Shown one piece after another: positions 1-64,000 of a stretch of DNA of 64,000 nt. Under the pieces are notes generated by a model, which saw nothing but the letters and a program-made list of their open reading frames with translations, did not search any database and was not told the DNA's origin. Made by a program: the position numbers and the translations under genes. Source of the stretch: Mucilaginibacter xinganensis. Lineage in GTDB: Bacteria; Bacteroidota; Bacteroidia; Sphingobacteriales; Sphingobacteriaceae. How positions within the stretch are numbered: the first letter of the stretch is position 1; each line of letters opens with the position of its first letter. The stretch is taken from assembly GCA_026225055.1 (NCBI GenBank), contig JAMFSA010000086.1, forward strand, positions 1-64,000, read 5' to 3'.

Positions 1-44
1 AGCATCCAAAAGAACTCTTTGATTAATTTTATGCGCGTTTTCAT
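1..44 (-). CDS. Start of an unidentified gene downstream of gldN (partial)
   Basis: An ATG on the minus strand at 42-44 opens a frame reading MKTRIKLIKEFFWML up to the window edge. The ATG overlaps the gldN stop codon in an ATGA arrangement, which suggests translational coupling and one operon. Only about 14 codons are visible, too few for identification. The basic start followed by hydrophobic residues would fit a membrane or exported protein. In the usual gld operon the partners of gldK and gldN are gldL and gldM, but the visible residues do not let me assign this gene to either. Confidence 0.5.
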   Translation of the reverse strand, partial: MKTRIKLIKEFFWM

Positions 45-946
45 TGCTTGTCCTCCTTTTTGTTTGATTGTTGAATAAGATTTTTATCATTTATCCCTTT
101 GGGATTTTGCCAGATATGTTTCTTAAGCTCGGCGATTTTCTGCTCCAGCTTAATGGCTTCAGGGCTCCCCGGATCCAGCTGATCGGTTTGTGTGCCTCCC
201 GGCGAAAATTCTTTTACCAGGTAGGCGCTGAATTTGTGCTGCATAAAAACATCGTCCATAGTAATATCGAACATGTTTTTATCCGGGTCGCTCAAGTCCT
301 CTTTAATAAGCGCATAACGCAGCTGCGGAAAATACAGCCAGAAAGCAGGTGCGGTATTCATATTATCAGGCAGGTTGGCTGATGTGGAGATATTCATCAT
401 TGGCGCTATAGCTATTATCCGCGTATCAACACGGCCACGCTGCTTGTCGAAGAAAACATCTTCCTCAATCCTGAACTTTTTGATATTGTCGGGATTAAAC
501 TCATTCAGCATCATTTTTGATGATACTTCGTTGCCGTCCTTATCAAACTTTTGCACCAGTACTGAATCGGCAAAACGTGCTTCGCCTTGCTTTACGGTTA
601 TCTTCTTCTTAAAATCGTCCCGCTCATAAGGTGTAAGCTTCCCTTCCCCCAATCCTTTCATTATGGTTTCCATCAGGGAGTGGCCCGGTACGGTTAGTAT
701 GGCATTGGCTGTATCTGTCAAGTCAATAATGCGCCATACCCGTGCATATAAGCGGATGTTTTCCGAGCGGATCTTAGGATAAGGGAATGGCCTCGCCTGC
801 CCTGGATTGACCGGTTGCAGATTAACGTCATATGCCGGCAAAGTATCGGTAAGCGTGCTGTCGCCCACACTTACAAATGACTGGGCATGACTAACCTTTA
901 TGCTGATGACAATTAGTATAATTGCCGCTGTTATTATCTTTTTCAT
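41..946 (-). CDS. gldN: Gliding motility / type IX secretion protein GldN (PorN family)
   Basis: A protein of about 301 residues with a signal peptide (MKKIITAAIILIV... ending SHAQ). GldN is a periplasmic partner of the outer-membrane lipoprotein GldK in the ring of the type IX secretion system. The body fits the family: a proline-rich lead, an 'IRLYARVWRIIDL' stretch near residues 63-75, and a region reading APAFWLYFPQLRYAL. The ATG at 946 is preferred over the frame's first ATG at 1015, because the upstream 23 codons overlap the end of gldK and would precede the signal peptide. It starts 4 bp after the gldK stop and overlaps the next gene by 4 bp, so co-transcription is very likely. gldL and gldM, which usually lie between gldK and gldN, are absent here. 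Confidence 0.75.
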   Translation of the reverse strand: MKKIITAAIILIVISIKVSHAQSFVSVGDSTLTDTLPAYDVNLQPVNPGQARPFPYPKIRSENIRLYARVWRIIDLTDTANAILTVPGHSLMETIMKGLGEGKLTPYERDDFKKKITVKQGEARFADSVLVQKFDKDGNEVSSKMMLNEFNPDNIKKFRIEEDVFFDKQRGRVDTRIIAIAPMMNISTSANLPDNMNTAPAFWLYFPQLRYALIKEDLSDPDKNMFDITMDDVFMQHKFSAYLVKEFSPGGTQTDQLDPGSPEAIKLEQKIAELKKHIWQNPKGINDKNLIQQSNKKEDKQ

Positions 947-950
947 AGTG

Positions 951-2243
951 TTATTTTTTAGTGTATTTCCTTGTTTTAACCTGTTCGCCGGTAAGCTCAA
1001 AAGCAGCCATAACACAACGAAAGCCTATGTAGGAGTGTGCAACGTCCTGATCTTCGTAACTCCGGGTATCTGTGTTCAACATTTCGCCATTGTCTTTCCA
1101 CGATCCGCCCCTTACCACCTTGCGCCTCATTAAAGGGGCATCCTTACTGGTGGCATCGTATAGTAATGCCGGGTTAAGGTCGTTTACCAGTTGTGACGCC
1201 GAAGGGCTGAACGCATCCAACGTCCACTCTGAAACATTGCCCGCCATGTTGTATATGCCAAATGCATTTGGCGTGTATGAGGTTACCGGCAGGGTAAATG
1301 TTGATCCATCGCTGGCATACATGCCCTCACCTTGTTTAAAATTGAGTGAAAGCTGTTCCTTACCGGTTTTCTTATCGATAGTGGTTTTTACCGTACGGTC
1401 AATAGTATCATCAGGGTTGGTTTTAGCTTCGGCCGCAAATTCCCATTGGGCTTCGGTAGGCAAACTAAAGCTCAGTTTAAAATTCCGCAGGTTGGGGTTG
1501 TTCTTAATCATCAGTTTAAGCTGCGTTCCGCGCCAGTCGGCATAGGCCCTGGCCTGTTTCCATGATACCCCTACTACAGGATTGTACTGGTATATTTTGT
1601 TGGTAAAGTAGTTGGCGTCCATAACAGTCATCTGCGCGTTGGGGAAATCTGCCGACCATACGGCCTCATGCGGATATACTTCAACCGAGTCGGCTACATA
1701 TTCGTTGTTATTTACACCATCCATCCGTACATAATAAAAGCGATATTTAAGCAAAGCAGGGTTTGGCACACGGGAACCATTGATCATGGTCATCATAGGG
1801 GCCAGCTTTTCTTTTATCTCCATGGGAGCTTTTTTCCAGAGGGGCGAGATCTTGTTTATTTTGCTCCAGTCTATCAGCCGTATTTCTTTGTTGCCAACTC
1901 CAACGGTAGCACCGGTTGCGGGTAAAAAGAAAGAATCATCGTGCAGGTAATCAGTAACGGCAACAGAATCAGCCACCCAGTTTACAAAGGCCTGGTATTG
2001 CTTGTTGTTAACCTCGGTTTTATCAATAAAAAACGCGCTAACGCTTACGGTTCTTTCTTCCGACTTATTATCATCGCTAAACATTTTGTACAAAAATGTG
2101 CCCGATGGAATATATGCCATCCCTTCAGGCGGGATGAGCCGTTTTATGGATACAGCACGGGTTTTGGGGGTATTGTAAATACTACGTTGGCAGGCACCGA
2201 GCACTAGCAGCAGCAAGCCTGTTATTTTGAATAATGATCTCAT
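951..2243 (-). CDS. gldK: GldK-like lipoprotein with formylglycine-generating-enzyme (SUMF1) fold
   Basis: 430 residues. The N-terminus has a lipoprotein signal (LVLGAC at residues 13-18), so the mature protein should be anchored by Cys18. The rest is the SUMF1/FGE-like fold used by GldK and GldJ: 'MAYIPSGTFLYK' near residue 43, 'FFIDKTEVNNKQYQAFV' near 72, 'VVGVSWKQARAYADWRGTQL' near 222, 'SLPTEAQWEFAAEA' near 260, 'NVSEWTLDAF' near 338, and the terminal 'VVRGGSWKDN...SYIGFRC'. GldK and GldN together form the periplasmic ring of the type IX secretion machine. GldK is preferred over GldJ because of the adjacent gldN. The paralogue GldJ, or another SUMF1-domain lipoprotein, is the alternative. 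Confidence 0.75.
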   Translation of the reverse strand: MRSLFKITGLLLLVLGACQRSIYNTPKTRAVSIKRLIPPEGMAYIPSGTFLYKMFSDDNKSEERTVSVSAFFIDKTEVNNKQYQAFVNWVADSVAVTDYLHDDSFFLPATGATVGVGNKEIRLIDWSKINKISPLWKKAPMEIKEKLAPMMTMINGSRVPNPALLKYRFYYVRMDGVNNNEYVADSVEVYPHEAVWSADFPNAQMTVMDANYFTNKIYQYNPVVGVSWKQARAYADWRGTQLKLMIKNNPNLRNFKLSFSLPTEAQWEFAAEAKTNPDDTIDRTVKTTIDKKTGKEQLSLNFKQGEGMYASDGSTFTLPVTSYTPNAFGIYNMAGNVSEWTLDAFSPSASQLVNDLNPALLYDATSKDAPLMRRKVVRGGSWKDNGEMLNTDTRSYEDQDVAHSYIGFRCVMAAFELTGEQVKTRKYTKK

Positions 2244-2569
2244 GTTGACTTAGTTATATTAAATTATTGAGTCAAGATGATATCATATAGGGGTTTTTAG
2301 TTAGTGGTGAAACAATGAGTCAAATATGATCGAAGCGGGTGTTAAAAAATGTTATTTATCGCTAAACAGATTGAATCTGTCGACCAAGGGGAATTTTTTG
2401 AGGATATTATTTGATTTTGGGAGATGATACCGCGAAATAATAACTAAGTATATTACTTAATGCTGATGAGATACAACACATAATATAGTTGCGGTAAACT
2501 ACAGATAGCTTAAAAGAGATAAATACAATACAGGAGCTTATAGAAATGAAGTATGAATATTTATAATAA
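2244..2569. other. Intergenic region between gldK and GH92
   Basis: 326 bp of A+T-rich DNA upstream of gldK and downstream of the GH92 gene, both on the minus strand. It should hold the gldK promoter and the GH92 transcript end. I see no convincing hairpin with a T-run and no conserved repeat. Short reading frames overlapping it (for example 2407-2655) have no family features and run into the GH92 coding sequence. Confidence 0.5.
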
Positions 2570-4864
2570 TTATTGGATATCAGCCAAGCCTTTAGGCTGA
2601 TCTTCCGTTTTTGAGGCCCAGGTTTTGGATGGAGCATCCTGCAGATAGATATCAAGTCTGCCGCCTTTTATCACGCTTTGATAGTTGATGTAATTTTTTG
2701 AATAGGTATGCCCGTCCCATTTGACTGCATTGATATACATGGAAGAACCAGATTGCTTATGCGTTTGAATCAATAATATTTTGCCGTTGGGCAGATTAAT
2801 GGATACCTGATCGAATATTGGTGAACACAACAAATACTCACCGGAAATTGGGTTGAGCGGATAAAACCCCATTGCGGCAAACATATACCAGGCCGACATT
2901 TGCCCTGCATCGTCATTACCACCGAGGCCGCCGGGACCATCGCCATATTCGGTGCTTAAAATACTTCTTACCTGCCTTTGGGTTTTCCAGCTGCTGGCGG
3001 TAAAATTATACATAAATGGGATCTGGTGCCCCGGTTCATTGCCATGCCAGTACTCATTTTTAATAAAGAGGCTATCCAGTTCGGCTTCGAGCTTTTCGCG
3101 GCCTCCCATTAATCTTGCAAGGCCGGGCACATCCTGCGGAACATAAAAAGTATATTGCCGGGGTGTCCCTTCGGTGATGTAACTTTGCCGCACATCAGGG
3201 TCAAAGGTTTTCGTCCAATCGCCGTTCTGCATTCGCCCCCGCACAAATCCCACTGATGGGTCAAATACATTTTTGTAGCTCTTCGCTCTCTTTACCAGTA
3301 ATTTATAATCAGCATTAAGGCCTAATTTTTTTGATAATTGCGACAGGGCGTAATCATCATAAGCATATTCCATGGTGCGGCTTACCTGCTCCATTTTGTG
3401 GAAGGCATCCTTCACACTGTCTTCCAATGGTACATAGCCATACTTTAGGTACGATGTTAGTGCCCTCCTGCCCTTGCCGTCTTTGTAGTCCTGCTGTTTT
3501 TCGGGCAGATCAAAGGCGTTCTGCCGCATTAAACGATAAGCATCAGAGACATGGGCAGTACTGATACCTTTTAAATACGCTGATGTAATGATGGATGTGG
3601 TATGATCGCCGATCATCTCTGATGTATAGTTATTCCAGCATGGGAAAATCGGCAGCCACCCACCCTGCTCACCTTTTAATACCAACGATTGCACCAGGTC
3701 ATTAACCAGTTGTGGGCGGAGGATCTCCCAAAGCGGCACCTGCGCCCGGTAAATATCCCATAAGGAAAAATCATCGTAATAATTGCCGCCGGTTATCTTT
3801 TCCAGTTGGTAATTGCCTGCAAACCGGGGGTAGGTACCATCTACATCATTATACAAGCGGGGATGCTGCATGGCATGGTAAAACGAGGTATAAAAAACCC
3901 GCTTATCGGTTTCATTTGTAGTAACTACGATGATCTGCTTTAACGCCTGCTCCCATATTTGTTTGCATTTTGCCACGGTGCCATCAAAATCCCAGCCCGG
4001 TAATTCAGCATCAAGGTTTTTGCGCGCACCTTGCAGGCTGCTGAAAGAAGTACCCACTTTTATAAGCAGTTTTTCGCCTTTCTGCATTTTAAAACCAATA
4101 AACGCGCCTATATCTTTTTTAGCGCTGATACTATCTTTTATAAAGATTTTATCACCTGAGAATGAGCCTTTCGTGATTAACTCTTTATCAACTTTAATTA
4201 CAAAATAACCGCTAAACCCTGCCGGTTTACCCCAGCCCTGGTAAATGCGATGTACGGGGTTATAGCCATAGATCTCCCCTTTTTCGGTATCGATTTTAAT
4301 ATAACCTTCTCCGTAATCGCTGTTGGGGGTGATGAGCAGGTAGAGGCTATCCGCAGCATCGGCGGTAAATTCCATCATACCGCAGCGTGGTGTAGCAGTA
4401 ACCGCCGCATGTATTTTGTAGGAGGAAAGATTTAAACGATAGACGTATGGAGTTGATTGCTCATCCTTATGACTAAACTTCGCGGCATTGTTTACCGTTT
4501 TTAAACTGCCTGTTATGGGCATTATGGTCACACTGCCATAATCCTGCATACATGAGCCGCTTATCCAGTGCGAACCCCTGAAGCCGCTAAAAAAATGGTC
4601 TTTATAATAATATGGCGGTACACATTTTGATTCTGATGGCTGTGTTTGCGGCGTCCACTGCGTCATGGCGAAGGGCGTACATACAGATGGTATAGTATTA
4701 GCAAAATTTTCCTGCGCCGAACCTAATTTTATGGCCGATGGCGTTGTACTATTTGCCGTGCCGGATAAGGGATTAACATAGCTAACGAGTGACGGCCCCT
4801 GTGCGAATGCCCCTGTATATATCGCAGATAATACTATTAAAAAAAATACACGCGCATTTAACAT
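2570..4864 (-). CDS. GH92 alpha-mannosidase, exported
   Basis: 764 residues with a signal peptide ending GAFAQ near residue 22. Glycoside hydrolase family 92 enzymes are calcium-dependent exo-alpha-mannosidases. The sequence has the family features in order: an N-terminal beta-sandwich starting 'YVNPLSGT', 'PFAMTQWTPQT' and 'GFRGSHWISG' (about residues 62-100), then the (alpha/alpha)6 domain with 'FYTSFYHAMQHPRLY' near 326. The active-site stretches are 'GNEPGHQIPFMYN' near 605-618 and 'GGNDDAGQMSAWY' near 647-660. The length is normal and nothing is truncated. The gene stands alone between two intergenic regions. In Bacteroidota such enzymes trim alpha-1,2/1,3/1,6- or 1,4-linked mannose from N-glycans, fungal mannan or GPI-type glycans; the linkage cannot be read from the sequence. 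Confidence 0.93.
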   Translation of the reverse strand: MLNARVFFLIVLSAIYTGAFAQGPSLVSYVNPLSGTANSTTPSAIKLGSAQENFANTIPSVCTPFAMTQWTPQTQPSESKCVPPYYYKDHFFSGFRGSHWISGSCMQDYGSVTIMPITGSLKTVNNAAKFSHKDEQSTPYVYRLNLSSYKIHAAVTATPRCGMMEFTADAADSLYLLITPNSDYGEGYIKIDTEKGEIYGYNPVHRIYQGWGKPAGFSGYFVIKVDKELITKGSFSGDKIFIKDSISAKKDIGAFIGFKMQKGEKLLIKVGTSFSSLQGARKNLDAELPGWDFDGTVAKCKQIWEQALKQIIVVTTNETDKRVFYTSFYHAMQHPRLYNDVDGTYPRFAGNYQLEKITGGNYYDDFSLWDIYRAQVPLWEILRPQLVNDLVQSLVLKGEQGGWLPIFPCWNNYTSEMIGDHTTSIITSAYLKGISTAHVSDAYRLMRQNAFDLPEKQQDYKDGKGRRALTSYLKYGYVPLEDSVKDAFHKMEQVSRTMEYAYDDYALSQLSKKLGLNADYKLLVKRAKSYKNVFDPSVGFVRGRMQNGDWTKTFDPDVRQSYITEGTPRQYTFYVPQDVPGLARLMGGREKLEAELDSLFIKNEYWHGNEPGHQIPFMYNFTASSWKTQRQVRSILSTEYGDGPGGLGGNDDAGQMSAWYMFAAMGFYPLNPISGEYLLCSPIFDQVSINLPNGKILLIQTHKQSGSSMYINAVKWDGHTYSKNYINYQSVIKGGRLDIYLQDAPSKTWASKTEDQPKGLADIQ

Positions 4865-4903
4865 CCTTATTAATCGTAGTTAAGATTAATTATAATAGGT
4901 ATA

Positions 4904-4944
4904 TCTTATTCTATGCTGCTTATTTAAAACAGCATAGAATAAGA
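4904..4944 (-). terminator. Perfect 15-bp hairpin downstream of the SnoaL-like gene
   Basis: Arms at 4904-4918 and 4930-4944 are exact reverse complements around an 11-nt A+T-rich loop. It lies after the stop of the minus-strand SnoaL-like gene and before the GH92 start, so it is best read as a transcription terminator or 3' end-stabilising stem. No strong T-run follows on the minus strand, so intrinsic termination is not certain. Confidence 0.5.
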
Positions 4945-5043
4945 ATTTATGGGTTTAACATCGCAGTTGGGACAAGAGTTAGATTAGATGCTATAAACCT
5001 TTTTAGCTTAATCAGGGTGTAATCAATCATGCAAAAAAGCAAC

Positions 5044-5382
5044 TTACCTTATTATGCTGATTTTACTTATTTTTTCGCTTTCTACTTCAAAAATAATTAC
5101 CTGTTCCATTTTTTTATCGCTACCGTTTCTTCCAAAAATAAATTCATGAACGATGACTTTATTCTCAAAATAAATTGTGTTTATGATCTCTGCATAAAGT
5201 TTCGGGGAATGCTTAAATAACGCTGAATACATTTCCCGGCATTCTTCAAAACCATCAATCAAGATTTTATTATCTGAGAAATTAATTATTTTAATGTCAT
5301 TATTAAATACAGTCATCATGCTTTCAATATCTCTATTATCGAAAGCCTGCATTTGTTTTTCTATAACTTGTTCTATGGTCAT
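5044..5382 (-). CDS. SnoaL-like / NTF2-superfamily small protein
   Basis: 112 residues with no signal peptide. The start 'MTIEQVIEKQMQAFDNRDIESMMTVF' is the helical opening of SnoaL-like (NTF2 superfamily, DUF4440/ketosteroid-isomerase-like) cone-shaped domains. It is followed by alternating beta-strands ('DIKIINF', 'YAEIINTIYFENKVIVHEFIFG', 'EQVIIFEVESEKISKISIIR'). Members are cytoplasmic and can be enzymes, ligand binders or orphans, so no substrate can be named. The gene is unusually rich in I, K, N and E codons and visibly more A+T-rich than its neighbours. It sits alone inside a 15-bp inverted repeat with a hairpin on each side of the coding sequence, which suggests acquisition. Confidence 0.7.
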   Translation of the reverse strand: MTIEQVIEKQMQAFDNRDIESMMTVFNNDIKIINFSDNKILIDGFEECREMYSALFKHSPKLYAEIINTIYFENKVIVHEFIFGRNGSDKKMEQVIIFEVESEKISKISIIR

Positions 5383-5395
5383 GATATTAATTTGC

Positions 5396-5435
5396 TTTAA
5401 GCCTTATTATTCAGTTTTAAATAATAAGGCTTAAA
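5396..5435 (-). terminator. Perfect 15-bp hairpin between MIOX and the SnoaL-like gene
   Basis: TTTAAGCCTTATTAT at 5396-5410 pairs exactly with 5421-5435 around a 10-nt loop. On the minus strand it follows the myo-inositol oxygenase gene and lies only 13 bp before the ATG of the SnoaL-like gene. It could end the symporter-MIOX transcript, or be part of the leader of the downstream gene. A short CTTTT run is on the plus-strand side. Confidence 0.5.
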
Positions 5436-5516
5436 CTTTTCCAGCCTTTATATTAGACGTCAAAGGTAACACATGACCGTTAATCCCTTGTCCCAACTGC
5501 GCTTTTAGCATTAAAT

Positions 5517-6389
5517 TTATAATCTAACAGTTGCTGGCAAGTATTTAGCGATCAGATCCTCATAATAAGGCTTTAACTCAGATACCACTGGCGTTACCGG
5601 GCTTTTTGAATACAGGTCATAAGGATTAAACTTATCTACCCATTTAAACAGCTCATGGTCGTGCGCGTTAAGCAAATGATCGTAAGCATGCTCGCGGTGC
5701 TGCGAGTAAAACGAGTGGTAACGGATCATATACAAAGCCGGCTCGGGCAGGTAATCTTTTGTTATATGGTACAGGTATTCATCATGGCCCCATGAAATAT
5801 GTACATTGTCCATTCCGCAATGAGGCGTGTATACACCGTATTTAGTATTGTAACGTTCATCGTAAGTATCTGGGTTATCCGCGAAAAATTCAGGGTAAAC
5901 TATTTTGTCGGAAAATTTACATCCTACGGGATATGAATCGCCCACAACGTTCCATTGCGGTTCGCCAAACAGGCAAAGCACTTTACCCAGGTCATGTATA
6001 AAACCGGTGAGCACAAACCAATCCGGGTGACCGTCGGCACGGATAGATTCGGCAGTTTGCAGCAGGTGTTGTAACTGATCGAGCTGCAGATCGGGATCCG
6101 AATCATCTATTAGCGTATTCAGGTACTCCATAGCCGTCCACCAGGGCATTTCCTGCTTATCAAACTTCAGGAAATTAGCTTTTTTGGCTAATACGTTATC
6201 ATAGGTTTGATATTTATGGTTAAGGCGGTAAAACTCACGTACACCGTCAACCTCGGGGCTATCGTAGTTTCTGAACGCGTCTTTTTCTTTGGCTGGTTGC
6301 CCGGCCTCGGGGTATCTTTTAAGTACATCCTCGTCCCAATCCTCGAGGCTGTGTAAAGGAAACTTTTCCTCCTTTGTTAGTTTTGTCAT
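5517..6389 (-). CDS. MIOX: Myo-inositol oxygenase (MIOX)
   Basis: 290 residues, cytoplasmic, the length of the eukaryotic enzyme. MIOX is a mixed-valence di-iron oxygenase that cleaves myo-inositol with O2 to D-glucuronate (EC 1.13.99.1). The family's iron ligands are recognisable: 'ADGHPDW', '[18 protein letters not shown]' near residues 125-145 (the HD pair), '[12 protein letters not shown]' near 197-208, 'YHSFYSQH' near 223-230, and '[19 protein letters not shown]' with the C-terminal Asp near 255. The gene follows the sodium/solute symporter by 46 bp on the same strand, so the pair is probably an uptake-and-oxidation operon. A LacI-type palindrome lies upstream of the pair. MIOX is uncommon in bacteria. 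The downstream glucuronate isomerase pathway is not in this window. Confidence 0.95.
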
Positions 6390-6435
6390 AGCTTTTTGTT
6401 GTTTTATTAATTACTCTTTAATTATCCGTTATATC

Positions 6436-8064
6436 TTACCAGAAAACCGTATACAATGCTGCCAGGATGCCGCAAATAATAACTGCACAGATGGTAAAAG
6501 CCGGTGTTACCTTGAACAGCTTGGTATCAATTTGCAGTATTTGCTTGTTTTGTTTGCTCCTGCTATCAATCAGGGTAATCAACACCATTATGGCGCTAAC
6601 AATGAAGAAAACCCAGGTCATACGGTTTAAAAATGGTATAGGGGCTATGTAACCAGCGGTAAGTTGAGGCAAAAATTTAAATAGTATGGATAGCGGAATG
6701 GTTATCACAGCCCCGGTTAGCGCAGCCCCTGAGGTTGTCCGTTTCCAGAAAAAACCCAATAAGAATATGGCCAGTATACCGGGTGATATAAAACCTACAT
6801 ACTCCTGAATGAACTGGTAAACCTGGTCGAAACTGCGCAGGGCTGGCGCTATTACTATGGCTATAAGCGATGCTACGATAACCACCCACCTGCCCACATT
6901 TACCATGCGCTGTTCTGATGCATCCTTATTTAAGAACTTTTTATAGATATCGAGCGTGAAAATGGTAGCGATACTATTGCACTTGCCCGCCAATGAAGCT
7001 ACAATAGCAGCCGTAAGTGCCGCGAAAGCCAGGCCTTTAAGGCCGGTTGGCAATAGGTTCATTAAAACCGGGTAGGCATGGTCGGGTTTCAGGGCACCGG
7101 TTGCATCCGTCATTTCGTGATGATAAAAACCATGATTGTATAGCACATAAACCGCAATGCCGGGTATCACCACAATAACGGGCACCAATAACTTTAAAAA
7201 GGCGGCGAACATTAACCCGTTACGGCCCGTTTTCAAATCGGCGCCCAGCGCACGTTGTATAATATATTGGTTACAGCCCCAATAGTTAAGGTTATTGATC
7301 CACAGTCCGCCTGCAAGCACAGCTATTCCCGGCAGATCATTATAATATTTATGCCCCGGCGGGAAGATCATATGAAAATGATCACCGGCATTCTTTTTCA
7401 ATAATGGCAGGGCCTCAAAAACGGTTTTTACACCCAATTTATCTGCTATTAAATGCAATGAAAGATAACAGGTAACCAGGCCACCCATAATTAACACAAA
7501 CACCTGTATCACATCGGTATAACCAATCACTTTCATCCCGCCAAGCGTAATAATGATAGAGAATATACCCAAAGCCACAATACAGGTGCTGAACGAGATA
7601 CCTGTAATGGTTTCTATCGCGGCAGCACCCAAAAAATAGATTGACGTAAGGTTTACAAATACGTATACCAACAGCCAAAAAACTGCAAGAACAGTACTCA
7701 CCGTATCATTATACCGGTTTGCCAGGAACTGCGGCATGGTATAAATATGATTTTTAATGTAGATAGGCAGAAAGAATACGGCTACGATAATGAGCGTGGC
7801 GGCGGCCATCCATTCATAGCTGGCTATGGCCAGGCCCATTGCAAAGCCCGAGCCCGACATGCCTATAAAATGCTCGGCTGAGATATTGGACGCGATAATG
7901 GATGCCCCGATGGCCCACCACGTAAGCGAGCCTTCGGCCAGGAAATAATCCTTTGTTTTGCTGTGCGCCGATCTTTTATTACGGTACACCCAGTAGCCAT
8001 AACTGGTAACTACAATAAAGTAAATGAAGAAAACGGTATAGTCATAGCCTGAAAGATGGTTCAT
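6436..8064 (-). CDS. Sodium/solute symporter (SSS/SGLT family), probable myo-inositol carrier
   Basis: 542 residues, almost entirely hydrophobic, with about 14 predicted membrane helices. It starts 'GYDYTVFFIYFIVVTSYGYW', has the SSS motif 'WWAIGASIIASNISAEHFIGMSGSG' split around residues 49-72, and contains 'AALTAAIVASLAGKCNSIATIFTLDIYKK' near 355-385, matching SGLT-type sugar carriers. These proteins couple sodium influx to uptake of sugars, polyols or related solutes across the inner membrane. The substrate is inferred to be myo-inositol, because the next gene (46 bp downstream) encodes myo-inositol oxygenase. Sugar acids or monosaccharides released by the upstream hydrolases are alternatives. 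The 20-bp palindrome at 8140-8159 lies 76 bp before the start codon. Confidence 0.9.
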   Translation of the reverse strand: MNHLSGYDYTVFFIYFIVVTSYGYWVYRNKRSAHSKTKDYFLAEGSLTWWAIGASIIASNISAEHFIGMSGSGFAMGLAIASYEWMAAATLIIVAVFFLPIYIKNHIYTMPQFLANRYNDTVSTVLAVFWLLVYVFVNLTSIYFLGAAAIETITGISFSTCIVALGIFSIIITLGGMKVIGYTDVIQVFVLIMGGLVTCYLSLHLIADKLGVKTVFEALPLLKKNAGDHFHMIFPPGHKYYNDLPGIAVLAGGLWINNLNYWGCNQYIIQRALGADLKTGRNGLMFAAFLKLLVPVIVVIPGIAVYVLYNHGFYHHEMTDATGALKPDHAYPVLMNLLPTGLKGLAFAALTAAIVASLAGKCNSIATIFTLDIYKKFLNKDASEQRMVNVGRWVVIVASLIAIVIAPALRSFDQVYQFIQEYVGFISPGILAIFLLGFFWKRTTSGAALTGAVITIPLSILFKFLPQLTAGYIAPIPFLNRMTWVFFIVSAIMVLITLIDSRSKQNKQILQIDTKLFKVTPAFTICAVIICGILAALYTVFW

Positions 8065-8139
8065 TTACTGTGGGTTTTTAATCGGTAATTTAAAGTTGAT
8101 AATTTTTATAGCGAAATATGATTGATCGCCGCCTTTTAT

Positions 8140-8159
8140 TTACGTAATCGTTTACGTAA
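8140..8159. promoter_or_regulatory. LacI-type operator upstream of the symporter-MIOX operon
   Basis: TTACGTAATCGTTTACGTAA is palindromic at 18 of 20 positions, centred on CG as in LacI/PurR-family operators. It lies in the 113-bp gap between GH28 and the symporter, 76 bp before the symporter ATG. It differs at only two positions from the palindrome at 18118-18137 in front of the LacI-family gene, so both are probably bound by that regulator. Confidence 0.75.
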
Positions 8160-8177
8160 CAATGCTATAACTATTGG

Positions 8178-9722
8178 TTATTGTACTTGTATATTTTGTT
8201 TAGCGCCGCCGGGGATAGTAACATTTTCAGAAACGAAGCCGCTTACCTTGTTAAGCAATATCACCGGTTTTGTTTTTACCTGCGGGATGTTTAAGCCATT
8301 TAAACTGAGCCCGTTTACATCATCGGCAATAAAAGCGGGGCGGTAATCGGTGCCTTTACAGGTAAGCACCATATTTTTAATTTTGATGCCATCAGCATGC
8401 CTGATGTAAAAGCCCCAGGCCGGTAATTCGCCAAACATGGAGAACTCAGGGTAATCGCTTATTTTTTCGGGTACTTTTTCAAGGCTGTCTATACCAAAAT
8501 CAGCCACCTCTTTTTTTGCACCCCCTTCATAATTAATGGTGATGTTTTCCAACGTGATATCCTGTGCCCTGCTGCCGGGGATACCGGTAATTGATGACGG
8601 GAAAACATTATGCGGTGCGCTAACAATTGGCCCTTCTATAGGGTAACCTGCATCGGGTTTACCTGCTGGTACATCAACCGTTACATTGCCTATATATACC
8701 CTACGCAGCACTCCCGCTGGTCGTTTTTGATGACGATGACCCAGCCTTATTACAATAGCATTCCCTGTATTTTTGGCGACGATGTCGCGTATATCAATAT
8801 CCTCCAGTACCGCGCCGTCAACTGTTTCAATAGCTATGGCGGAGCGGTAAGTATCATAAACGCTGATGTTTCGGATAGTGATCTTTTTAAACCCGCCTAA
8901 TGAGCCGGTACCTAGTTTTATCGCACTGGCGCTTGAACGTACCCTGCAATTTGCCACGTAAACATTTTCGCAGGCACCATTTGGGTCTTCTGATTTAAGG
9001 CAGATACCATCGTCGGCAGCATTAAAAAAACTGTTGGTGAGTTTTACATTTTTACAATCCACAATATCTATCCCGTCGTTATTCCAATAAGTAACGTTTT
9101 CAACCCGCATGCTGTCGATCACCATGTTTGTGCAGCTTTTGTAGTTCTGTGTCCAGCATAAACCATTTTTAATGGTGAAGTTTTTGAGCTGTATATCATC
9201 GCAATCTTTAAATTCAATAAGCTTGGGGCGGTTATCCTCTGTTGGGCGCATCTGGTGCCATGGATTGGGCTTGCGCCATTCGGTATCCTGCAAGGTACCT
9301 GCATTTAAGCGGCGGTAAATGTCTTTTAGCAGACTGTCCCCCTGCCCGTCAATAGTACCGTGCCCGGTTATGGCAATATGGTGCTGATGGTTGGCTACAA
9401 TTAATGCCGATGCTTTGCCATCGCCATAATCAATGCGGATGGCGCTGCCCAGCAGGAACGCCTTATCATCAAGGTGCAGCTCGATATTTGATTGGATGGT
9501 AATCACCCCGGTAACAAACCTCCCGGCAGGGATCACTATTATTCCGCCACCATGAGTAGCAGCTTCATCAATAGCTTTTTGAATAGCCGCTGTATTGTTG
9601 GTTTTACCATCGGCTATGGCCCCATAATTTTTAATATTATAGGTTTTTGTTTGTGCCGATGCTGTTATGCAGGTAAAGACGGATAACAAAACGGCAAGGG
9701 CTGTTTTGGAAATATATTTCAT
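8178..9722 (-). CDS. GH28-family glycoside hydrolase (polygalacturonase-like), exported
   Basis: 514 residues with a signal peptide (ends ITASAQ near residue 24). It has the right-handed parallel beta-helix pattern of pectate-lyase_3/GH28 proteins: 'NIKNYGAIADGKTNNTAAIQKAID', then repeated coils. Family active-site positions are partly present: 'NNDGIDIVD' near 213-221 and 'AADDGICLKS' near 235-244, supplying the three aspartates. The usual GHG histidine region is replaced by 'SASAIKLGTGSLGG' near 260-273. Typical substrates are alpha-galacturonides or alpha-rhamnosides of pectin, but the missing histidine means standard polygalacturonase activity should not be assumed. It starts 22 bp after the acetyltransferase gene and is probably the last gene of the SusC operon before the symporter unit. 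Confidence 0.88.
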   Translation of the reverse strand: MKYISKTALAVLLSVFTCITASAQTKTYNIKNYGAIADGKTNNTAAIQKAIDEAATHGGGIIVIPAGRFVTGVITIQSNIELHLDDKAFLLGSAIRIDYGDGKASALIVANHQHHIAITGHGTIDGQGDSLLKDIYRRLNAGTLQDTEWRKPNPWHQMRPTEDNRPKLIEFKDCDDIQLKNFTIKNGLCWTQNYKSCTNMVIDSMRVENVTYWNNDGIDIVDCKNVKLTNSFFNAADDGICLKSEDPNGACENVYVANCRVRSSASAIKLGTGSLGGFKKITIRNISVYDTYRSAIAIETVDGAVLEDIDIRDIVAKNTGNAIVIRLGHRHQKRPAGVLRRVYIGNVTVDVPAGKPDAGYPIEGPIVSAPHNVFPSSITGIPGSRAQDITLENITINYEGGAKKEVADFGIDSLEKVPEKISDYPEFSMFGELPAWGFYIRHADGIKIKNMVLTCKGTDYRPAFIADDVNGLSLNGLNIPQVKTKPVILLNKVSGFVSENVTIPGGAKQNIQVQ

Positions 9723-9743
9723 AGTAGATAGGTATATAATTGG

Positions 9744-10901
9744 CTAAACTTTTAAAAACAATTTGTTGCGGTACAAGATATATAAAAACACAAGTTGTAC
9801 CAACGTAACGCTTACGGCAGTCCATACGGCTTGCCATGCTACCGGGGTTAGGTTAACAAGGCCACCTAACAGAAATCCGGCAGTATGCCCAAAATCTACC
9901 AAACCTTCTGAACACAGGTAGATCAATATAGAATTGGTGCCGATCCATACAAAAGGGATGGCCCATTTTTTAAACCCGGCTACATCAATAACCAGGTAAA
10001 ATATGGATAAAAAGATAAGGCTCCATCCGCCCACATATAACACAAATGAGCTTGACCATAAACGTTTATTGATAGGGAAACCAGCATTCCATAACAGGCC
10101 CAGCACTATTAATGCTAAACCCGCACCAAACAGCAGCAGGCCTTTTTTGTACATGGGCCAACCCGGTGAATTCCACTTTAAAAAACTGCCAGTAAATACG
10201 CCGAGTAATGCTGTGCCTATAGCAGGGATGGTTGAAAGTATGCCTTCGGGGTCATGTATTTTATCGTGCAGACGACCGGGTAATAATAACCTATCGACAT
10301 ATGATTCCAACGAACCCTGCATGGTTAATACACCTACCCCATAGCCGGGAACAGGGATGAATATCATAGCAGCCCAATAGCCTATCAGAATACCGCCAAG
10401 CCACAGTATTTGCCCGCGTAAGTTAAAGTTGAGATAGACGAGGCCGGCAAAAAACCACGCCAATCCTATCCTACCCAGTACACTGGCAAAACGTGTGTTT
10501 TCGTACCCGTTAAATTTTAGCGCGCCGTTTACCACCATGCCCAGCAGTACAAGTATTAATGTACGCCGTAACATATCAATATAAATGCTTTTTTTTGTTG
10601 TGAACGACAATTGATCTGCTGACGATACTCCCGCTTTAGCAATTTTATTGCCCATGGAGTAAGGCATAGATACCCCGGCGATGAACAGGAACAGCGGGAA
10701 GATCATATCATAAAAAGTGATGCCGTTCCATACTGTGTGGTGCAGCTGGCCCGAGAACCATAACAGCACCGGCCATTGCGTAGCTTTTGCCAGCGTATGG
10801 ATGATCTGCTCACCGCTCATGATCCAGAACATATCAAACCCGCGAAGGGCATCGAGAGATACCAGTCGTTTAGGGGTTTGTGCTATAGCGGGTGTTGTCA
10901 T
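9744..10901 (-). CDS. HGSNAT-like transmembrane N-acetyltransferase (DUF5009 family)
   Basis: 385 residues with about ten membrane helices. It starts with the family signature 'KRLVSLDALRGFDMFWI' (residues 11-27), and the luminal-loop motif H55-TVWNG aligns with the HxPWNG motif holding the active-site histidine of lysosomal heparan-alpha-glucosaminide N-acetyltransferase (HGSNAT). 'FYDMIFPLFLFIAGVSMPYSM' follows. HGSNAT uses cytosolic acetyl-CoA to acetylate the amino group of a terminal alpha-linked glucosamine on the far side of the membrane. Here that would be periplasmic glycan. The gene lies 16 bp after GH89, which removes alpha-GlcNAc, the same two-step logic as in lysosomes. A generic O- or N-acyltransferase role remains possible. 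Confidence 0.85.
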   Translation of the reverse strand: MTTPAIAQTPKRLVSLDALRGFDMFWIMSGEQIIHTLAKATQWPVLLWFSGQLHHTVWNGITFYDMIFPLFLFIAGVSMPYSMGNKIAKAGVSSADQLSFTTKKSIYIDMLRRTLILVLLGMVVNGALKFNGYENTRFASVLGRIGLAWFFAGLVYLNFNLRGQILWLGGILIGYWAAMIFIPVPGYGVGVLTMQGSLESYVDRLLLPGRLHDKIHDPEGILSTIPAIGTALLGVFTGSFLKWNSPGWPMYKKGLLLFGAGLALIVLGLLWNAGFPINKRLWSSSFVLYVGGWSLIFLSIFYLVIDVAGFKKWAIPFVWIGTNSILIYLCSEGLVDFGHTAGFLLGGLVNLTPVAWQAVWTAVSVTLVQLVFLYILYRNKLFLKV

Positions 10902-10917
10902 TTAATATTATTGGTTA

Positions 10918-13134
10918 TTAGTAGGCAGCGCCTATTACTTTACGGTATTTGTTATAAATGGCATTGGCCTGTACTATGCTGCTACCGGTAGTTTGTAAGG
11001 GGTAACTTTTGTGACTGTTTACCCATTGCCACTCCCATTGACTGATCGATTTGTTGAAACCTTTAATATCAGCATCCTTGCCTTGTTGCAGCGCATTATC
11101 CAGCAAAGCGAAAAACTTTTCCCAACGGACTTTATAGAAGTCGTTAAGTAAACCGCTCCATTGCCTGCACGAGTATTCGTGAAGCGGACTATTCACATCG
11201 CCCCAAAGGGTGATCAGGTCGCGGGCATTGCGCTCATACAGATCTTTTTCGGCTATAGTACTGCCCTGCTTACGTGCATCGGCCAGCCACGGGCCCAGCA
11301 GAAAATCCTTACGTGTTGCCAGTAGCGCATCCATATCGCTAATGAGTTGCAGGTATTGGCGACTGTATTTTCTAAAATCGGCTATATTTTTTTGGCGATA
11401 GGCATTTACCCATTTGCTTTGCAACGGCAGCGCATAATTGGCGAGTGCCTGACGGCTTACATCGACCAAATCATACTTAAAGCCATCGCTATTACCGCAG
11501 GTTGGGATAGCTTTCACCATCGCATCCCATGCAGGTAAGAATTCCTTGGGTTTGTAGTTGAACGTAGTATGCGTCCAAACGGTATTTGAATCGAGCGTTG
11601 GCCTGCCGGTGATGATGGATTCGGAGCCATCCCTTATATTACCCCCGCCATTGTAAACGGTGGCGCGCATTACTTTCCAGGCCTGTTGCGTGTATTTATT
11701 AACGTGCCCGTACCTGTTAAGCTGATATTGTTTTATCCATTCATCAAGATTGATAGGTTCGCTTTGCCAGGTATTGCTGGTCATGAGCTCGTACAGCACC
11801 GGGTTTTGTTCAATGGCTTCCATAGTGAGGCCTATGCCCGCCATTTGTTTTGAAGCCGGATCTTTTAGCGCTGCTGCCGGATCGGTAGCAGCCGCGTCCA
11901 TCCTGCCAAAAAGTACAATATTGCCACCAAAATTGTTCAGCATGTTCCAGATCCAAGGCTTGCCATAAAAGGCATCGGTACGTTTCCAAACGGGTTCAGT
12001 TTCAGCGGCAAGGTCAAGTATAATCATGTGCTCATTGGGTACAGCATCCAATAGGGCCTTGATTTGCGGGGTTTTCCAAAATTTCCTGTCGTTATAAAAC
12101 AACCAACCCTGCATTACCCAAGTTGCTTTGGGGTCGGCATTGCTCATGGCCTGGTATACCCGCGCGCTTAACTCCGAAAGGTAGGTAGTATCGTTGGTTG
12201 GCGGTTCGTTTTCATTAAAAGTATCCGCAGAGTATAAATGATCCGTGCCGTAAAGTTTGGTTTGCGTTTCAATAAACTTGCGGCCTATTTCGGCAAAAAG
12301 CGGGTCTTCGGTATCCAGTATATAGGTGTCGACAAACCCGTTGGTCCAGTTAATTTTTTTAAGTTTTGATGTCGGGTAATGTTTTTGGAATGCTGACGGC
12401 ACATGCCCTGTGAATGATTGCAAAATAGGTTTCATGCCAAGCTCGCGTTCGCTGCGCAATATTTTTTGCTGCAGGTCGCGATGACTTTGCATCCAGCTAA
12501 CGGGCAGCGGGCCACCCCAACCATCCAGGTTACCCATCCAAAACCATGAGAAATAAGCCGGGCCGCAGAAAAAGTCTTTCAGGTCATCATCGGTAAAGCC
12601 CATGCTTTTGTATACCTCGTACCAGGTGTATTCCTGCCCGGTGAGCGCCAGCGGCATGTTTACCCCATGCAGGGCCATCCAGTCAATCTCTTTTTGCCAC
12701 CTATCCCAACCCCACCAGCTCATGCTGTAATTAAAGGTACAGTAGTTGAGGTAGTAGCGGTAATCATATGGCGTTGCCTTGTGGATCTTTTGTGCAACAA
12801 CCGGCAATACTTTAGGTAAATTGAGGTTGGTACCATTCCAGGTTACCTGGCAATGGCAATATTGGGTAAGGTAATAATACAGCGCCGAAGCCACCGAAAC
12901 GCCATTACTACCTCTTAATATAATTTTATTGTTTTTGCTTTCGATTTCAAACGCGTCTTTAGCTTCCGGGGCGAGTGACTCGACCACAAATGCCGATGCC
13001 CTTTGCGGGATAACCCTTTTAATGAGCGCGTAGGATGCAGGGATATTAACCTGCGCAGAAACATGGGTATTACCTGCAAAAATTACAAGCAAAACACCAA
13101 TAATGATTTTTAAACAGTGGTTATTTCTTCTCAT
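10918..13134 (-). CDS. GH89 alpha-N-acetylglucosaminidase (NAGLU family), exported
   Basis: 738 residues from the ATG at 13134, giving a proper signal peptide (MRRNNHCLKIIIGVLL... SAQ). The frame's first ATG at 13239 would add residues overlapping the SusD-side hairpin and is rejected. Domains follow the family: a small N-terminal domain, a TIM barrel with 'CTFNYSMSWWGWDRWQKEIDW' (about 130-150), the acid/base glutamate in 'SADTFNENEPP' near 305-315, the nucleophile in 'GIGLTMEAIEQNP' near 433-445, then an all-alpha C-terminal domain. GH89 enzymes release terminal alpha-linked GlcNAc but not free GlcN, which explains the acetyltransferase next door. It is separated from the SusD gene by 127 bp containing a UUCG hairpin. 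Confidence 0.95.
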   Translation of the reverse strand: MRRNNHCLKIIIGVLLVIFAGNTHVSAQVNIPASYALIKRVIPQRASAFVVESLAPEAKDAFEIESKNNKIILRGSNGVSVASALYYYLTQYCHCQVTWNGTNLNLPKVLPVVAQKIHKATPYDYRYYLNYCTFNYSMSWWGWDRWQKEIDWMALHGVNMPLALTGQEYTWYEVYKSMGFTDDDLKDFFCGPAYFSWFWMGNLDGWGGPLPVSWMQSHRDLQQKILRSERELGMKPILQSFTGHVPSAFQKHYPTSKLKKINWTNGFVDTYILDTEDPLFAEIGRKFIETQTKLYGTDHLYSADTFNENEPPTNDTTYLSELSARVYQAMSNADPKATWVMQGWLFYNDRKFWKTPQIKALLDAVPNEHMIILDLAAETEPVWKRTDAFYGKPWIWNMLNNFGGNIVLFGRMDAAATDPAAALKDPASKQMAGIGLTMEAIEQNPVLYELMTSNTWQSEPINLDEWIKQYQLNRYGHVNKYTQQAWKVMRATVYNGGGNIRDGSESIITGRPTLDSNTVWTHTTFNYKPKEFLPAWDAMVKAIPTCGNSDGFKYDLVDVSRQALANYALPLQSKWVNAYRQKNIADFRKYSRQYLQLISDMDALLATRKDFLLGPWLADARKQGSTIAEKDLYERNARDLITLWGDVNSPLHEYSCRQWSGLLNDFYKVRWEKFFALLDNALQQGKDADIKGFNKSISQWEWQWVNSHKSYPLQTTGSSIVQANAIYNKYRKVIGAAY

Positions 13135-13200
13135 AAACAAACGATATAAAACAGGTAATAATTGAATTGATATTACGCTATTAAATATCAGCAAAATAAA

Positions 13201-13228
13201 TAGAATATGGGCCGAAGCCCATATTCTA
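13201..13228 (-). terminator. UUCG-tetraloop hairpin after SusD
   Basis: TAGAATATGGGC at 13201-13212 pairs perfectly with 13217-13228. On the minus strand the loop reads TTCG closed by C-G, an extra-stable RNA tetraloop, and is followed by TTTATTTTG. It lies between SusD and GH89 in a gap of 127 bp. It is a likely partial terminator or mRNA-stability element that would let SusCD be expressed above the enzymes downstream. Confidence 0.75.
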
Positions 13229-13261
13229 AACCTAAACACAACTTATCCAACTTATATTTTA

Positions 13262-14857
13262 TTAATAACCTGGGTTTTGTACCAGTTTGCTGTTCAACTG
13301 TAGCTCCGGCGTTGGTATCGGAAAAATGCGGTGATCGGGATTTGCATCTGTTTTTATGCCCCATGCATTTTCATACATTCCGTACCTGATCAGGTCATTC
13401 CTGCGCCAACCTTCGTCAGCAAATTCCCTTGCACGTTCTTCAAGCAGGGTAGTTAATGTTACTGATGTAAAAGCAGCGGCCTTTGCACGTGAACGTACCT
13501 GGTTAACTAATGATAGTGGAGAATCGCCGTTGGTTGCATTTGCACCACGCAGTATTGCTTCGCCTTTTTCCAATAAAACATCGGCATACCTGAAAAGTGG
13601 TACGTCATTACCCTGGGCACGTGTTGGTGCAAGGCTATCCGGGTAAAATTTGTTATTCCGGTAACCTTCTTCATTAGCCAGCTCATCATTACCAACATCA
13701 TACAATGCTGGTTGCCTGAAAACGATGTTTGGCGTAAACTCTAACTGGTGCACTACTGGGCCGCTAGGGTCAGAGCCGGTATAACTGGCATCAAGGCCGA
13801 TATTTGTAGTTGTTATAGTAATTGGGGTACCATCAAAGTAATATTGTTTACCGGTAAGATACTGCGCGTTACGAATATCATTAGGGTCATTAAAATAAGC
13901 GTAATACTGCGGATAAGTATATACCGGCCCATCGGGAGCATATGGCATATCATATTTCTTTTGCAGGGCCGGGTGTAAGGTCCAGCGGGCGTAGTACATA
14001 TATGCCGCGTGTACCCCATCAAAAGGTATAGCAAATATAAAGTCCTTTATTTGCGGGCCGTTGCTTGGCTTAAACTCACCCAAATAATCGGCATCTAAAC
14101 CATACTGCGCACCTTGTATAATGTTATCGCACATGGTAACGCAATCCTGGTAGCGCGGAGTGCCGATGTAATATTCGGCATTCAGGTACATTTTGGCCAA
14201 TACAGCATAAGCCAAGTATTTGGTAGGCCTTCCATAAGTTGAAATCCCTACGGTGCTGCTTAGATTTGGGATCTGGGCCAATAATTCACTTTCAATAAAA
14301 GCAAAAACCTTTGCCCGTGACTGGGTGCCTAAATTGCTGGTATCGCCAAATGTTGTAGAGATAGGGATATTACCAAAGTTATCCATCATAAAATAAAAAG
14401 AGAGAGCCCGCATAGTTTTTATCTCGGCAACTGTTTGCGTTTTTGTAGCGCTGGCAGGTACTGAATTAAACAATGATAAAACCTGGTTACAGGTACTAAT
14501 GGTTGTGAACCCCCAATACCAAAGCGACTCAAGGTTGCTGTTATCGGCAGTATAGCTATGAAGGCTGAGTTGTGAATAGATGGCCCCATCGTACCAGTTG
14601 CCGCCACGGGCTACCAGTGTTTCCATATCGGTGCTTAAATTTTCAACCAGCCACCATTGCCTGCCCGAACCGCCGCTGGCAAAAGTTGTATATATAGGTC
14701 CCGTAGCAGCTACTAACTGTGCCGCTGTAGTTGGAAAGTTAGCAGGTGTAAGTGTGGAAACCGGCTTTACATTTAATTTTGTACAGCCCGACAGGTAAAC
14801 CGCTGCTGTACTTAGAGCAACAAGGCTCAGCAATATATATAGTTTAAAACGTTTCAT
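13262..14857 (-). CDS. SusD/RagB-family glycan-binding lipoprotein (locus 1)
   Basis: 531 residues with a lipoprotein signal (VYLSGC, Cys about 25). SusD proteins sit on the outer surface as the lid of a SusC transporter and bind the incoming glycan. The alpha-helical TPR-rich fold is recognisable from 'YWGFTTISTCNQVLSLF', 'VAEIKTMRALSFYFMMDNFGNIPI', 'YLAYAVLAKMYLNAEYYIG' and the terminal 'EERAREFADEGWRRNDLIRYG ... IFPIPTPELQLN', all standard for RagB/SusD. It starts 21 bp after the SusC stop, the usual pair order. The hydrolases GH89 and GH28 follow in the same direction. Confidence 0.95.
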   Translation of the reverse strand: MKRFKLYILLSLVALSTAAVYLSGCTKLNVKPVSTLTPANFPTTAAQLVAATGPIYTTFASGGSGRQWWLVENLSTDMETLVARGGNWYDGAIYSQLSLHSYTADNSNLESLWYWGFTTISTCNQVLSLFNSVPASATKTQTVAEIKTMRALSFYFMMDNFGNIPISTTFGDTSNLGTQSRAKVFAFIESELLAQIPNLSSTVGISTYGRPTKYLAYAVLAKMYLNAEYYIGTPRYQDCVTMCDNIIQGAQYGLDADYLGEFKPSNGPQIKDFIFAIPFDGVHAAYMYYARWTLHPALQKKYDMPYAPDGPVYTYPQYYAYFNDPNDIRNAQYLTGKQYYFDGTPITITTTNIGLDASYTGSDPSGPVVHQLEFTPNIVFRQPALYDVGNDELANEEGYRNNKFYPDSLAPTRAQGNDVPLFRYADVLLEKGEAILRGANATNGDSPLSLVNQVRSRAKAAAFTSVTLTTLLEERAREFADEGWRRNDLIRYGMYENAWGIKTDANPDHRIFPIPTPELQLNSKLVQNPGY

Positions 14858-14878
14858 CTTAATTGATTTTTAGGTTAA

Positions 14879-17800
14879 TTATAAGTCTACTTGTAAGCCG
14901 GCAAGGAATGTGCGTGTTTTAGGATAATAGTTATTGGCATCAACACCAATAAATTGCCCGCTTGCCTGGTTGTTTAAACTCAAATTCAATTCCGGATCGA
15001 CACCTTTGTACTTGGTGATTATAAACACATTGGTGGCGGTTGTATAAATACGAATGCCATGTATATAATTGCCCGGTACTTTAAATTTGTAAGAAAGTGT
15101 TGCGTTGCTTAACCTAACAAACGTGCCACTTTCCAAATAACGGGTAGAGTATAAATTAGCATTTACATCAGTAACAGGCTCGCTCAAAGTAATTACCGGG
15201 ACGTTATGCGTAGTTGCTGAGTATGGGGTATTAAAATCGGCTAATGAAGCATCCATTATTTTGTTGCCGCCCTGACCACGGAAGAAGAAGTTTAAGCTGA
15301 ACTGTTTATAGTTAAATGTATTTCCCCAACCGAATGTATAAGTTGGCTGCGCGTTACCGGCATAAGTGCGGTCCGTACTGGTTGGTGTAGTGGTTGGTTT
15401 GCCATCGGCACCCATATAGGTAGATACGCCATTAGTTAAGCCAATATATTTTAACGTGTAAAATTCGCCAAGCGGATAACCTGCCTGTATAACAGAAACT
15501 GTGGTACCGCTTTGGCCCGGTCCTTCAGGGTCACCTACATAAATTTTTGAGATATCGTTACCCAATGAAGTGATCATATTTTTATTGAAAGCGATGTTTC
15601 CGTAACTATCCCAGCTAAAGTTTCCGGCTTTTACCGGGGTCCCATTCAGGGCAATTTCAATACCCTTATTACTCATGCTGCCAACGTTAGCGACTAAAGT
15701 GCCTACATAATAGCTAACTGGTGAAACCGGGATAGAATAGATCATGTTGGTGGTTTTTTTGTCATACACATCAACACTACCGCCTAAACGGCCTTTAAGC
15801 AATGAAAAGTCAAGGCCTAAGTTCAATGTCGCGGTAGTTTCCCATTTCAAATTCGGGTTTGGATTTTGAGTAGGGCCAATAGCGCCTATCCAATTACCAT
15901 TGTAGTAAAATGAACCTGTGGTGTTGTATAATGTTAAAGGCGTATAAGCATCAAACCCAAGTGAGTTACCTGTTTTACCATACCCTACACGCAGTTTAAG
16001 ATCGTTAAACAGGCTTTGGTCCTTCATAAATGATTCATCAATAATTCTCCATGCGCCTGATACCGCAGGGAAATAGCCCCATTGATTATTAGCACCAAAG
16101 GCGTTTGAACCATCACGGCGGATAGATGCCTGGAATATATATTTACCTTCGAAACTATAATTTACGCGTGAATAGAACGAGATCAGGCGCAATGTTTCAT
16201 CAGAGAAACTGCCATAATTGGGAACATAATTAGCAGGTGCAGTACCTAAAGCCAGGTTATAATAACTGGTAGCATCAGAAACGAAGTTCTCATTGCTTGA
16301 TTGGAAGCCATTACCGGTTTCAGTCTGATCAAAAGAATAACCGACCAGGATTTTGAAATCGTGTTTTTCGCCCCATTTATGCCCATAGCTCAGGTAGTTT
16401 TCAAATAGCTTTTTGGTATCCTCATCCTGCGAGCGGGTGGCTACACCATTCAAGCTCGGTGCCAGCTCTGATGCTGAATTAAGGTAAACATTACCGGTTG
16501 TGTTCCTGTCTTGGTAAGCTAAATTTAAGTTATATAGTATGCCAAAAGGTAATTGCAATTCGGCTTTAGCATTCGCCAGTAAAAGGTTAACTTTTTGATT
16601 GTAGGTGTTAGTTTCAAGCAAGCCTAAAGGGTTATAACCTAATACTAAAGTAGGATCGTTATAAAAGCTGCCATCGGCATTGTAAACCGCACGGGTTGGC
16701 AGCGCCTGAACAGCCGCTCTGAAAACGTTGGGGTTAGCACCATTTGCACTGGATAACGGGATATCATTAACAATAAGGTCCTGGGTGGTTATTGAATTAC
16801 TTAAAGAGAAATCTAATTTCAATTTATCATTTAATGCCTTATGTGATACATTAATCCTTCCGATAAACCTGTTTAAACCGCTGGTTTTAACAATACCCTG
16901 ATTTTCAAGATAGTTAATGCTACCACCATATACTGTTTTGTCTGTACCACCGCCAAATGACAGGTTATGGTTTTGGGAAAATCCGCTGCTGCGTTCAATT
17001 TCGTCTTCCCAGTTGGTAGTACCATTGTCATTGGCAGGAGTAAGGCTCTGGCCGGTTTTAGCTAAAAATGCCTTTAATTGCGAAGCTGTTGCCACCTGGA
17101 ACTGGTTAGCTATTTTCTCGATACCCGCATAGGCATTATAGGTTAAATAAGACTGCCCTGCTTTGCCTTTTTTGGTGGTAACAATAATAACGCCGTTAGT
17201 GGCCCTGCTACCATAAATTGCCGCTGCCGATGCATCTTTTAGTACGTCAACAGAAACAATATCTGATGGTGCAACGAGGCTATAGTCAGCGTCAGTTACA
17301 CCATCAATAACGTAAAACGGTTGTGAGGCCGCACCTGTACGTAAAGTTGATGGCCCCCTTAAGGTTACTGTTGCAGTTCCATTAGGGTTACCATCATTGG
17401 TAATGTTAAGGCCTGCTACCTTACCTTCAAGCAGGTCGGCGGGCGTGGCTACAACACCTGTGTTAAAGTTTTCGGCTTTAACCGTTGTAATAGCGCTTGT
17501 CAGCTCCTTTTTGGTTGTGGTGCCGTACCCAATTACAACTACATCATTAAGGGTTCTTTGACTTTCGGTAAGTGTTACATTAATTGTGTTTTCACTCCCT
17601 ACCGTTTCCTCTTTTGACTGATAGCCAATAAAGCGAAACTGCAATACATCCCCCTTGGCAGCATTAATGGAGAATTTTCCATCCACTGAAGTTGATGTTG
17701 ATTTGCTGGTGCCCTTTACCTGTACAGTTACACCCGGCAGGGGACTGCCTTGCGCATCTTTTACAGTGCCTTTAACAGCGCCTGTTTGTGCCCAGGTATT

Positions 17801-17881
17801 GCTAAAGCAAAAGAGCAGCAATACGGACAAGATCCCGAACAGATATCTTGTCATGAATAGTTTGTGTCTAATTGTTATCAT
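14879..17881 (-). CDS. SusC/RagA-family TonB-dependent outer-membrane transporter (locus 1)
   Basis: About 1000 residues. After a signal peptide ending NTWAQ comes a CarboxypepD_reg-like domain ('GAVKGTVKDAQGSPLPGVTV' and following, about 33-110), then 'LNDVVVIGYGTTTKKELTSAI', the plug ('LLEGKVAGLNITNDGNPNG', 'PFYVIDGVTDADYSLVAPSDIV', 'VLKDASAAAIYGSRATNGVIIV'), and a 22-strand barrel ending 'AGLQVDL'. It imports oligosaccharides captured by the SusD protein using TonB energy. An internal ATG at 17854 also gives a good signal peptide, so the start is uncertain by nine codons. It leads the SusCD-GH89-acetyltransferase-GH28 operon and is divergent from the LacI-family gene. Confidence 0.96.
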   Translation of the reverse strand: MITIRHKLFMTRYLFGILSVLLLFCFSNTWAQTGAVKGTVKDAQGSPLPGVTVQVKGTSKSTSTSVDGKFSINAAKGDVLQFRFIGYQSKEETVGSENTINVTLTESQRTLNDVVVIGYGTTTKKELTSAITTVKAENFNTGVVATPADLLEGKVAGLNITNDGNPNGTATVTLRGPSTLRTGAASQPFYVIDGVTDADYSLVAPSDIVSVDVLKDASAAAIYGSRATNGVIIVTTKKGKAGQSYLTYNAYAGIEKIANQFQVATASQLKAFLAKTGQSLTPANDNGTTNWEDEIERSSGFSQNHNLSFGGGTDKTVYGGSINYLENQGIVKTSGLNRFIGRINVSHKALNDKLKLDFSLSNSITTQDLIVNDIPLSSANGANPNVFRAAVQALPTRAVYNADGSFYNDPTLVLGYNPLGLLETNTYNQKVNLLLANAKAELQLPFGILYNLNLAYQDRNTTGNVYLNSASELAPSLNGVATRSQDEDTKKLFENYLSYGHKWGEKHDFKILVGYSFDQTETGNGFQSSNENFVSDATSYYNLALGTAPANYVPNYGSFSDETLRLISFYSRVNYSFEGKYIFQASIRRDGSNAFGANNQWGYFPAVSGAWRIIDESFMKDQSLFNDLKLRVGYGKTGNSLGFDAYTPLTLYNTTGSFYYNGNWIGAIGPTQNPNPNLKWETTATLNLGLDFSLLKGRLGGSVDVYDKKTTNMIYSIPVSPVSYYVGTLVANVGSMSNKGIEIALNGTPVKAGNFSWDSYGNIAFNKNMITSLGNDISKIYVGDPEGPGQSGTTVSVIQAGYPLGEFYTLKYIGLTNGVSTYMGADGKPTTTPTSTDRTYAGNAQPTYTFGWGNTFNYKQFSLNFFFRGQGGNKIMDASLADFNTPYSATTHNVPVITLSEPVTDVNANLYSTRYLESGTFVRLSNATLSYKFKVPGNYIHGIRIYTTATNVFIITKYKGVDPELNLSLNNQASGQFIGVDANNYYPKTRTFLAGLQVDL

Positions 17882-18184
17882 ATTGGTTTATTAAATTGGT
17901 GACTCTGTTAGAAAATGGTATATAACATCCATCAATAACTGTTAAATTAACATATATTAATGAGCTATTATTTTATAATTGGTATAATGTATTATTAGAT
18001 ACAAGCGTTCTGGAGAAATGAACGCCACATAAAACTCGCTTTTTGTGGCATTTAAATTACAGATTGTTTAAAAGTGGAGATTTTTAAAATCGCTTTTATT
18101 AATTTGACCGTATTTATTTACGTAAACGTTTACGGAATAATAGTATATTACACACTAATAAAACCAATATATAACACCTGTAAA
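17882..18184. promoter_or_regulatory. Divergent control region between SusC (locus 1) and LacI regulator
   Basis: 303 bp of A+T-rich DNA that must hold promoters in both directions. It contains the 20-bp palindrome 18118-18137 close to the regulator, plus two weaker dyads: GCGTTC/GAACGC at 18005-18025 and GCCACA/TGTGGC at 18024-18049. The palindrome is 48 bp from the LacI start but about 240 bp from the SusC start. Direct control of SusC is therefore plausible but less certain than autoregulation. No coding sequence is supported here. Confidence 0.6.
18118..18137. promoter_or_regulatory. LacI-type operator in front of the LacI-family gene
   Basis: TTACGTAAACGTTTACGGAA has a perfect 14-bp core palindrome (18121-18134) and only one mismatched pair over 20 bp. 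It lies 48 bp before the regulator's start codon. It is nearly identical to 8140-8159 at the symporter-MIOX operon. A central CG and AAACGTTT core are typical of operators for LacI/GalR-family proteins. Confidence 0.8.
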
Positions 18185-19201
18185 ATGGGGGAAGTGAACA
18201 TAAAAAAACTTGCCTGTGAACTGAATTTATCGGCGGCTACTGTTTCAAGGGCACTCCGCGATAGTCATGAGATCAGTACTGAAACAAAGATCAGGGTACT
18301 TGAGATGGCCAAAAGGCTTAATTATGAGCCAAATCCATTCGCCAGCAGCCTGCGCAGGCAAAAAAGTAAAACGATTGCGGTTATAGTACCTGAGATAGCT
18401 AATAATTTTTTTTCACTCGCCATAAATGGTATTGAAGAAGTGGCACGCGAGCGGGATTATCATGTATTGATATACCAGACGCATGAAAACAGGGAAATTG
18501 AAACATCTTTTCTTAACCGCCTTTTAAGCGGGCGCGTTGATGGTATTTTAATATCGCTTGCTTGCGAAGATGTAGATAAAGAGCACATTGAAAAAATAAG
18601 TGACCAGGTGCCCATAGTATTTTTTGATCGTGTGGATGATGATATTGAAGGAGTAAAAATTACTACTGACGATTATGAAAGCGCCTATAACGCCGTACAG
18701 CACCTTATTGAAAATGGGTGTAAAAAAATAGGTTATCTATTAGCCCTAAACTCTTTATCAACAGGTAAAAAGCGATTAAAAGGCTATCTGGATGCTTTAA
18801 AAGATAAAGGCCTTCCTGATGATAAGCAGTTGATTTTGAAAAGCAGCGCAAACAATGATGAAAACCACACGCTCATCAAAAATTTTATTGCCGAACATCG
18901 ACCTGATGGTATATTATCCTCTATTGAAGAGCTTGCCATGCCTTGTTATTATGCCTGTAATGAACTGGGGTTAAATATCCCAAATGATCTAAAGCTCATC
19001 AGCTTTTCAAATCTCGCACATGCGCAACTGCTTAACCCATCGCTTACTACCATTAACCAGCCCGCCTTTGAAATAGGCGTGGAAGCGGCGGGTATCTTGT
19101 TTAAGATATTTAACAAACGATGGTACGAGCCAAATGAAACTATTATACTGAAATCCAATTTGATAAAAAGGGAATCAACACGGGGCTTTACTATCATCTA
19201 A
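18185..19201 (+). CDS. LacI-family transcriptional regulator
   Basis: 338 residues from the ATG at 18185. The longer frame starting at 18074 is rejected because it would translate through the operator and places 37 non-family residues before the HTH. Residues 3-50 ('VNIKKLACELNLSAATVSRALRDS ... LEMAKRLNYEPN') are the LacI HTH with hinge helix. Residues about 60-338 are the periplasmic-binding-protein-like effector domain ('KTIAVIVPEIANNFFSLAINGIE', 'VDGILISLACEDVD', 'LTTINQPAFEIGVEAAGILF'). It should repress its own gene and the symporter-MIOX operon through the shared palindromes, and perhaps the divergent SusC operon. The effector is unknown; inositol or a released sugar is a reasonable guess. 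Its stop overlaps the convergent AraC gene by 4 bp. Confidence 0.93.
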   Translation: MGEVNIKKLACELNLSAATVSRALRDSHEISTETKIRVLEMAKRLNYEPNPFASSLRRQKSKTIAVIVPEIANNFFSLAINGIEEVARERDYHVLIYQTHENREIETSFLNRLLSGRVDGILISLACEDVDKEHIEKISDQVPIVFFDRVDDDIEGVKITTDDYESAYNAVQHLIENGCKKIGYLLALNSLSTGKKRLKGYLDALKDKGLPDDKQLILKSSANNDENHTLIKNFIAEHRPDGILSSIEELAMPCYYACNELGLNIPNDLKLISFSNLAHAQLLNPSLTTINQPAFEIGVEAAGILFKIFNKRWYEPNETIILKSNLIKRESTRGFTII

Positions 19202-20067
19202 ATAAAAACTCTCTTACCAACATAATTCTCCCTGAACTCCTTTGGTGTCAGACCTTTCTTGCTTTTAAATGTGCGGTTAAAGTTAGCCATGTTGTTAAAG
19301 CCGCATTTGTAGGCTATTTCGGCTATAGATTGGTTGGTATCTATCAGCATGCGCGATACGTGGCCCAGCCGGATCTCGTTCAGGTTCTCTACAAAAGAAT
19401 TACCCGTACGGTATTTTATAAAGCGGCTAAATGACGCATCGGCCATATTGGCTACCTGGGCGGCATCGGCCAGGGTAATGTGTTCGTAAAAGTTGTTGTT
19501 CATATACTCAAAAACCTTCTCCACGCGGCGGCTGATATAACTGCACTCCTCATCAATAAAGGTAGAATCGGAGAGCAGTTTAAAATCACGTGATACGGAC
19601 AGTTGATTAAGAATAGAAAGCAACTCCAGGATAGAATCGAAACCCATTCTTTTATATAAAGCAACTATGCGCGGGGCAAGTGCATCAATAGTATTTTTTG
19701 AGAAAAGGATGCCTCGCTTAGCGTTCTCAAACATATTCCTGATGTTAACCAGCTGGTTCTTCTTCAGGAATTTATCGTCAAACAGATCGCTATGAAATTG
19801 TATGGTCACCTCCCTTATATTTTCACTGCTACAATTATGAGTGAACCAGCCATGCGCCAGGTTTGGGCCGACGCATACCAATTCGCATTCTTCAATTTCG
19901 CCAATATGGTTGCCCACTATACGTTGCGCACCTGATCCGTTCAGTATCAGGTTTATTTCCAGATAATCGTGGTTATGCAACGGGAAATCAAACCCGTTCT
20001 TCTCCCTCGAAAATATAGCGAAACAATCGTTTTTAGTTAAAGGCGTAACTTCCCTTATTATATCCAT
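19198..20067 (-). CDS. AraC-family transcriptional regulator with cupin sensor
   Basis: 289 residues. The N-terminal half is a cupin-type ligand-binding domain ('FDFPLHNHDYLEINLILNG' near 26-45). The C-terminal 100 residues hold the paired HTH of AraC/XylS proteins ('ITLADAAQVANMADASFSRFIKYRTG', then 'SIAEIAYKCGFNNMANFNRTFKSKKGLTPKEFRE'). It is in the same direction as, and 45 bp after, the GH26 gene, so it may be the last gene of the locus-2 operon. It converges on the LacI gene with a 4-bp overlap of stop codons. A carbohydrate-responsive activator is likely; the target is not shown by the sequence. Confidence 0.9.
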   Translation of the reverse strand: MDIIREVTPLTKNDCFAIFSREKNGFDFPLHNHDYLEINLILNGSGAQRIVGNHIGEIEECELVCVGPNLAHGWFTHNCSSENIREVTIQFHSDLFDDKFLKKNQLVNIRNMFENAKRGILFSKNTIDALAPRIVALYKRMGFDSILELLSILNQLSVSRDFKLLSDSTFIDEECSYISRRVEKVFEYMNNNFYEHITLADAAQVANMADASFSRFIKYRTGNSFVENLNEIRLGHVSRMLIDTNQSIAEIAYKCGFNNMANFNRTFKSKKGLTPKEFRENYVGKRVFI

Positions 20068-20112
20068 AGTCTGATAATTAAGTGATAAAAACTCATCCTT
20101 ACTGCCAGCTGG

Positions 20113-21174
20113 CTATTTCCAGCCGGGCATTTTATCAAGTGTTATTACATTTGGCGCGGTGTAAAGCGCTTTTAACTGGGCCGTTGTATTACCTGCATAA
20201 GTAAGCTCTGACCAGCTCATAAAAAACGTCCATTTTGGTTGTGCCAGTAACTGCGCGGCGGTTGGTAAAACTTCGCACTCGCCAATGGCAATAGGCTTGC
20301 CTGCGGCGACAGTTACCATGGTATTATATTTAGCTGCTGTATAGCCGCTGCCATCATAAACATCAAGCGCAGCTATATCAAAATAGGTGCTGCCGGGGTT
20401 GTAGGCGTTTACATCATCACTCAGCGTACTAAAATCCTGTAGATCCCAGATCCATACCAGGTTGGTGAGGCCCTTGGTATTGGTCATGTAATCGTGCATG
20501 TATTGGTACAATTTGCGGGTACCGTTTGGCCCGGGCCTGCCTCCCCACCAAAAGCTGCTTTGGTTCATCTCGTGCAATGGACGCCATAATACCTCAATGT
20601 TCTTATCTTTTAATTGCTGCAGGTATGAGCATACCTCATCCATCATGCCGCGCCATTGGGTGTTTACAGTTGTACCTGCCGTGAAGAGATCGCTCCATTG
20701 CTGGTCGGTCATTTTGCTGAGGACGCCGGTTGTATCATAACCACAAGGTTCAGACCGTGCAGGATTACAGGCATGCCACATGAGGTGTACCAGCGCACCA
20801 TTGTTCCACTGGGTAATGGCTTCGTTGATCATGATCTGGCGGTTATCGATATTATCCTGTTCAAACAAAAAATCGCCGCTCCAAAAACCGGGGAATTTCC
20901 CTGTGGTTTTATAGATAGAATCTGTCCACACAGCCGGTGTAGCATTTGGCTCACGGTTATGGATACCTGCTACCGTTTTTGAACCTGATATATTGTACAG
21001 GTAATTGAGTGTTTTAAACGCGGTAACAGGTGGCTTAGGCGTGGTATCGACAGGCGGCGTAGTGGTGGTGGTTGTTTGCGTACCTGTGCTTTTTGTGGGG
21101 CTTGATTTTGAGCATGATACTGTAATGCACACCGAGGTTGCAATTGCCAATATAAATAAATTCATTTTTTTCAT
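20113..21174 (-). CDS. GH26 beta-mannanase-like lipoprotein
   Basis: 353 residues. The lipoprotein signal ends 'ITVSC', followed by a Ser/Thr/Pro-rich linker (about 22-52) and a GH26 TIM barrel. Catalytic features are clear: acid/base Glu near residue 202 in 'WRPLHEMNQSSFWWGG', and nucleophile Glu in 'IAIGECEVLP' near 298. 'VWIWDLQDF' lies between them. GH26 enzymes are retaining endo- or exo-beta-mannanases, with a few exceptions acting on mixed-linked glucan or xylan. The surface lipoprotein with linker suggests attachment to the outer membrane beside SusC/D. It ends the group SusC-SusD-lipoprotein-GH26, whose promoter matches that of the GH2 beta-mannosidase-like gene. Confidence 0.92.
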   Translation of the reverse strand: MKKMNLFILAIATSVCITVSCSKSSPTKSTGTQTTTTTTPPVDTTPKPPVTAFKTLNYLYNISGSKTVAGIHNREPNATPAVWTDSIYKTTGKFPGFWSGDFLFEQDNIDNRQIMINEAITQWNNGALVHLMWHACNPARSEPCGYDTTGVLSKMTDQQWSDLFTAGTTVNTQWRGMMDEVCSYLQQLKDKNIEVLWRPLHEMNQSSFWWGGRPGPNGTRKLYQYMHDYMTNTKGLTNLVWIWDLQDFSTLSDDVNAYNPGSTYFDIAALDVYDGSGYTAAKYNTMVTVAAGKPIAIGECEVLPTAAQLLAQPKWTFFMSWSELTYAGNTTAQLKALYTAPNVITLDKMPGWK

Positions 21175-21235
21175 TAGCTATATATTTTATCTTTCGCTTA
21201 CACTTATCTCATTAACCTTCAAAGGGGTATTAAAT

Positions 21236-21268
21236 AATTTGCCGGGGCTGTTATGGCCCCGGCAAATT
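21236..21268 (-). terminator. Perfect 13-bp G+C-rich hairpin between the surface lipoprotein and GH26
   Basis: AATTTGCCGGGGC at 21236-21248 pairs exactly with 21256-21268 around TGTTATG. It begins a few bases after the stop of the DUF5018-like lipoprotein and is followed on the minus strand by an ATTATTTAATA stretch. It is a probable terminator or attenuator separating SusCD-lipoprotein from GH26. Confidence 0.7.
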
Positions 21269-21270
21269 GT

Positions 21271-22194
21271 TTATTGTTTTTTTACATCTATCCAGTAGGT
21301 GTACGGCCGTTCAACTATCTTATCGTAATCAGAATAAATAGTGTTGTAGTTATCGGCGCTGCCCGGCAGGTTAGTGAAGGTAAAGGCACTATTGGTAATA
21401 GTTTTTGTGAGCCCGTTACCCAGGTTTATGCTTTGCGCACCATCAAACGTACAGGTGGATGTGGTACCATCGGCAAACGTGAAGGTTACCGTGTTGGTAG
21501 TATAATTGTGTACCCATTTGCCTGTACCCTCAGGTATTTGCCTATAATAGTGGTTTACATCAGTTACCGGGTTTTGGGTATAAATAAAGTTGGCATATAA
21601 ACCATCCGGACCAGCATCGTTAACAATGCTGCCATAAGTGTTACCATCGCTGGTTACGCCGGTATAGGTAAAGGTTAATGTATTATCCAGTTCGGCATTG
21701 GGACCGGTAGTTGGGTTCCATACATTTTTTGATTCGAGCGTAAACACTGCGCCGCCACCATATTGCGGGCCGGTACCACCGTAAACGGTGAGATCCTGGA
21801 TAGTGAACGTACCTAATAATGCTTCAGAGAAAGGCACAAGTACCACAGTCCATTTGCGGGTTTCGCCTGTTTCGGCAGTTACAGTATAGGTAGCCTGGTT
21901 ATTAGTAGCTGCAAAATTTACTGTTGTACCTGATGCTGGCGCGATGGTTGATTTATAAGAAGTAACGATGGTTGGCGTAACTTTAGTGAGATCGGTATTG
22001 GGCTGTACAAGCACTTTTACCGTAACCTTTGATGAATCCCTGTCGACAACCGCGGGCCCTATCTGCACCAGGCCATTGCCCAGTGTAAATTCTTCAATTG
22101 CACGCTCATGGCTTTTAATACCTGCCGAAGGATCTTTTTGGCAGGCAGTAAACATCACTGCAATTAATAAAACTATATAACTTAAATGTTTCAT
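21271..22194 (-). CDS. Surface glycan-binding-type lipoprotein (SusE/DUF5018-like)
   Basis: 307 residues. The lipoprotein signal is 'LIAVMFTAC' (Cys about 18). Residues about 30-130 form an Ig-like/DUF5018-type domain ('AIEEFTLGNGLVQIG...VTPTIVTSYKSTIAPASG...YTVTAETGETRKWTVVL'). The remainder is beta-rich, with many aromatic residues and Thr/Asn/Gly ('YGGTGPQYGGGAVFTLES', 'YWIDVKKQ' at the end). It occupies the position after SusD where PULs encode SusE/SusF-type surface binding proteins, 20 bp downstream of the SusD stop. The ligand is likely the same glycan as the SusCD pair; a direct family match is only moderate. Confidence 0.7.
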   Translation of the reverse strand: MKHLSYIVLLIAVMFTACQKDPSAGIKSHERAIEEFTLGNGLVQIGPAVVDRDSSKVTVKVLVQPNTDLTKVTPTIVTSYKSTIAPASGTTVNFAATNNQATYTVTAETGETRKWTVVLVPFSEALLGTFTIQDLTVYGGTGPQYGGGAVFTLESKNVWNPTTGPNAELDNTLTFTYTGVTSDGNTYGSIVNDAGPDGLYANFIYTQNPVTDVNHYYRQIPEGTGKWVHNYTTNTVTFTFADGTTSTCTFDGAQSINLGNGLTKTITNSAFTFTNLPGSADNYNTIYSDYDKIVERPYTYWIDVKKQ

Positions 22195-22213
22195 AACAAA
22201 TATTTTAAAATGT

Positions 22214-23722
22214 CTAATTATTTAAATTCGGATTTTGATTAACCTCTGCCTGAGGGATCGGGAAGTAATATGGGTCGCCGGTGATGGTTTTTCCATACTG
22301 TGTTTCCAGCACTGATTCCATCTGGTGGCTTCTTCTCAGGTCGAATAAACGGTTACCTTCAAAACATAATTCCCATGAGCGTTCCTGTATCACGGCATTC
22401 CTGAAATCGGTAATGCTTAATGATGGTGGCAAGTTGCCCAGGCCAGCACGTGCACGGATCCTGTTCACAGCAGTATAACCATCACTTGTCGGGCCGCAGG
22501 CTTCGGCATAAACTAACAGTACATCCGAGAAACGTAGGATAGGCGTATTGGCGCTGGTCTGTTGTCCGGCGATCCAGCCTGAATCATTAAATTTATTACT
22601 GAAAGGGCGGTATTGCGCATCGGTAATGCTTAGTACCATTGTTGTACCTGCATTGCCCCCATTATCGCCAACATCGTGAATGGTTGATATGATCAGCTGC
22701 GTTTTGCGTTTATCATTCGGATCAAAACTGTTATAGATACCCGGCTCAGTTAAGAACTCGTTAAAACCTCCGGGCACAAAAACACCATCAGGCAATCTGA
22801 AATTTAAGTTCGGATAAAAGAATAATGGCAGCTTTGAATACTGGCCTTCGTCGGCACCTGAGCGGTCGACTGAAGCATCAAAAATATGCTCAGGCCCGAA
22901 CTTTGAGTTTACATCATAAATATTAGTAAGACTTGGGTCGAGGCCATACACCGTCTGACTGTTTACTACCAAGCCCGCATATTGCTTGGCGCTGGCGTAC
23001 ATGTCATCGGCACTGGTAACCCAATCATAACCCGGCGAGCCGGTAGCTTTAGCAGAAGCTAATGTGAGGTACACTTTTGATAACAAACCCCAGGCACCAA
23101 CTTTGTTAACCCTGCCAAGCCTCACGTTTTCATCCATCATGCCCGCGGCTTTGGTAAGGTCTGAAATGATCTGCGCGTAAACCACCTGCATGGTTGATTT
23201 CGGCAGGTTGGTTTGGCTGATATCATCAACCGGATCAAGGTGCAGAGGAACACCGCCGAATAGGCGTACCAGGTTAAAATAATGCAACGCCCTTAAAGTA
23301 TAAGCCTCGCCGAGGATCTCATTTTTTGCAGAATCGGTAATACCGGTTGTAATTGCTGGTACATATTTTATAACCAGGTTGGCCCGGTTTATCCCAACAT
23401 ACGGAAACTGGTAAGCAGGCGCTAAAACTCCGTTTGTAGCGGTAACGGTATTATTATCCAGCAACTGCTCGTCTGCACTTTTACCGGCGGCCGATGCAAC
23501 ATCTTCCGTTGGTAACTCAGTTAATACGATAAAGTTACGCGAGTAATAATCCAGATCGGGCAGTATGGAATAGGCGTAAATTAAAGCCGCGTTAGCATCT
23601 GCCTCGGTTTTATAAAAGTTTGTGGTGGAAAGGAACCCGTAAGGTTTTTCTTCCAGCTCCTTTTTACATGACAGTATTACTGTCATGGCAAGGAGAATAA
23701 ATATATATTGAAATTTTTTCAT
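22214..23722 (-). CDS. SusD/RagB-family glycan-binding lipoprotein (locus 2)
   Basis: 502 residues with a lipoprotein signal (VILSC, Cys about 19). Features of the family include 'NFYKTEADANAALIYAYS', 'VGINRANLVIKYVPAI', 'ILGEAYTLRALHYFNLVRLFGGVPLHLDPV' near 145-175, and the C-terminal 'VIQERSWELCFEGNRLFDLRRSHQ ... YYFPIPQAEVNQNPNL'. It starts 20 bp after the SusC stop and precedes the surface lipoprotein and GH26, so it is part of a mannan-type utilisation operon. It is expected on the cell surface capping its SusC. Confidence 0.95.
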   Translation of the reverse strand: MKKFQYIFILLAMTVILSCKKELEEKPYGFLSTTNFYKTEADANAALIYAYSILPDLDYYSRNFIVLTELPTEDVASAAGKSADEQLLDNNTVTATNGVLAPAYQFPYVGINRANLVIKYVPAITTGITDSAKNEILGEAYTLRALHYFNLVRLFGGVPLHLDPVDDISQTNLPKSTMQVVYAQIISDLTKAAGMMDENVRLGRVNKVGAWGLLSKVYLTLASAKATGSPGYDWVTSADDMYASAKQYAGLVVNSQTVYGLDPSLTNIYDVNSKFGPEHIFDASVDRSGADEGQYSKLPLFFYPNLNFRLPDGVFVPGGFNEFLTEPGIYNSFDPNDKRKTQLIISTIHDVGDNGGNAGTTMVLSITDAQYRPFSNKFNDSGWIAGQQTSANTPILRFSDVLLVYAEACGPTSDGYTAVNRIRARAGLGNLPPSLSITDFRNAVIQERSWELCFEGNRLFDLRRSHQMESVLETQYGKTITGDPYYFPIPQAEVNQNPNLNN

Positions 23723-23741
23723 GTCGATAATAGTGATTTGT

Positions 23742-26700
23742 TTAGAAACTAACAGTTACACCCAGTGAGTACTGCCTCGGCTTTAAATAAGCGCTGTTAT
23801 TTTGCCCGTTTGAACCAACTTCCGGATCGAAGCTTGGTCCAACCTTATCAAACGTGTACAGGTTACTGCCAGAGAAATAGACACGCAGATTGCTAACCCC
23901 TTTTATTAAGTTTGGCTTTAAGGTGTAACCCAGGTTTACGTTTTGGATACGTAAATAGGAGCCACTTTCTACATACCAGTTTGAAGCATAATAAACCCTT
24001 GTTGAGTTTACGCTCGGGTAAGCGTTTGTAGGGTTATCAGGTGTCCAGGCTTGCAGTTGCGCGCTTGGTGTAAACTTGGCGAAATTGAAAATATCGTTTC
24101 CATATACACCGTTCAGCTGCACATACAGATCAAACGAGCCATACTTTACACTTGTGTTAAAACCATAATATCCTTTTGGATTTGGGTTGCCAATAATGTA
24201 TTCGCCCTGCCCTACCGGGAGTGGACCACCTGCAATGTATTTGATATCGCCAACCGTGGCTGGTGTACCATCAACCGGGTTAGTGCCACCTGCTTTTTGA
24301 ACGATGCCATCAAATTTGTATCCTAAGAAAACATTAGCTGGCTGCCCGTTAATGTAATAATTCAATGGTGCCCTGATCGATTCTATATCCGCGCCATTCG
24401 ATTCAATATTTTCGCCACCACCTATGCTGATAACCTTATTACGGTTAAAGGCAATATTGGCGCCCACATTCCAGGTAACTTTACCCTGTAAAATCCGGGC
24501 GTTACCGGCAAGCTCAAGTCCTTTATTATCAATAGTACCATCATTTACCTCAATAAGTGAGAACCCTGACGATAGCGCGATTTGCTCTGCTCTTAATAAA
24601 TTAGTGGTATGTTTATAGTAATAATCCGCGGTTAATGTAAATCGCTGATCCAGCAAACCCAAATCAAAACCGATATCAAGCTGACTGGTGGTTTCCCACT
24701 TCAGGCTCTTATTCTCCAAACCATCAAATACTTTTGAATTTACGTTCGACCCGTCATTGTAATACGGAGGGCCATAACCTGTTTGGAAAGATGTACTGCC
24801 CGGCGTACCTGTATAGTATTTATAGCTACCCAGTGTTGATAAGGATTGATAAGGCTGGATGCCCTGGTTACCGGTAACACCATAGCTGGCACGCACCTTT
24901 AACTCAGAGATCTGTGTGATATTCTTCATAAAAGGCTCGTCATTTACCTTCCAGCCAATTGCTCCTGATGGAAAGAACGCGAACTTGTTATTTTCTCCAA
25001 ATACGGAAGAACCATCTAAACGACTGGTAAATGTGAACAGGTAGCGATTTAGAAAACTATAATTTACCCTGGCAATACCCGATTCCAGTACTGTTTTGGT
25101 TTCGCCATTGGATATAAACTGTGTGGTTGCTGAAGCTAAGTTCTGGTCGTTTAATACATCATTCACAAAACCATGGCCTTGTAGGTCTGATGTTCTTGTA
25201 ATGTTGGTTTCATTGGTAAAACCAGCTACCACATTAATATGGTGTTTTTTACCGAAATCCCTGTCGTAAGTAAGGTAAGTTTCATCAATAACGTGGTTAT
25301 TATTATAGTTATTGATATCGCCATATCCTTGGAATAAATTACCGGTATTGGTTGCATCGCGCGGCTGGTAATTATCATTAACGGCATTACCGAAGGTGTA
25401 GCTGATCTGCGCACGCAGGTTTAGCCCCTTAATAATATCCCAGCTAACGTATGCTGTTGATAACAGATCGAGTGTTTTACTGGTATTTAATACAGTATAA
25501 GCAGTTTGCAACGGGTTGCCAAAGTCATTAGCACCGATGTGGAAATAAGTACCATCAGGGTTATAAGCCGGGAATATAATACTGCGGCTGGCAGATAGCT
25601 CCTGTCCATAATCATAAGTTTGGGTTATAATTATGTTGGTGCCTAAAGTAACATTGGGCTTAAGCTTATGCTCCAAATTAATATGACCAGTGTATTTATG
25701 ATAGCCGTTCTCGATATTAAGGCCCTGCTCATTATAGTAATTTAATGATACTGCATAACGTGTTTTTTCATCACCGCCATCGGCAGATAAGGTATAGTTT
25801 TGTGAGATAGGTTTGCGGTAAACCAGATCTGCCCAATCTGTGTTATAGGGCCATTTAGGCTTGCTGGGGTCCAACCCTCTTAGTTCATCTAATGATGGAT
25901 AATAAGTACCGCCGTAAGTTTGCCCGGTAAAAAGCGGAACAACGCCACCATTAATATTCGCCTGGTTTTCTATAGTAGCTTCCTGTACCGGATCATGCCA
26001 TACATCCAGTTTATTTTGCAGGGTAGACAGTGTGGTTAGCGAACTAAAATTGATATGCGATTGCCCCTGTTTACCTCTTTTGGTGGTCACCATAATTACG
26101 CCGTTGGCACCCCTTGAACCATAGATAGCGGTAGATGACGCGTCTTTTAGCACATCTATCGATTCTATATCATCAGGGTTGATCTGCTTCAAATTACCCG
26201 CATCGCCGTATTCAATCCCATCAACTACGACTAAAGGGTTACCATCGGCATTTATTGACCCCTGCCCCCTGATCGTGATCTGGGCGCCTGCACCCGGCTG
26301 GCCCGATGAAGTTACCACCTGTACACCCGCCACTTTGCCTTCTAAAAGCTGGTCGACAGATGAAGCAGGTGTTTTGATCAGCTCGCTTCCTTTTATAGAA
26401 CCTACCGAACCTGTCAAATCACCTTTTTTGGCAGTACCGTAACCTACAACCACCACTTCATTTAAATCGCGCGAAGCGTTTTCGAGGGTGATCTGCAGAT
26501 CATTTTTACCGGGCTCAACCTTAACCGTTAAGGTTTGCATGCCTATAAATGAAAATACCAGTGTATTTTGGCCGAGGGGCAAGCTTATTGAAAACTTTCC
26601 CTTACTATCGGTAGCCGTTCTAACTGATGTTCCCGCAACGGAAACAACTACGCCGGGTAAGGATATACCTTGCTTATCGGCCACTACGCCTGTAACAACT

Positions 26701-26780
26701 TTTTGCTGCGCCAGTGCAAGATCTGCACCGAACAAAAAAAGCATTATACAAACACATGTTGTGTAAATCTTTTTCCTCAT
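23742..26780 (-). CDS. SusC/RagA-family TonB-dependent outer-membrane transporter (locus 2)
   Basis: 1012 residues from the ATG at 26780 ([14 protein letters not shown], signal ending LALAQ). The first ATG of the frame, at 26807, lies inside the promoter segment and is rejected. The order is CarboxypepD_reg-like domain (about 25-105), '[21 protein letters not shown]', plug ('[22 protein letters not shown]', '[30 protein letters not shown]'), and barrel ending 'YSLGVTVSF'. It is energised through TonB and imports oligosaccharides. Its promoter carries the paired GTGTA site shared with GH2 and the lipoprotein at 34871-35587, so control by the divergent hybrid sensor is strongly suggested. Confidence 0.96.
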   Translation of the reverse strand: [1012 protein letters not shown]

Positions 26781-26804
26781 AATTTTTAAAATTGGTTTAT
26801 GAGG

Positions 26805-26860
26805 CAATTATAGCGGGTTGCTGAGCGGCAGTATTACACTATTGTATCTTAATAGTACAC
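26805..26860 (-). promoter_or_regulatory. HTCS-type activator site and -7 element of the locus-2 SusC promoter
   Basis: On the minus strand, GTGTA half-sites (26856-26860 and 26835-26839) are spaced 21 bp apart start to start. They are followed after exactly 22 nt by TATAATTG (26805-26812), resembling the Bacteroidota -7 element TAnnTTTG. The start codon is 25 nt further. Two other promoters in the window have identical spacing (31310-31365 and 35613-35668). Directly repeated half-sites about two helical turns apart suit a dimeric AraC-type output domain. The remaining 26861-27146 carries no other feature I can support except the start region of the hybrid sensor gene. Confidence 0.8.
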
Positions 26861-27146
26861 TATGCAATAAAGAGGACCATTTGTGTACTGTTTGGTAATA
26901 ACAATATACTTTTCAGGGAAGAAACATTAGAGAGTGGTTAATATAATACCACATCCTATTTATAATGTTAACTGATTTTAAGATATGAACAAACCCCCAT
27001 GCTGATGTAATGATATTTTAACCAATTTAATGTTAAAAAAGTATTAATGCTGATACCGCTAAAAAATTTAGATTTGGGTTGTAAGCATTCGCTGCTTTTT
27101 TATAAACCAATATTTCCATTTTTTCACCCACCATAGTATTTTAATT

Positions 27147-30100
27147 ATGAAGTACAGGTACTTATATATTTTCGTGGCTCTTTTCCTGATGTGCACTGCA
27201 AAGGGGTATGCCCAGTATAATTACCAGCAACTGGATAACAGTTACGGCTTATCAAACAGCTGTATAAACAGTATTTACCAGGATAGCGATAACCTGATAT
27301 GGTTTGCTACATGGGATGGCCTTAACTATTATAACGGCAACAACATCCATGTGTTTAATTATGAGAAAACGGACCTGAATAAAAATTCCATATCCAGCAA
27401 TGTGATATACCAGGTTACCGAGGATAAAAAGCGGAATATTTGGATCGGTACGGTTGAGGGTTTATCAAAATTCAATAAAAACACGGGCGATTTCAGCAAT
27501 TACCTGTACAGTCATAACAAGGCATTATCAAACGGTTACACCATCGCCATAAATAATAAGGGCGATGTATATGCGGCACGGGTAAGCAGCTCACAACTGC
27601 TGCATTATGATGAAAAAACGGACGCGTTTGTGAGTATCCCCATGAAATTTGCCCCCAGCTTAATGCTGGTAAAGCTGATGTTTGATGATAAGGGGATTTT
27701 ATGGCTGCAACTAAGCAATGGCAGACTTGAAGCTTATAACAATACAGCAAATGGCTTTGTTAAACTGCCCAACTATTCACCTGCTGATAATGTAGATAAC
27801 ATATTTTACTGTAACCACCAGTTCTTTTACAGCACCACAAACGATGAACTATACCGTATTGGCACTGATTACAGTAAGCAAAAAGTATTGCTCCTGCCGC
27901 ATGAGATCCGCGAAATGGGAATTTTTAAAGGGCATTACCTCTTCGCATGGTCATCAAAAGGAATTGGTGAGTATGATACCGCTTTTAAGCCTGTAGACCT
28001 GCTGAATAATGAAATACCTGTACTGCAAAATGTGCGGGTAACCTCGCTAATGAGTAACGGTGAAAATTTACTGTGGATTGGTACCGATGGCAATGGCGTT
28101 ATTAAAGTCACCAAAAAGGAGAACTACTTTGGCATAGTTAAGCAACAGGCCAACGGGCAGGCATTCCACATCCCGGTGCGGGCATTCTCTGAAATCAATG
28201 ACGAGTTGTGGATCGGCACCAAGGGCAACGGCATTATCACGTTAAAGAATTGGGATAAAAATGATGTGTCGTTCTCGGGCATCAAATCATTCCATACCAA
28301 TGTGGAACTGTTAGATAACTGCGTATATTCTATTGAAAAAGGCAAGGATGGCTTGGTTTACATTGGCTCAGATGCACCGGGTGTTACGCTGTATAACCTC
28401 AAGACTAAAAAATTTATTAAATGGGCCGATATTAAGGGCACACAGGCTTACCCCTACTTTGGTTCGGTACACTGCATTTTGTATGACAGGGATAGCTCCG
28501 TTTGGCTGGGCTTGAATGACAACGGCCTCATTCATTTTAAATTAACAGCTGACAAGGATGGTAATCCGGCCTTGAAATACCTGAATCAATACAAGTACAA
28601 TAACAACGCCCCCGAAAGCAATAAAGGACCCGGCAATAATGTAATTTACAGTCTGGCAAATGGCAACGACGATCGCTTGTGGATTGGCTGCCGTTATGGT
28701 GGCTTAACCTTGTTCAACAAAAAGACACAGAAATTCAGTACGCTGAAGGCTTTTTCTTATGATGGTAGTCTCTCAAATAATGATATTCTTTCGCTTTATC
28801 TCGACCATAAGAACAAGCTTTGGGTGGGCACCAGTTTTGGTTTAAACTGGGCCGATGAATCCGAAGCAGGCAAATCGGCAAAGCCCGTATTTAAAAAATT
28901 GTATGTTGATAATGGATTACCTAACAATACCATCCACGCCATTAATGAGGATAATACCGGCAATATATGGATCAGCACCAATAAGGGTTTGGCTAAGATC
29001 AACCCGGCTACTTTGAAGATCGTTCAATATAAGGAATCAGATGGTTTGCAGAGCGATGAGTTCAGCGATAATGCGGTATGGAAGAACTCGGCAGGCATGC
29101 TGTTTTTTGGCGGTATCTATGGTTTTAATTACTTCCTGCCGGAGCATATTCATATTAATAATGAACAGCCGCGCTTGTTGCTGTCCGACCTGCAATTTGC
29201 TGGCAAAAGCGTGGTTGAACGGGGTTTGATCGTACTGACAAAAAATGGCGCGGTTTCCAACCAGCATTTCACACTTAAACCAAATGAAAATTATTTTGAG
29301 CTGAATATTGAACCCGTAACTTATACCGACGCGCAGAAATGCCAGTATGCCTATAAACTGGAAAATGATGACAAGGACTGGCATTATATGGAAAACCATG
29401 ATAAGATCATCTACAACCAGCTGGCACCGGGCAATTATACGTTAAGGATCAAATGGTCGAACGGGGAAGGTGCGTGGACGCCGGGCATTGTGGCATTTTC
29501 GGTAACGGTTAAACAGTATTTCTGGCTTACTTCGTGGGCATTTATATTGTACGCGCTGATTCTGGCGGGTTCGGCTTATTTATATTTCCGTTACAAAAAG
29601 AACAAGTTTGTAATGAGTCAGGAATTGAAAATGGAGCACATGCTGCGCGAAAAGGATGAAAAACTGCACCAGGAACAGCTTAACTTTTTCACCAATATAG
29701 CTCATGAACTGCAAACGCCTTTGACCCTCATTTTAGGCTCGTTGGAACGTTACCTGTTTAAGAACAAACAAAGCGATAGGGAGCAGCAGGGCGGCAACTT
29801 CCTGTCCATCGTAAAGCAGGAAGCATCGCGGTTGCATTATTTGATACAGCAGTTACTGGAGTTCCGCAAGGCGGAGGCCGGGCGCTTGAGCAATCATTTC
29901 AGTTATATTAATGTATCGGGCCTGTTAACCAATATAGCAGGCTTGTTTACCGCTTTGGTTGATGAAAAGCAGCTGGATTTTTCGTGGCAGATAACACCTG
30001 ATGTTCAGCTTTGGACGGATAAGGATAAGATTGAGAAGATAGTTTTTAACCTGTTATCAAACGCGTTTAAATATACAGATGAGCATCAATATATCATCTT

Positions 30101-31292
30101 TTCGGTTAACGCGCTGAATGAGGAAGGCAAACTGGAAATTATTGTGGCTAACTCGGGCTGCAAGCTTACAGAGAGCGAGACGGAACATTTGTTCGACCGC
30201 TTTTTTGTGATTGATGGCAAACAAAACAACAAAAGCAGCACGGGTATAGGATTGGCATTTACCCAGCAGATAGTTAACCTGCTGGACGGTGAAATAACCG
30301 CCGCCTGTGCCGATAACTGGATCACATTTAAGGTATTGCTACCATTGGATTATATCCCTGAAAAAGCAAATGCGCTAAATGATTACGCAGAAAAAAGCGA
30401 AAAAGCATCCTATCTGGTAAGCTCCATGACTACAGGGACTGAAAGTATTGACATTGCCCCTATCGCTGTAAACAACAAAAAATCGCTCATTAAAAGTTTT
30501 GAGCAGGAGCATAAAAAGTCGATCTTGATAGTTGAGGACGACCAGTTGATCCGTTACCTGTTAAAAGATATCTTGCACGAGCATTATATTATTTATGAAT
30601 CGGGCACCGGGCTCGAGGCATTGGATGTAGTGAAACGCTCCTGCCCCGATCTTATCATCAGCGATATTATGATGCCGGATATGAACGGGCTGGAACTGTG
30701 TAACATTATTAAAAACACGACGGAAACCTGTCATATCCCGTTTGTGATATTATCGGCACGTACGGCTATCGAGCATAAAACCGAAGGCTATAACTGCGGC
30801 GCTGATGCTTATATCCCGAAGCCTTTTCAAACTGAACATTTATTAGTCAGGGTGCATAAATTATTGGAGTACCGTGAGAAAATGCACAAAGCTTTCAGGC
30901 CGGATCAAAACCTGATCTCAACCGTTGCTACAAACGATTTGGATGAGAACGACAAGAACTTCATTAAGAAGGTAACCCGCGTAATTGAGGAGAACATGGA
31001 CGAGGAACTGGATGGCGAATACCTTGAAAAGGCTTTAAACATGAGTAAGATCCAGTTGTACCGCAAGATCAAGACATTTTCGGACATGACACCTACCGAA
31101 CTGATCAGGCATATCAGGCTGAAAAAGGCTGCGGCACTGTTACAGAGTACGGATCTAACCGTATCAGAAATTTTCTATCGTACCGGGTTTAACAACAAAA
31201 CTTATTTTTTCAGGGAGTTTAAAAAGATGTATAACTCATCGCCGAATGATTACAGGCATTTGCACCGCCTACCCGACTTTAACAGGAACTAA
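27147..31292 (+). CDS. Hybrid two-component system sensor/regulator (HTCS)
   Basis: 1381 residues. A signal peptide (ends KGYAQ) leads into a periplasmic double beta-propeller of two-component propeller repeats ('IWIGTVEGLSKFNKNTG', 'LWIGTDGNGVIKV', 'LWVGTSFGLNW' and others, about 30-680), a Y_Y_Y domain (about 690-785) and one membrane helix (about 793-815). The cytoplasm holds a histidine kinase (H853 in 'NIAHELQTPLT', N-box around N968, G2 'STGIGLAF'), a receiver (phospho-acceptor D1173 in 'ISDIMMPDMNG', Lys in 'YIPKPF'), and an AraC HTH (about 1275-1380). HTCS proteins bind an oligosaccharide in the periplasm and activate their own PUL. The ATP-lid G1 motif is degenerate: N1002 (ANSGC) stands where DxGxG is usual. 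It is divergent from SusC and upstream of GH2. Confidence 0.96.
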   Translation: MKYRYLYIFVALFLMCTAKGYAQYNYQQLDNSYGLSNSCINSIYQDSDNLIWFATWDGLNYYNGNNIHVFNYEKTDLNKNSISSNVIYQVTEDKKRNIWIGTVEGLSKFNKNTGDFSNYLYSHNKALSNGYTIAINNKGDVYAARVSSSQLLHYDEKTDAFVSIPMKFAPSLMLVKLMFDDKGILWLQLSNGRLEAYNNTANGFVKLPNYSPADNVDNIFYCNHQFFYSTTNDELYRIGTDYSKQKVLLLPHEIREMGIFKGHYLFAWSSKGIGEYDTAFKPVDLLNNEIPVLQNVRVTSLMSNGENLLWIGTDGNGVIKVTKKENYFGIVKQQANGQAFHIPVRAFSEINDELWIGTKGNGIITLKNWDKNDVSFSGIKSFHTNVELLDNCVYSIEKGKDGLVYIGSDAPGVTLYNLKTKKFIKWADIKGTQAYPYFGSVHCILYDRDSSVWLGLNDNGLIHFKLTADKDGNPALKYLNQYKYNNNAPESNKGPGNNVIYSLANGNDDRLWIGCRYGGLTLFNKKTQKFSTLKAFSYDGSLSNNDILSLYLDHKNKLWVGTSFGLNWADESEAGKSAKPVFKKLYVDNGLPNNTIHAINEDNTGNIWISTNKGLAKINPATLKIVQYKESDGLQSDEFSDNAVWKNSAGMLFFGGIYGFNYFLPEHIHINNEQPRLLLSDLQFAGKSVVERGLIVLTKNGAVSNQHFTLKPNENYFELNIEPVTYTDAQKCQYAYKLENDDKDWHYMENHDKIIYNQLAPGNYTLRIKWSNGEGAWTPGIVAFSVTVKQYFWLTSWAFILYALILAGSAYLYFRYKKNKFVMSQELKMEHMLREKDEKLHQEQLNFFTNIAHELQTPLTLILGSLERYLFKNKQSDREQQGGNFLSIVKQEASRLHYLIQQLLEFRKAEAGRLSNHFSYINVSGLLTNIAGLFTALVDEKQLDFSWQITPDVQLWTDKDKIEKIVFNLLSNAFKYTDEHQYIIFSVNALNEEGKLEIIVANSGCKLTESETEHLFDRFFVIDGKQNNKSSTGIGLAFTQQIVNLLDGEITAACADNWITFKVLLPLDYIPEKANALNDYAEKSEKASYLVSSMTTGTESIDIAPIAVNNKKSLIKSFEQEHKKSILIVEDDQLIRYLLKDILHEHYIIYESGTGLEALDVVKRSCPDLIISDIMMPDMNGLELCNIIKNTTETCHIPFVILSARTAIEHKTEGYNCGADAYIPKPFQTEHLLVRVHKLLEYREKMHKAFRPDQNLISTVATNDLDENDKNFIKKVTRVIEENMDEELDGEYLEKALNMSKIQLYRKIKTFSDMTPTELIRHIRLKKAAALLQSTDLTVSEIFYRTGFNNKTYFFREFKKMYNSSPNDYRHLHRLPDFNRN

Positions 31293-31309
31293 GCGATAAA
31301 AAACAGTCA

Positions 31310-31365
31310 GTGTACTCAATTGATAGTATGGTGTACCGATGGGTTTGGGGTATAAATTATTATTG
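31310..31365 (+). promoter_or_regulatory. HTCS-type activator site and -7 element of the GH2 promoter
   Basis: GTGTA at 31310-31314 and 31331-31335 (21 bp apart) is followed after 22 nt by TATTATTG at 31358-31365, 34 nt before the GH2 ATG. The half-site spacing and distance to the -7 element equal those at 26805-26860 and 35613-35668. It lies just after the stop of the hybrid sensor gene, so GH2 has its own regulated promoter rather than depending on read-through. Confidence 0.8.
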
Positions 31366-31398
31366 TAAACTATACAGTAAACCCATAAATCTAAATTA

Positions 31399-34233
31399 AT
31401 GCCATCTAATTACTCCGGTTACCGAAGACCTGTTATTACCTCTTTTTTACTATCGACACTATTTTTCAGCACACCTATTCAGGCCCAGTATAAGCTTAAT
31501 TACGGACTCAGCAAGCTACAGGATAAAAGCACCTTGCCGCAATCCCGGGCCGCCTATATCAAGCCTGTGTTAAAGGCAAAAACAAACACGCAAACTATTT
31601 TAAAGCTCACACAGGACGGTGTCTATACAATTACCAACGGTTGGGAACTGGCAACCGGGCCAACTGTAAAAGCAAACGGCCAATCATTATCACAACCCGG
31701 CTACAATACCCGGCAATGGTACAACGCTGTTGTGCCGGGTACGGTACTCACGTCGCTGGTGAAGCAGGGCGTGTACCCCGACCCTTATTTTGGGTTGAAT
31801 GACCTGCAGATCCCCGACTCACTTTGCAGGCAGGATTGGTGGTATCGTACCTCATTTAAAACCCCTGCGGAGCATCAAAACGAGCATGCTTTTTTAAATT
31901 TTGAAGGGGTTAATTATGCGGCTGAGGTCTGGCTTAATGGTAAGATGATCGGCAGTATTAAAGGCGCATTTAAGCAGGGTGTTTTTGATGTATCAGTCGG
32001 TTTAAATTTTAGTGGCGATAATGTATTGGCAGTGCATATCCTTCCACCGCCTGATCCCGGCATACCGCACGAGGAATCACCATTGGCTGGTACCGGGCCC
32101 AATGGCGGCGCTTTATGTTTGGATGGGCCAACCTTTATAGCAACCGAAGGATGGGATTGGATCCCCGGCATCCGCGACAGGGATATGGGCATCTGGCAGA
32201 ATGTATCGCTGAAATTTACCGGTCCGGTTACAATAACTGATCCGCACATTATAACGCACCTGCCATTACCTGATACTACCAGCGCGGGCATTACCATTGA
32301 GGCAGAATTGCATAACCTATCGGCGCAGCCACAACAAATAACGTTAAAGGGAGAGATCGGCAGCATAAAATTTGAGCAGCGTTTTGGTCTTAAAGCGTAT
32401 CAAAGCAGGGCAGTTGGTTTTACTCCGGCGGAATTTAAACAGCTGGATATTCAGCACCCGCGTTTGTGGTGGCCCAATGGTTACGGCAGGCCTGAATTGT
32501 ATAGTTTAAAACTCACGGCGGTAAACTCAGCAAATAAATTATCCGATAAACAAACAGTCCGTTTCGGTATAAGGGAATTGAGTTATGAGATGACGGTTGA
32601 TATGCCGGGCAACACGCATAAACGAGTGGAATATCAGCCTGTCATCGCCTTGAAAAATAAAACTTCATTATTTGATAACGTGGACAGATCGCAGGCGGCA
32701 AACGATGTGGCTATTGCGAAGTTAAAGGCTGGTGTTGATACGGCCCTATTAAAATCCTGCGATGATGAAGCAACCGCGCCTTACCTGGTGATAAAAGTTA
32801 ACGGCAAGCGCATTTACTGCAAAGGCGGTAACTGGGGTATGGATGATGCTATGAAAAATGTATCGCGTGAGCATCTGGAACCTTATTTCAGGCTGCATCG
32901 GGATGCGCATTTTAACATGATCAGGAACTGGACGGGTGAGAGTACCGAGCAAACTTTTTACGACCTGTGCGATGAATACGGCATGCTGGTTTGGAATGAT
33001 TTCTGGTTGTCTACACAAGGTTTTAACCTGGATGTCAAGGACGATTTGTTATACTTAGTCAATGCGCAGGATGTTATTAAACGCTTCCGCAATCACCCGT
33101 CAATAGCGATATGGTGCCCGCGTAATGAGGGTTATGCCCCTGCCGGGATAGAAAATAAGCTGGCGGATATAGTGGCGAAGTATGACGGCACCAGGTATTA
33201 TCAGCCCAACTCCCGCTTCATGAACCTCCGCACCAGTGGGCCGTGGAACTATTTTACCCATCCGGGAGATTATGAGAAAATAGCAAGTGGCTTTAGTACA
33301 GAGCTGGGTAGTCCGTCGGTGCCAACCGCCGCCGCCATGCGCAAAATGATGGCTAAAGAAGACCTATGGCCCATTGGCGATGTTTGGTATTACCATGATT
33401 TTCATGACGGGCAAAAGGAATATGTAGCAGCAATGGATTCGTTATATGGCAAAGCCACTGACCTGGATGATTTCTGCAAAAAAGCGCAGCTACTTAATTA
33501 CGACAGTTACCGCGCCATGTTTGAGGGCTGGGGAAGCAAGCTTTGGAACAACACCAGCGGATTGCTCCTATGGATGAGCCACCCCGCATGGCCCAGTACC
33601 GACTGGCAAACCTACTCGTGGGATTATGAAACCTTCGGCTCCTATTTTGGCTCGATGAAGGCCTGCGAGCCTGTACATGTGCAAATGAGTTTGAATAACA
33701 ACAACATCAGCGTAATTAATACCTCATTACAAACCTTTACAGACACTAAAACGCAATTATTGATCTACGATATACAAGGCAAGCAAGTTTACGCACACGT
33801 AACGAATGCCGCTATTAAAGCCAACGGGTTAACCGGCATTTATAAAGCACAATTTCCGGATGAACTTAATGGAGTTTATTTAGTTAGATTGATGTTAACC
33901 GACAGTAATAAGCATATCCTTTCTCAAAATGATTATTGGAAAACATTTGGCGGCACTAAAACTTTTGCAGCTTTTAACGGATTAAGTAAGGCTCAACTAA
34001 GTATAGATAAAATCAATAATCATCAATACAAGATATCAAATACTTCAAAAGTTCCGGCGGTAGCCGTAAAGTTAAATCTTGTTAAAGCGGCAAGCAGATC
34101 TATTATATTGCCGGCTTATTTTTCGGATGGTTATTTTAATTTATTGCCGGGAGAGAGTAAAGTGGTGAATGTTGATTATGCTGGTAAGCAAGATGTGTTT
34201 GTTAGCGCTGATGGGTATAATGTGAAAGAATAG
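31399..34233 (+). CDS. GH2 exo-beta-mannosidase/glucosaminidase-like enzyme, exported
   Basis: 944 residues with a signal peptide (ends TPIQAQ, about 30). Domains: sugar-binding jelly roll (about 75-265, 'WYRTSFKTPAEHQNEHAFLNFEGVNYAAEVWLNG' region), Ig-like beta-sandwich (about 270-400), and TIM barrel with acid/base E577 ('CPRNEG') and nucleophile E635 ('FSTELG'). C-terminal Ig-like domains follow ('QTFTDTKTQLLIYDIQG', ending 'VVNVDYAGKQDVFVSADGYNV'). The subgroup with a large loop before the barrel resembles exo-beta-mannosidases and exo-beta-D-glucosaminidases of GH2 rather than LacZ-type galactosidases. With GH26 controlled by the same promoter type, removal of beta-mannose from manno-oligosaccharides is the best guess. 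Confidence 0.88.
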   Translation: MPSNYSGYRRPVITSFLLSTLFFSTPIQAQYKLNYGLSKLQDKSTLPQSRAAYIKPVLKAKTNTQTILKLTQDGVYTITNGWELATGPTVKANGQSLSQPGYNTRQWYNAVVPGTVLTSLVKQGVYPDPYFGLNDLQIPDSLCRQDWWYRTSFKTPAEHQNEHAFLNFEGVNYAAEVWLNGKMIGSIKGAFKQGVFDVSVGLNFSGDNVLAVHILPPPDPGIPHEESPLAGTGPNGGALCLDGPTFIATEGWDWIPGIRDRDMGIWQNVSLKFTGPVTITDPHIITHLPLPDTTSAGITIEAELHNLSAQPQQITLKGEIGSIKFEQRFGLKAYQSRAVGFTPAEFKQLDIQHPRLWWPNGYGRPELYSLKLTAVNSANKLSDKQTVRFGIRELSYEMTVDMPGNTHKRVEYQPVIALKNKTSLFDNVDRSQAANDVAIAKLKAGVDTALLKSCDDEATAPYLVIKVNGKRIYCKGGNWGMDDAMKNVSREHLEPYFRLHRDAHFNMIRNWTGESTEQTFYDLCDEYGMLVWNDFWLSTQGFNLDVKDDLLYLVNAQDVIKRFRNHPSIAIWCPRNEGYAPAGIENKLADIVAKYDGTRYYQPNSRFMNLRTSGPWNYFTHPGDYEKIASGFSTELGSPSVPTAAAMRKMMAKEDLWPIGDVWYYHDFHDGQKEYVAAMDSLYGKATDLDDFCKKAQLLNYDSYRAMFEGWGSKLWNNTSGLLLWMSHPAWPSTDWQTYSWDYETFGSYFGSMKACEPVHVQMSLNNNNISVINTSLQTFTDTKTQLLIYDIQGKQVYAHVTNAAIKANGLTGIYKAQFPDELNGVYLVRLMLTDSNKHILSQNDYWKTFGGTKTFAAFNGLSKAQLSIDKINNHQYKISNTSKVPAVAVKLNLVKAASRSIILPAYFSDGYFNLLPGESKVVNVDYAGKQDVFVSADGYNVKE

Positions 34234-34261
34234 ACTTGCTTAGTGGTTACTTATCGCATGA

Positions 34262-34710
34262 AGCCGCTCATTGCCGCGGAGGCTACTACTTTTGTCTTGA
34301 TACAAAAGGTAGCAAAAAATCAAGACAAAAAGATCCTTCCGCCCACAGGCAAAACACCCAGGCCCGCGCTTTTTGTCGGGCCTTTCCCCACTTTTAATCA
34401 AAGTTCAATTAAAGTGTTCTGCTTGAATAGCGTTTTTTCTTTTTCTCTTTTCCCGTCAGTAGAACAGCTTCGGGCGAAAGTAGGCAAAACGATGGTGGCC
34501 TTGAGCGCAATGGCAGGGCATAGCAGATTTTTACAGAAGCGTAAAGGCCTAAGTGCGTAGCGACAGCTGGGTAAAAATATAGCAGCCCAGATTTTGCCTG
34601 ATTTGCGGGGCAATGGCCTTGTGCGGCACAGAAGCATTTCTACTGACTAGCCTTTTTGGTCCTTTTGTGGCGAAGACAAAAGGACTAAGCCTCCGCGGCA
34701 ATGAGCGGCT
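34262..34710. mobile_element. 449-bp MITE-like element with perfect 23-bp terminal inverted repeats
   Basis: The terminal repeats lie at 34262-34284 and 34688-34710 (outer ends AGCCGCTCATTG...) and match exactly in inverted orientation. The bases just inside are also similar (CTTTTGTCTT...ACAAAAGG on both ends). No transposase is encoded; the small frames inside are not protein-like. No clear target duplication is visible in the flanks. The element fills most of the 637-bp gap between GH2 and the lipoprotein gene. It could be a non-autonomous transposon relic or a dispersed intergenic palindrome. Confidence 0.7.
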
Positions 34711-34819
34711 GCACAAGACAAGTAAACGATATGTATAACCGCTCGGTATAGTCGGGGATTTCTTCGTTCCTCTATGACGCTTGGAGATTTTGTGATAGAT
34801 TAACACGGTGCATATTAAC

Positions 34820-34855
34820 AAAAAAGGGACTGCGATAATCGCAGCCCCTTTTTTT
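34820..34855 (-). terminator. Bidirectional intrinsic terminator after the lipoprotein gene
   Basis: A stem GGG-A-CTGCGA / TCGCAG-C-CCC with a TAA loop (34826-34848, one mismatch) is flanked by A6 on the left and T7 on the right. This gives U-tracts in both directions. It lies 16 bp after the stop of the minus-strand lipoprotein gene. Confidence 0.88.
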
Positions 34856-34870
34856 GATGAATAATTGTGA

Positions 34871-35587
34871 TTAGTAGGTAGTCATGTTGTACATCTCGAT
34901 CTGCTGACCGCTTGATGACCAACTGCTGGATGTTCTGTGGGTGGTGCCTACAAAGTAATCGTAATTGTTCCAGTAGCTGCTGCCTGCGTTTTGCATGGTG
35001 AACTTGTAGGTTCCATCCAGGTAAAAATCAACCTTACTGTGGTCGCCTGATTCGCACTGGCATTTAAAGGTGTGGTAACCATTATCATTCGAGGTTAAAA
35101 CCTGCGTGTAATAGTTGCCGTTACCTTGCAGATAAGCTTTAAGCGTGTGGTCGCTCAGGGTTTCAACAAAACCCATTTCGTGGCCGGTCCAGTTGGTTAC
35201 ATCATCGGTAACAAAAACGGCTTCTTCGTTTGAGCCGTCTGGCGCGTTGCTGCCGCCTTTAAAGCAGCCATAAAACTGCAGTCCTGTTGCATCCTGTCCG
35301 CTGCCATTGGGCTGTTGCGCACCCAGTACATCTGATGCGCCGCAGCTGGTGCCACCTACCGGCACACAAACGCCGTTCGAGCCCGATATATCATAAGGCT
35401 TATCGGTGCAGGTCCCCCATAAACTAAAGGCACTTTGGCCAATGGCTGCAAGCGAGCTGTTCTTTTTTACGGAATTTGTTACAGTGGAGGTGGTTGGTTT
35501 GCTGGCATCTTTGGTACAGCCAAAATAAACACATGCGGCAAGCGCTACCGCGCCAATGGCGGTCACATTTTTTAGTTTTGTTTTCAT
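34871..35587 (-). CDS. Lipoprotein of unknown function in the HTCS regulon
   Basis: 238 residues with a lipoprotein signal ending 'CVYFGC' (Cys about 24) and a Ser/Thr/Lys-rich spacer. The rest is a beta-rich domain with several cysteines ('WGTCTDKPYDISG', 'GVCVPVGGTSCG', 'YGCFKGG', 'KCQCESGD') and aromatic residues ('YWNNYDYFVGTTHR'). It resembles a lectin-like sandwich, but I recognise no family. Its promoter has the same paired GTGTA site and spacing as locus-2 SusC and GH2, so it is probably induced with them and may be a surface glycan-binding protein. A strong bidirectional terminator follows. Confidence 0.75.
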   Translation of the reverse strand: MKTKLKNVTAIGAVALAACVYFGCTKDASKPTTSTVTNSVKKNSSLAAIGQSAFSLWGTCTDKPYDISGSNGVCVPVGGTSCGASDVLGAQQPNGSGQDATGLQFYGCFKGGSNAPDGSNEEAVFVTDDVTNWTGHEMGFVETLSDHTLKAYLQGNGNYYTQVLTSNDNGYHTFKCQCESGDHSKVDFYLDGTYKFTMQNAGSSYWNNYDYFVGTTHRTSSSWSSSGQQIEMYNMTTY

Positions 35588-35612
35588 AAAATTGTTTAAG
35601 AATTGGTATGAA

Positions 35613-35668
35613 CAATGTTAAATGAAAACCATAAAAAGGAAATACACTATTGCTTCATAATGGTACAC
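35613..35668 (-). promoter_or_regulatory. HTCS-type activator site and -7 element of the lipoprotein promoter
   Basis: On the minus strand, GTGTA half-sites at 35664-35668 and 35643-35647 (21 bp apart) are followed after 22 nt by TAACATTG (35613-35620), 26 nt before the ATG at 35587. The geometry is identical to 26805-26860 and 31310-31365. The 32-bp block around the half-sites also agrees with the SusC copy at about three quarters of positions. Confidence 0.78.
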
Positions 35669-35697
35669 CATAGGTGTTTGAAAGATAAAAAAAGGGG

Positions 35698-35745
35698 CAT
35701 GCGGGCAAAGGCCTTTACGCTTACCCTTCGAGTGCCTCAGGGTAA
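35698..35745. repeat. Dispersed stem-loop repeat, copy A
   Basis: 46 bp (35698-35743) match copy B (49258-49303) with one difference. The core 35721-35745 folds as TTACCC / GGGTAA around the 13-nt loop TTCGAGTGCCTCA. It lies between the terminator of the third SusCD operon and the promoter of the lipoprotein gene. Copy C is at 54822-54846. Confidence 0.85.
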
Positions 35746-35804
35746 CCTATGCATAATATCTGTAAAAGAAATTATCTTCCAAACAGGTTAACAACAGGTC
35801 TGTT

Positions 35805-35843
35805 AAAACAAAACGCCAATTAAATTAACTGGCGTTTTGTTTT
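35805..35843 (-). terminator. Intrinsic terminator of the third SusC/SusD operon
   Basis: Arms AAAACAAAACGCCA (35805-35818) and its exact complement (35830-35843) enclose an 11-nt loop. The outer A/T runs give U-tracts on both strands. It begins 34 bp after the DUF5007-like gene stop on the minus strand. Confidence 0.85.
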
Positions 35844-35876
35844 TAGTATGGAATAAAGAAATACAAGTAGCTATTC

Positions 35877-36860
35877 TTAAGGCACCCTTACCGCGTCTGT
35901 TGCCTGTGAGGTAATGATGTAAGTACCCGTTGTTTCAAAAAAGTTAATGGTAAAAGTGGTGTTTACATTCATACCGATATCGGTGTGTGTACCTGCTATG
36001 CTGTAATAAGCCAGGCCATAACCAAAGCCCGAAAACGCATTTAACGCCTGGAATACCGGGAACTGTGGTACACCAGTCGGATAACCATACTCAATAGATG
36101 TATCGGTTTTCATTTCAGGGTAATATGGGTCCCAGTCTTTCCAATCGGGGCGGGCCGGCCGGCCGGCAACCTCGCCGTTTGCAGGGTTAAAGTTCTTTCC
36201 ATTCTTATCTTTCCAAACGAATATGAACTTATTCGGGCCTGAAGCCACGTGGGTTATCGTTAATTTCAAAAGCGAGGCAGGCAGGATGTCAAATGTAGTG
36301 AACTTGGCGTCCGAATGACTGTATGCTGTATACAAAATGGTATCGGCAGTTTCGGGCACTACGTTAATTACACAGGCATTTTTAAGGGTTTTGGTGCCGC
36401 GTATGTTTGATGCCTGCACATCAATAATATAACTCCCGATAGGCACATTACTGGTTGCTTGTGTAAACTGCAGCCTGCCACCTACAGTGTTTACGCTAAA
36501 AGGCGCAAGCAAACTATCTTTTAGTTTAAGATTTAACAAGGCTATTGTTGAATCATCAGAAGTTATAGCGCTTTTATAAACCTTTACCGTATCCTTTTTT
36601 AACAGGTAGCCGCTGGCATCTTTACCGGTGGCAAGGTCGCGGACTGATAATAATTTCACGGTTATCGGCGCCGTTGAACCATCAGCCACCAAACCAGTGG
36701 AAACTGTGGTTATGCCTTGGCTAACGGTAAAAGGGTTAAGGCTGTAATACATATTATCGCTAATGAAGCCTACGGGCGTTTTTTTACACCCGGCCAGCAA
36801 AACTATTGTCGCAACGCAACAAATTAGTAATGCCATTATAAAGTTTTTAATTGTAACCAT
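35877..36860 (-). CDS. DUF5007-like lipoprotein
   Basis: 327 residues with a lipoprotein signal ending 'IVLLAGC' (Cys about 25). It starts 'KKTPVGFISDNMYYSLNPFTVSQG', continues with a cadherin/Ig-like beta domain ('VPIGSYIIDVQASNIRGTKTL'), and ends in a beta-rich C-terminal domain. This resembles the DUF5007 proteins that follow fasciclin-like genes in Sphingobacteriaceae SusCD operons. It is probably on the outer membrane as an accessory glycan-binding or assembly protein. It is the last gene of the operon (29 bp after the fasciclin-like gene) and is followed by a strong terminator. Function unknown. Confidence 0.72.
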   Translation of the reverse strand: MVTIKNFIMALLICCVATIVLLAGCKKTPVGFISDNMYYSLNPFTVSQGITTVSTGLVADGSTAPITVKLLSVRDLATGKDASGYLLKKDTVKVYKSAITSDDSTIALLNLKLKDSLLAPFSVNTVGGRLQFTQATSNVPIGSYIIDVQASNIRGTKTLKNACVINVVPETADTILYTAYSHSDAKFTTFDILPASLLKLTITHVASGPNKFIFVWKDKNGKNFNPANGEVAGRPARPDWKDWDPYYPEMKTDTSIEYGYPTGVPQFPVFQALNAFSGFGYGLAYYSIAGTHTDIGMNVNTTFTINFFETTGTYIITSQATDAVRVP

Positions 36861-36889
36861 TTGTTTAATATTTTATAAATAAGGTTAAG

Positions 36890-37540
36890 CTATAGTTTAT
36901 TTAAAATGGCACTATTAGCCAATACATGCAGCGTAGTGCCCGTACTGGTTTTTATACCGGTTGTCTGGCAGGGGATCACCACATCAACCGAGTCGGTTGC
37001 TGCTATGCCTGATGAACCATCTACAGCGCCGTTTACCTTTACATAATCAAGGGTATTGTAGGGGAACGCCACGTTGGCACCATCAAGGTAAACTACCTGG
37101 TTGGCTGCCGTATATTTTATAGCACTTTTTACCCCTGCGTTATTGGCGTAAGGCACCTCAACTAATGTAGCCTGGCTCAGGTTTATCGTTTGCCTGAACA
37201 TATACTGCCTGAACAGGTTTTGAGTAACGGAATCCTCTAATTGATTCAAACTATCTATCTGCAGATTTCTGATCAATAAACGCAAAGACATATCGGTGAA
37301 AGCGAAAAATGTTTTTGCATTGTTTATGGAGTCCTTCAAGTTAAAATGATCGGCAAGCATCAATACGGTATCAAACTGATGGTACTTGTTGTTTTTCAGG
37401 TAATCATAAGTTGATAATGGGGTATTCGGGTTTGATACCCCGCCATCAGTAAGATACCCATCCTTTTTACAGCCGATGATAGCCAGCGGGATGAGCATCA
37501 GCAGTAATAGTTTTATAAAGAGTTTATTTGTCTTTTTCAT
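36890..37540 (-). CDS. Fasciclin-like domain lipoprotein
   Basis: 216 residues with a lipoprotein signal ending 'PLAIIGC' (Cys about 24). The body reads as one fasciclin (FAS1-like) domain: 'STYDYLKNNKYHQFDTVLMLADHFNLKDSINNAKTFFAFTD' near 43-83 resembles the 'LxxxGxFTxFxPxxxAF' region, and 'TTLHVLANSAILNKL' ends it like the conserved 'NGVIHVID..L'. In these operons such proteins are found directly after SusD and are presumed surface adhesion or binding factors. It lies 23 bp after the SusD stop. No enzymatic motif is seen. Confidence 0.75.
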   Translation of the reverse strand: MKKTNKLFIKLLLLMLIPLAIIGCKKDGYLTDGGVSNPNTPLSTYDYLKNNKYHQFDTVLMLADHFNLKDSINNAKTFFAFTDMSLRLLIRNLQIDSLNQLEDSVTQNLFRQYMFRQTINLSQATLVEVPYANNAGVKSAIKYTAANQVVYLDGANVAFPYNTLDYVKVNGAVDGSSGIAATDSVDVVIPCQTTGIKTSTGTTLHVLANSAILNKL

Positions 37541-37563
37541 ATCGTTTTCTTTTAATGTCCCTG

Positions 37564-39072
37564 TTAATTAACTCTTCCTGCCCAGAAGGATGTTTGGGTA
37601 AGTTTTGGGTTCAGTGTAAATAATGATGGATCAATTGGCCAGTAGTATTTGCCTGCGGCAAACTCGCCGGCGGTAATGTCATCAAACTGCTGTTCGTGAT
37701 TAATACGCTCCAACCTTACCAGATCATAAAAGCGGCTGCCTTCTAAAAATAACTCACGACCGCGTTCATCGGTTACAGTTTGCAGGGTGTTGGCACCGGT
37801 AACACCGGTAATAGGCGCGGCATTTCTGTTGGTGCGGATGTTGTTAACTATAGCTAAGGCACCGGCATAATCAGGAGCTGATTTGGCGCATAATGCTTCG
37901 GCTTTTAAAAGCATGATATCGGCCAGCCTGAATATCACCATGTTATTTAATGATACCTGGTAAGTAGCATTATTATTTACATTTTGTATGTTGGTATATT
38001 TTGTACACTCATAAATATTTGTACTACCGCTTGAGATCTGGACAAAGCAATTTTTTAAGCGAACATCATTGGTATCAGAATATAAAGTTGTTACGTACGA
38101 GTCGTTTATCTCCCATATAGGCAGCCCTGTAAAACCGGTAATGTATGGGGCGGTAAGTGTTAAGCCCGACAATGAATACGCCGCGTTTGCAATAGTGCTT
38201 TCAGATACGGTGTTCTGGGCTATCTCAAATATACTTTCTGATGATTGGCCTTTATAAATACTGGTAAAAGTAGCCGGGGTTGTTAATGTGTAATTACCTG
38301 AATTGATCACCTGGTCGCAGGCTGTGTTACACAGGTCGTATTTACCCTGCCAGGCGTAAACATGGGCCAGCAGCGCGTATGCAACACCTTTATCGGCACG
38401 GTAATTCCTGTCGGCTGATCCGGAATTAATAGCGGGCAGGTATTTTATGGCGATGTTAATATCCGAGATCACATGATTTAAAATGGTATCCTGCGGAGAT
38501 TTGGCAATTTGCGCCGTGGTAGTAGCATCGGTATTAGTTAAAACCAACGGTACTGAACCCCATATACGGCACATATTAAAATACATATATGCTCTTGTAA
38601 AGTAAGCTTCGCCCAGGTATTTGTTTTTCTCAGCGGTTTGGTCGGCAGTTGTGGTACCGGTAAAATCAGTAACCGGCATTGCCGAAATAAAACTGAGGCA
38701 CCTGTTGCTTTGCGCTATAGCAGTATAGTAATTGGTGAATAACCTTAGCTTCAGCATCGGGTCATCAATATTTACTACAGGGTCAACAGCTACGCCCCAG
38801 TTAATTGTATACACGTTTTGCCATGAGGTATTCTGAGCTACGGAAAACTCATCAGTAGGCAAATCACCATAACCGTATACGGCCAGTGATGTGTTAAAGG
38901 CCGATCTGATCAAACCATAAATGGAGGCGACACCAGAGTTGGCATCACCATCGGATTGCCAGCTGGTTTCATCGGTTGAGGTACTGACAGGCTGCTGATC
39001 CAGAAACTTTTTACAGGATGCGGATAACAGGGAAACCATCGCCAGTGATAATATTATATATTTAGCTTTCAT
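37564..39072 (-). CDS. SusD/RagB-family lipoprotein (locus 3)
   Basis: 502 residues with a lipoprotein signal (LLSASC, Cys about 20). Family features: 'QPVSTSTDETSWQSDGDANSGVASIYG', 'KYLGEAYFTRAYMYFNMCRIWGSVPLVL' near 150-180, 'GVAYALLAHVYAWQGKYDLCNTACDQVI', and the C-terminal 'ERGRELFLEGSRFYDLVRLERI ... YYWPIDPSLFTLNPKLTQ'. It follows its SusC by 72 bp. The operon continues with fasciclin-like and DUF5007-like lipoproteins but contains no hydrolase, so the ligand is unknown. Confidence 0.95.
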   Translation of the reverse strand: MKAKYIILSLAMVSLLSASCKKFLDQQPVSTSTDETSWQSDGDANSGVASIYGLIRSAFNTSLAVYGYGDLPTDEFSVAQNTSWQNVYTINWGVAVDPVVNIDDPMLKLRLFTNYYTAIAQSNRCLSFISAMPVTDFTGTTTADQTAEKNKYLGEAYFTRAYMYFNMCRIWGSVPLVLTNTDATTTAQIAKSPQDTILNHVISDINIAIKYLPAINSGSADRNYRADKGVAYALLAHVYAWQGKYDLCNTACDQVINSGNYTLTTPATFTSIYKGQSSESIFEIAQNTVSESTIANAAYSLSGLTLTAPYITGFTGLPIWEINDSYVTTLYSDTNDVRLKNCFVQISSGSTNIYECTKYTNIQNVNNNATYQVSLNNMVIFRLADIMLLKAEALCAKSAPDYAGALAIVNNIRTNRNAAPITGVTGANTLQTVTDERGRELFLEGSRFYDLVRLERINHEQQFDDITAGEFAAGKYYWPIDPSLFTLNPKLTQTSFWAGRVN

Positions 39073-39144
39073 TGTTCTTTTAGTTTAATGTTCTATAAAA
39101 AAGAAACTTGCTTTTTAAAGATGTTGGGATACTTTTAAGGCTGA

Positions 39145-42100
39145 TTAAAAATCAATGTTTACACCAAGTGTGAATTTTGCTGCCGTTGGGTACACTACGT
39201 TAACCAAACCGGTTGTAGGGTCGGCTAATTCGGGATCGGCCAGGTCTTTTGATTTCTTCCACATCCAAAGGTTTTCACCCATCAGGTATACATTCAGCCT
39301 TTTCATACCCAAGTGTTCAATCCAGCGGGTAGGCAGATCGTAACCTAACGATGCATTTTTCAGCTTAATAAAATCGCCGCTTTCAACAAAGTAATCGGTA
39401 CTGATATCCCATGGGTCGGTACCTGTATAGGTTGGATATACCAAACGGGCATATTCAGATACATTGCCCGGCACCTGCCAGAAATCGCTAAGTGAACCTG
39501 TAAGGGCCGAAACGCCTGCAAGCGCTCCCCAGCTGCCAACTGCCTTAGTGCTGTTAAGCGCATCAGAGAAACCACCATTCAACACCTTGCGGCCAAACAT
39601 ATAAGAGAAGAAGAAACTAAAAGTAAACCGCTTGTAGCTAAAATTACTTCCCACGCCGCCGGTCAATTTAGGGTTTGGGTTTCCATAATCAACCTTATCA
39701 TCGTTAGTGATGTTGTAATCACCATTCATATCGATATACCTTGGGTCGCCGGCTTGCAGTGTAACACCATTAAAGGTTTCCTTTTTACCCGTGGTTGGGT
39801 CGGTTGGTACCTGGGCATTTGTTGCATAAACGCCATTGGTTCGCCATACTTTGTAATTAAATAAAGGTTCACCAAGGGTAAGCGATTGCTGAAGATATGA
39901 CGGGCCAAAGAAGAAGTCCCGGTTACCATCAGGCAATTTGGTTACAAAGTTGTTATTGTAGGAGATATTAAAATTAAAGTTCCATTTAAAGGCTGATTTA
40001 TTGCCCAGCACATTAATGTTGGTAGCAAACTCAAGCCCGCGGTTGCGCACATTTACATAGTTGCCCGAGTAATACTCGTAGCCGCTATACACCTGTGCCG
40101 GGATATCAGAGAAAAAGATATTGTCAGCATCTTTCTGGTACCAGTCAACAGTAAAGCTAACACGGTTATCAAACAACTCTATATCGGCACCGATATCGGT
40201 TTGTGGGTCACGCTCCCACCTAACCGAACTGCTTGCTTTAACACCTGAGTTAAAAAAGTAGTTACCATACGGATAAGGAGAATCAACCGTTGTACCATTA
40301 TAAGTAGATGGTGTACCGCCCAGTGTGGCATTTTGGGTAACAGTTCCGTTTGTGCCGTAAAGGTAGCTGGCATCATTATACAGGGTTTGGTATTTGGCAT
40401 ACCAGGTACCTGGGTCCTTACCATCAATACCATAACTCGCGCGGATCTTGAAAAAGTTAACCACTTTCTTGATCGGCTCAAAGAATTTCTCATCCGATGC
40501 TATCCAGCCTGCAGATAAGGCGGGGAATGTACCCCAGCGGTACTGCGGACTGTATATTGAACTTGCATCACGGCGAAAACTCGCCATAAAAAGGTATTTG
40601 TCATCAAAATCATAGTTAAATCGGGCGTAATATGATTCTGTTGTTTTTCGGGCATATGATGAGCTCGCATTTAAATTGATACCTGCAGGAACGGTTGCTA
40701 CTGTATAAATACCAGATATGCTGATACCGGCCGCAGATGAATATGACGAATATTGCTCGTTATTATATAAAGATGTACCGCCAACTAAGCTGAAATGATG
40801 TTTTTTGATACGCTTATCGTACTGAACAAAATTTTCAAACGACCAGAACGGGCTGCGGCTATCGTTTTCATACGCAGTATTAAGCGTACCGTTAATTGCC
40901 TGCGGTACATAATAACCATAATCATCGGTATAATTATTAGCGCCGAATGTGCTATGGAAAGTTAAATTATGCGCCAGCGTATCGGTAACCTGCACCGATC
41001 CGTTTATAGAGAAAATCTTATCATTATCGTAATAATGTGTTTTGCCACTATAAACACCGGTTTGTGTTGGGCTTAGTTGTAGTAATGAGCTTGGCATTTG
41101 CCCCACACTGGTAAATAAAACCGCGTTTGCCCCACCAACACCATGACTGGAAGTTTGAGAACTCATTAAAAGGTCGGTTACTATGTTTAAGCCTTTTATA
41201 GGGTTGATATTTAGCGTAAGGTGCGGCGATAATTTTTGTAAACCGTAACCATTTATAATACCCTGCTCGGCATAATGGTTGAATGATAAGCGGTATGAGG
41301 TTGTACCCGAAAATCCCGCTATACTCACGTCCTGGCTGTTTACAATAGCCCTGCTGCGTACCAGCAAACCCTGCCAGTCAACATCATTATTAAATGCGGA
41401 GTTTAAACTATCTGTTAGCGCGGCAGGTATTAATCCCTGCTCAATACTATTATAAGGGAGCTGGCTTTCCAGTAATTTAAGCTTTAACGCCCTTTCGGCA
41501 GCACCGGTAGTTACCTTTATAAAGTTAGGGGCAGTAGTGATACCCGTATATGCCGATATGCTTACCTGCGGTTTGCCGCGTTTAGCGCTTTTTGTTTTTA
41601 CTATGATAACACCATTACCACCCCGTGCACCATATATAGCTGCCGCTGACGCATCCTTCAATACATCTATTGATTCGATATCATTCGGATTGATCAGGCT
41701 CAGGGGGTCATTGTTATAGGATGTCCCTATGGAGTTAACATCAAATACTATCCCATCAATTACATATAACGGGCCGCTGTTACCGCCGTGAAGGTTACCC
41801 CAATCTATATTAGTGCTGCCACGGATAACAATATTGGGTTTAGCGCCAAGTTCGCCTGTAGTTGATAGTACGCTTACACCGGCAAGCCTCCCCTGCAGCA
41901 TATTATCAAAGCTTGATTCGGGGATATCGGCAATTACACTGCCCTTTAATGATGATACCGCGGCGGTAACATCGCGTCGCTTTTGGCTTTGATAGCCTAC
42001 AACCACCACATCAGTTAATGCTTTGTCGTCACTCTGCATAAAAATAATCTCGGCAGTGGTTCCGATCTTAAGTTCCTGCCGTTTGTAACCTACGCAGCTA

Positions 42101-42330
42101 ATAATAATTATGTTTGAATTACCCTTTAGCGTGATCCGGAATTTTCCGTCCTCATCGGTAACTACGCCATTGTTAACAACGCCTTTTTCAGACACTGTGG
42201 CCCCTGCTAATGGTTTTCCATTACTATCTTTAACCTGCCCGCTCCGCACTGCTGCATTTTGCGCATAAGCAGGATTTAAAGAGAATAGAAAAATGCAACA
42301 AAGCATGAGGAATAGTAAAATTTTACTCAT
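39145..42330 (-). CDS. SusC/RagA-family TonB-dependent transporter (locus 3)
   Basis: 1061 residues. A signal peptide ends 'NPAYAQ', followed by a CarboxypepD_reg-like domain ('SGQVKDSNGKPLAGATVSEKG', about 30-110), 'LTDVVVVGYQSQKRRDVTAAV', plug ('MLQGRLAGVSVLSTTGELGAKP', 'PNDIESIDVLKDASAAAIYGARGGNGVIIV'), and a 22-strand barrel ending 'KFTLGVNIDF'. It should import the ligand captured by the adjacent SusD. No sensor gene is adjacent. A 9-bp dyad about 120 bp upstream (42452-42494) could be a regulator site. It lacks the GTGTA pair seen in locus 2. Confidence 0.95.
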   Translation of the reverse strand: MSKILLFLMLCCIFLFSLNPAYAQNAAVRSGQVKDSNGKPLAGATVSEKGVVNNGVVTDEDGKFRITLKGNSNIIIISCVGYKRQELKIGTTAEIIFMQSDDKALTDVVVVGYQSQKRRDVTAAVSSLKGSVIADIPESSFDNMLQGRLAGVSVLSTTGELGAKPNIVIRGSTNIDWGNLHGGNSGPLYVIDGIVFDVNSIGTSYNNDPLSLINPNDIESIDVLKDASAAAIYGARGGNGVIIVKTKSAKRGKPQVSISAYTGITTAPNFIKVTTGAAERALKLKLLESQLPYNSIEQGLIPAALTDSLNSAFNNDVDWQGLLVRSRAIVNSQDVSIAGFSGTTSYRLSFNHYAEQGIINGYGLQKLSPHLTLNINPIKGLNIVTDLLMSSQTSSHGVGGANAVLFTSVGQMPSSLLQLSPTQTGVYSGKTHYYDNDKIFSINGSVQVTDTLAHNLTFHSTFGANNYTDDYGYYVPQAINGTLNTAYENDSRSPFWSFENFVQYDKRIKKHHFSLVGGTSLYNNEQYSSYSSAAGISISGIYTVATVPAGINLNASSSYARKTTESYYARFNYDFDDKYLFMASFRRDASSIYSPQYRWGTFPALSAGWIASDEKFFEPIKKVVNFFKIRASYGIDGKDPGTWYAKYQTLYNDASYLYGTNGTVTQNATLGGTPSTYNGTTVDSPYPYGNYFFNSGVKASSSVRWERDPQTDIGADIELFDNRVSFTVDWYQKDADNIFFSDIPAQVYSGYEYYSGNYVNVRNRGLEFATNINVLGNKSAFKWNFNFNISYNNNFVTKLPDGNRDFFFGPSYLQQSLTLGEPLFNYKVWRTNGVYATNAQVPTDPTTGKKETFNGVTLQAGDPRYIDMNGDYNITNDDKVDYGNPNPKLTGGVGSNFSYKRFTFSFFFSYMFGRKVLNGGFSDALNSTKAVGSWGALAGVSALTGSLSDFWQVPGNVSEYARLVYPTYTGTDPWDISTDYFVESGDFIKLKNASLGYDLPTRWIEHLGMKRLNVYLMGENLWMWKKSKDLADPELADPTTGLVNVVYPTAAKFTLGVNIDF

Positions 42331-42674
42331 TTGTTTTTGTTTAGTTATTATTTAATTTGTTTAGTTGTTTAGTATTTAAACCAGCACGTGTTGTCTTGAA
42401 AAAAAACAACATTTTCCCACCTGCGCACGCCATCAGCATACACATAAGAAGCTTATTCACAATGTGATATACAAAAAGAAAGTTGGTGAATAAGTGTTTG
42501 TTTTACAAATATAACCCATGGGTGTAGCGGTTATTTTACATAAATTACCATGCTATTACCCGATTTTAACCTGTATAAAATATTAGCAGGATATTGCACA
42601 CTAAAACTTCTGTTTTATAGTTGCGGAGGGGTTACCAACGAATTAAATTAGGCATTTGGGGATGCCCGTAAACT
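42331..42674. promoter_or_regulatory. Upstream region of the third SusC with a 9-bp dyad
   Basis: This 344-bp stretch, with the terminator at 42675-42703, separates the DUF5695-like gene from locus-3 SusC. CTTATTCAC at 42452-42460 is repeated as its reverse complement at 42486-42494, 34 bp apart start to start, which could be an operator. No open reading frame is supported, and no match to the LacI operator or the GTGTA pair is seen. Confidence 0.45.
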
Positions 42675-42703
42675 AAAAAGCACAACCGTATGGCTGTGCT
42701 TTT
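42675..42703 (-). terminator. Intrinsic terminator of the DUF5695-like gene
   Basis: AAAAGCACA-A-CC (42676-42687) pairs with GG-C-TGTGCTTTT (42692-42703) around GTAT, with one A-C mismatch. A/T runs at both ends make it bidirectional. It follows the minus-strand gene ending at 42729. Confidence 0.82.
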
Positions 42704-42728
42704 AATATTGTACAAATAACAGTTGTTA

Positions 42729-45470
42729 TTATTTATGGTGGATAAGATTAACTTTCACCTCACTATTTTTTAAAGCGATAACATAAGCGCCGCGTACTTT
42801 AGCTGTTGCTAAACTATAGGTACCAGCGCCAGATACATTCGCGGTTTGTTTGATATGTAAACGCGCTACTGGCGTAAACTTATCAGCAGCATCAAGCGAT
42901 ATGGATACAGCACCGGTTGCTGTATTATATGATACCGAATTAAATGTTCCGGCATCCAGCGTAAGCCAAAGCCCGGCCGGTGCTATAAACACACGTGATT
43001 TTGCGCCGTTGGTTATTTTAACATCTATAAAATTATCTTTTTGTACCAGGTTACCGCCAAATGCCAGCCATCCCAGGCTATCATTGTGCATAATATAGGT
43101 AGAAATGTTTACAGCATAGCCAAAGAAATTTGGTCCGTAATCACCCGACAAGCCATCAATTTTAAGTGTTGATGGGAATGAGTGGAACGCTGCCGGGCCA
43201 AAGCCATCCTGTGTGATGTTTGATACCGCGCCCATTACACCGCCATAACCTACACGTAGTAAATACAGGTCGTTAGGTTTTTTACGGTATTCGGCTAAAA
43301 CCGGGATAGCGTTTATGCCTGAACCATAATGGTGCAGCTGACGCTCGATGCGTGACAGCTTACCGCCGTACAAGAAATCCCAATACCTGCGTGCCGAGCC
43401 ATTGTAACCCCAGTTAGGTACAGTTGGCATATAGCCTAAGATGGCATCAATAGTAACTTCGGCCTTGTTGGTATAACCGAAGTATGACGACCAAAGGTAA
43501 ACTTCCTCCTGTCCGGTTGAATCCCAAGGCATTTCGCTGCCGAACGGATACTGTAAGGTATTCCAGTGATCGGCGCGTTCTTTCATGGCTTTTTCAAATA
43601 TCGCGGCCTTATCATTCCAGCCTTCGGCTTTCAGATCCATCAATATTAAATAAAATACAGTGCCCTCCATTTGCCCAAACTGTACGTAATACGGCGCCTG
43701 GTTAATCATAGCCATCGTAGTTTGGTACGCGTGATCCAAATACCATTGCCAGTTTTGCTCGGTTACCAAACCAACGTGGTTGCGCGATAAGCGGTACATT
43801 ACCCACCATGCAGCAGCAACGTGCGGGTAGTTATATGAGCGGCCAACATCATTGGCCGCTTCGTGGTTCCAGGCTGTCCAGGTCTTGTGGTTTACGCTAT
43901 CACTGTAAGTGCCTGCGGGCATTTCCTTAGGCTCGTAATAATAAACACTTTTCTTTACGCCATATTTTTGCTTGCCTTCATCATGCTGTAAAACGCCCCA
44001 TAAAGTATGGTTCACAAAATGCTGCAGTTTATCAATCTCAGCCTTATCAGGCTGGATCAATTCTTTCATCATAGCGCCCAGCCAGCCGCCTGCGCCGCCT
44101 TCGTCGCTCAAACCGGAGATCCATACACGGCTATCCTGCGTTACCTGTTTTTTGGTTTCATAATCATAACTGATCACCGATTGATCGCGGTGAAAAGGAT
44201 CATTTTTATTTACGTACCATTGCTCATTGGTGAGGAAATGGCCAAAATCCTTCAGCATCTCGCCTTCGGCCTTTATTACTTTATAGTTTATGGTTTGCGA
44301 AAGCCCGTCCTCATAAGTTATGGTTAAACGTGCCCTGCCCCATATTTTTCCTTCAATTTGATAGGCTTTCCATTTATCATTTACAGCGGCTGTTTCGCTC
44401 AGCGTTAAAGCGCCTTCAGGCTCAACCTGTAACGATTTTACCTTTTCACCATAATTTAAGAACAACTTGGCTTTGGTGCCCATTGGCAATACATAGCCGG
44501 GTACACCAACAGCAACCGGGCGTTTATTAGCAATTAATGTACTTTCAATACCTTTAATTGAATCAGCCAGTAAGAATTTTACGCCGTACTCGGTAGTTTC
44601 GCCCGGTTTTAATGTAAAGGATGTTGGAGTGTTCCATGGTTCTGCTTTTTTCCATTCGTTTTCAGCATAAGCTTTGCTGTGTACCATCCACTCATAAAAA
44701 CCTTCAAAGTCTATCCCACGCGGGGTAGGATCGTCTAATAACGGACTATAAGCCTCGAACGGGGTTTTGCCATAAGGTACAACCACCAAAGCCGGGCCGT
44801 GGCCGTTTAATCGGGTAACCTGCAAATAGCCTGCATCCTTACCAATATAGGGGTCATAAAAAACGCTTTGCGCATGGTTATCTTCCAGCGATTTACCCTG
44901 CATTACGTTATTAAAGATCATCGGGATACCTAATGAACCGATCTCTACATTTTTATCACTGGTATTTTTCAGCTTAAAAAGCAAAACCAGGTGACCGTCT
45001 ATCAGCTCATAATAGCGCTGTACATTCAGCGGGATACCAGCGGGCAGTGTAGCCGAAAGATCAGCAGCCGCCAAAACCTTCTCATCATTAACAGTTAAAG
45101 CGCTTACCTGTGCTCTTTTTGCTGAGGTAGAATATTTTGTCCATTCGGTTTCACCTTCAACTCTTAAACGAAGATCGATATCGCCTAACTGGTACATGCG
45201 GTCGCTGCTGCGCAGCTTAAGCCTGTCGTGCGGGGTGAAATCAAATTTGTCGTCACTAACGGGATTTAAAGCCGCTACTGTTTGTGACGATTTTACTAAC
45301 TGCAATTGCAATGCACCTGTTTTGAAAGTCAGGAAACCACTATCAAGTCCGAGGGTTGATGGCCTGGTTTCCAGTGCTTTCCACGGGTCCTGCGCCATAG
45401 CAGCCTGACCGCCGGATATAAAACAAATGATCAATATTACTGCTGCAAAGAAGTTTCTTTGGATGCGCAT
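42729..45470 (-). CDS. Large exported DUF5695-like protein, probable carbohydrate-active enzyme
   Basis: 913 residues from the ATG at 45470 (signal peptide MRIQRNFFAAVIL... ending AAMAQ). The earlier ATG at 45503 would only add a tail before the signal peptide. An N-terminal beta-sandwich region (about 30-420) resembles sugar-hydrolase accessory domains. An (alpha/alpha)-barrel-like region follows, with 'WISGLSDEGGAGGWLGAMMKE', 'AWNHEAANDVGRSYNYPHVAAAWWVMYRL' and 'GQMEGTVFYLILMDLKAEGW', and then a beta-rich tail. I take it as the DUF5695 family by overall pattern; I cannot point to proven catalytic residues. Conserved acidic clusters such as DEGG and EAANDVG are candidates. It is divergent from GH43 (237 bp apart) and is ended by a strong terminator. 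Confidence 0.7.
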   Translation of the reverse strand: MRIQRNFFAAVILIICFISGGQAAMAQDPWKALETRPSTLGLDSGFLTFKTGALQLQLVKSSQTVAALNPVSDDKFDFTPHDRLKLRSSDRMYQLGDIDLRLRVEGETEWTKYSTSAKRAQVSALTVNDEKVLAAADLSATLPAGIPLNVQRYYELIDGHLVLLFKLKNTSDKNVEIGSLGIPMIFNNVMQGKSLEDNHAQSVFYDPYIGKDAGYLQVTRLNGHGPALVVVPYGKTPFEAYSPLLDDPTPRGIDFEGFYEWMVHSKAYAENEWKKAEPWNTPTSFTLKPGETTEYGVKFLLADSIKGIESTLIANKRPVAVGVPGYVLPMGTKAKLFLNYGEKVKSLQVEPEGALTLSETAAVNDKWKAYQIEGKIWGRARLTITYEDGLSQTINYKVIKAEGEMLKDFGHFLTNEQWYVNKNDPFHRDQSVISYDYETKKQVTQDSRVWISGLSDEGGAGGWLGAMMKELIQPDKAEIDKLQHFVNHTLWGVLQHDEGKQKYGVKKSVYYYEPKEMPAGTYSDSVNHKTWTAWNHEAANDVGRSYNYPHVAAAWWVMYRLSRNHVGLVTEQNWQWYLDHAYQTTMAMINQAPYYVQFGQMEGTVFYLILMDLKAEGWNDKAAIFEKAMKERADHWNTLQYPFGSEMPWDSTGQEEVYLWSSYFGYTNKAEVTIDAILGYMPTVPNWGYNGSARRYWDFLYGGKLSRIERQLHHYGSGINAIPVLAEYRKKPNDLYLLRVGYGGVMGAVSNITQDGFGPAAFHSFPSTLKIDGLSGDYGPNFFGYAVNISTYIMHNDSLGWLAFGGNLVQKDNFIDVKITNGAKSRVFIAPAGLWLTLDAGTFNSVSYNTATGAVSISLDAADKFTPVARLHIKQTANVSGAGTYSLATAKVRGAYVIALKNSEVKVNLIHHK

Positions 45471-45707
45471 TAAGGTAGTTTTTAAAGGTTTATATATAAA
45501 CATGTTAAAAATTGCGTAAATTATTAAATGTAAATGTACAGGTATAGCAAATAGAGGGTTTATTAAAATTTGCCTGGTAGTAGCAACTTCTTACCCATTT
45601 TATCCGGCAGTAGATAAATACCTGCCATTTTAGGTTAATTAATGAAAAATATGGGCATTAAATGCTTTATATATTTGCATTCCAGGTATTTCTAATCAAC
45701 CGGCAAC

Positions 45708-48700
45708 ATGCGTTTCATCTATTCATTTTTATTATTTAGCTGCTGTTTTTTAACTACTGATCGCTCAATGGCCCAGGGCAACTACCAGACCGCGGGCAAT
45801 GGCAACCCTATCATTCCCGGCTATTTTGCCGACCCTACCGTTAAGAAATTCGGCGACACTTATTATATATACGCTACCACCGACGGCAATGGCGGCGGCC
45901 TTGGCCCATCGCAGGTATGGACATCAAAAGACTTTGTGAACTGGACCATGCAGGATATGAACTGGCCCACCACACACAACTACTGGGCGCCCGATGTGGC
46001 CTTTAACAACGGTAAATACTATTTATACTACTGTCAGCCAACCGTTGAGGTGTATGGCGCTTCATCTGATACCCCCGTGGGCCCCTGGACACCACTTTTT
46101 GCAGATGGTAAAGCGGTTGTACCCAATTATTTGGTGCCAAAGGTTATAACCCTTGATGGGCAGACCTTTAAAGACGACGACGGCAAATATTACATGACCT
46201 GGGGTACGTGGGGTATCTATCCCGGCTTTGGCTGCGGTGTGGGTTTGTTAAACCCGGATATGCGGTCGTTCAGCAAAACGGCACAGATACCGAATACTTT
46301 GGCTAAGGACTTTTTTGAGGGATCGTTCATGTTTAAGCGTAAGGGCATTTATTACCTGATGTACTCATCAGGCTATTGCGAAAATGAAACCTACCGTGTG
46401 CAATATGCCATGAGTAAGACCGGCCCAATGGATGGCTTTACTTTCGGCAAAAATAACCCTATCCTAGCTACCAGTGTTGATGGTACCGTTCACGGGCCAG
46501 GGCATAATTCGGTACTGCAAATTGGCGATGATTATTATATCATTTACCACAGGCATAACAACCCGCATTCGGGCGGCGGCTATAACAGGCAGGTCTGTGC
46601 CGATAAACTTGTTTTTGATGTCGATGGGAATATTGAAAAAGTGACTCCCACACATACAGGCGTAGGCTTTTTAAGTAGAAACACCAATCCATACCCTAAC
46701 CTGGCTTATGTAAAAAAGGTTACGGCATCATCATCTTACAGTGCCGATTATAAGCCTGAGTTTGCGATTGATGATAACAATGGCACACTTTGGAAACCTA
46801 AAGATAACAGCGCCAAAGCCGCTTGGCTACAGGTTGATTTAGGCAAACTTACCCCTGTAAAAAGAGTGCTTACCCAGTTTGAATATGCTACGTGGTATTA
46901 TCAGTATCTGATAGAGTATTCGGAAGATGGGAAGCTGTGGAAGATATTTTCGGACAAAAGAAATAACCACTGGCATGGCAGCCCGGCGGTGGATGAAGGC
47001 GATGTAAAAGCACGATACATTAAACTAACTATCACTAATACCGAATATCCCGGCCTGTACAAAGCGGTTTGGAACCTGAAGGTATTTGGCGATGGTCCGG
47101 CACCTGTTGTGCCTGAAAATCTGCACCAGCAGATAGCAGAAAAATATACCCAAAAAGGCTTACTGATAAATTTAGATGCGGCTGACTTACAAACTGGAAC
47201 AGCAGTAAAAGAATGGAAAAATGCAGGAGCGCTTGGCGGCACATTTAAAACCGATGGCAAAGCCCCTGTTGCTGATTTTATAGCAGGTAAAAAAGCGCTG
47301 GTATTTACCGGCAGGGAATCATTGACATCAAGCTTTAATGTTCCGCTTTCATTGGCTGGGAATAACAGTTATACGATATCATTCTGGGCTTACGCGCCGC
47401 AATTAAAGGATGAAAACCCACTGCTGGCCTGGAGCAACGATAACGACCAGCTAACTGCCGCCACATTTGGTTATGGTACCAACCGCGATTTTGGCGCGGC
47501 ACAGCATTCGGGTTTTGCAGATCTGCAGTATACCCATAGCCAGCAATTAGCAAGCAAATGGCACCATGTAGCCATTACATTCGACGGCACTTTTGAAAAG
47601 GTTTACGTAGATGGCGCGCTCAATAACCAGGAAAACAAAATGCTGTTTGTAAAACTCGCCAACAACTTTGTGCTTGGCAGCGATCATGAAGGACGGTCGC
47701 ATTTTTCGGGTGCAATTGCCTCATTACAGGTGTATGATGGGCCGTTGGCTGAACCGGCAATTAAGGCGTTGTATACCAATGTTAAACCATCCCGCATAAC
47801 GGTATATCTGAATGCGGCTAAATTAGCTTACGGGAAACTAAAAACATGGCCTAATGAAGGTGATGCAGGCGGAAGTTTATCAAGTAATACAGAACCTGTA
47901 GTTCAGGATGTTGCGGGCCGTATCAGCGTAAAGTTTCCCGAAAAAACATTGTTGACTTTGAGCGAGCCACTTGCTTTAAAAAGCAGTTACAGTATAGTCG
48001 CCAGCATGTTTGATACCAGGGCTGTCGCGGGCAAACGGCATTTGATCATTAAAACCTATAATGGCACTGCAACTAAGGAATTTATTGATGGCGTACCATC
48101 AACCAAAGCTGATGCTTTAACTATAAATGCGGCAGGTAATGGCATCGAAGGCCTTTCAGGAGCAATTGCAGGGTTAAGCATATACCGGTATGTGTTAAGC
48201 AATGATGAAATTAAAACACTGAATACTGTATGGCAGCAGAACCTGCATTTGCCTGTTGATAGCGCATTAGCCTTTAAACAAACCCCTAAAGCTGTTACCC
48301 CCGCAATGGTGCGTATGGAGGCCGCAGATTACGCGAAAGGCAGCAATAACAGCCTGCAATATAACTTTACAAGGCTGGTTAATAACATCCCGGTTAAACA
48401 AAGCGGCTGGGTTGATGAGCCTTATTATATGGATTATGGATTAGCTGCAGATCAGCAATATAGTTATACGTTTAAAGTGAGGGATAACGCGGGCAATGTT
48501 ACGGGGGGTAGTCCGGCGGTAAATGTTTCAACAGCATCGAACCAGTTTACTGTTTATGCTGATGATTTTAACGGCCCAATATGGGATGGTTTTATTGGCA
48601 AGGGTGCTAAGCAATCGGCACAGCATATTATCGCTAAGAGTGACACGCTTACGCTGGAATCGGATAATACTTATTGGGATGGATCCCAACCTTACGGCCC

Positions 48701-49169
48701 ATTCATTTACAAAAATATAAGCGGAAATTTTGTTGCCGAAGTGGAAGTAAGCAATGTAAGCGGGCTAGCCGAAAAGAAAGTAGCAGGCAATAACGATGCA
48801 GGCTTAATGGTACGGTTTGCCAATAAGTTAGGTGATAGTACGCATACCGAGCAACTGCTGCAGAACAGCGTTTTCCCGGCATGGAACGTGGGTAATATGT
48901 TTACCAATTTCGCCTACGGCGACCGTCGCCAAACCAATATCCAAACCGCCTGGAACTATAATAAATACCTGCAAATACAGCGTGAAGGCAACCTGTTCTA
49001 TGTGCGTACCAGCAGTGATAACATTAATTGGGTTGATCTGCCCGGCAGTCCGGCTTTACGAATGGATTTAGATAAAAAGCCGGTGCAGGTTGGTTTATAC
49101 CAATGTACTTATGGGCCAAAGGAAGGCTTTGCAAGCTTCGCTAATTTCAGGCTGGTAGAGGGTAAATAA
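45708..49169 (+). CDS. Multimodular GH43 glycosidase with CBM32- and LamG-like domains
   Basis: 1153 residues with a signal peptide (ends RSMAQ). The five-bladed GH43 propeller (about 30-325) has the catalytic base D42 ('YFADPT'), the pKa modulator D150 ('TLDGQTF') and the acid E204 ('DFFEGSFMF'). It is followed by an F5/8-type C (CBM32-like) domain (about 335-465, 'ASSSYSADYKPEFAIDD'), a LamG/concanavalin-like domain (about 485-695), a second degenerate one (about 700-845), an FN3-like segment (about 850-945) and a terminal DUF1349-like sandwich (about 955-1150). GH43 enzymes release alpha-L-arabinofuranose, beta-D-xylose or beta-1,3-galactose. Which one cannot be decided here. The many binding domains suggest action on insoluble or complex wall material. 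Confidence 0.92.
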   Translation: MRFIYSFLLFSCCFLTTDRSMAQGNYQTAGNGNPIIPGYFADPTVKKFGDTYYIYATTDGNGGGLGPSQVWTSKDFVNWTMQDMNWPTTHNYWAPDVAFNNGKYYLYYCQPTVEVYGASSDTPVGPWTPLFADGKAVVPNYLVPKVITLDGQTFKDDDGKYYMTWGTWGIYPGFGCGVGLLNPDMRSFSKTAQIPNTLAKDFFEGSFMFKRKGIYYLMYSSGYCENETYRVQYAMSKTGPMDGFTFGKNNPILATSVDGTVHGPGHNSVLQIGDDYYIIYHRHNNPHSGGGYNRQVCADKLVFDVDGNIEKVTPTHTGVGFLSRNTNPYPNLAYVKKVTASSSYSADYKPEFAIDDNNGTLWKPKDNSAKAAWLQVDLGKLTPVKRVLTQFEYATWYYQYLIEYSEDGKLWKIFSDKRNNHWHGSPAVDEGDVKARYIKLTITNTEYPGLYKAVWNLKVFGDGPAPVVPENLHQQIAEKYTQKGLLINLDAADLQTGTAVKEWKNAGALGGTFKTDGKAPVADFIAGKKALVFTGRESLTSSFNVPLSLAGNNSYTISFWAYAPQLKDENPLLAWSNDNDQLTAATFGYGTNRDFGAAQHSGFADLQYTHSQQLASKWHHVAITFDGTFEKVYVDGALNNQENKMLFVKLANNFVLGSDHEGRSHFSGAIASLQVYDGPLAEPAIKALYTNVKPSRITVYLNAAKLAYGKLKTWPNEGDAGGSLSSNTEPVVQDVAGRISVKFPEKTLLTLSEPLALKSSYSIVASMFDTRAVAGKRHLIIKTYNGTATKEFIDGVPSTKADALTINAAGNGIEGLSGAIAGLSIYRYVLSNDEIKTLNTVWQQNLHLPVDSALAFKQTPKAVTPAMVRMEAADYAKGSNNSLQYNFTRLVNNIPVKQSGWVDEPYYMDYGLAADQQYSYTFKVRDNAGNVTGGSPAVNVSTASNQFTVYADDFNGPIWDGFIGKGAKQSAQHIIAKSDTLTLESDNTYWDGSQPYGPFIYKNISGNFVAEVEVSNVSGLAEKKVAGNNDAGLMVRFANKLGDSTHTEQLLQNSVFPAWNVGNMFTNFAYGDRRQTNIQTAWNYNKYLQIQREGNLFYVRTSSDNINWVDLPGSPALRMDLDKKPVQVGLYQCTYGPKEGFASFANFRLVEGK

Positions 49170-49257
49170 TAATCGCTCCTTTTAAAACGTCTATGTACTT
49201 TGTGGTTAAAGCATCAGTATTGGGAAGATAAAAAAGGAGTCATGCTGGCACTCGAAG

Positions 49258-49305
49258 CATGCGGGCAATGGCCTTTACGCTTACCCTTCGAGTGCCTCAG
49301 GGTGA
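49258..49305. repeat. Dispersed stem-loop repeat, copy B
   Basis: This copy is nearly identical to copy A over 46 bp. The core 49281-49305 folds TTACCC / GGGTGA (one T-G pair) around TTCGAGTGCCTCA. An additional GGCACTCGAAG at 49248-49258 complements part of the loop, offering an alternative pairing. It lies 112 bp after the GH43 stop, in the 221-bp gap before the convergent small gene. Confidence 0.85.
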
Positions 49306-49390
49306 TCCGACTGCAATAAAATAAATCTCCGAGCATTTACAGTAATTAATTTACCACAAAGATTTTCCTATAGCTCTTGTAGAGCTGGGA

Positions 49391-49597
49391 TTACAGGTTA
49401 TCTATCTCATTAATTTTATTGATATCAACTTCGAGTTTAACGGCTATTTGTTTTAATAATAGATACTGTTTTTGTTTTAAGCGAGAATTGCCCTTTATAT
49501 TAAATGCCCATTTGATTATAAAAATAATTATAACCACGAATAATAAGCCGAAAATGAAATAAGCTAAGAGAATAATAAAAATAGCGTCCATGCCCAT
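49391..49597 (-). CDS. Small single-helix membrane protein
   Basis: 68 residues. A long hydrophobic helix (about 5-32, 'IFIILLAYFIFGLLFVVIIIFIIKW') is followed by a basic and amphipathic cytoplasmic tail ('SRLKQKQYLLLKQIAVKLEVDINKIN'). No family was recognised. It is A+T-rich and stands alone between GH43 and the S9 peptidase gene, with 224 bp in front of it that contain no other recognisable feature. Coding status is likely but not proven. Confidence 0.5.
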   Translation of the reverse strand: MGMDAIFIILLAYFIFGLLFVVIIIFIIKWAFNIKGNSRLKQKQYLLLKQIAVKLEVDINKINEIDNL

Positions 49598-49821
49598 TGT
49601 TGTAAGATTGGTTTAAGTTAAATTGTAAAGATTTACTCAAAGCTAAGGCTTAGCATTCAGGGCTTTAATCATATTTTAGTAAATAGCAGTTATAAATTAA
49701 CCATTTGTAATTTTATGCACTATGTCCCACAAAAAAGAGCCCTACCACGATCGCGGCAAGACCCTTAATTAACAATCAACCTATTTATTAACAAACTTAT
49801 TTATTAATCAATTTTAAGTTC

Positions 49822-52107
49822 TTAATGCTCGCCTATATCCCTGCCGGGGGCATCAACATGCAATAAGTGCTTTACAAAGAAATCGCGTTTCTTTCTGCGC
49901 CCGTAAGGGCCACCATCTGTATGGTTAGCGCCGGGGACAGTTAGCAGATCAAAATCCTTGTTATTTTTTATCAGCGCGTCGGCAAAACGGTAGGTAGATT
50001 CCGGCGGAACGTTTTGATCTGCCTCGCCAACAATCAGCAATAAATTGCCTTTTAACTTGCCTGCGTTGGTAATGTTGCTTTGCTGCTCGTAATGAGGGCC
50101 AACCGGGTAACCCATCCATTGCTCGTTCCACCATTGTTTGTCAATACGGTTATCGTGGCAACCACAGGCAGATACAGCGGCTTTATAAAACTCAGGATGA
50201 AATAATACCGCTGCTGCCGAATTTTGCCCGCCTGCCGAAGTACCATAGATACCAACCCTCGTTGTATCTGCCTGCGGGTATTGTTTAGCCATCGCCTTTA
50301 TCCATAAAATACGATCAAGGAAGCCACCATCAGCCAGGTTTTTCCAGCATACATCATGAAACGCTTTCGACCTATTAGCTGTTCCCATGCCATCCATTTG
50401 CACTACTATGAAACCCAGCTCGGCAATGCTTTGCATTTCATTCATGGGTGAAAAGCTTTTCGGCACAAATGAATCCTGCGGACCGGCATAAATATCTTCT
50501 ATTATCGGGTAGGCTTTTGAGCTATCGAAATTGCTCGGGCGGTAAATCACGCCCCAAATATCTGTTTTGCCATCTCTGCCTTTTGCTACAAAAACTTCGG
50601 GCAATTTTACACCCGTTGCCAGTAAAGGCTTCATATCGGTATGCTCAATCTCCGCTATTTTTTTGCGGCTGCCGGTTTCATGCAGCTCGGTTACCGGGGC
50701 AACATTTACTTCTGAGTAGGTATCTAAATAATATTTCCTGTCGGGAGAGAAGAATACGGTGTGGTTACCTTTGTCCGGTGTAAGGTCAACCATATTTTTA
50801 CCATCGAAACCTATGCGGTAATAGTGGATAAAATATGGATCCTCACCCGGGTTTATGCCGCTGGCTGTAAACCAGATCTCTCTTTTTTTACTGTCTACGC
50901 TATCAATATCACGCACCACCCAATCGCCTTTGGTTACTAATTTTTCGGCCCCGGTAACGTCATTTACCAGGTAAATATGCCGCCAGCCGTCTTTCTCGGT
51001 TATCCAAACAATTTCGTGCGTATCGGGCAGGTAGCGGGTATAAATGCGCTGCTCGTAAATAAACGTTTTTGTTTTTTCGTCGATGATATTGCGTGTTGTG
51101 CCGTTGGTTACATCTACCTCAATCACCCTGAAACGCTGATGCCCGCGGTCTACCCTTTCATACGTGTAATAACGGCTGCTGCCTTTGCGCCAATGTGCTT
51201 CCGGAGAGCCGAAAAAGTCTATTTTATCTACATCAACCTTAATTTTGTGTTTATCGGCAATGCTGAAAATATAAGGTGTATAGCTGGTAAACTCATCGCC
51301 CGGCTGGTCGTATTCATGCGATTTTAGCTGCCCGCGTGTAGTACCCGGAACAGAGCTCAGTACAAAGTATACTTCCTTTGATTTTTTTGGATCGATCAAA
51401 TAGCCAACTACATTTTTGCTATCCGGCGACCATGAGAACTCACCGTAAGGATGATCCAAAGTACCGTCTTCAGTGATCTGTGATTCCTTGCCGCTGCCGA
51501 TCTCCTTTACAAAAATATTGCCGCCTTTGGCATATGCCGCAAATTTTTTGTCGGGCGAAATGGAATCCCTTTGTACATCCTCCCAACGATAGGTGCGTGA
51601 TTGCAGGGGCTTTTCATTATCATAAAAATCATGCAGGGTATCTGTTGTTTTAGTAACCTGGTAAGTGCTTAAATTGCAGTGCAGCCAGGTGGTATCTTTT
51701 TTAAAAGTTATAGCGCTTTTATCGGCATTAAAGAATATTTTGGTGATGCTCAATTTACCGGCTTCTGTTTTTTTGCCTGTTGCCGATTGAATACCTTCAG
51801 CTAAACGCTGCTGGTCGAACGCCTTTGTTTTTGCGCCAGTTGCGGCATTTACATATTCATACTCCTGCCCGTTGCCTGCAAGGCGTTTCACATACCAGAA
51901 CGAATCACCCTGCCAATTGGCATTAATGCGGCTATTAAGCGGAATTGTTTTGAGTGTTGAATCAAGCTTATTTTGCCTGATGTATGACTCCTCAATTTGC
52001 TGACTTGTTGGATAATACGGTACAACTTTTTGCTGCTGCGCATAAATGGCCTGTGTAACCATAAGGGCAGGAATGCTCAACAACAAACGCGGTGATAAAA
52101 AACGCAT
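49822..52107 (-). CDS. S9-family (DPP IV-like) serine peptidase, exported
   Basis: 761 residues with a signal peptide (ends AIYAQ). The N-terminal eight-bladed propeller of the DPPIV_N type ('FSWSPDSKNVVGYLID', 'DGWRHIYLVNDVTGAEKLVTKG') spans about 80-500. The alpha/beta-hydrolase domain has nucleophile S624 ('YGTSAGGQ'), D697 ('GEADQNVPP') and H729 ('GANHTDGG'). Dipeptidyl peptidases of this family remove N-terminal Xaa-Pro or similar dipeptides in the periplasm. With hydroxyproline catabolism nearby, proline/hydroxyproline-rich peptides are a plausible substrate, but the specificity motif is not certain. It lies 97 bp after the GH27 gene on the same strand and could share its transcript. 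Confidence 0.92.
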   Translation of the reverse strand: MRFLSPRLLLSIPALMVTQAIYAQQQKVVPYYPTSQQIEESYIRQNKLDSTLKTIPLNSRINANWQGDSFWYVKRLAGNGQEYEYVNAATGAKTKAFDQQRLAEGIQSATGKKTEAGKLSITKIFFNADKSAITFKKDTTWLHCNLSTYQVTKTTDTLHDFYDNEKPLQSRTYRWEDVQRDSISPDKKFAAYAKGGNIFVKEIGSGKESQITEDGTLDHPYGEFSWSPDSKNVVGYLIDPKKSKEVYFVLSSVPGTTRGQLKSHEYDQPGDEFTSYTPYIFSIADKHKIKVDVDKIDFFGSPEAHWRKGSSRYYTYERVDRGHQRFRVIEVDVTNGTTRNIIDEKTKTFIYEQRIYTRYLPDTHEIVWITEKDGWRHIYLVNDVTGAEKLVTKGDWVVRDIDSVDSKKREIWFTASGINPGEDPYFIHYYRIGFDGKNMVDLTPDKGNHTVFFSPDRKYYLDTYSEVNVAPVTELHETGSRKKIAEIEHTDMKPLLATGVKLPEVFVAKGRDGKTDIWGVIYRPSNFDSSKAYPIIEDIYAGPQDSFVPKSFSPMNEMQSIAELGFIVVQMDGMGTANRSKAFHDVCWKNLADGGFLDRILWIKAMAKQYPQADTTRVGIYGTSAGGQNSAAAVLFHPEFYKAAVSACGCHDNRIDKQWWNEQWMGYPVGPHYEQQSNITNAGKLKGNLLLIVGEADQNVPPESTYRFADALIKNNKDFDLLTVPGANHTDGGPYGRRKKRDFFVKHLLHVDAPGRDIGEH

Positions 52108-52204
52108 AGCAGATAATGTAGTTTTAGATATGATGCTAAATTACCGAATAAGCAAAACCTTATTCCTCAATAATTTAGCTAATGATTACTATAATTTACC
52201 CTTA

Positions 52205-54430
52205 TTAATTACTCACCTTAATGAGCCTTACCCCATGAGGCGGAATATTAAACGAAACCTCGCTCAACTGCGTACCCAGGTCCTTCTGCCGCCACAGATC
52301 CCTGATGGTTGATGGCTGATTGATACCAACCCTGCTTAGTTTAAGCGAGTATTTTGAATAGGTGGCGTTTAAATTAAATATACCTATTACATGACTGCCA
52401 TCCGCCATTGTTTTTACCCATACCTGGAAGTTATTTTCGTCAATCACCTTTTTAGCCTGCTGGCCCGCAACGTCCTGATCTACATCAATTACCTCTTTAT
52501 TTTTTAACAGGTTAAGGGTAAAATCATCCAGTTTACTGATATCGCAGCCAATAAGCAAGGGCGCAGATAACATCGACCATAAACTGATATGGGTATATTG
52601 CTCATGAGGCGTTAAACGGGTAGGGTGCAAACTTTCGCCCCAGCCTACCATGCCTACTATCAGCATATCGGGATCATTCCAGCCGCCGGGGTGCGCGTAA
52701 GGGTATAAATTATCCTGTTTAAAGCCGATGTTATACAGGCTTTCCCAGGTATCGGTAATATCTTCGGTTGTGCGCCATAGGTTGCCGTTCATTTCCGCGC
52801 CCCATTTCCACACATCTTTTATACCGTACTGGCACAGGCTGTAAACAATATCGCGCTGTTGTTTTTTAAGTGCATCGCGCATAATGATATAAGGTTTTTG
52901 CTGGATGGCTAATGAAGTATCATCACCAATAATATCGGTATAACTGCACAGATCATATTTTAAATAATCAACACCCCATTTTTGGTAGGTTGCTGCGTCC
53001 TGCTCCTCGTGACCCAAAGAGCCTAAAAAACCGCCGCAGGTTTTTGTACCGGGAGATGAATAGATCCCGAACTTCAAACCCTGTCCATGCAGATATGTAC
53101 TCAAGTCCGCCATATTCGGGAATTTATCATTAGCCACAATCTCACCCGATGCCGCACGCTGTGGCGCCTGCCAGCCATCATCTACGTTGATGTAACCCCA
53201 GCCATAATCGGCTAATCCTTTTTCGATCAGCGCGTTGGCCGAACTTTTTACCTTGTCGGCGCTTACGCTTAATCCCCAGCAGTTCCAGCTGTTCCAGCCC
53301 ATTGGCGGGGTTAGTGCCAGCTTATCACTTACCTTAATAGTGAATGTTTTTTGATATTTACCTGCGCCATTAGTTGCAGTAAGCACTACCGGGTACGAGC
53401 CATTAGCAGCGATACTACCCGAGATTATCCCTGTTTTGGCATCCAGTGTTAAACCATTTGGCAAACCGCTTACGCTGTAATTTATAGGCCTAATACCGCT
53501 TACCGGGATCCGGTATAAAATAGCATGCCCTGCCATGGCACCCAGTATCGCCGCACCATTAATAACCGGACTGTTTGGTGCAGCAGGCGTTAATATATAA
53601 GGCGCAACCTCGGTAAAGCTTTTGCCTTTACCAGATGTTTTTTCTGTATAATCATACGTTAATTCTATCCCCTCGCGGTGAGGGAAATCAAGCGTAAATT
53701 CTTTGGTTGCGAATGGCGAAAGGATAGTAATAATATTAGCTTCCTTTATAGTGATGTGCTGCGCCGCGTCAATTATCTTGTAGTGAAATGTGCCAGTGAT
53801 GGTGGTATTGAACTTGTTTTGCAACAGTAATTTACGCTGCGCCTTATCGCCGGGTAAAAAACTGATGGTTTGCGCGGTAAATTCAATCCCATCGGTTTTT
53901 TCGAGCATATCGATAAATGGTTCGCCCATAAATATGCCACCTGTACCGCCGCCGTCATAAACTTTTACAGCGATAACATTATCAGCATCCCATTTAATAA
54001 GTGGGCTGTTAGCCGGGATACAATAGCTGCGCACCGCGGGCCATTTGCTCACATAGCCACCTTTATCATCAGGGAATGATCCGATCTTGCCAATCTTTAC
54101 CCCGTTAAAATAGGTTTCATCAACATCATTAACATGGGCAAGGTAAACGCGCAGACTATCGGCCCATACAGCATTCTTTTTTAATGACGACGGGATGCGC
54201 ACTTGGATGCGGTACCAGGCATAACCATGATAATCCGGGTAACCCTGGCTCTGCCATACATCGCCCAGTTTTTGCATATTCCAGGCGTGGTCGTTAAAAT
54301 CAATATCCTTATAGTTATCCTGTGTACCGGTTATAAAACGCGCCGAATCAGGCTTTATAAAATGGGCGTTCTGCGCCAGGCAAATATTTAAACAGGCACT
54401 TATAAACAGCGTAAGTATAAATTTATACAT
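52205..54430 (-). CDS. GH27 alpha-galactosidase-like enzyme with N-terminal binding domains
   Basis: 741 residues with a signal peptide (ends NICLAQ). Residues about 25-180 are a jelly-roll domain like those of GH2 enzymes, and about 285-370 an Ig/cadherin-like domain ('YSVSGLPNGLTLDAKTGIISG'). The GH27 TIM barrel starts at 'PPMGWNSWNCWG' (about 379), with nucleophile D493 ('YLKYDLC') and acid/base D586 ('GWNDPDML'). A C-terminal beta-sandwich ends the protein. GH27 covers alpha-galactosidases and beta-L-arabinopyranosidases acting on galactomannan side chains, arabinogalactan or Ser-linked galactose of extensins. It sits apart from the GH26 locus, so galactomannan use is only one option. Confidence 0.93.
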   Translation of the reverse strand: MYKFILTLFISACLNICLAQNAHFIKPDSARFITGTQDNYKDIDFNDHAWNMQKLGDVWQSQGYPDYHGYAWYRIQVRIPSSLKKNAVWADSLRVYLAHVNDVDETYFNGVKIGKIGSFPDDKGGYVSKWPAVRSYCIPANSPLIKWDADNVIAVKVYDGGGTGGIFMGEPFIDMLEKTDGIEFTAQTISFLPGDKAQRKLLLQNKFNTTITGTFHYKIIDAAQHITIKEANIITILSPFATKEFTLDFPHREGIELTYDYTEKTSGKGKSFTEVAPYILTPAAPNSPVINGAAILGAMAGHAILYRIPVSGIRPINYSVSGLPNGLTLDAKTGIISGSIAANGSYPVVLTATNGAGKYQKTFTIKVSDKLALTPPMGWNSWNCWGLSVSADKVKSSANALIEKGLADYGWGYINVDDGWQAPQRAASGEIVANDKFPNMADLSTYLHGQGLKFGIYSSPGTKTCGGFLGSLGHEEQDAATYQKWGVDYLKYDLCSYTDIIGDDTSLAIQQKPYIIMRDALKKQQRDIVYSLCQYGIKDVWKWGAEMNGNLWRTTEDITDTWESLYNIGFKQDNLYPYAHPGGWNDPDMLIVGMVGWGESLHPTRLTPHEQYTHISLWSMLSAPLLIGCDISKLDDFTLNLLKNKEVIDVDQDVAGQQAKKVIDENNFQVWVKTMADGSHVIGIFNLNATYSKYSLKLSRVGINQPSTIRDLWRQKDLGTQLSEVSFNIPPHGVRLIKVSN

Positions 54431-54560
54431 GAGTAGGTTATCAGCTTAATTGTAAAACCAAATTTAGGCTTAACACGCGTGTGTTTATGGCTCTATTTTA
54501 GTAAATAGGCACTCTATATTAGCCAAAATCTCTTTTGCTCTTTGTGAAAAACTTTGTGAA

Positions 54561-54585
54561 CTTTGTGGTTAATTTTACCACAGAG
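54561..54585. repeat. Short palindrome within the 54431-54871 intergenic repeat cluster
   Basis: CTTTGTGGT (54561-54569) pairs with ACCACAGAG (54577-54585), with one T-G pair. TTTGTGAA and GCACAAAG repeats lie around it. The 441-bp gap between the permease and GH27 holds this palindrome, the composite element 54623-54768 and stem-loop copy C, and no gene. Confidence 0.6.
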
Positions 54586-54622
54586 GGCACAAAGGTTTGC
54601 ACAGAGTGACACGGAGATCAAA

Positions 54623-54768
54623 TGCACCGCAGGTGCAAAATGTCGGTAGAAAAGATAAAAATAAACCCATAGCATGCCGTTAGGTATGCAACCCCGCCAG
54701 TTTCGTACCTGACGGAACGAATTTTTGGATTGCTTTTTCTGCTACCAACATTTAACACCTACGGTGTT
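54623..54768. repeat. Composite element: two inverted copies, each with two hairpins
   Basis: Copy 1 (54623-54689) contains hairpin TGCACC-GCA-GGTGCA, the string AAATGTCGGTAG and hairpin GCATGCC-GTTA-GGTATGC. Copy 2 (54702-54768) is in inverted order, with TTCGTACC-TGAC-GGAACGAA and AACACC-TAC-GGTGTT. Read on the minus strand it repeats the AAATGTTGGTAG string. Differences between copies preserve pairing (GCACC/GGTGC versus ACACC/GGTGT). This looks like a REP/BIME-type intergenic palindromic unit. Confidence 0.75.
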
Positions 54769-54807
54769 CCTTAATTTGATCATATTAATGCCCGAAGGGT
54801 GAACGCA

Positions 54808-54846
54808 AAAGGCCCTTACGCTTATGTTTCGAGTGCCTCAACATAA
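54808..54846. repeat. Dispersed stem-loop repeat, copy C (diverged)
   Basis: The core 54822-54846 has the same 13-nt loop TTCGAGTGCCTCA as copies A and B, but its stem is TTATGT / ACATAA instead of TTACCC / GGGTAA. All three changed pairs are compensated. The preceding AAAGGCCCTTACGC also matches copies A and B with one change. It lies 26 bp downstream of the permease stop on the opposite strand. Confidence 0.85.
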
Positions 54847-54871
54847 CCCCGCCCGTAATTTTTCTTAATAT

Positions 54872-56335
54872 CTATTTAATTTCAGAAGCCACAATATCCA
54901 CCTCCGGCTTTTGATTGCGCATGATGAGGTAATAAGCCGGTATGCCTGCCAGGGTGATGATCAATCCCGGCCAGGTATAGTTTGGTTTGAATTTGATCAA
55001 TAGGATACAGAACGCCAGCCCCATAATGATGTATAATATCGGTAAAACGGGATAGCCAAATGCTTTGTAAGGGCGCTCGGCATTGGGGTGTTTTTTGCGG
55101 AGGATAAAGATGCCGATGATGGTAAGCATGTAGAATACCACTACCACAAATGAGATCATATCCAATAGATCGCCGTATTTGCCGCTTAAGCTCCACAAAC
55201 AGGCAAATATGCACTGGATCCATAAGCCGTAGCCCGGTACTGAATTTTTGTTGAGCGTTGCCGCCTTATTAAAGAACAATTTATCCTTCGCCATAGAGTA
55301 ATATACCCTCGCGCCAGCCATAATTAAACCGTTATTACAGCCAAAGGTTGATACCATTATCATGATGGCGATAATTATAGTACCTATATTGCCGAATATG
55401 GATTGCGATGCCGCTACACCCACCCTGTCCTTAGCCGCGTATGCAATTTCATGCAGCGGTAAAACAGCGGTATAAACTATGTTTGCAGCTACATAAATAA
55501 TGGTTACGATCAGCGTACCGAAGAATAAGCTTAACGCGATATCCCGTTTAGGATTTCTCATTTCGCCGGCTATAAAGGTTACGTTGTTCCAGGAATCGCT
55601 GCTAAAAATAGAGCCTACCATTGATGACGCTATTGCACCTAAGGCGGCAACCGTTGTGTAAGTTGAAAAGCTGCCATTCTTATTCAGGCTATGCAAGCTC
55701 CATGCATTGGTCCAGTTGGAATGCCATACATCGCCCTTTAGGGCAATAAAACCAAAAACGATGAGCCCGAATAAGCTCAATAGCTTAGTTAGCGTAAACG
55801 TGGTCTGTATCAGCTTGCCGCTTTTTATACCCCGGGTATTAATGAAGGTAAGCAACACAATTAATATGATAGATACCCCCTGTGCAGCATTAAAAGTGAA
55901 AAAGCGCGCCTGCCCTGCACTATCAACGCCTGTATGTATTTTCAGCAGGATGTTATCTTCGCTCACCGCCGGGACCAGGTAGGCCATAAATTTGGAGAAT
56001 GCTACCCCTACCGCAGCTATGGTAGCGGTTTGTATCACGGTGAAAAAACTCCATCCGTATAAAAAACCCACCAATGGATTATAAGCCTCTTTAAGGTACA
56101 CGTACTGGCCGCCAGCCTTTGGGTACATCGCACTCAATTCGCCATAGCTTAGGGCCGCTGTGAGCGTCATGAAGCCGGTTATCAGCCAAACAGCTATCAG
56201 CCAGCCTGCGCTGCCTACATTACGGGTGATATCGGCGCTTACTATAAATATACCGGAGCCAATCATGCTGCCTGCCACAAGCATAGTAGCGTCAATCAGT
56301 CGTAATGATGGCTTAAAGGAAGGATTTTGATCCAT
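54872..56335 (-). CDS. APC-superfamily amino-acid permease
   Basis: 487 residues with about 12 membrane helices. The first helix carries the APC substrate-binding motif 'VAGSMIGSGIFIV' near 15-28. 'ELSAMYPKAGGQYVYLKEAYNPLVGFLYGW' near 65-95 is typical for the LAT/APA amino-acid antiporter families. The C-terminal helices end in a short hydrophilic tail. It is an inner-membrane carrier, probably for amino acids. Its place near a DUF885 hydrolase and the hydroxyproline operon makes (hydroxy)proline uptake possible, but this is inference. The 34-bp gap to the upstream DUF885 gene supports one transcript. Confidence 0.9.
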   Translation of the reverse strand: MDQNPSFKPSLRLIDATMLVAGSMIGSGIFIVSADITRNVGSAGWLIAVWLITGFMTLTAALSYGELSAMYPKAGGQYVYLKEAYNPLVGFLYGWSFFTVIQTATIAAVGVAFSKFMAYLVPAVSEDNILLKIHTGVDSAGQARFFTFNAAQGVSIILIVLLTFINTRGIKSGKLIQTTFTLTKLLSLFGLIVFGFIALKGDVWHSNWTNAWSLHSLNKNGSFSTYTTVAALGAIASSMVGSIFSSDSWNNVTFIAGEMRNPKRDIALSLFFGTLIVTIIYVAANIVYTAVLPLHEIAYAAKDRVGVAASQSIFGNIGTIIIAIMIMVSTFGCNNGLIMAGARVYYSMAKDKLFFNKAATLNKNSVPGYGLWIQCIFACLWSLSGKYGDLLDMISFVVVVFYMLTIIGIFILRKKHPNAERPYKAFGYPVLPILYIIMGLAFCILLIKFKPNYTWPGLIITLAGIPAYYLIMRNQKPEVDIVASEIK

Positions 56336-56369
56336 TTATAAATTATCGGAGGATTAAATATTTTATCAA

Positions 56370-58196
56370 TTACTTATTGAAGTCGTAAAACTTCCAGTTG
56401 GTCTTGTAATCTCTGTTTAAAGGTGTGCCTTCAAGGGTTGCCCTTACCAGTTCAACCGGGATGAGGTTTTCCTTTATCACCGCGTCATGAAATTGCTTGT
56501 AGGTCATTTTACCGCCATCAACCAGCTCATGTTTTAAGCTCATTAATTGCAGGGCGCCGGTTAAATAAGCAACCTGGTAAAGCGGACTGTAATCGCCCTT
56601 AAATGATCTTCTTACTTCGCCTATGGCATTTGCCCTTTCGTGGCCCACGCTATCCACCAGAAAGTCGATACACTGTTGCGGTGTCCAGTTCCCTAAATGG
56701 TAGTTGAGCGAGAAGATGATCCGCGCACAGCGGTGCATACGCCAAAACAACATGCCTATACGCTGCTCAGGTGTTTTAGCAAAGCCCTGATCGTATAATA
56801 ACAGCTCCCAGTACACCGACCAGCCTTCACCTGCAAATGGGGTTGCAAAATCCTGGCGATAGGGTTTGTACCGGCTGTTTATAAAGTATTGCAGGTTGTG
56901 GCCCGGTATCAACTCATGCTGCACTGTTCCCCTTGAAAAATAAGGATTGTTGCCACGCATGCTCATCAGCTTGTCTCCTTCTTCCATTGATCCGGTTGGG
57001 TAGGAAACACTGATCTCGCGACCGCCTGTAAAGAATGGGTTCACCAGTTGCCTTTGCGGTGTCATCATGATCATGCCCCAGGTTTCTTCGGCAAGCGGCG
57101 GTATAGTTATCAGGTCGCGGGCCTTAATAAAATCCAGTGCATCGTTGCTCAGTTGCACTATGGTAGCAGGCTGCTGACCAACGGGAACATAGCTGTTCTT
57201 TACTTTTTCAAGGGCCTTTTTCCAGTCGTTACCATAGCCCATTTCGTTTGAGGCCTTCAGCATTTCCTTATTGCACCATGCAAATTCCTTGTTCGCCAGC
57301 TTGATCAGTTCTTCAGGCGTATAAGGCACCATCTCCGCATCCAGCTGACTGATCAACGCTTCGCGGCCTATAGGCACACCTTTTATACCGCTGCTATCAG
57401 GCTTTTGTGTGGTATGTAGTTTCCCTTTTTTGATGATCTGCCTGCTGTATAACTTTAAGGTGCTATCTAATAGTTTATATGGCGCGGGTGCCCACCAGGT
57501 GAATTGCGGGTCATAATTATTATAAAAATCGTAGAAATTCTTTAGCCTGCTTCTTAAACCAACAACTGCTTCCCTACCAATTTTTGCCAGTGGCATATCC
57601 AGCGATGGTACTTTTTCAAATGCTGCTGTATCAATCTTTACCTCTTTTAAAATATCATTCAGCTTTGTAGCTACAGCCTGACCATCCACCGTTGTGCCGC
57701 GCCTGCGTTGTGCTTCCAGCTGGTAGATTTCATCGGCAAAAGACATGTATTTTTTTATGGCGTTGTATTGCGCCTCTTCCTTATTCAGGTCGATCAGCGC
57801 TAAGTTTATTTTTTTCTTTAGCAGGATGTAATCCACCTTGCCATACACGCTCATGGCATCAAAATCCATTTGGGTGAGCTGTTTCAGGTAGCCGTTATTA
57901 ATCTCTATTAAGCGTTTACGTTGCTCGGGCGAGTTTAACACCTGGTCTTTAAATTGTTCCTCATTATTAGGATCCAGCACATAGGGCCAGTAGAAATCAT
58001 TAATAGCGCTGATGTCCTGCCCGTACTGGATGATCTTGCCGCTTACCTCACTGGCCTGCTCATATAAGCTGGGTGGTACGGCAGCTTTTTGTGCCTGGGA
58101 GTTGGTGTGGATGGTTAACAACAGGACTAATATTAAGCCCGGAACAGTAAATAATTTATGAGAGATACGCAGTGGATTTTTTTTACAACAGATCAT
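56370..58196 (-). CDS. DUF885-family exported putative metallopeptidase
   Basis: 608 residues from the ATG at 58196, which gives a signal peptide (basic start MICCKKNPLRISHK, hydrophobic core, ending SQAQ). The frame's first ATG at 58253 would add 19 residues before it. DUF885 proteins are mostly alpha-helical and carry an HExxxGH zinc-type motif, here H427-ELIPGH-433, followed by 'FAGEGWSVYWELL' with a likely third ligand Glu. They are believed to be carboxypeptidase- or aminopeptidase-like enzymes of the periplasm. The gene precedes the permease by 34 bp, suggesting peptide hydrolysis coupled to amino-acid uptake. Substrate unknown. Confidence 0.85.
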   Translation of the reverse strand: MICCKKNPLRISHKLFTVPGLILVLLLTIHTNSQAQKAAVPPSLYEQASEVSGKIIQYGQDISAINDFYWPYVLDPNNEEQFKDQVLNSPEQRKRLIEINNGYLKQLTQMDFDAMSVYGKVDYILLKKKINLALIDLNKEEAQYNAIKKYMSFADEIYQLEAQRRRGTTVDGQAVATKLNDILKEVKIDTAAFEKVPSLDMPLAKIGREAVVGLRSRLKNFYDFYNNYDPQFTWWAPAPYKLLDSTLKLYSRQIIKKGKLHTTQKPDSSGIKGVPIGREALISQLDAEMVPYTPEELIKLANKEFAWCNKEMLKASNEMGYGNDWKKALEKVKNSYVPVGQQPATIVQLSNDALDFIKARDLITIPPLAEETWGMIMMTPQRQLVNPFFTGGREISVSYPTGSMEEGDKLMSMRGNNPYFSRGTVQHELIPGHNLQYFINSRYKPYRQDFATPFAGEGWSVYWELLLYDQGFAKTPEQRIGMLFWRMHRCARIIFSLNYHLGNWTPQQCIDFLVDSVGHERANAIGEVRRSFKGDYSPLYQVAYLTGALQLMSLKHELVDGGKMTYKQFHDAVIKENLIPVELVRATLEGTPLNRDYKTNWKFYDFNK

Positions 58197-58392
58197 ATAA
58201 AATGGGGAGAAACGTGCTGGATATTTTTGTGTACTTGTATTAATGCGTAGCAAAAATAAAAGTATAAGCGGCTCTATAATTACCTAACTTATCCGCTATT
58301 AACAGCTTTTTAACCAATATTATTTATAGCGTTATAAAGCATAGATATTCCCTGCCGGGGATACAGCTTCAGGCCATGAGTACTATTTTGGA

Positions 58393-59295
58393 TTAGCTTG
58401 CTATTTTTGAAAGGCTATTAATGTTGTTATGATAATTCTCCAGGTATTCGCGCGGAGAGGTGCCGATAACGCATTTAAATACGCGGTTAAAATTTGTGAT
58501 GCTTTTAAAGCCACATTTATACGCTACGGTTGAGATACTCTCGAATTTATGCGCGGTTAGTTTTTTGCAGGCCTCGTTAATCCGTATCTCGCTTAAAAAA
58601 GAGATGAACGTATGGCCGGTATGTTTTTTGAAATAACGACAGAAGGATTCGGGCGTCATATAAGCAGCTTTGGCTACATCCTCTAAGGTGATGGCTTCGC
58701 TGTAGTTCTGCATAATGAAGTTATAGATATTACCTATCCTGATACCTTCGTTTTCAGTAATTGCAGGCAGATCGCCGTATGATGATAATGGGTCGAGCTT
58801 GGCATCTATGGAGATAAAGCTTTTCATTAGGTTAAAGAACTGGATAAGCTGTTCTGGACCTGAAGAACCTTTAACGGCATTCATGGCTGCTGAAATTGAG
58901 CCGAAGTTATCTGCCGGGATCTTGAAGCCCTGCTGGTGCTGCTGTAAAAAGATGCGGAATGATTTCAGCTCGGGCAAATTAAATAATGCCGATAAAACAC
59001 CATCGGGATTAAAGAACAGTGTAAACGCTTTTATTGAGCGCCCGCTCTCGCTGCTAAAGTATTCGGGATTGCTTTTAAACACGTGCGGCAGGTTAGCCCC
59101 AAGCAGAAAAATATCGCCCGGCGCGTAGTCGTGCATGTTGTTGCCAACAATTAATGTACCCTCGCCCTGCTGTATCCAGGTTATCTGCATTTCGGTATGG
59201 CGGTGCAAATAGGGATAGTGGTAAGGCAACTCCACCTGCTCAGTGATAACACTCTTATCATAAGCTACCGGGATGGTAAATTGTAATACTTTCAT
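58393..59295 (-). CDS. AraC-family transcriptional regulator
   Basis: 300 residues. An N-terminal cupin domain ('LPYHYPYLHRHTEMQITWIQQGEGTLIVGNN', split around residues 24-53) is followed by an AraC-type DNA-binding domain ('ITLEDVAKAAYMTPESFCRYFKKHTG' about 198-223, 'SISTVAYKCGFKSITNFNRVFKCVIGTSPREYLE' about 245-280). It stands between the DUF885-permease pair and the terminator of the hydroxyproline operon, all on the minus strand. It may activate either unit. Its promoter should be in the 319-bp gap at 59296-59614; no operator is obvious. Confidence 0.92.
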   Translation of the reverse strand: MKVLQFTIPVAYDKSVITEQVELPYHYPYLHRHTEMQITWIQQGEGTLIVGNNMHDYAPGDIFLLGANLPHVFKSNPEYFSSESGRSIKAFTLFFNPDGVLSALFNLPELKSFRIFLQQHQQGFKIPADNFGSISAAMNAVKGSSGPEQLIQFFNLMKSFISIDAKLDPLSSYGDLPAITENEGIRIGNIYNFIMQNYSEAITLEDVAKAAYMTPESFCRYFKKHTGHTFISFLSEIRINEACKKLTAHKFESISTVAYKCGFKSITNFNRVFKCVIGTSPREYLENYHNNINSLSKIAS

Positions 59296-59567
59296 GACGC
59301 TACTGTTTAAATTAATTGTTGTTGAAATTTACAATTAATTAACCTAAAAATACACTTATTTATCAAAAAAGGATAAAATATAAGAAGAGTTGGCTAAAAT
59401 ACACACCAGTATAGCTATCCACCACCCAATAAATACAACATATATGTGTTATTTACACGCTTATATACTTACCCAACCTTTGCTTCCGGTAGATAATTTT
59501 GCGAATAGCGCTTATGGCATTATAAAATATTAACCAGGCAATGAACCTGCACCTTTTTACACAAAAA
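59296..59567. other. Upstream region of the AraC gene
   Basis: A+T-rich DNA between the AraC start and the terminator of the hydroxyproline operon. Apart from a short ACATATATGT palindrome near 59439 nothing stands out. It should contain the AraC promoter on the minus strand. Confidence 0.4.
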
Positions 59568-59592
59568 AGGCAGGCTATTTTATAGCCTGCCT
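59568..59592 (-). terminator. Intrinsic terminator of the hydroxyproline operon
   Basis: AGGCAGGCTA (59568-59577) pairs exactly with TAGCCTGCCT (59583-59592) around a 5-nt loop. On the minus strand the stem is followed by TTTTTTGTG. It begins 23 bp after the stop of the FAD-dependent dehydrogenase gene. Confidence 0.9.
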
Positions 59593-59614
59593 CAGTAAAT
59601 TATGACCTGTAAAA

Positions 59615-60859
59615 TTAGAATCTATCCGGCGAAAATGCTGCTGTGTTGATGCTGGTTTTAGCACCATCAATCAGCTCGCTTACCAGTAAGCCTGTAGCAG
59701 GCCCCAGACTTAAACCCATCATACCATGACCTGTTGCCACCACTAAATTTTTATATTTATTGCTGATGCCGATGTAAGGCAAACCATCCGGCGATGAGGG
59801 CCTGAAACCAAACCAGATATCCTTTTCGGCAGGAAGTTCCGGTTTCAAATCAGGAAGATATTTCGGGATTGACTCCACAATACCTTTTACCCTTTGCATA
59901 TTAATACGGCTGTTGATCTTATCCAGTTCCATAGTACCGCCATAGCGCAGGTTGCCGTTCATAGGCGTAATAGCTACCCTTGCCTCGGCTAATAAAGCCG
60001 GGATGTGCATACGCTGCTTAGGTTCCTCAACCATAAATGAATAGCCTTTGCCCGGCATCAAGGGCGCCTTAATATTTGCCAGTTTTGCAATGGCCGGCGA
60101 CCATGAGCCACCCGCGATAATATAATTATCGGCTGTCCATTCTTTATTCCCGGTAAAAACTTTGGTGATCGCGTTTCCCGAGGTTTCTATTTTAGTTACC
60201 TCGTGGTTGCGTACAATATCAACCCCTTTAAATGTTAAATGCTTTAGCAAGGCTGCAATTAAATGATTAGGGTACAAATGCGCATCGCAACGGTAATGTA
60301 CAGCGCCTAACACATCCAGCTCCAGTCCGGGTTGCAGGGCTTTACATTCGGCGGCGTTAAGTACTGCCATATCTAAACCCAGTTCACGGCCTTTCTCAGC
60401 TAAATGCGCTTCTTCCTCGCCTGCTTTTTCTGTTTTATAGAACATTAAAATACCGTTCTCTTTTAAACCGAAATCAAAACCTGGCTCTTTAGCCAGTTCG
60501 CGGTAAAGGTTTTTGCTTAACAGCGATAATTCTGTTAATGGCTTCGCCGAGTTCTCTACATGCTTTTCATTGGCATTTTTCAGGAATTTAAGTCCCCACG
60601 AGATCAGATCGGGATTGACCGATGGCTTTACATAAAAAGGGCTTTTGCTGTTGAACATCCACTTTACACCCTGGCTTATCATACCCGGCGCTGCCAACGG
60701 CACAAAATGGCTCGGCACTATCATGCCCGCATTGCCGAAAGAGCAATTATCCGTCAGATCGCCTTTCTCTAATATGGTAACCTGATGCCCTGCCCTATTT
60801 AAATAATATGCAGAACTGAGCCCCATTATCCCGCCACCTATAATTAATACTTTAGACAT
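59615..60859 (-). CDS. FAD-dependent D-amino-acid (cis-4-hydroxy-D-proline) dehydrogenase
   Basis: 414 residues. The N-terminal Rossmann motif 'VLIIGGGIMGLSSAYYLNRAGHQVTILEKG' (residues 4-33 region) binds FAD. 'CSFGNAGMIVPSHFVPLAAPGM' and the C-terminal 'VVATGHGMMGLSLGPATGLLVSELI' are typical of the DadA/DAO family. In this operon the substrate is inferred to be cis-4-hydroxy-D-proline made by the epimerase one gene upstream, giving delta1-pyrroline-4-hydroxy-2-carboxylate. It may be membrane-associated and feed electrons to the respiratory chain. It lies 58 bp after the epimerase gene and is the last gene before a strong terminator. A general D-amino-acid dehydrogenase is the alternative. 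Confidence 0.88.
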   Translation of the reverse strand: MSKVLIIGGGIMGLSSAYYLNRAGHQVTILEKGDLTDNCSFGNAGMIVPSHFVPLAAPGMISQGVKWMFNSKSPFYVKPSVNPDLISWGLKFLKNANEKHVENSAKPLTELSLLSKNLYRELAKEPGFDFGLKENGILMFYKTEKAGEEEAHLAEKGRELGLDMAVLNAAECKALQPGLELDVLGAVHYRCDAHLYPNHLIAALLKHLTFKGVDIVRNHEVTKIETSGNAITKVFTGNKEWTADNYIIAGGSWSPAIAKLANIKAPLMPGKGYSFMVEEPKQRMHIPALLAEARVAITPMNGNLRYGGTMELDKINSRINMQRVKGIVESIPKYLPDLKPELPAEKDIWFGFRPSSPDGLPYIGISNKYKNLVVATGHGMMGLSLGPATGLLVSELIDGAKTSINTAAFSPDRF

Positions 60860-60917
60860 TGTAAAACTTGTATAAGGCCCAGCAATGCCGGGCCCGAAAA
60901 AAATAAAAAATCAGTTA

Positions 60918-61919
60918 TTATATCACCTGAAAACCGTGTGCGTAGGGATCGTCATCGTCAATCTTTATGGTATTGTAACCATAAACCTTGGCCCAGCCTT
61001 CAATTGAGGGAACAATAGCATCTATCTCACCGATCTTAACCACGTTCTCCACCCTGCCGGTAAACTTGCTGCCGATAATACTTTCATGTATAAATATATC
61101 GCCTTTTCTTAATTTACCTTTAGCGTGCCATTGCGCCATCCTTGCCGATGTGCCCGTGCCGCATGGTGAGCGGTCAATCGCCTTATCGCCATAAAATACC
61201 GCGTTACGTGCCGTAGCATCTGCCGATAATGTTTCGCCTGCCCAAAGTATATGTGTGCAGGTATTAATGGTAGGGTTTTGCGGATGTACAAAGGTGTAAA
61301 GCTCATTAATACGTTCGCGCAGGGTACGGCTCCAGCCTATCAGCTGCCCGGCAGTATAATCTTCAATCCCTTTAAAATTAGGCTGAGGATCAATTATGGC
61401 GTAATAGTTACCACCGTAGGCTACATCAAAGGTAAGCGTTCCCAAATCGGGGCATACTACCTTTAAGTTTTCGGCAGCCAGGTACGATGGCACATTGGTA
61501 AGCTTTACCGAGGTAACTTTAGCGCCCTCTTGTTTATATTCAATAATTACCAGTCCGGCGGGTGCTTCCATTTTTATTATGCCCGGTACTTTTGGGGTGA
61601 TGAGGCCTTCCTCAACAGCAATAGTAATAGTGCCGATGGTACCATGCCCGCACATAGGCAGGCAGCCGCTGGTTTCAATAAACAGTACGGCTACATCATT
61701 ATCCGGATTATGGGGCGGATATAAAATACTACCCGACATCATATCATGCCCGCGGGGTTCAAACATTAGGCCGGTACGGATCCAGTCATATTCCTTTAGA
61801 AAATGCTGGCGTTTTTCGCTCATATTATCGCCTTTAAGCGTAGGGCCGCCACCGGCAACTAACCTTACCGGGTTACCGCAAGTATGCGCATCGATACAAA
61901 AAAAAGTTTTACTGCCCAT
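60918..61919 (-). CDS. 4-hydroxyproline 2-epimerase (proline racemase family)
   Basis: 333 residues, cytoplasmic. Both catalytic cysteines of proline-racemase-type epimerases are present: C90 in 'MCGHGTIG' and C253 in 'DRSPCGTGTSARMA'. Having Cys rather than Thr at the second position rules out the trans-3-hydroxyproline dehydratase branch. The start 'FFCIDAHTCGNPVRLV' is also typical of hydroxyproline epimerases. The enzyme interconverts trans-4-hydroxy-L-proline and cis-4-hydroxy-D-proline. Its start is only 1 bp from the stop of the aldehyde dehydrogenase gene, and the other three pathway enzymes flank it, which makes hydroxyproline rather than proline the likely substrate. Confidence 0.93.
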   Translation of the reverse strand: MGSKTFFCIDAHTCGNPVRLVAGGGPTLKGDNMSEKRQHFLKEYDWIRTGLMFEPRGHDMMSGSILYPPHNPDNDVAVLFIETSGCLPMCGHGTIGTITIAVEEGLITPKVPGIIKMEAPAGLVIIEYKQEGAKVTSVKLTNVPSYLAAENLKVVCPDLGTLTFDVAYGGNYYAIIDPQPNFKGIEDYTAGQLIGWSRTLRERINELYTFVHPQNPTINTCTHILWAGETLSADATARNAVFYGDKAIDRSPCGTGTSARMAQWHAKGKLRKGDIFIHESIIGSKFTGRVENVVKIGEIDAIVPSIEGWAKVYGYNTIKIDDDDPYAHGFQVI

Positions 61920-61920
61920 G

Positions 61921-63504
61921 TTATTCTTTAGTCCAGTTATTATTTACTTGCCGCCAAATTTTCAGCGGATTATTACTTTGCAATTCGGGTGGTAACAGGC
62001 TGTCGTCCCAATCCTGCCAGGCTACGGGCCGTACAAAACGATAAATTGCACCGGTGCCCACCGATGTAAACCTGCTATCGCTGGTTGATGGGAACGGGCC
62101 GCCGTGCTGCATTGCCGCGCAAACCTCAACACCGGTTGGCACGCCATTTAATATAACGCGACCGGATATTTCGGTTAACGCATTCAAGATACCTGTATAT
62201 TCCGGCAATTCTTCCTTCTGCGCCATTACAGTTGTGGTAAGCTGCCCTTCAAGCGAAGCTATTACCTGCTCCAGTTCCGCAGCATCATCAGCTACTACCA
62301 GTAACGACCACGGGCCAAAAATTTCTTCGCTGAACTTTTTATTGGCGATGAAATTTTTAGCTGATACGGCTGCAACGGTTGCTACCGATTGATTTACTTT
62401 TTCAGTATTGATCACCTTTGATTTTGCGATCAGTTCGATGCCATTTTCAGCAAGTGCTTCTTCAGCCAGCGTATCATAGTTTTTCCAGATGCCTGAAGTT
62501 AGCATAGTTGCTGATGGCACAAGCTCAATTGCGCCACCCAACGCGGTTATAAAACGATCCAAACCTGCTGATCGTATGGCGAGGATCAATCCCGGGTTGG
62601 TACAAAACTGACCAGCGCCCAAGGTGATCGAACCTGCATATTTCGCAGCGAGTTCTTCGGGCTGCGCATCCAGTATAGCAGGTAATAAAACAACAGGGTT
62701 AATACTGCCCATCTCGGTAAATACCGGGATAAACGATTTACGCTCCTGCGCCAGTTTTATCAGCGCCATGCCGCCTTTGTAAGAACCTGTAAAGGCTACG
62801 GCTTTGGTTTGCTCATGCTTTACCAATGCAGCGCCTACAGTGTATCCGTTATCAAACAAAAGCGAGAAAACACCATCGGGTATACCGGTTTCTTTTGCCG
62901 CTTTGCTGATGGCCGCGCCAACCAGCGCGCTGGTACCCGGGTGCGCCGGGTGAGCCTTAACAATTACCGGGCAACCGGCAGCCAACGCCGAAGCTGTATC
63001 GCCACCGGCTACTGAAAATGCCAGCGGAAAATTACTCGCGCCAAATACCACCACCGGGCCGATAGCCGTCAACATCCTGCGGATATCTGATCTTGGGATG
63101 GGTAAACGCTCAGGCTGCGCGGTATCAATAACCGCATCAACCCACGATCCTTCTTCCACCAGGTCGGCAAACATGCGTAGCTGGCCTGTTGTGCGGCCCA
63201 GTTCGCCTGTTATCCTGCCTATAGGTAAACCACTTTCGGCTACTGCCCTGTTTATCAGTGTATCGCCTAAGGCGGCAATTTCATCGGCTATGGCACGTAA
63301 AAATTTAGCTTTTACTGCCGGCAGGGTATTTTTATAAACCTTAAATGCTGCAGTAGCAGCATTTAAGGTTTCGTCAATAATTAAAGTACCGGCTTCATAA
63401 AATTCACCGCTTAGCTTTTCGCCTGTGGAGGGATCTGCTACTGTGAACGCCTGCCCCCCAACCTCTGTATAATTACAGGCTATTATATTATTACCGTTTA
63501 TCAT
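61921..63504 (-). CDS. 2,5-dioxopentanoate (alpha-ketoglutarate semialdehyde) dehydrogenase
   Basis: 527 residues of the aldehyde dehydrogenase superfamily, longer than the usual 490 as in the NADP-dependent KGSADH group. Catalytic residues are visible: E264 in 'FTEMGSINPV' and C301 in 'GAGQFCTNPG'. The substrate-channel region 'VFGASNFPLAFSVAGGDTASALAAGCPVIVKAHP' (around 152-186) matches the HypD/GucD/KGSADH type. It oxidises alpha-ketoglutarate semialdehyde to 2-oxoglutarate, the last step of hydroxyproline catabolism. It is 10 bp after the deaminase gene and 1 bp before the epimerase gene, so the operon is tightly packed. Confidence 0.93.
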   Translation of the reverse strand: MINGNNIIACNYTEVGGQAFTVADPSTGEKLSGEFYEAGTLIIDETLNAATAAFKVYKNTLPAVKAKFLRAIADEIAALGDTLINRAVAESGLPIGRITGELGRTTGQLRMFADLVEEGSWVDAVIDTAQPERLPIPRSDIRRMLTAIGPVVVFGASNFPLAFSVAGGDTASALAAGCPVIVKAHPAHPGTSALVGAAISKAAKETGIPDGVFSLLFDNGYTVGAALVKHEQTKAVAFTGSYKGGMALIKLAQERKSFIPVFTEMGSINPVVLLPAILDAQPEELAAKYAGSITLGAGQFCTNPGLILAIRSAGLDRFITALGGAIELVPSATMLTSGIWKNYDTLAEEALAENGIELIAKSKVINTEKVNQSVATVAAVSAKNFIANKKFSEEIFGPWSLLVVADDAAELEQVIASLEGQLTTTVMAQKEELPEYTGILNALTEISGRVILNGVPTGVEVCAAMQHGGPFPSTSDSRFTSVGTGAIYRFVRPVAWQDWDDSLLPPELQSNNPLKIWRQVNNNWTKE

Positions 63505-63514
63505 TTAGCTTTAA

Positions 63515-64000
63515 TTAAGCAACAACATCATTTAATTTACCCCAGCTGCCTTCAGGCAATTCGGGGCGAACAGCTAATGCTGTATCAATAATTTTTAACA
63601 CTTTTTCGCGCTCGGCACCTTTTAAAGGTAAACGCGGCGCTCTTACTTTTTCGGTACCGATACCTGTTGCTACTTCGGCCAGTTTAATGTACTGTACCAG
63701 TTTAGCGTGGATATCAAGCTCCAGCACCGGTAAAAACCAGCGGTGAATAGCAATCGCTTCTGCAAACCTTCCGGCTTTAACCAGGCGGTAAATGGCAACT
63801 GTTTCCTTCGGAAAAGCATCAACCAAACCGGCAACCCAGCCATGCGCGCCCATTATTAAACTTTCGGTAGCTATAGGGTCAACACCGGTAAATATTTTAT
63901 ACCTGTCGCCAAAGCGGTTAATGAGCCTGGTGGTATTTATAATATCGCGGGTTGATTCCTTAATAGCCTGAATGTTATCATACACCTTTAAACGCTCAAA
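63515..64000 (-). CDS. DHDPS/NAL-family lyase, probable 4-hydroxy-pyrroline-carboxylate deaminase (partial, 5' end outside)
   Basis: The last ~161 codons are present; the frame is open to the window edge (reading FERLKVYDNIQ at the edge), so the real start lies beyond 64000. The visible part is the C-terminal half of a dihydrodipicolinate synthase/N-acetylneuraminate lyase TIM barrel ('YKIFTGVDPIATESLIMGAHGWVAGLVDAFPKE' region followed by helical tail). The Schiff-base lysine is outside the window. In this operon the likely role is delta1-pyrroline-4-hydroxy-2-carboxylate deaminase, producing alpha-ketoglutarate semialdehyde. The adjacent KGSA dehydrogenase gene supports this assignment. Confidence 0.85.
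   Translation of the reverse strand, partial: FERLKVYDNIQAIKESTRDIINTTRLINRFGDRYKIFTGVDPIATESLIMGAHGWVAGLVDAFPKETVAIYRLVKAGRFAEAIAIHRWFLPVLELDIHAKLVQYIKLAEVATGIGTEKVRAPRLPLKGAEREKVLKIIDTALAVRPELPEGSWGKLNDVVA

Follow-up and report, generated by a model that had tools for sequence, protein, structure and literature searches.

Gene content of the locus and its paired sites

The analysed window, a stretch of 64,000 nucleotides from Mucilaginibacter xinganensis, contains a gene cluster which probably serves the digestion of plant mannan (Table 1). Its HTCS combines a periplasmic propeller sensor, kinase, receiver and AraC-type HTH on a single chain according to Pfam; the sensor and the receiver-HTH parts have relatives in the PDB and the CHIP receiver motif is present. 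The closest PDB match of GH2 is the beta-mannosidase 5n6u, followed by exo-beta-D-glucosaminidases, and its sequence suggests a probable beta-mannosidase or exo-glucosaminidase-like enzyme. Neither a Pfam match nor an NCBIfam name was found for the 307-aa protein, and the 238-aa lipoprotein has no Pfam match of its own, no PDB profile match and no NCBIfam name.

Table 1. Genes and predicted promoter elements at the locus, with positions in the window.
Feature	Position	Strand	Remarks
AraC-family regulator	19198..20067	-	Pfam; 45 bp downstream of GH26; probably part of operon 1; candidate rival binder or second-tier regulator
GH26, probable beta-mannanase	20113..21174	-	Pfam; several beta-mannanases among PDB matches; target operon 1
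307-aa protein, SusE position	21271..22194	-	kept in orthologous operons; target operon 1
SusD-like protein	22214..23722	-	Pfam; target operon 1
SusC/RagA TonB-linked outer-membrane protein	23742..26780	-	TIGR04056, Pfam; opens target operon 1
-7 box TATAATTG	26805..26812	-	22 nt past operator 1; 24 nt before SusC ATG at 26780
Operator 1	26835..26860	-	GTGTA 26860-26856 and GTGTA 26839-26835; upstream of SusC
HTCS, proposed binder	27147..31292	+	Reg_prop/Y_Y_Y sensor, HisKA, HATPase, receiver, AraC-type HTH (Pfam)
Operator 2	31310..31335	+	GTGTA 31310-31314 and 31331-31335; upstream of GH2
-7 box TATTATTG	31358..31365	+	22 nt past operator 2; 33 nt before GH2 ATG at 31399
GH2	31399..34233	+	Pfam; target 2
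238-aa lipoprotein	34871..35587	-	target 3; co-inherited with HTCS
-7 box TAACATTG	35613..35620	-	22 nt past operator 3; 25 nt before lipoprotein ATG at 35587
Operator 3	35643..35668	-	GTGTA 35668-35664 and 35647-35643; upstream of lipoprotein

An earlier note on this DNA had described the element GTGTA-N16-GTGTA-N22-TANNATTG in the same orientation before SusC, GH2 and the lipoprotein, and direct reading of the sequence bore this out. At all three promoters the half-sites form a direct repeat with a spacing of 21 bp, as in the HTCS operators published for Bacteroides, and the sites precede susC and enzyme operons linked to the HTCS gene. Further letters are conserved between the half-sites (C6, G13, mostly A15 A16 S17, and A19 T20 R21), which the note had overlooked.

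The three -7 boxes read TAnnATTG, one letter off the TAnnTTTG that certain relatives carry. Promoters of the Bacteroidetes primary sigma factor consist of a -7 TAnnTTTG and a -33 TTTG (available text of PMC7366714 and PMC9723704). The present promoters resemble them in having a TA...TTG box at the expected place, but all three have A at position five of the box, and the second half-site lies where the -33 TTTG would sit. No TTTG was detected near -33 in the three promoters, a single one occurring at about -26 before GH2. The second half-site, at about -39 to -35, agrees with the remark in the note that it takes the place where a -33 box would overlap an activator. By the position rule used for predicting starts from the -7 box (available text of PMC9723704), transcription of SusC is predicted to begin near 26800. 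Among 19 promoters, here and in relatives, the distance from the best site to the -7 box was 22 nt in 16 and 23 nt in three; by simple count, the half-site spacing of 21 was common to 16 of the 19.

Since the -7 box belongs to the sigma-A type, the sites might be regarded as a general feature of SusC promoters or of the primary sigma factor and not as operators. This is hardly credible, as a scan of 79 kb (the window from 5001 and the following 20 kb), which included two further SusC genes, yielded only these three sites, and the exact full pattern is missing from 288 of 301 genomes of the family.

Frequency and conservation of the pattern

GTGTA-N16-GTGTA by itself matched 19 times in the 6.64-Mb genome, compared to 17 matches of the reversed control, so that the half-site pair occurs at chance frequency and is uninformative on its own. 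Three of the 19 pairs fall inside one 9-kb stretch, and only those three have TANNNTTG at +22. The full pattern gave three exact, no one-mismatch and 16 two-mismatch matches in the genome (control: 13 at up to two mismatches). The genome scan that had been proposed as a check thus placed the exact matches at this locus only and not at unrelated genes, and the claim that the exact spacing is unlikely by chance held. Coincidence would find its sole footing in the chance frequency of the bare pair; against the three exact and zero single-mismatch full-pattern matches, and the presence of sites in all 13 orthologous loci (see below), its probability is negligible. Across the 301 family genomes, exact full patterns were found at 15 places in 13 genomes, as opposed to three control matches. 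A search allowing three mismatches retrieved 21 places at regulon genes and six unrelated places (control: seven), and a refined motif with one or two mismatches matched 27 places in all (control: 17). Weak two-mismatch matches elsewhere in the source genome and refined-motif matches outside the locus, only a few of which were inspected, were not counted as regulon members. Among those inspected, L096 and L117 lie inside coding sequence, and L104/L026 has no -7 box. As a side observation, C142 shows three successive GTGTA at 21-bp steps, with no -7 box at +22.

The pattern as given in the earlier note, and hence fixed before any relative was inspected, occurred at targets of the same cluster in five of seven other sampled Mucilaginibacter genomes with the HTCS; among 61 sampled genomes without it there were two matches, both inside genes. 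Comparison of orthologous loci, likewise suggested in the note, revealed the site, with variants, in all 13 loci whose HTCS is at least 57% identical, each holding one to three sites, though not at every target (kinship ignored). The site also precedes the orthologous SusC in nine other loci, and a variant stands before the GH2 orthologue in G297. Deviations were found in G338, where the first half of the site before SusC is poor (CTATA), and in G258, where a site precedes the AraC gene only, with an 82-nt leader, and the maximum matrix score on the SusC side of the gap was 0.6. The refined motif was present in 11 of 13 HTCS genomes and in two of 136 others, both times in coding sequence (kinship ignored); as it was derived from the 13 HTCS genomes, the second figure is the informative half. 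In the same way, the score matrix was built from 15 sites picked by near-match to the pattern of the note, which makes the scores of these source sites circular. Less circular tests are provided by the pattern of the note itself, by unlinked lipoprotein genes and by other genera.

Intact lipoprotein genes numbered 12 among 149 genomes, every one of them in a genome with the HTCS. Ten of these have the site, and six of the ten are unlinked to the cluster; that these six out-of-cluster genes retain the site implies regulation in trans. Their sites, none of which was used in building the matrix, score 16.8-33.8, while the top score of the reversed control over 1.25 million bases, 20.7, exceeds three of the six. 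In five of the six promoters the -7 box is imperfect (TAnnTTCG or TAGCTTTA). The lipoprotein gene of G291 has no site, and that of G258, situated downstream of GH26, has none of its own. For ten of the 12 intact proteins, Pfam and PDB profile searches returned no usable match, and a structure prediction from two sequences reached a mean pLDDT of 30.

Candidate binders and recognition helices

The earlier note had named the HTCS as the natural binder, and this is supported by the co-occurrence of pattern and protein and by operator letters changing along with the recognition helices; from sequence, binding of the HTCS to the sites thus appears likely. The AraC-family protein of the SusC operon might bind the sites instead and regulate itself, with the HTCS a mere neighbour or acting via this protein. 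Direct repeats are bound by few regulators, AraC-family proteins among them (available text of PMC9723621), the gene lies behind or beside a site in the source genome as well as in G297, G258, G314, G345 and G001, and for seven of the eight orthologous loci that lack the gene, a homologue (60-62%) is encoded elsewhere in the genome. However, of 149 genomes of the genus 91 encode a homologue, and in 79 of these the refined motif is absent; G177, which has two sites, yielded no homologue at E<=1e-60 in a search that scored 16 of the 25 first-look candidates. Association with the motif gave a Fisher p of 0.016 for the AraC protein versus 4e-13 for the HTCS, kinship being ignored and the latter value being helped by the origin of the motif in HTCS genomes. 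Furthermore, the operator letters shift with the helices of the HTCS, a comparison made for HTCS helices alone. The AraC protein fits less well as binder than the HTCS, and its role as such is unlikely.

Evidence for the HTCS also comes from other genera. Matrix matches with a -7 box were found in seven of 13 regions around HTCS homologues (reversed control: none), and in Chitinophaga GTACA-N16-GTACA-N22-TAnnTTTR was present in five of five. For HTCS homologues of other genera and of Chitinophaga, the geometry is kept and the letters are shifted; a geometry-only scan that entered this comparison was run with no control. The Chitinophaga sites also bear on the reading of the element as an inverted repeat, ACTAY-N9-RTAGT, for an unrelated symmetric regulator. 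In many sites positions 5-9 are nearly complementary to positions 19-23, and the core reads as an imperfect dyad, but the arms show no covariation (G314, G345 and G328 have C at position 22, with position 6 still C), and Chitinophaga retains the direct repeat, GTACA twice, and loses the dyad. A symmetric regulator is therefore very improbable.

HTH1 of the HTCS reads Q[LV]YR in 26 of 26 loci of this motif type, and Q is replaced in eight of eight others (six of the 26 loci were classified by eye, and kinship was ignored). Across genera, operator letters shift with the recognition helices, as classified after the fact, and the similarity of motifs tracks that of the DNA-binding domains. The correspondence between recognition helices and operator letters is suggestive.

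It is conceivable, though doubtful, that HTCS promoters in general share a layout in which two half-sites separated by 16 nt are followed, after 22-23 nt, by the -7 box, and that residues of HTH2 and HTH1 tell the operator letters. It is proposed that NNK versus NNQ in HTH2 would set the outer half-site (GTG[TAC]A versus GTA[CT]A), and that Q[LV]YR versus other residues at Q in HTH1 would go with the inner box. This generalisation was assessed on seven other HTCS-like loci of the source genome and eight of other Bacteroidota, with 125 promoters. Repeats at 21 bp before a -7 box were found in five promoters and in zero to three at other tested spacings; shuffling gave a mean of 0.9 and a maximum of four, and the 21-bp signal is weak. 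A grid scan of the fifteen loci, in which the choice of register for the repeat is arbitrary, filled 14 cells at spacing 21 and at most seven elsewhere, with no peak at the 22-nt distance. Consequently, the distance to the -7 box may not be general.

Proposed control and comparison with known systems

Very probably, judged from the evidence above, the HTCS at 27147-31292 uses the three sites as its operators and would switch on the SusC operon, GH2 and the lipoprotein. A beta-manno-oligosaccharide, suggested as ligand by the GH26 and GH2 targets, would bind the periplasmic propeller, whereupon the HTCS dimer would phosphorylate its own receivers and free two AraC-type DNA-binding domains. These would lie next to each other, pointing the same way, on half-sites whose 21-bp spacing amounts to two helical turns. 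At about -39 to -35, the half-site closer to the promoter would replace the -33 element, and owing to this position the activator would contact RNA polymerase, which would be held at the TAnnATTG box 22 nt downstream (22-23 nt in relatives). The regulon would comprise the SusC-SusD-(SusE)-GH26-AraC operon, whose extent is a prediction like its start sites, together with GH2 and the lipoprotein, and in relatives would also take in lipoprotein genes elsewhere in the genome.

In E. coli, AraC occupies two direct half-sites 21 bp apart at araI1-I2, the proximal one touching the -35 element. The present sites are alike in spacing, direct orientation and the proximal half-site at a promoter element, whereas the E. 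coli protein is a soluble arabinose-binding regulator at a sigma-70 promoter. In B. thetaiotaomicron, operators were predicted for 16 of the 36 HTCSs; they are direct repeats of two conserved sites, on average 21 bp apart, which precede susC/susD and enzyme genes in the vicinity of the HTCS gene, with a few distant targets, and similar HTCSs have similar motifs (Ravcheev et al. 2013, main text of PMC3878776). The present sites share with them the 21-bp direct repeat, the susC and enzyme targets and the existence of distant targets, but belong to another genus and family with beta-mannan-type targets, and the comparison covers their layout. A fixed distance to the -7 box was not found in the main text of PMC3878776. 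Response-regulator fragments of the HTCSs BT4124 and BT4663 bind promoters of susC homologues in vitro; common to them and the present protein are the receiver-AraC output and the S/CHIP receiver motif, while BT4663 and BT4124 are heparin and rhamnogalacturonan systems, respectively, and no tie to the GTGTA motif was found in the available text (PMC11253607).

The type of control is thus already known from Bacteroides HTCSs, of which the present case is a new, well-supported example; in our literature search no HTCS operator prediction for Mucilaginibacter was found. The present case adds the distance of 22-23 nt to the -7 box, the unlinked members of the regulon and the suggestive match of helices and operator. 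One HTCS gains a concrete predicted operator, a promoter geometry, a regulon reaching unlinked genes and candidate specificity residues, and a lipoprotein family is now tied to a probable beta-mannan system. If the layout were indeed shared among HTCS promoters, the regulons of uncharacterised HTCSs would be predictable from sequence, unlinked targets such as the lipoprotein included.

Three promoters of the sensor locus

The earlier note had read the same element, two GTGTA half-sites followed at a fixed distance by a third box (taken here as the -7 box), in three promoters beside a hybrid two-component sensor (HTCS) with AraC-type output, and direct reading of all three promoters bore out their identity. 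SusC, SusD, the 307-aa protein, GH26 and the AraC-family gene probably constitute one operon. Since the PDB matches of GH26 include several beta-mannanases and the best match of GH2 is the beta-mannosidase 5n6u, with exo-beta-D-glucosaminidases next, beta-mannan would be the likely substrate of the cluster. For the 238-aa lipoprotein neither a Pfam match of its own nor a PDB profile match was found.

Sites and genes of the locus (positions in the window)
Feature	Position	Strand	Description
Site before SusC	26860-26805	minus	GTGTA twice, 21 bp apart; TANNATTG box beginning 22 nt past second GTGTA
Site before GH2	31310-31365	plus	GTGTA twice, 21 bp apart; TANNATTG box beginning 22 nt past second GTGTA
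Site before lipoprotein	35668-35613	minus	GTGTA twice, 21 bp apart; TANNATTG box beginning 22 nt past second GTGTA
SusC	23742-26780		gene downstream of first site
GH2	31399-34233		gene downstream of second site
238-aa lipoprotein	34871-35587		gene downstream of third site
HTCS	27147-31292		Reg_prop/Y_Y_Y sensor, HisKA, HATPase, receiver, AraC-type HTH
SusD, 307-aa protein, GH26, AraC-family gene		SusC strand	after SusC
AraC-family gene	19198-20067

In Flavobacterium psychrophilum a TAnnTTTG box covers -12 to -5, as stated in an excerpt of PMC9723704. With the -7 box placed likewise, transcription is predicted to start near 26800, 31370 and 35608, and the two half-sites would occupy roughly -60 to -56 and -39 to -35. 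The TTTG near -33 of the Bacteroides promoter consensus (PMC7366714, in excerpt) was not found in the three promoters. The natural reading would be that an activator binds as a dimer along one helix face, its proximal half standing in for the -33 contact. Escherichia coli AraC at araI1-I2 is similarly arranged. The kind of operator is already known, because the motifs of 16 B. thetaiotaomicron HTCSs are direct repeats on average 21 bp apart (Ravcheev et al., 2013, PMC3878776) and HTCS fragments bind susC-homologue promoters (a 2024 mBio paper, PMC11253607; both in excerpt); no published account of the operator for a Mucilaginibacter HTCS was found in the accessible portions of the open-licence literature.

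The SusC leaders, at 26780-26805 and the same place in relatives, have AAACCAA in common, mostly inside TAAACCAATT, and several contain a CCTCAT...ATGAGG inverted repeat spanning the start codon; from the predicted SusC start, little of its 5' arm is kept in the RNA. A second SusC/SusD cluster at 35877-49169, adjoining DUF5695 and GH43 genes, is without the site in a matrix scan and is presumably under another regulator.

Distribution of the pattern in genomes with and without the sensor

Across the 6.64-Mb genome the half-site pair alone gives 19 matches against 17 for the reversed pattern, sought in the same sequence as a measure of chance. TANNNTTG stands at +22 in 3 of these 19 pairs, which are only the three sites described here. 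Exact matches of the full pattern are confined to the locus, which has three, and none appears at one mismatch; 16 follow at two mismatches, and the control yields 13 at up to two. Searched in 301 family genomes, the exact pattern has 15 occurrences, spread over 13 of the genomes, against 3 for the control. Ten of the 15 fall in the 69 same-genus genomes: eight at regulon targets (three here and one each in the relatives G177, G297, G291, G168 and G246), while the other two lie inside genes (G294, G270). Beside the five in other genera there is no recognisable target. The HTCS is present at at least 57% identity in 7 of the 68 other same-genus genomes of this sample, and the pattern in 5 of these 7 vs 2 of the 61 without HTCS, a comparison that is not circular because the pattern was set before any relative was seen.

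In the full set of 149 Mucilaginibacter genomes, 12 of the other 148 possess HTCS orthologues (57-68% identity); in G340 the sole homologue reaches 42%, and G186 (49%) and G314 (42%) each harbour a more distant homologue besides the orthologue. Stretches of up to 40 kb round each orthologous HTCS (that of G328 clipped by contig ends) were scanned with the pattern and with a matrix built from 15 near-matches to it. All 12 loci contain one to three sites, as the window does, so the site, with variants, is conserved in relatives; at the three same-genus loci with 41-49% homologues the matrix found no such site, except one weak match within the HTCS gene of the second G186 copy. The consensus in orthologous loci is GTGTACYAYWAWGAAACWATAGTGTA, 22 nt, TAAYATTG. 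Over 19 promoters the targets are the SusC operon (10 loci), the lipoprotein (4), GH2 (2), AraC (2) and a 388-aa protein (1); 16 of the promoters have a 22-nt distance to the -7 box, and the other three 23 nt. Because the sequence of the 22-nt spacer varies, the conservation is not mere close relatedness.

A refined 26-bp motif, drawn from the 13 HTCS loci with the -7 box left out, was found in 11 of the 13 HTCS genomes vs 2 of 136 others, the latter both within genes; this second figure is the informative half, since the motif came from the 13. It missed G177 and G186, which have variant sites. When up to three mismatches were allowed and the -7 box included, the 13 HTCS genomes gave 27 places (control 7); regulon genes account for 21 of these, and six lie elsewhere.

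Lipoprotein genes away from the cluster

Intact lipoprotein orthologues occur in 12 of the 149 genomes, every one with the HTCS, and the family is thus co-inherited with it in 12 of 13 HTCS genomes; G159 and G285, where the HTCS is absent at the cut-off used, have stop-interrupted copies only, that of G285 with the operator still present. A site lies immediately upstream of 10 of the 12 intact genes, the exceptions being G291, without a site, and G258, where the gene is downstream of GH26, behind SusC. Six of the ten are outside the cluster, on other contigs (G246, G314), 126 kb off (G310) or more than 0.6 Mb off (G168, G297, G345). Their sites, left out of matrix building, score 16.8-33.8, and the rest of each 3.7-kb locus at most 8.8. 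Against them count one score of 20.7 in 1.25 million bases of reversed control and an imperfect -7 box in five of the six promoters. Judged by sequence, these distant genes would be members of a trans regulon.

Proposed recognition of the operator

From other genera, 13 of 28 listed loci with HTCS homologues (45-61% identity) were fetched. Seven have a matrix match with a -7 box (reversed control 0); it precedes SusC in five and AraC in another, and in the last it lies directly behind the HTCS gene. GTACA- or GTATA-type pairs with 21 bp and the -7 box at 22 nt appear in G078, G084, G097, G018 and at the distant G186 homologue, in a geometry-only search without control in which several further matches are chance-like. 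Chitinophaga has GTACA-N16-GTACA-N22-TAnnTTTR in 5 of 5 loci; there (L135-L139) the 46-48% HTCS homologues stand before another SusC/SusD pair, with the geometry kept and GTACA half-sites. At L307 (upstream of 9203), L310 (15618) and L150 (14133), 21-bp direct repeats of other letters precede a -7 box and are possible operators of those HTCS-like regulators.

HTH1 reads Q[LV]YR in 26 loci, namely the 13 of Mucilaginibacter, the seven with a matrix match, G078 and five of Chitinophaga, the last six assigned to the inner-box type by eye. In the other eight (the second copies of G186 and G314, G340, two each in G097 and G084, and G018) this Q is replaced by Y, T, S or N. Where HTH2 is NNK, the outer half-site is mostly GTG[TAC]A, apart from the SusC site of G338 and two sites in G297; the eight Q-type loci that have GTA[CT]A show NNQ instead. 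The second half-site breaks this rule, with GTACA beside NNK (G094, G206) and GTGCA beside NNQ (G077, G093). The match of helix and operator letters is a correlation along one tree, noticed after the fact.

That the AraC protein of the SusC operon binds the sites instead of the HTCS is a plausible though less likely reading, as an AraC-family gene often adjoins a site. However, 91 of 149 genomes have an AraC homologue, and 79 of these lack the refined motif; in G177, which carries two sites, no AraC homologue came up at E<=1e-60 among the 16 of 25 candidates scored; and the operator letters change with the HTCS. The case against AraC is weakened in that, of the eight orthologous loci lacking the gene, seven belong to genomes that encode a homologue at another place. 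With the HTCS as the proposed binder, the AraC-family gene repeatedly found behind the operator (here and in G297, G258 and G001) suggests a feed-forward step through this protein, below the HTCS.
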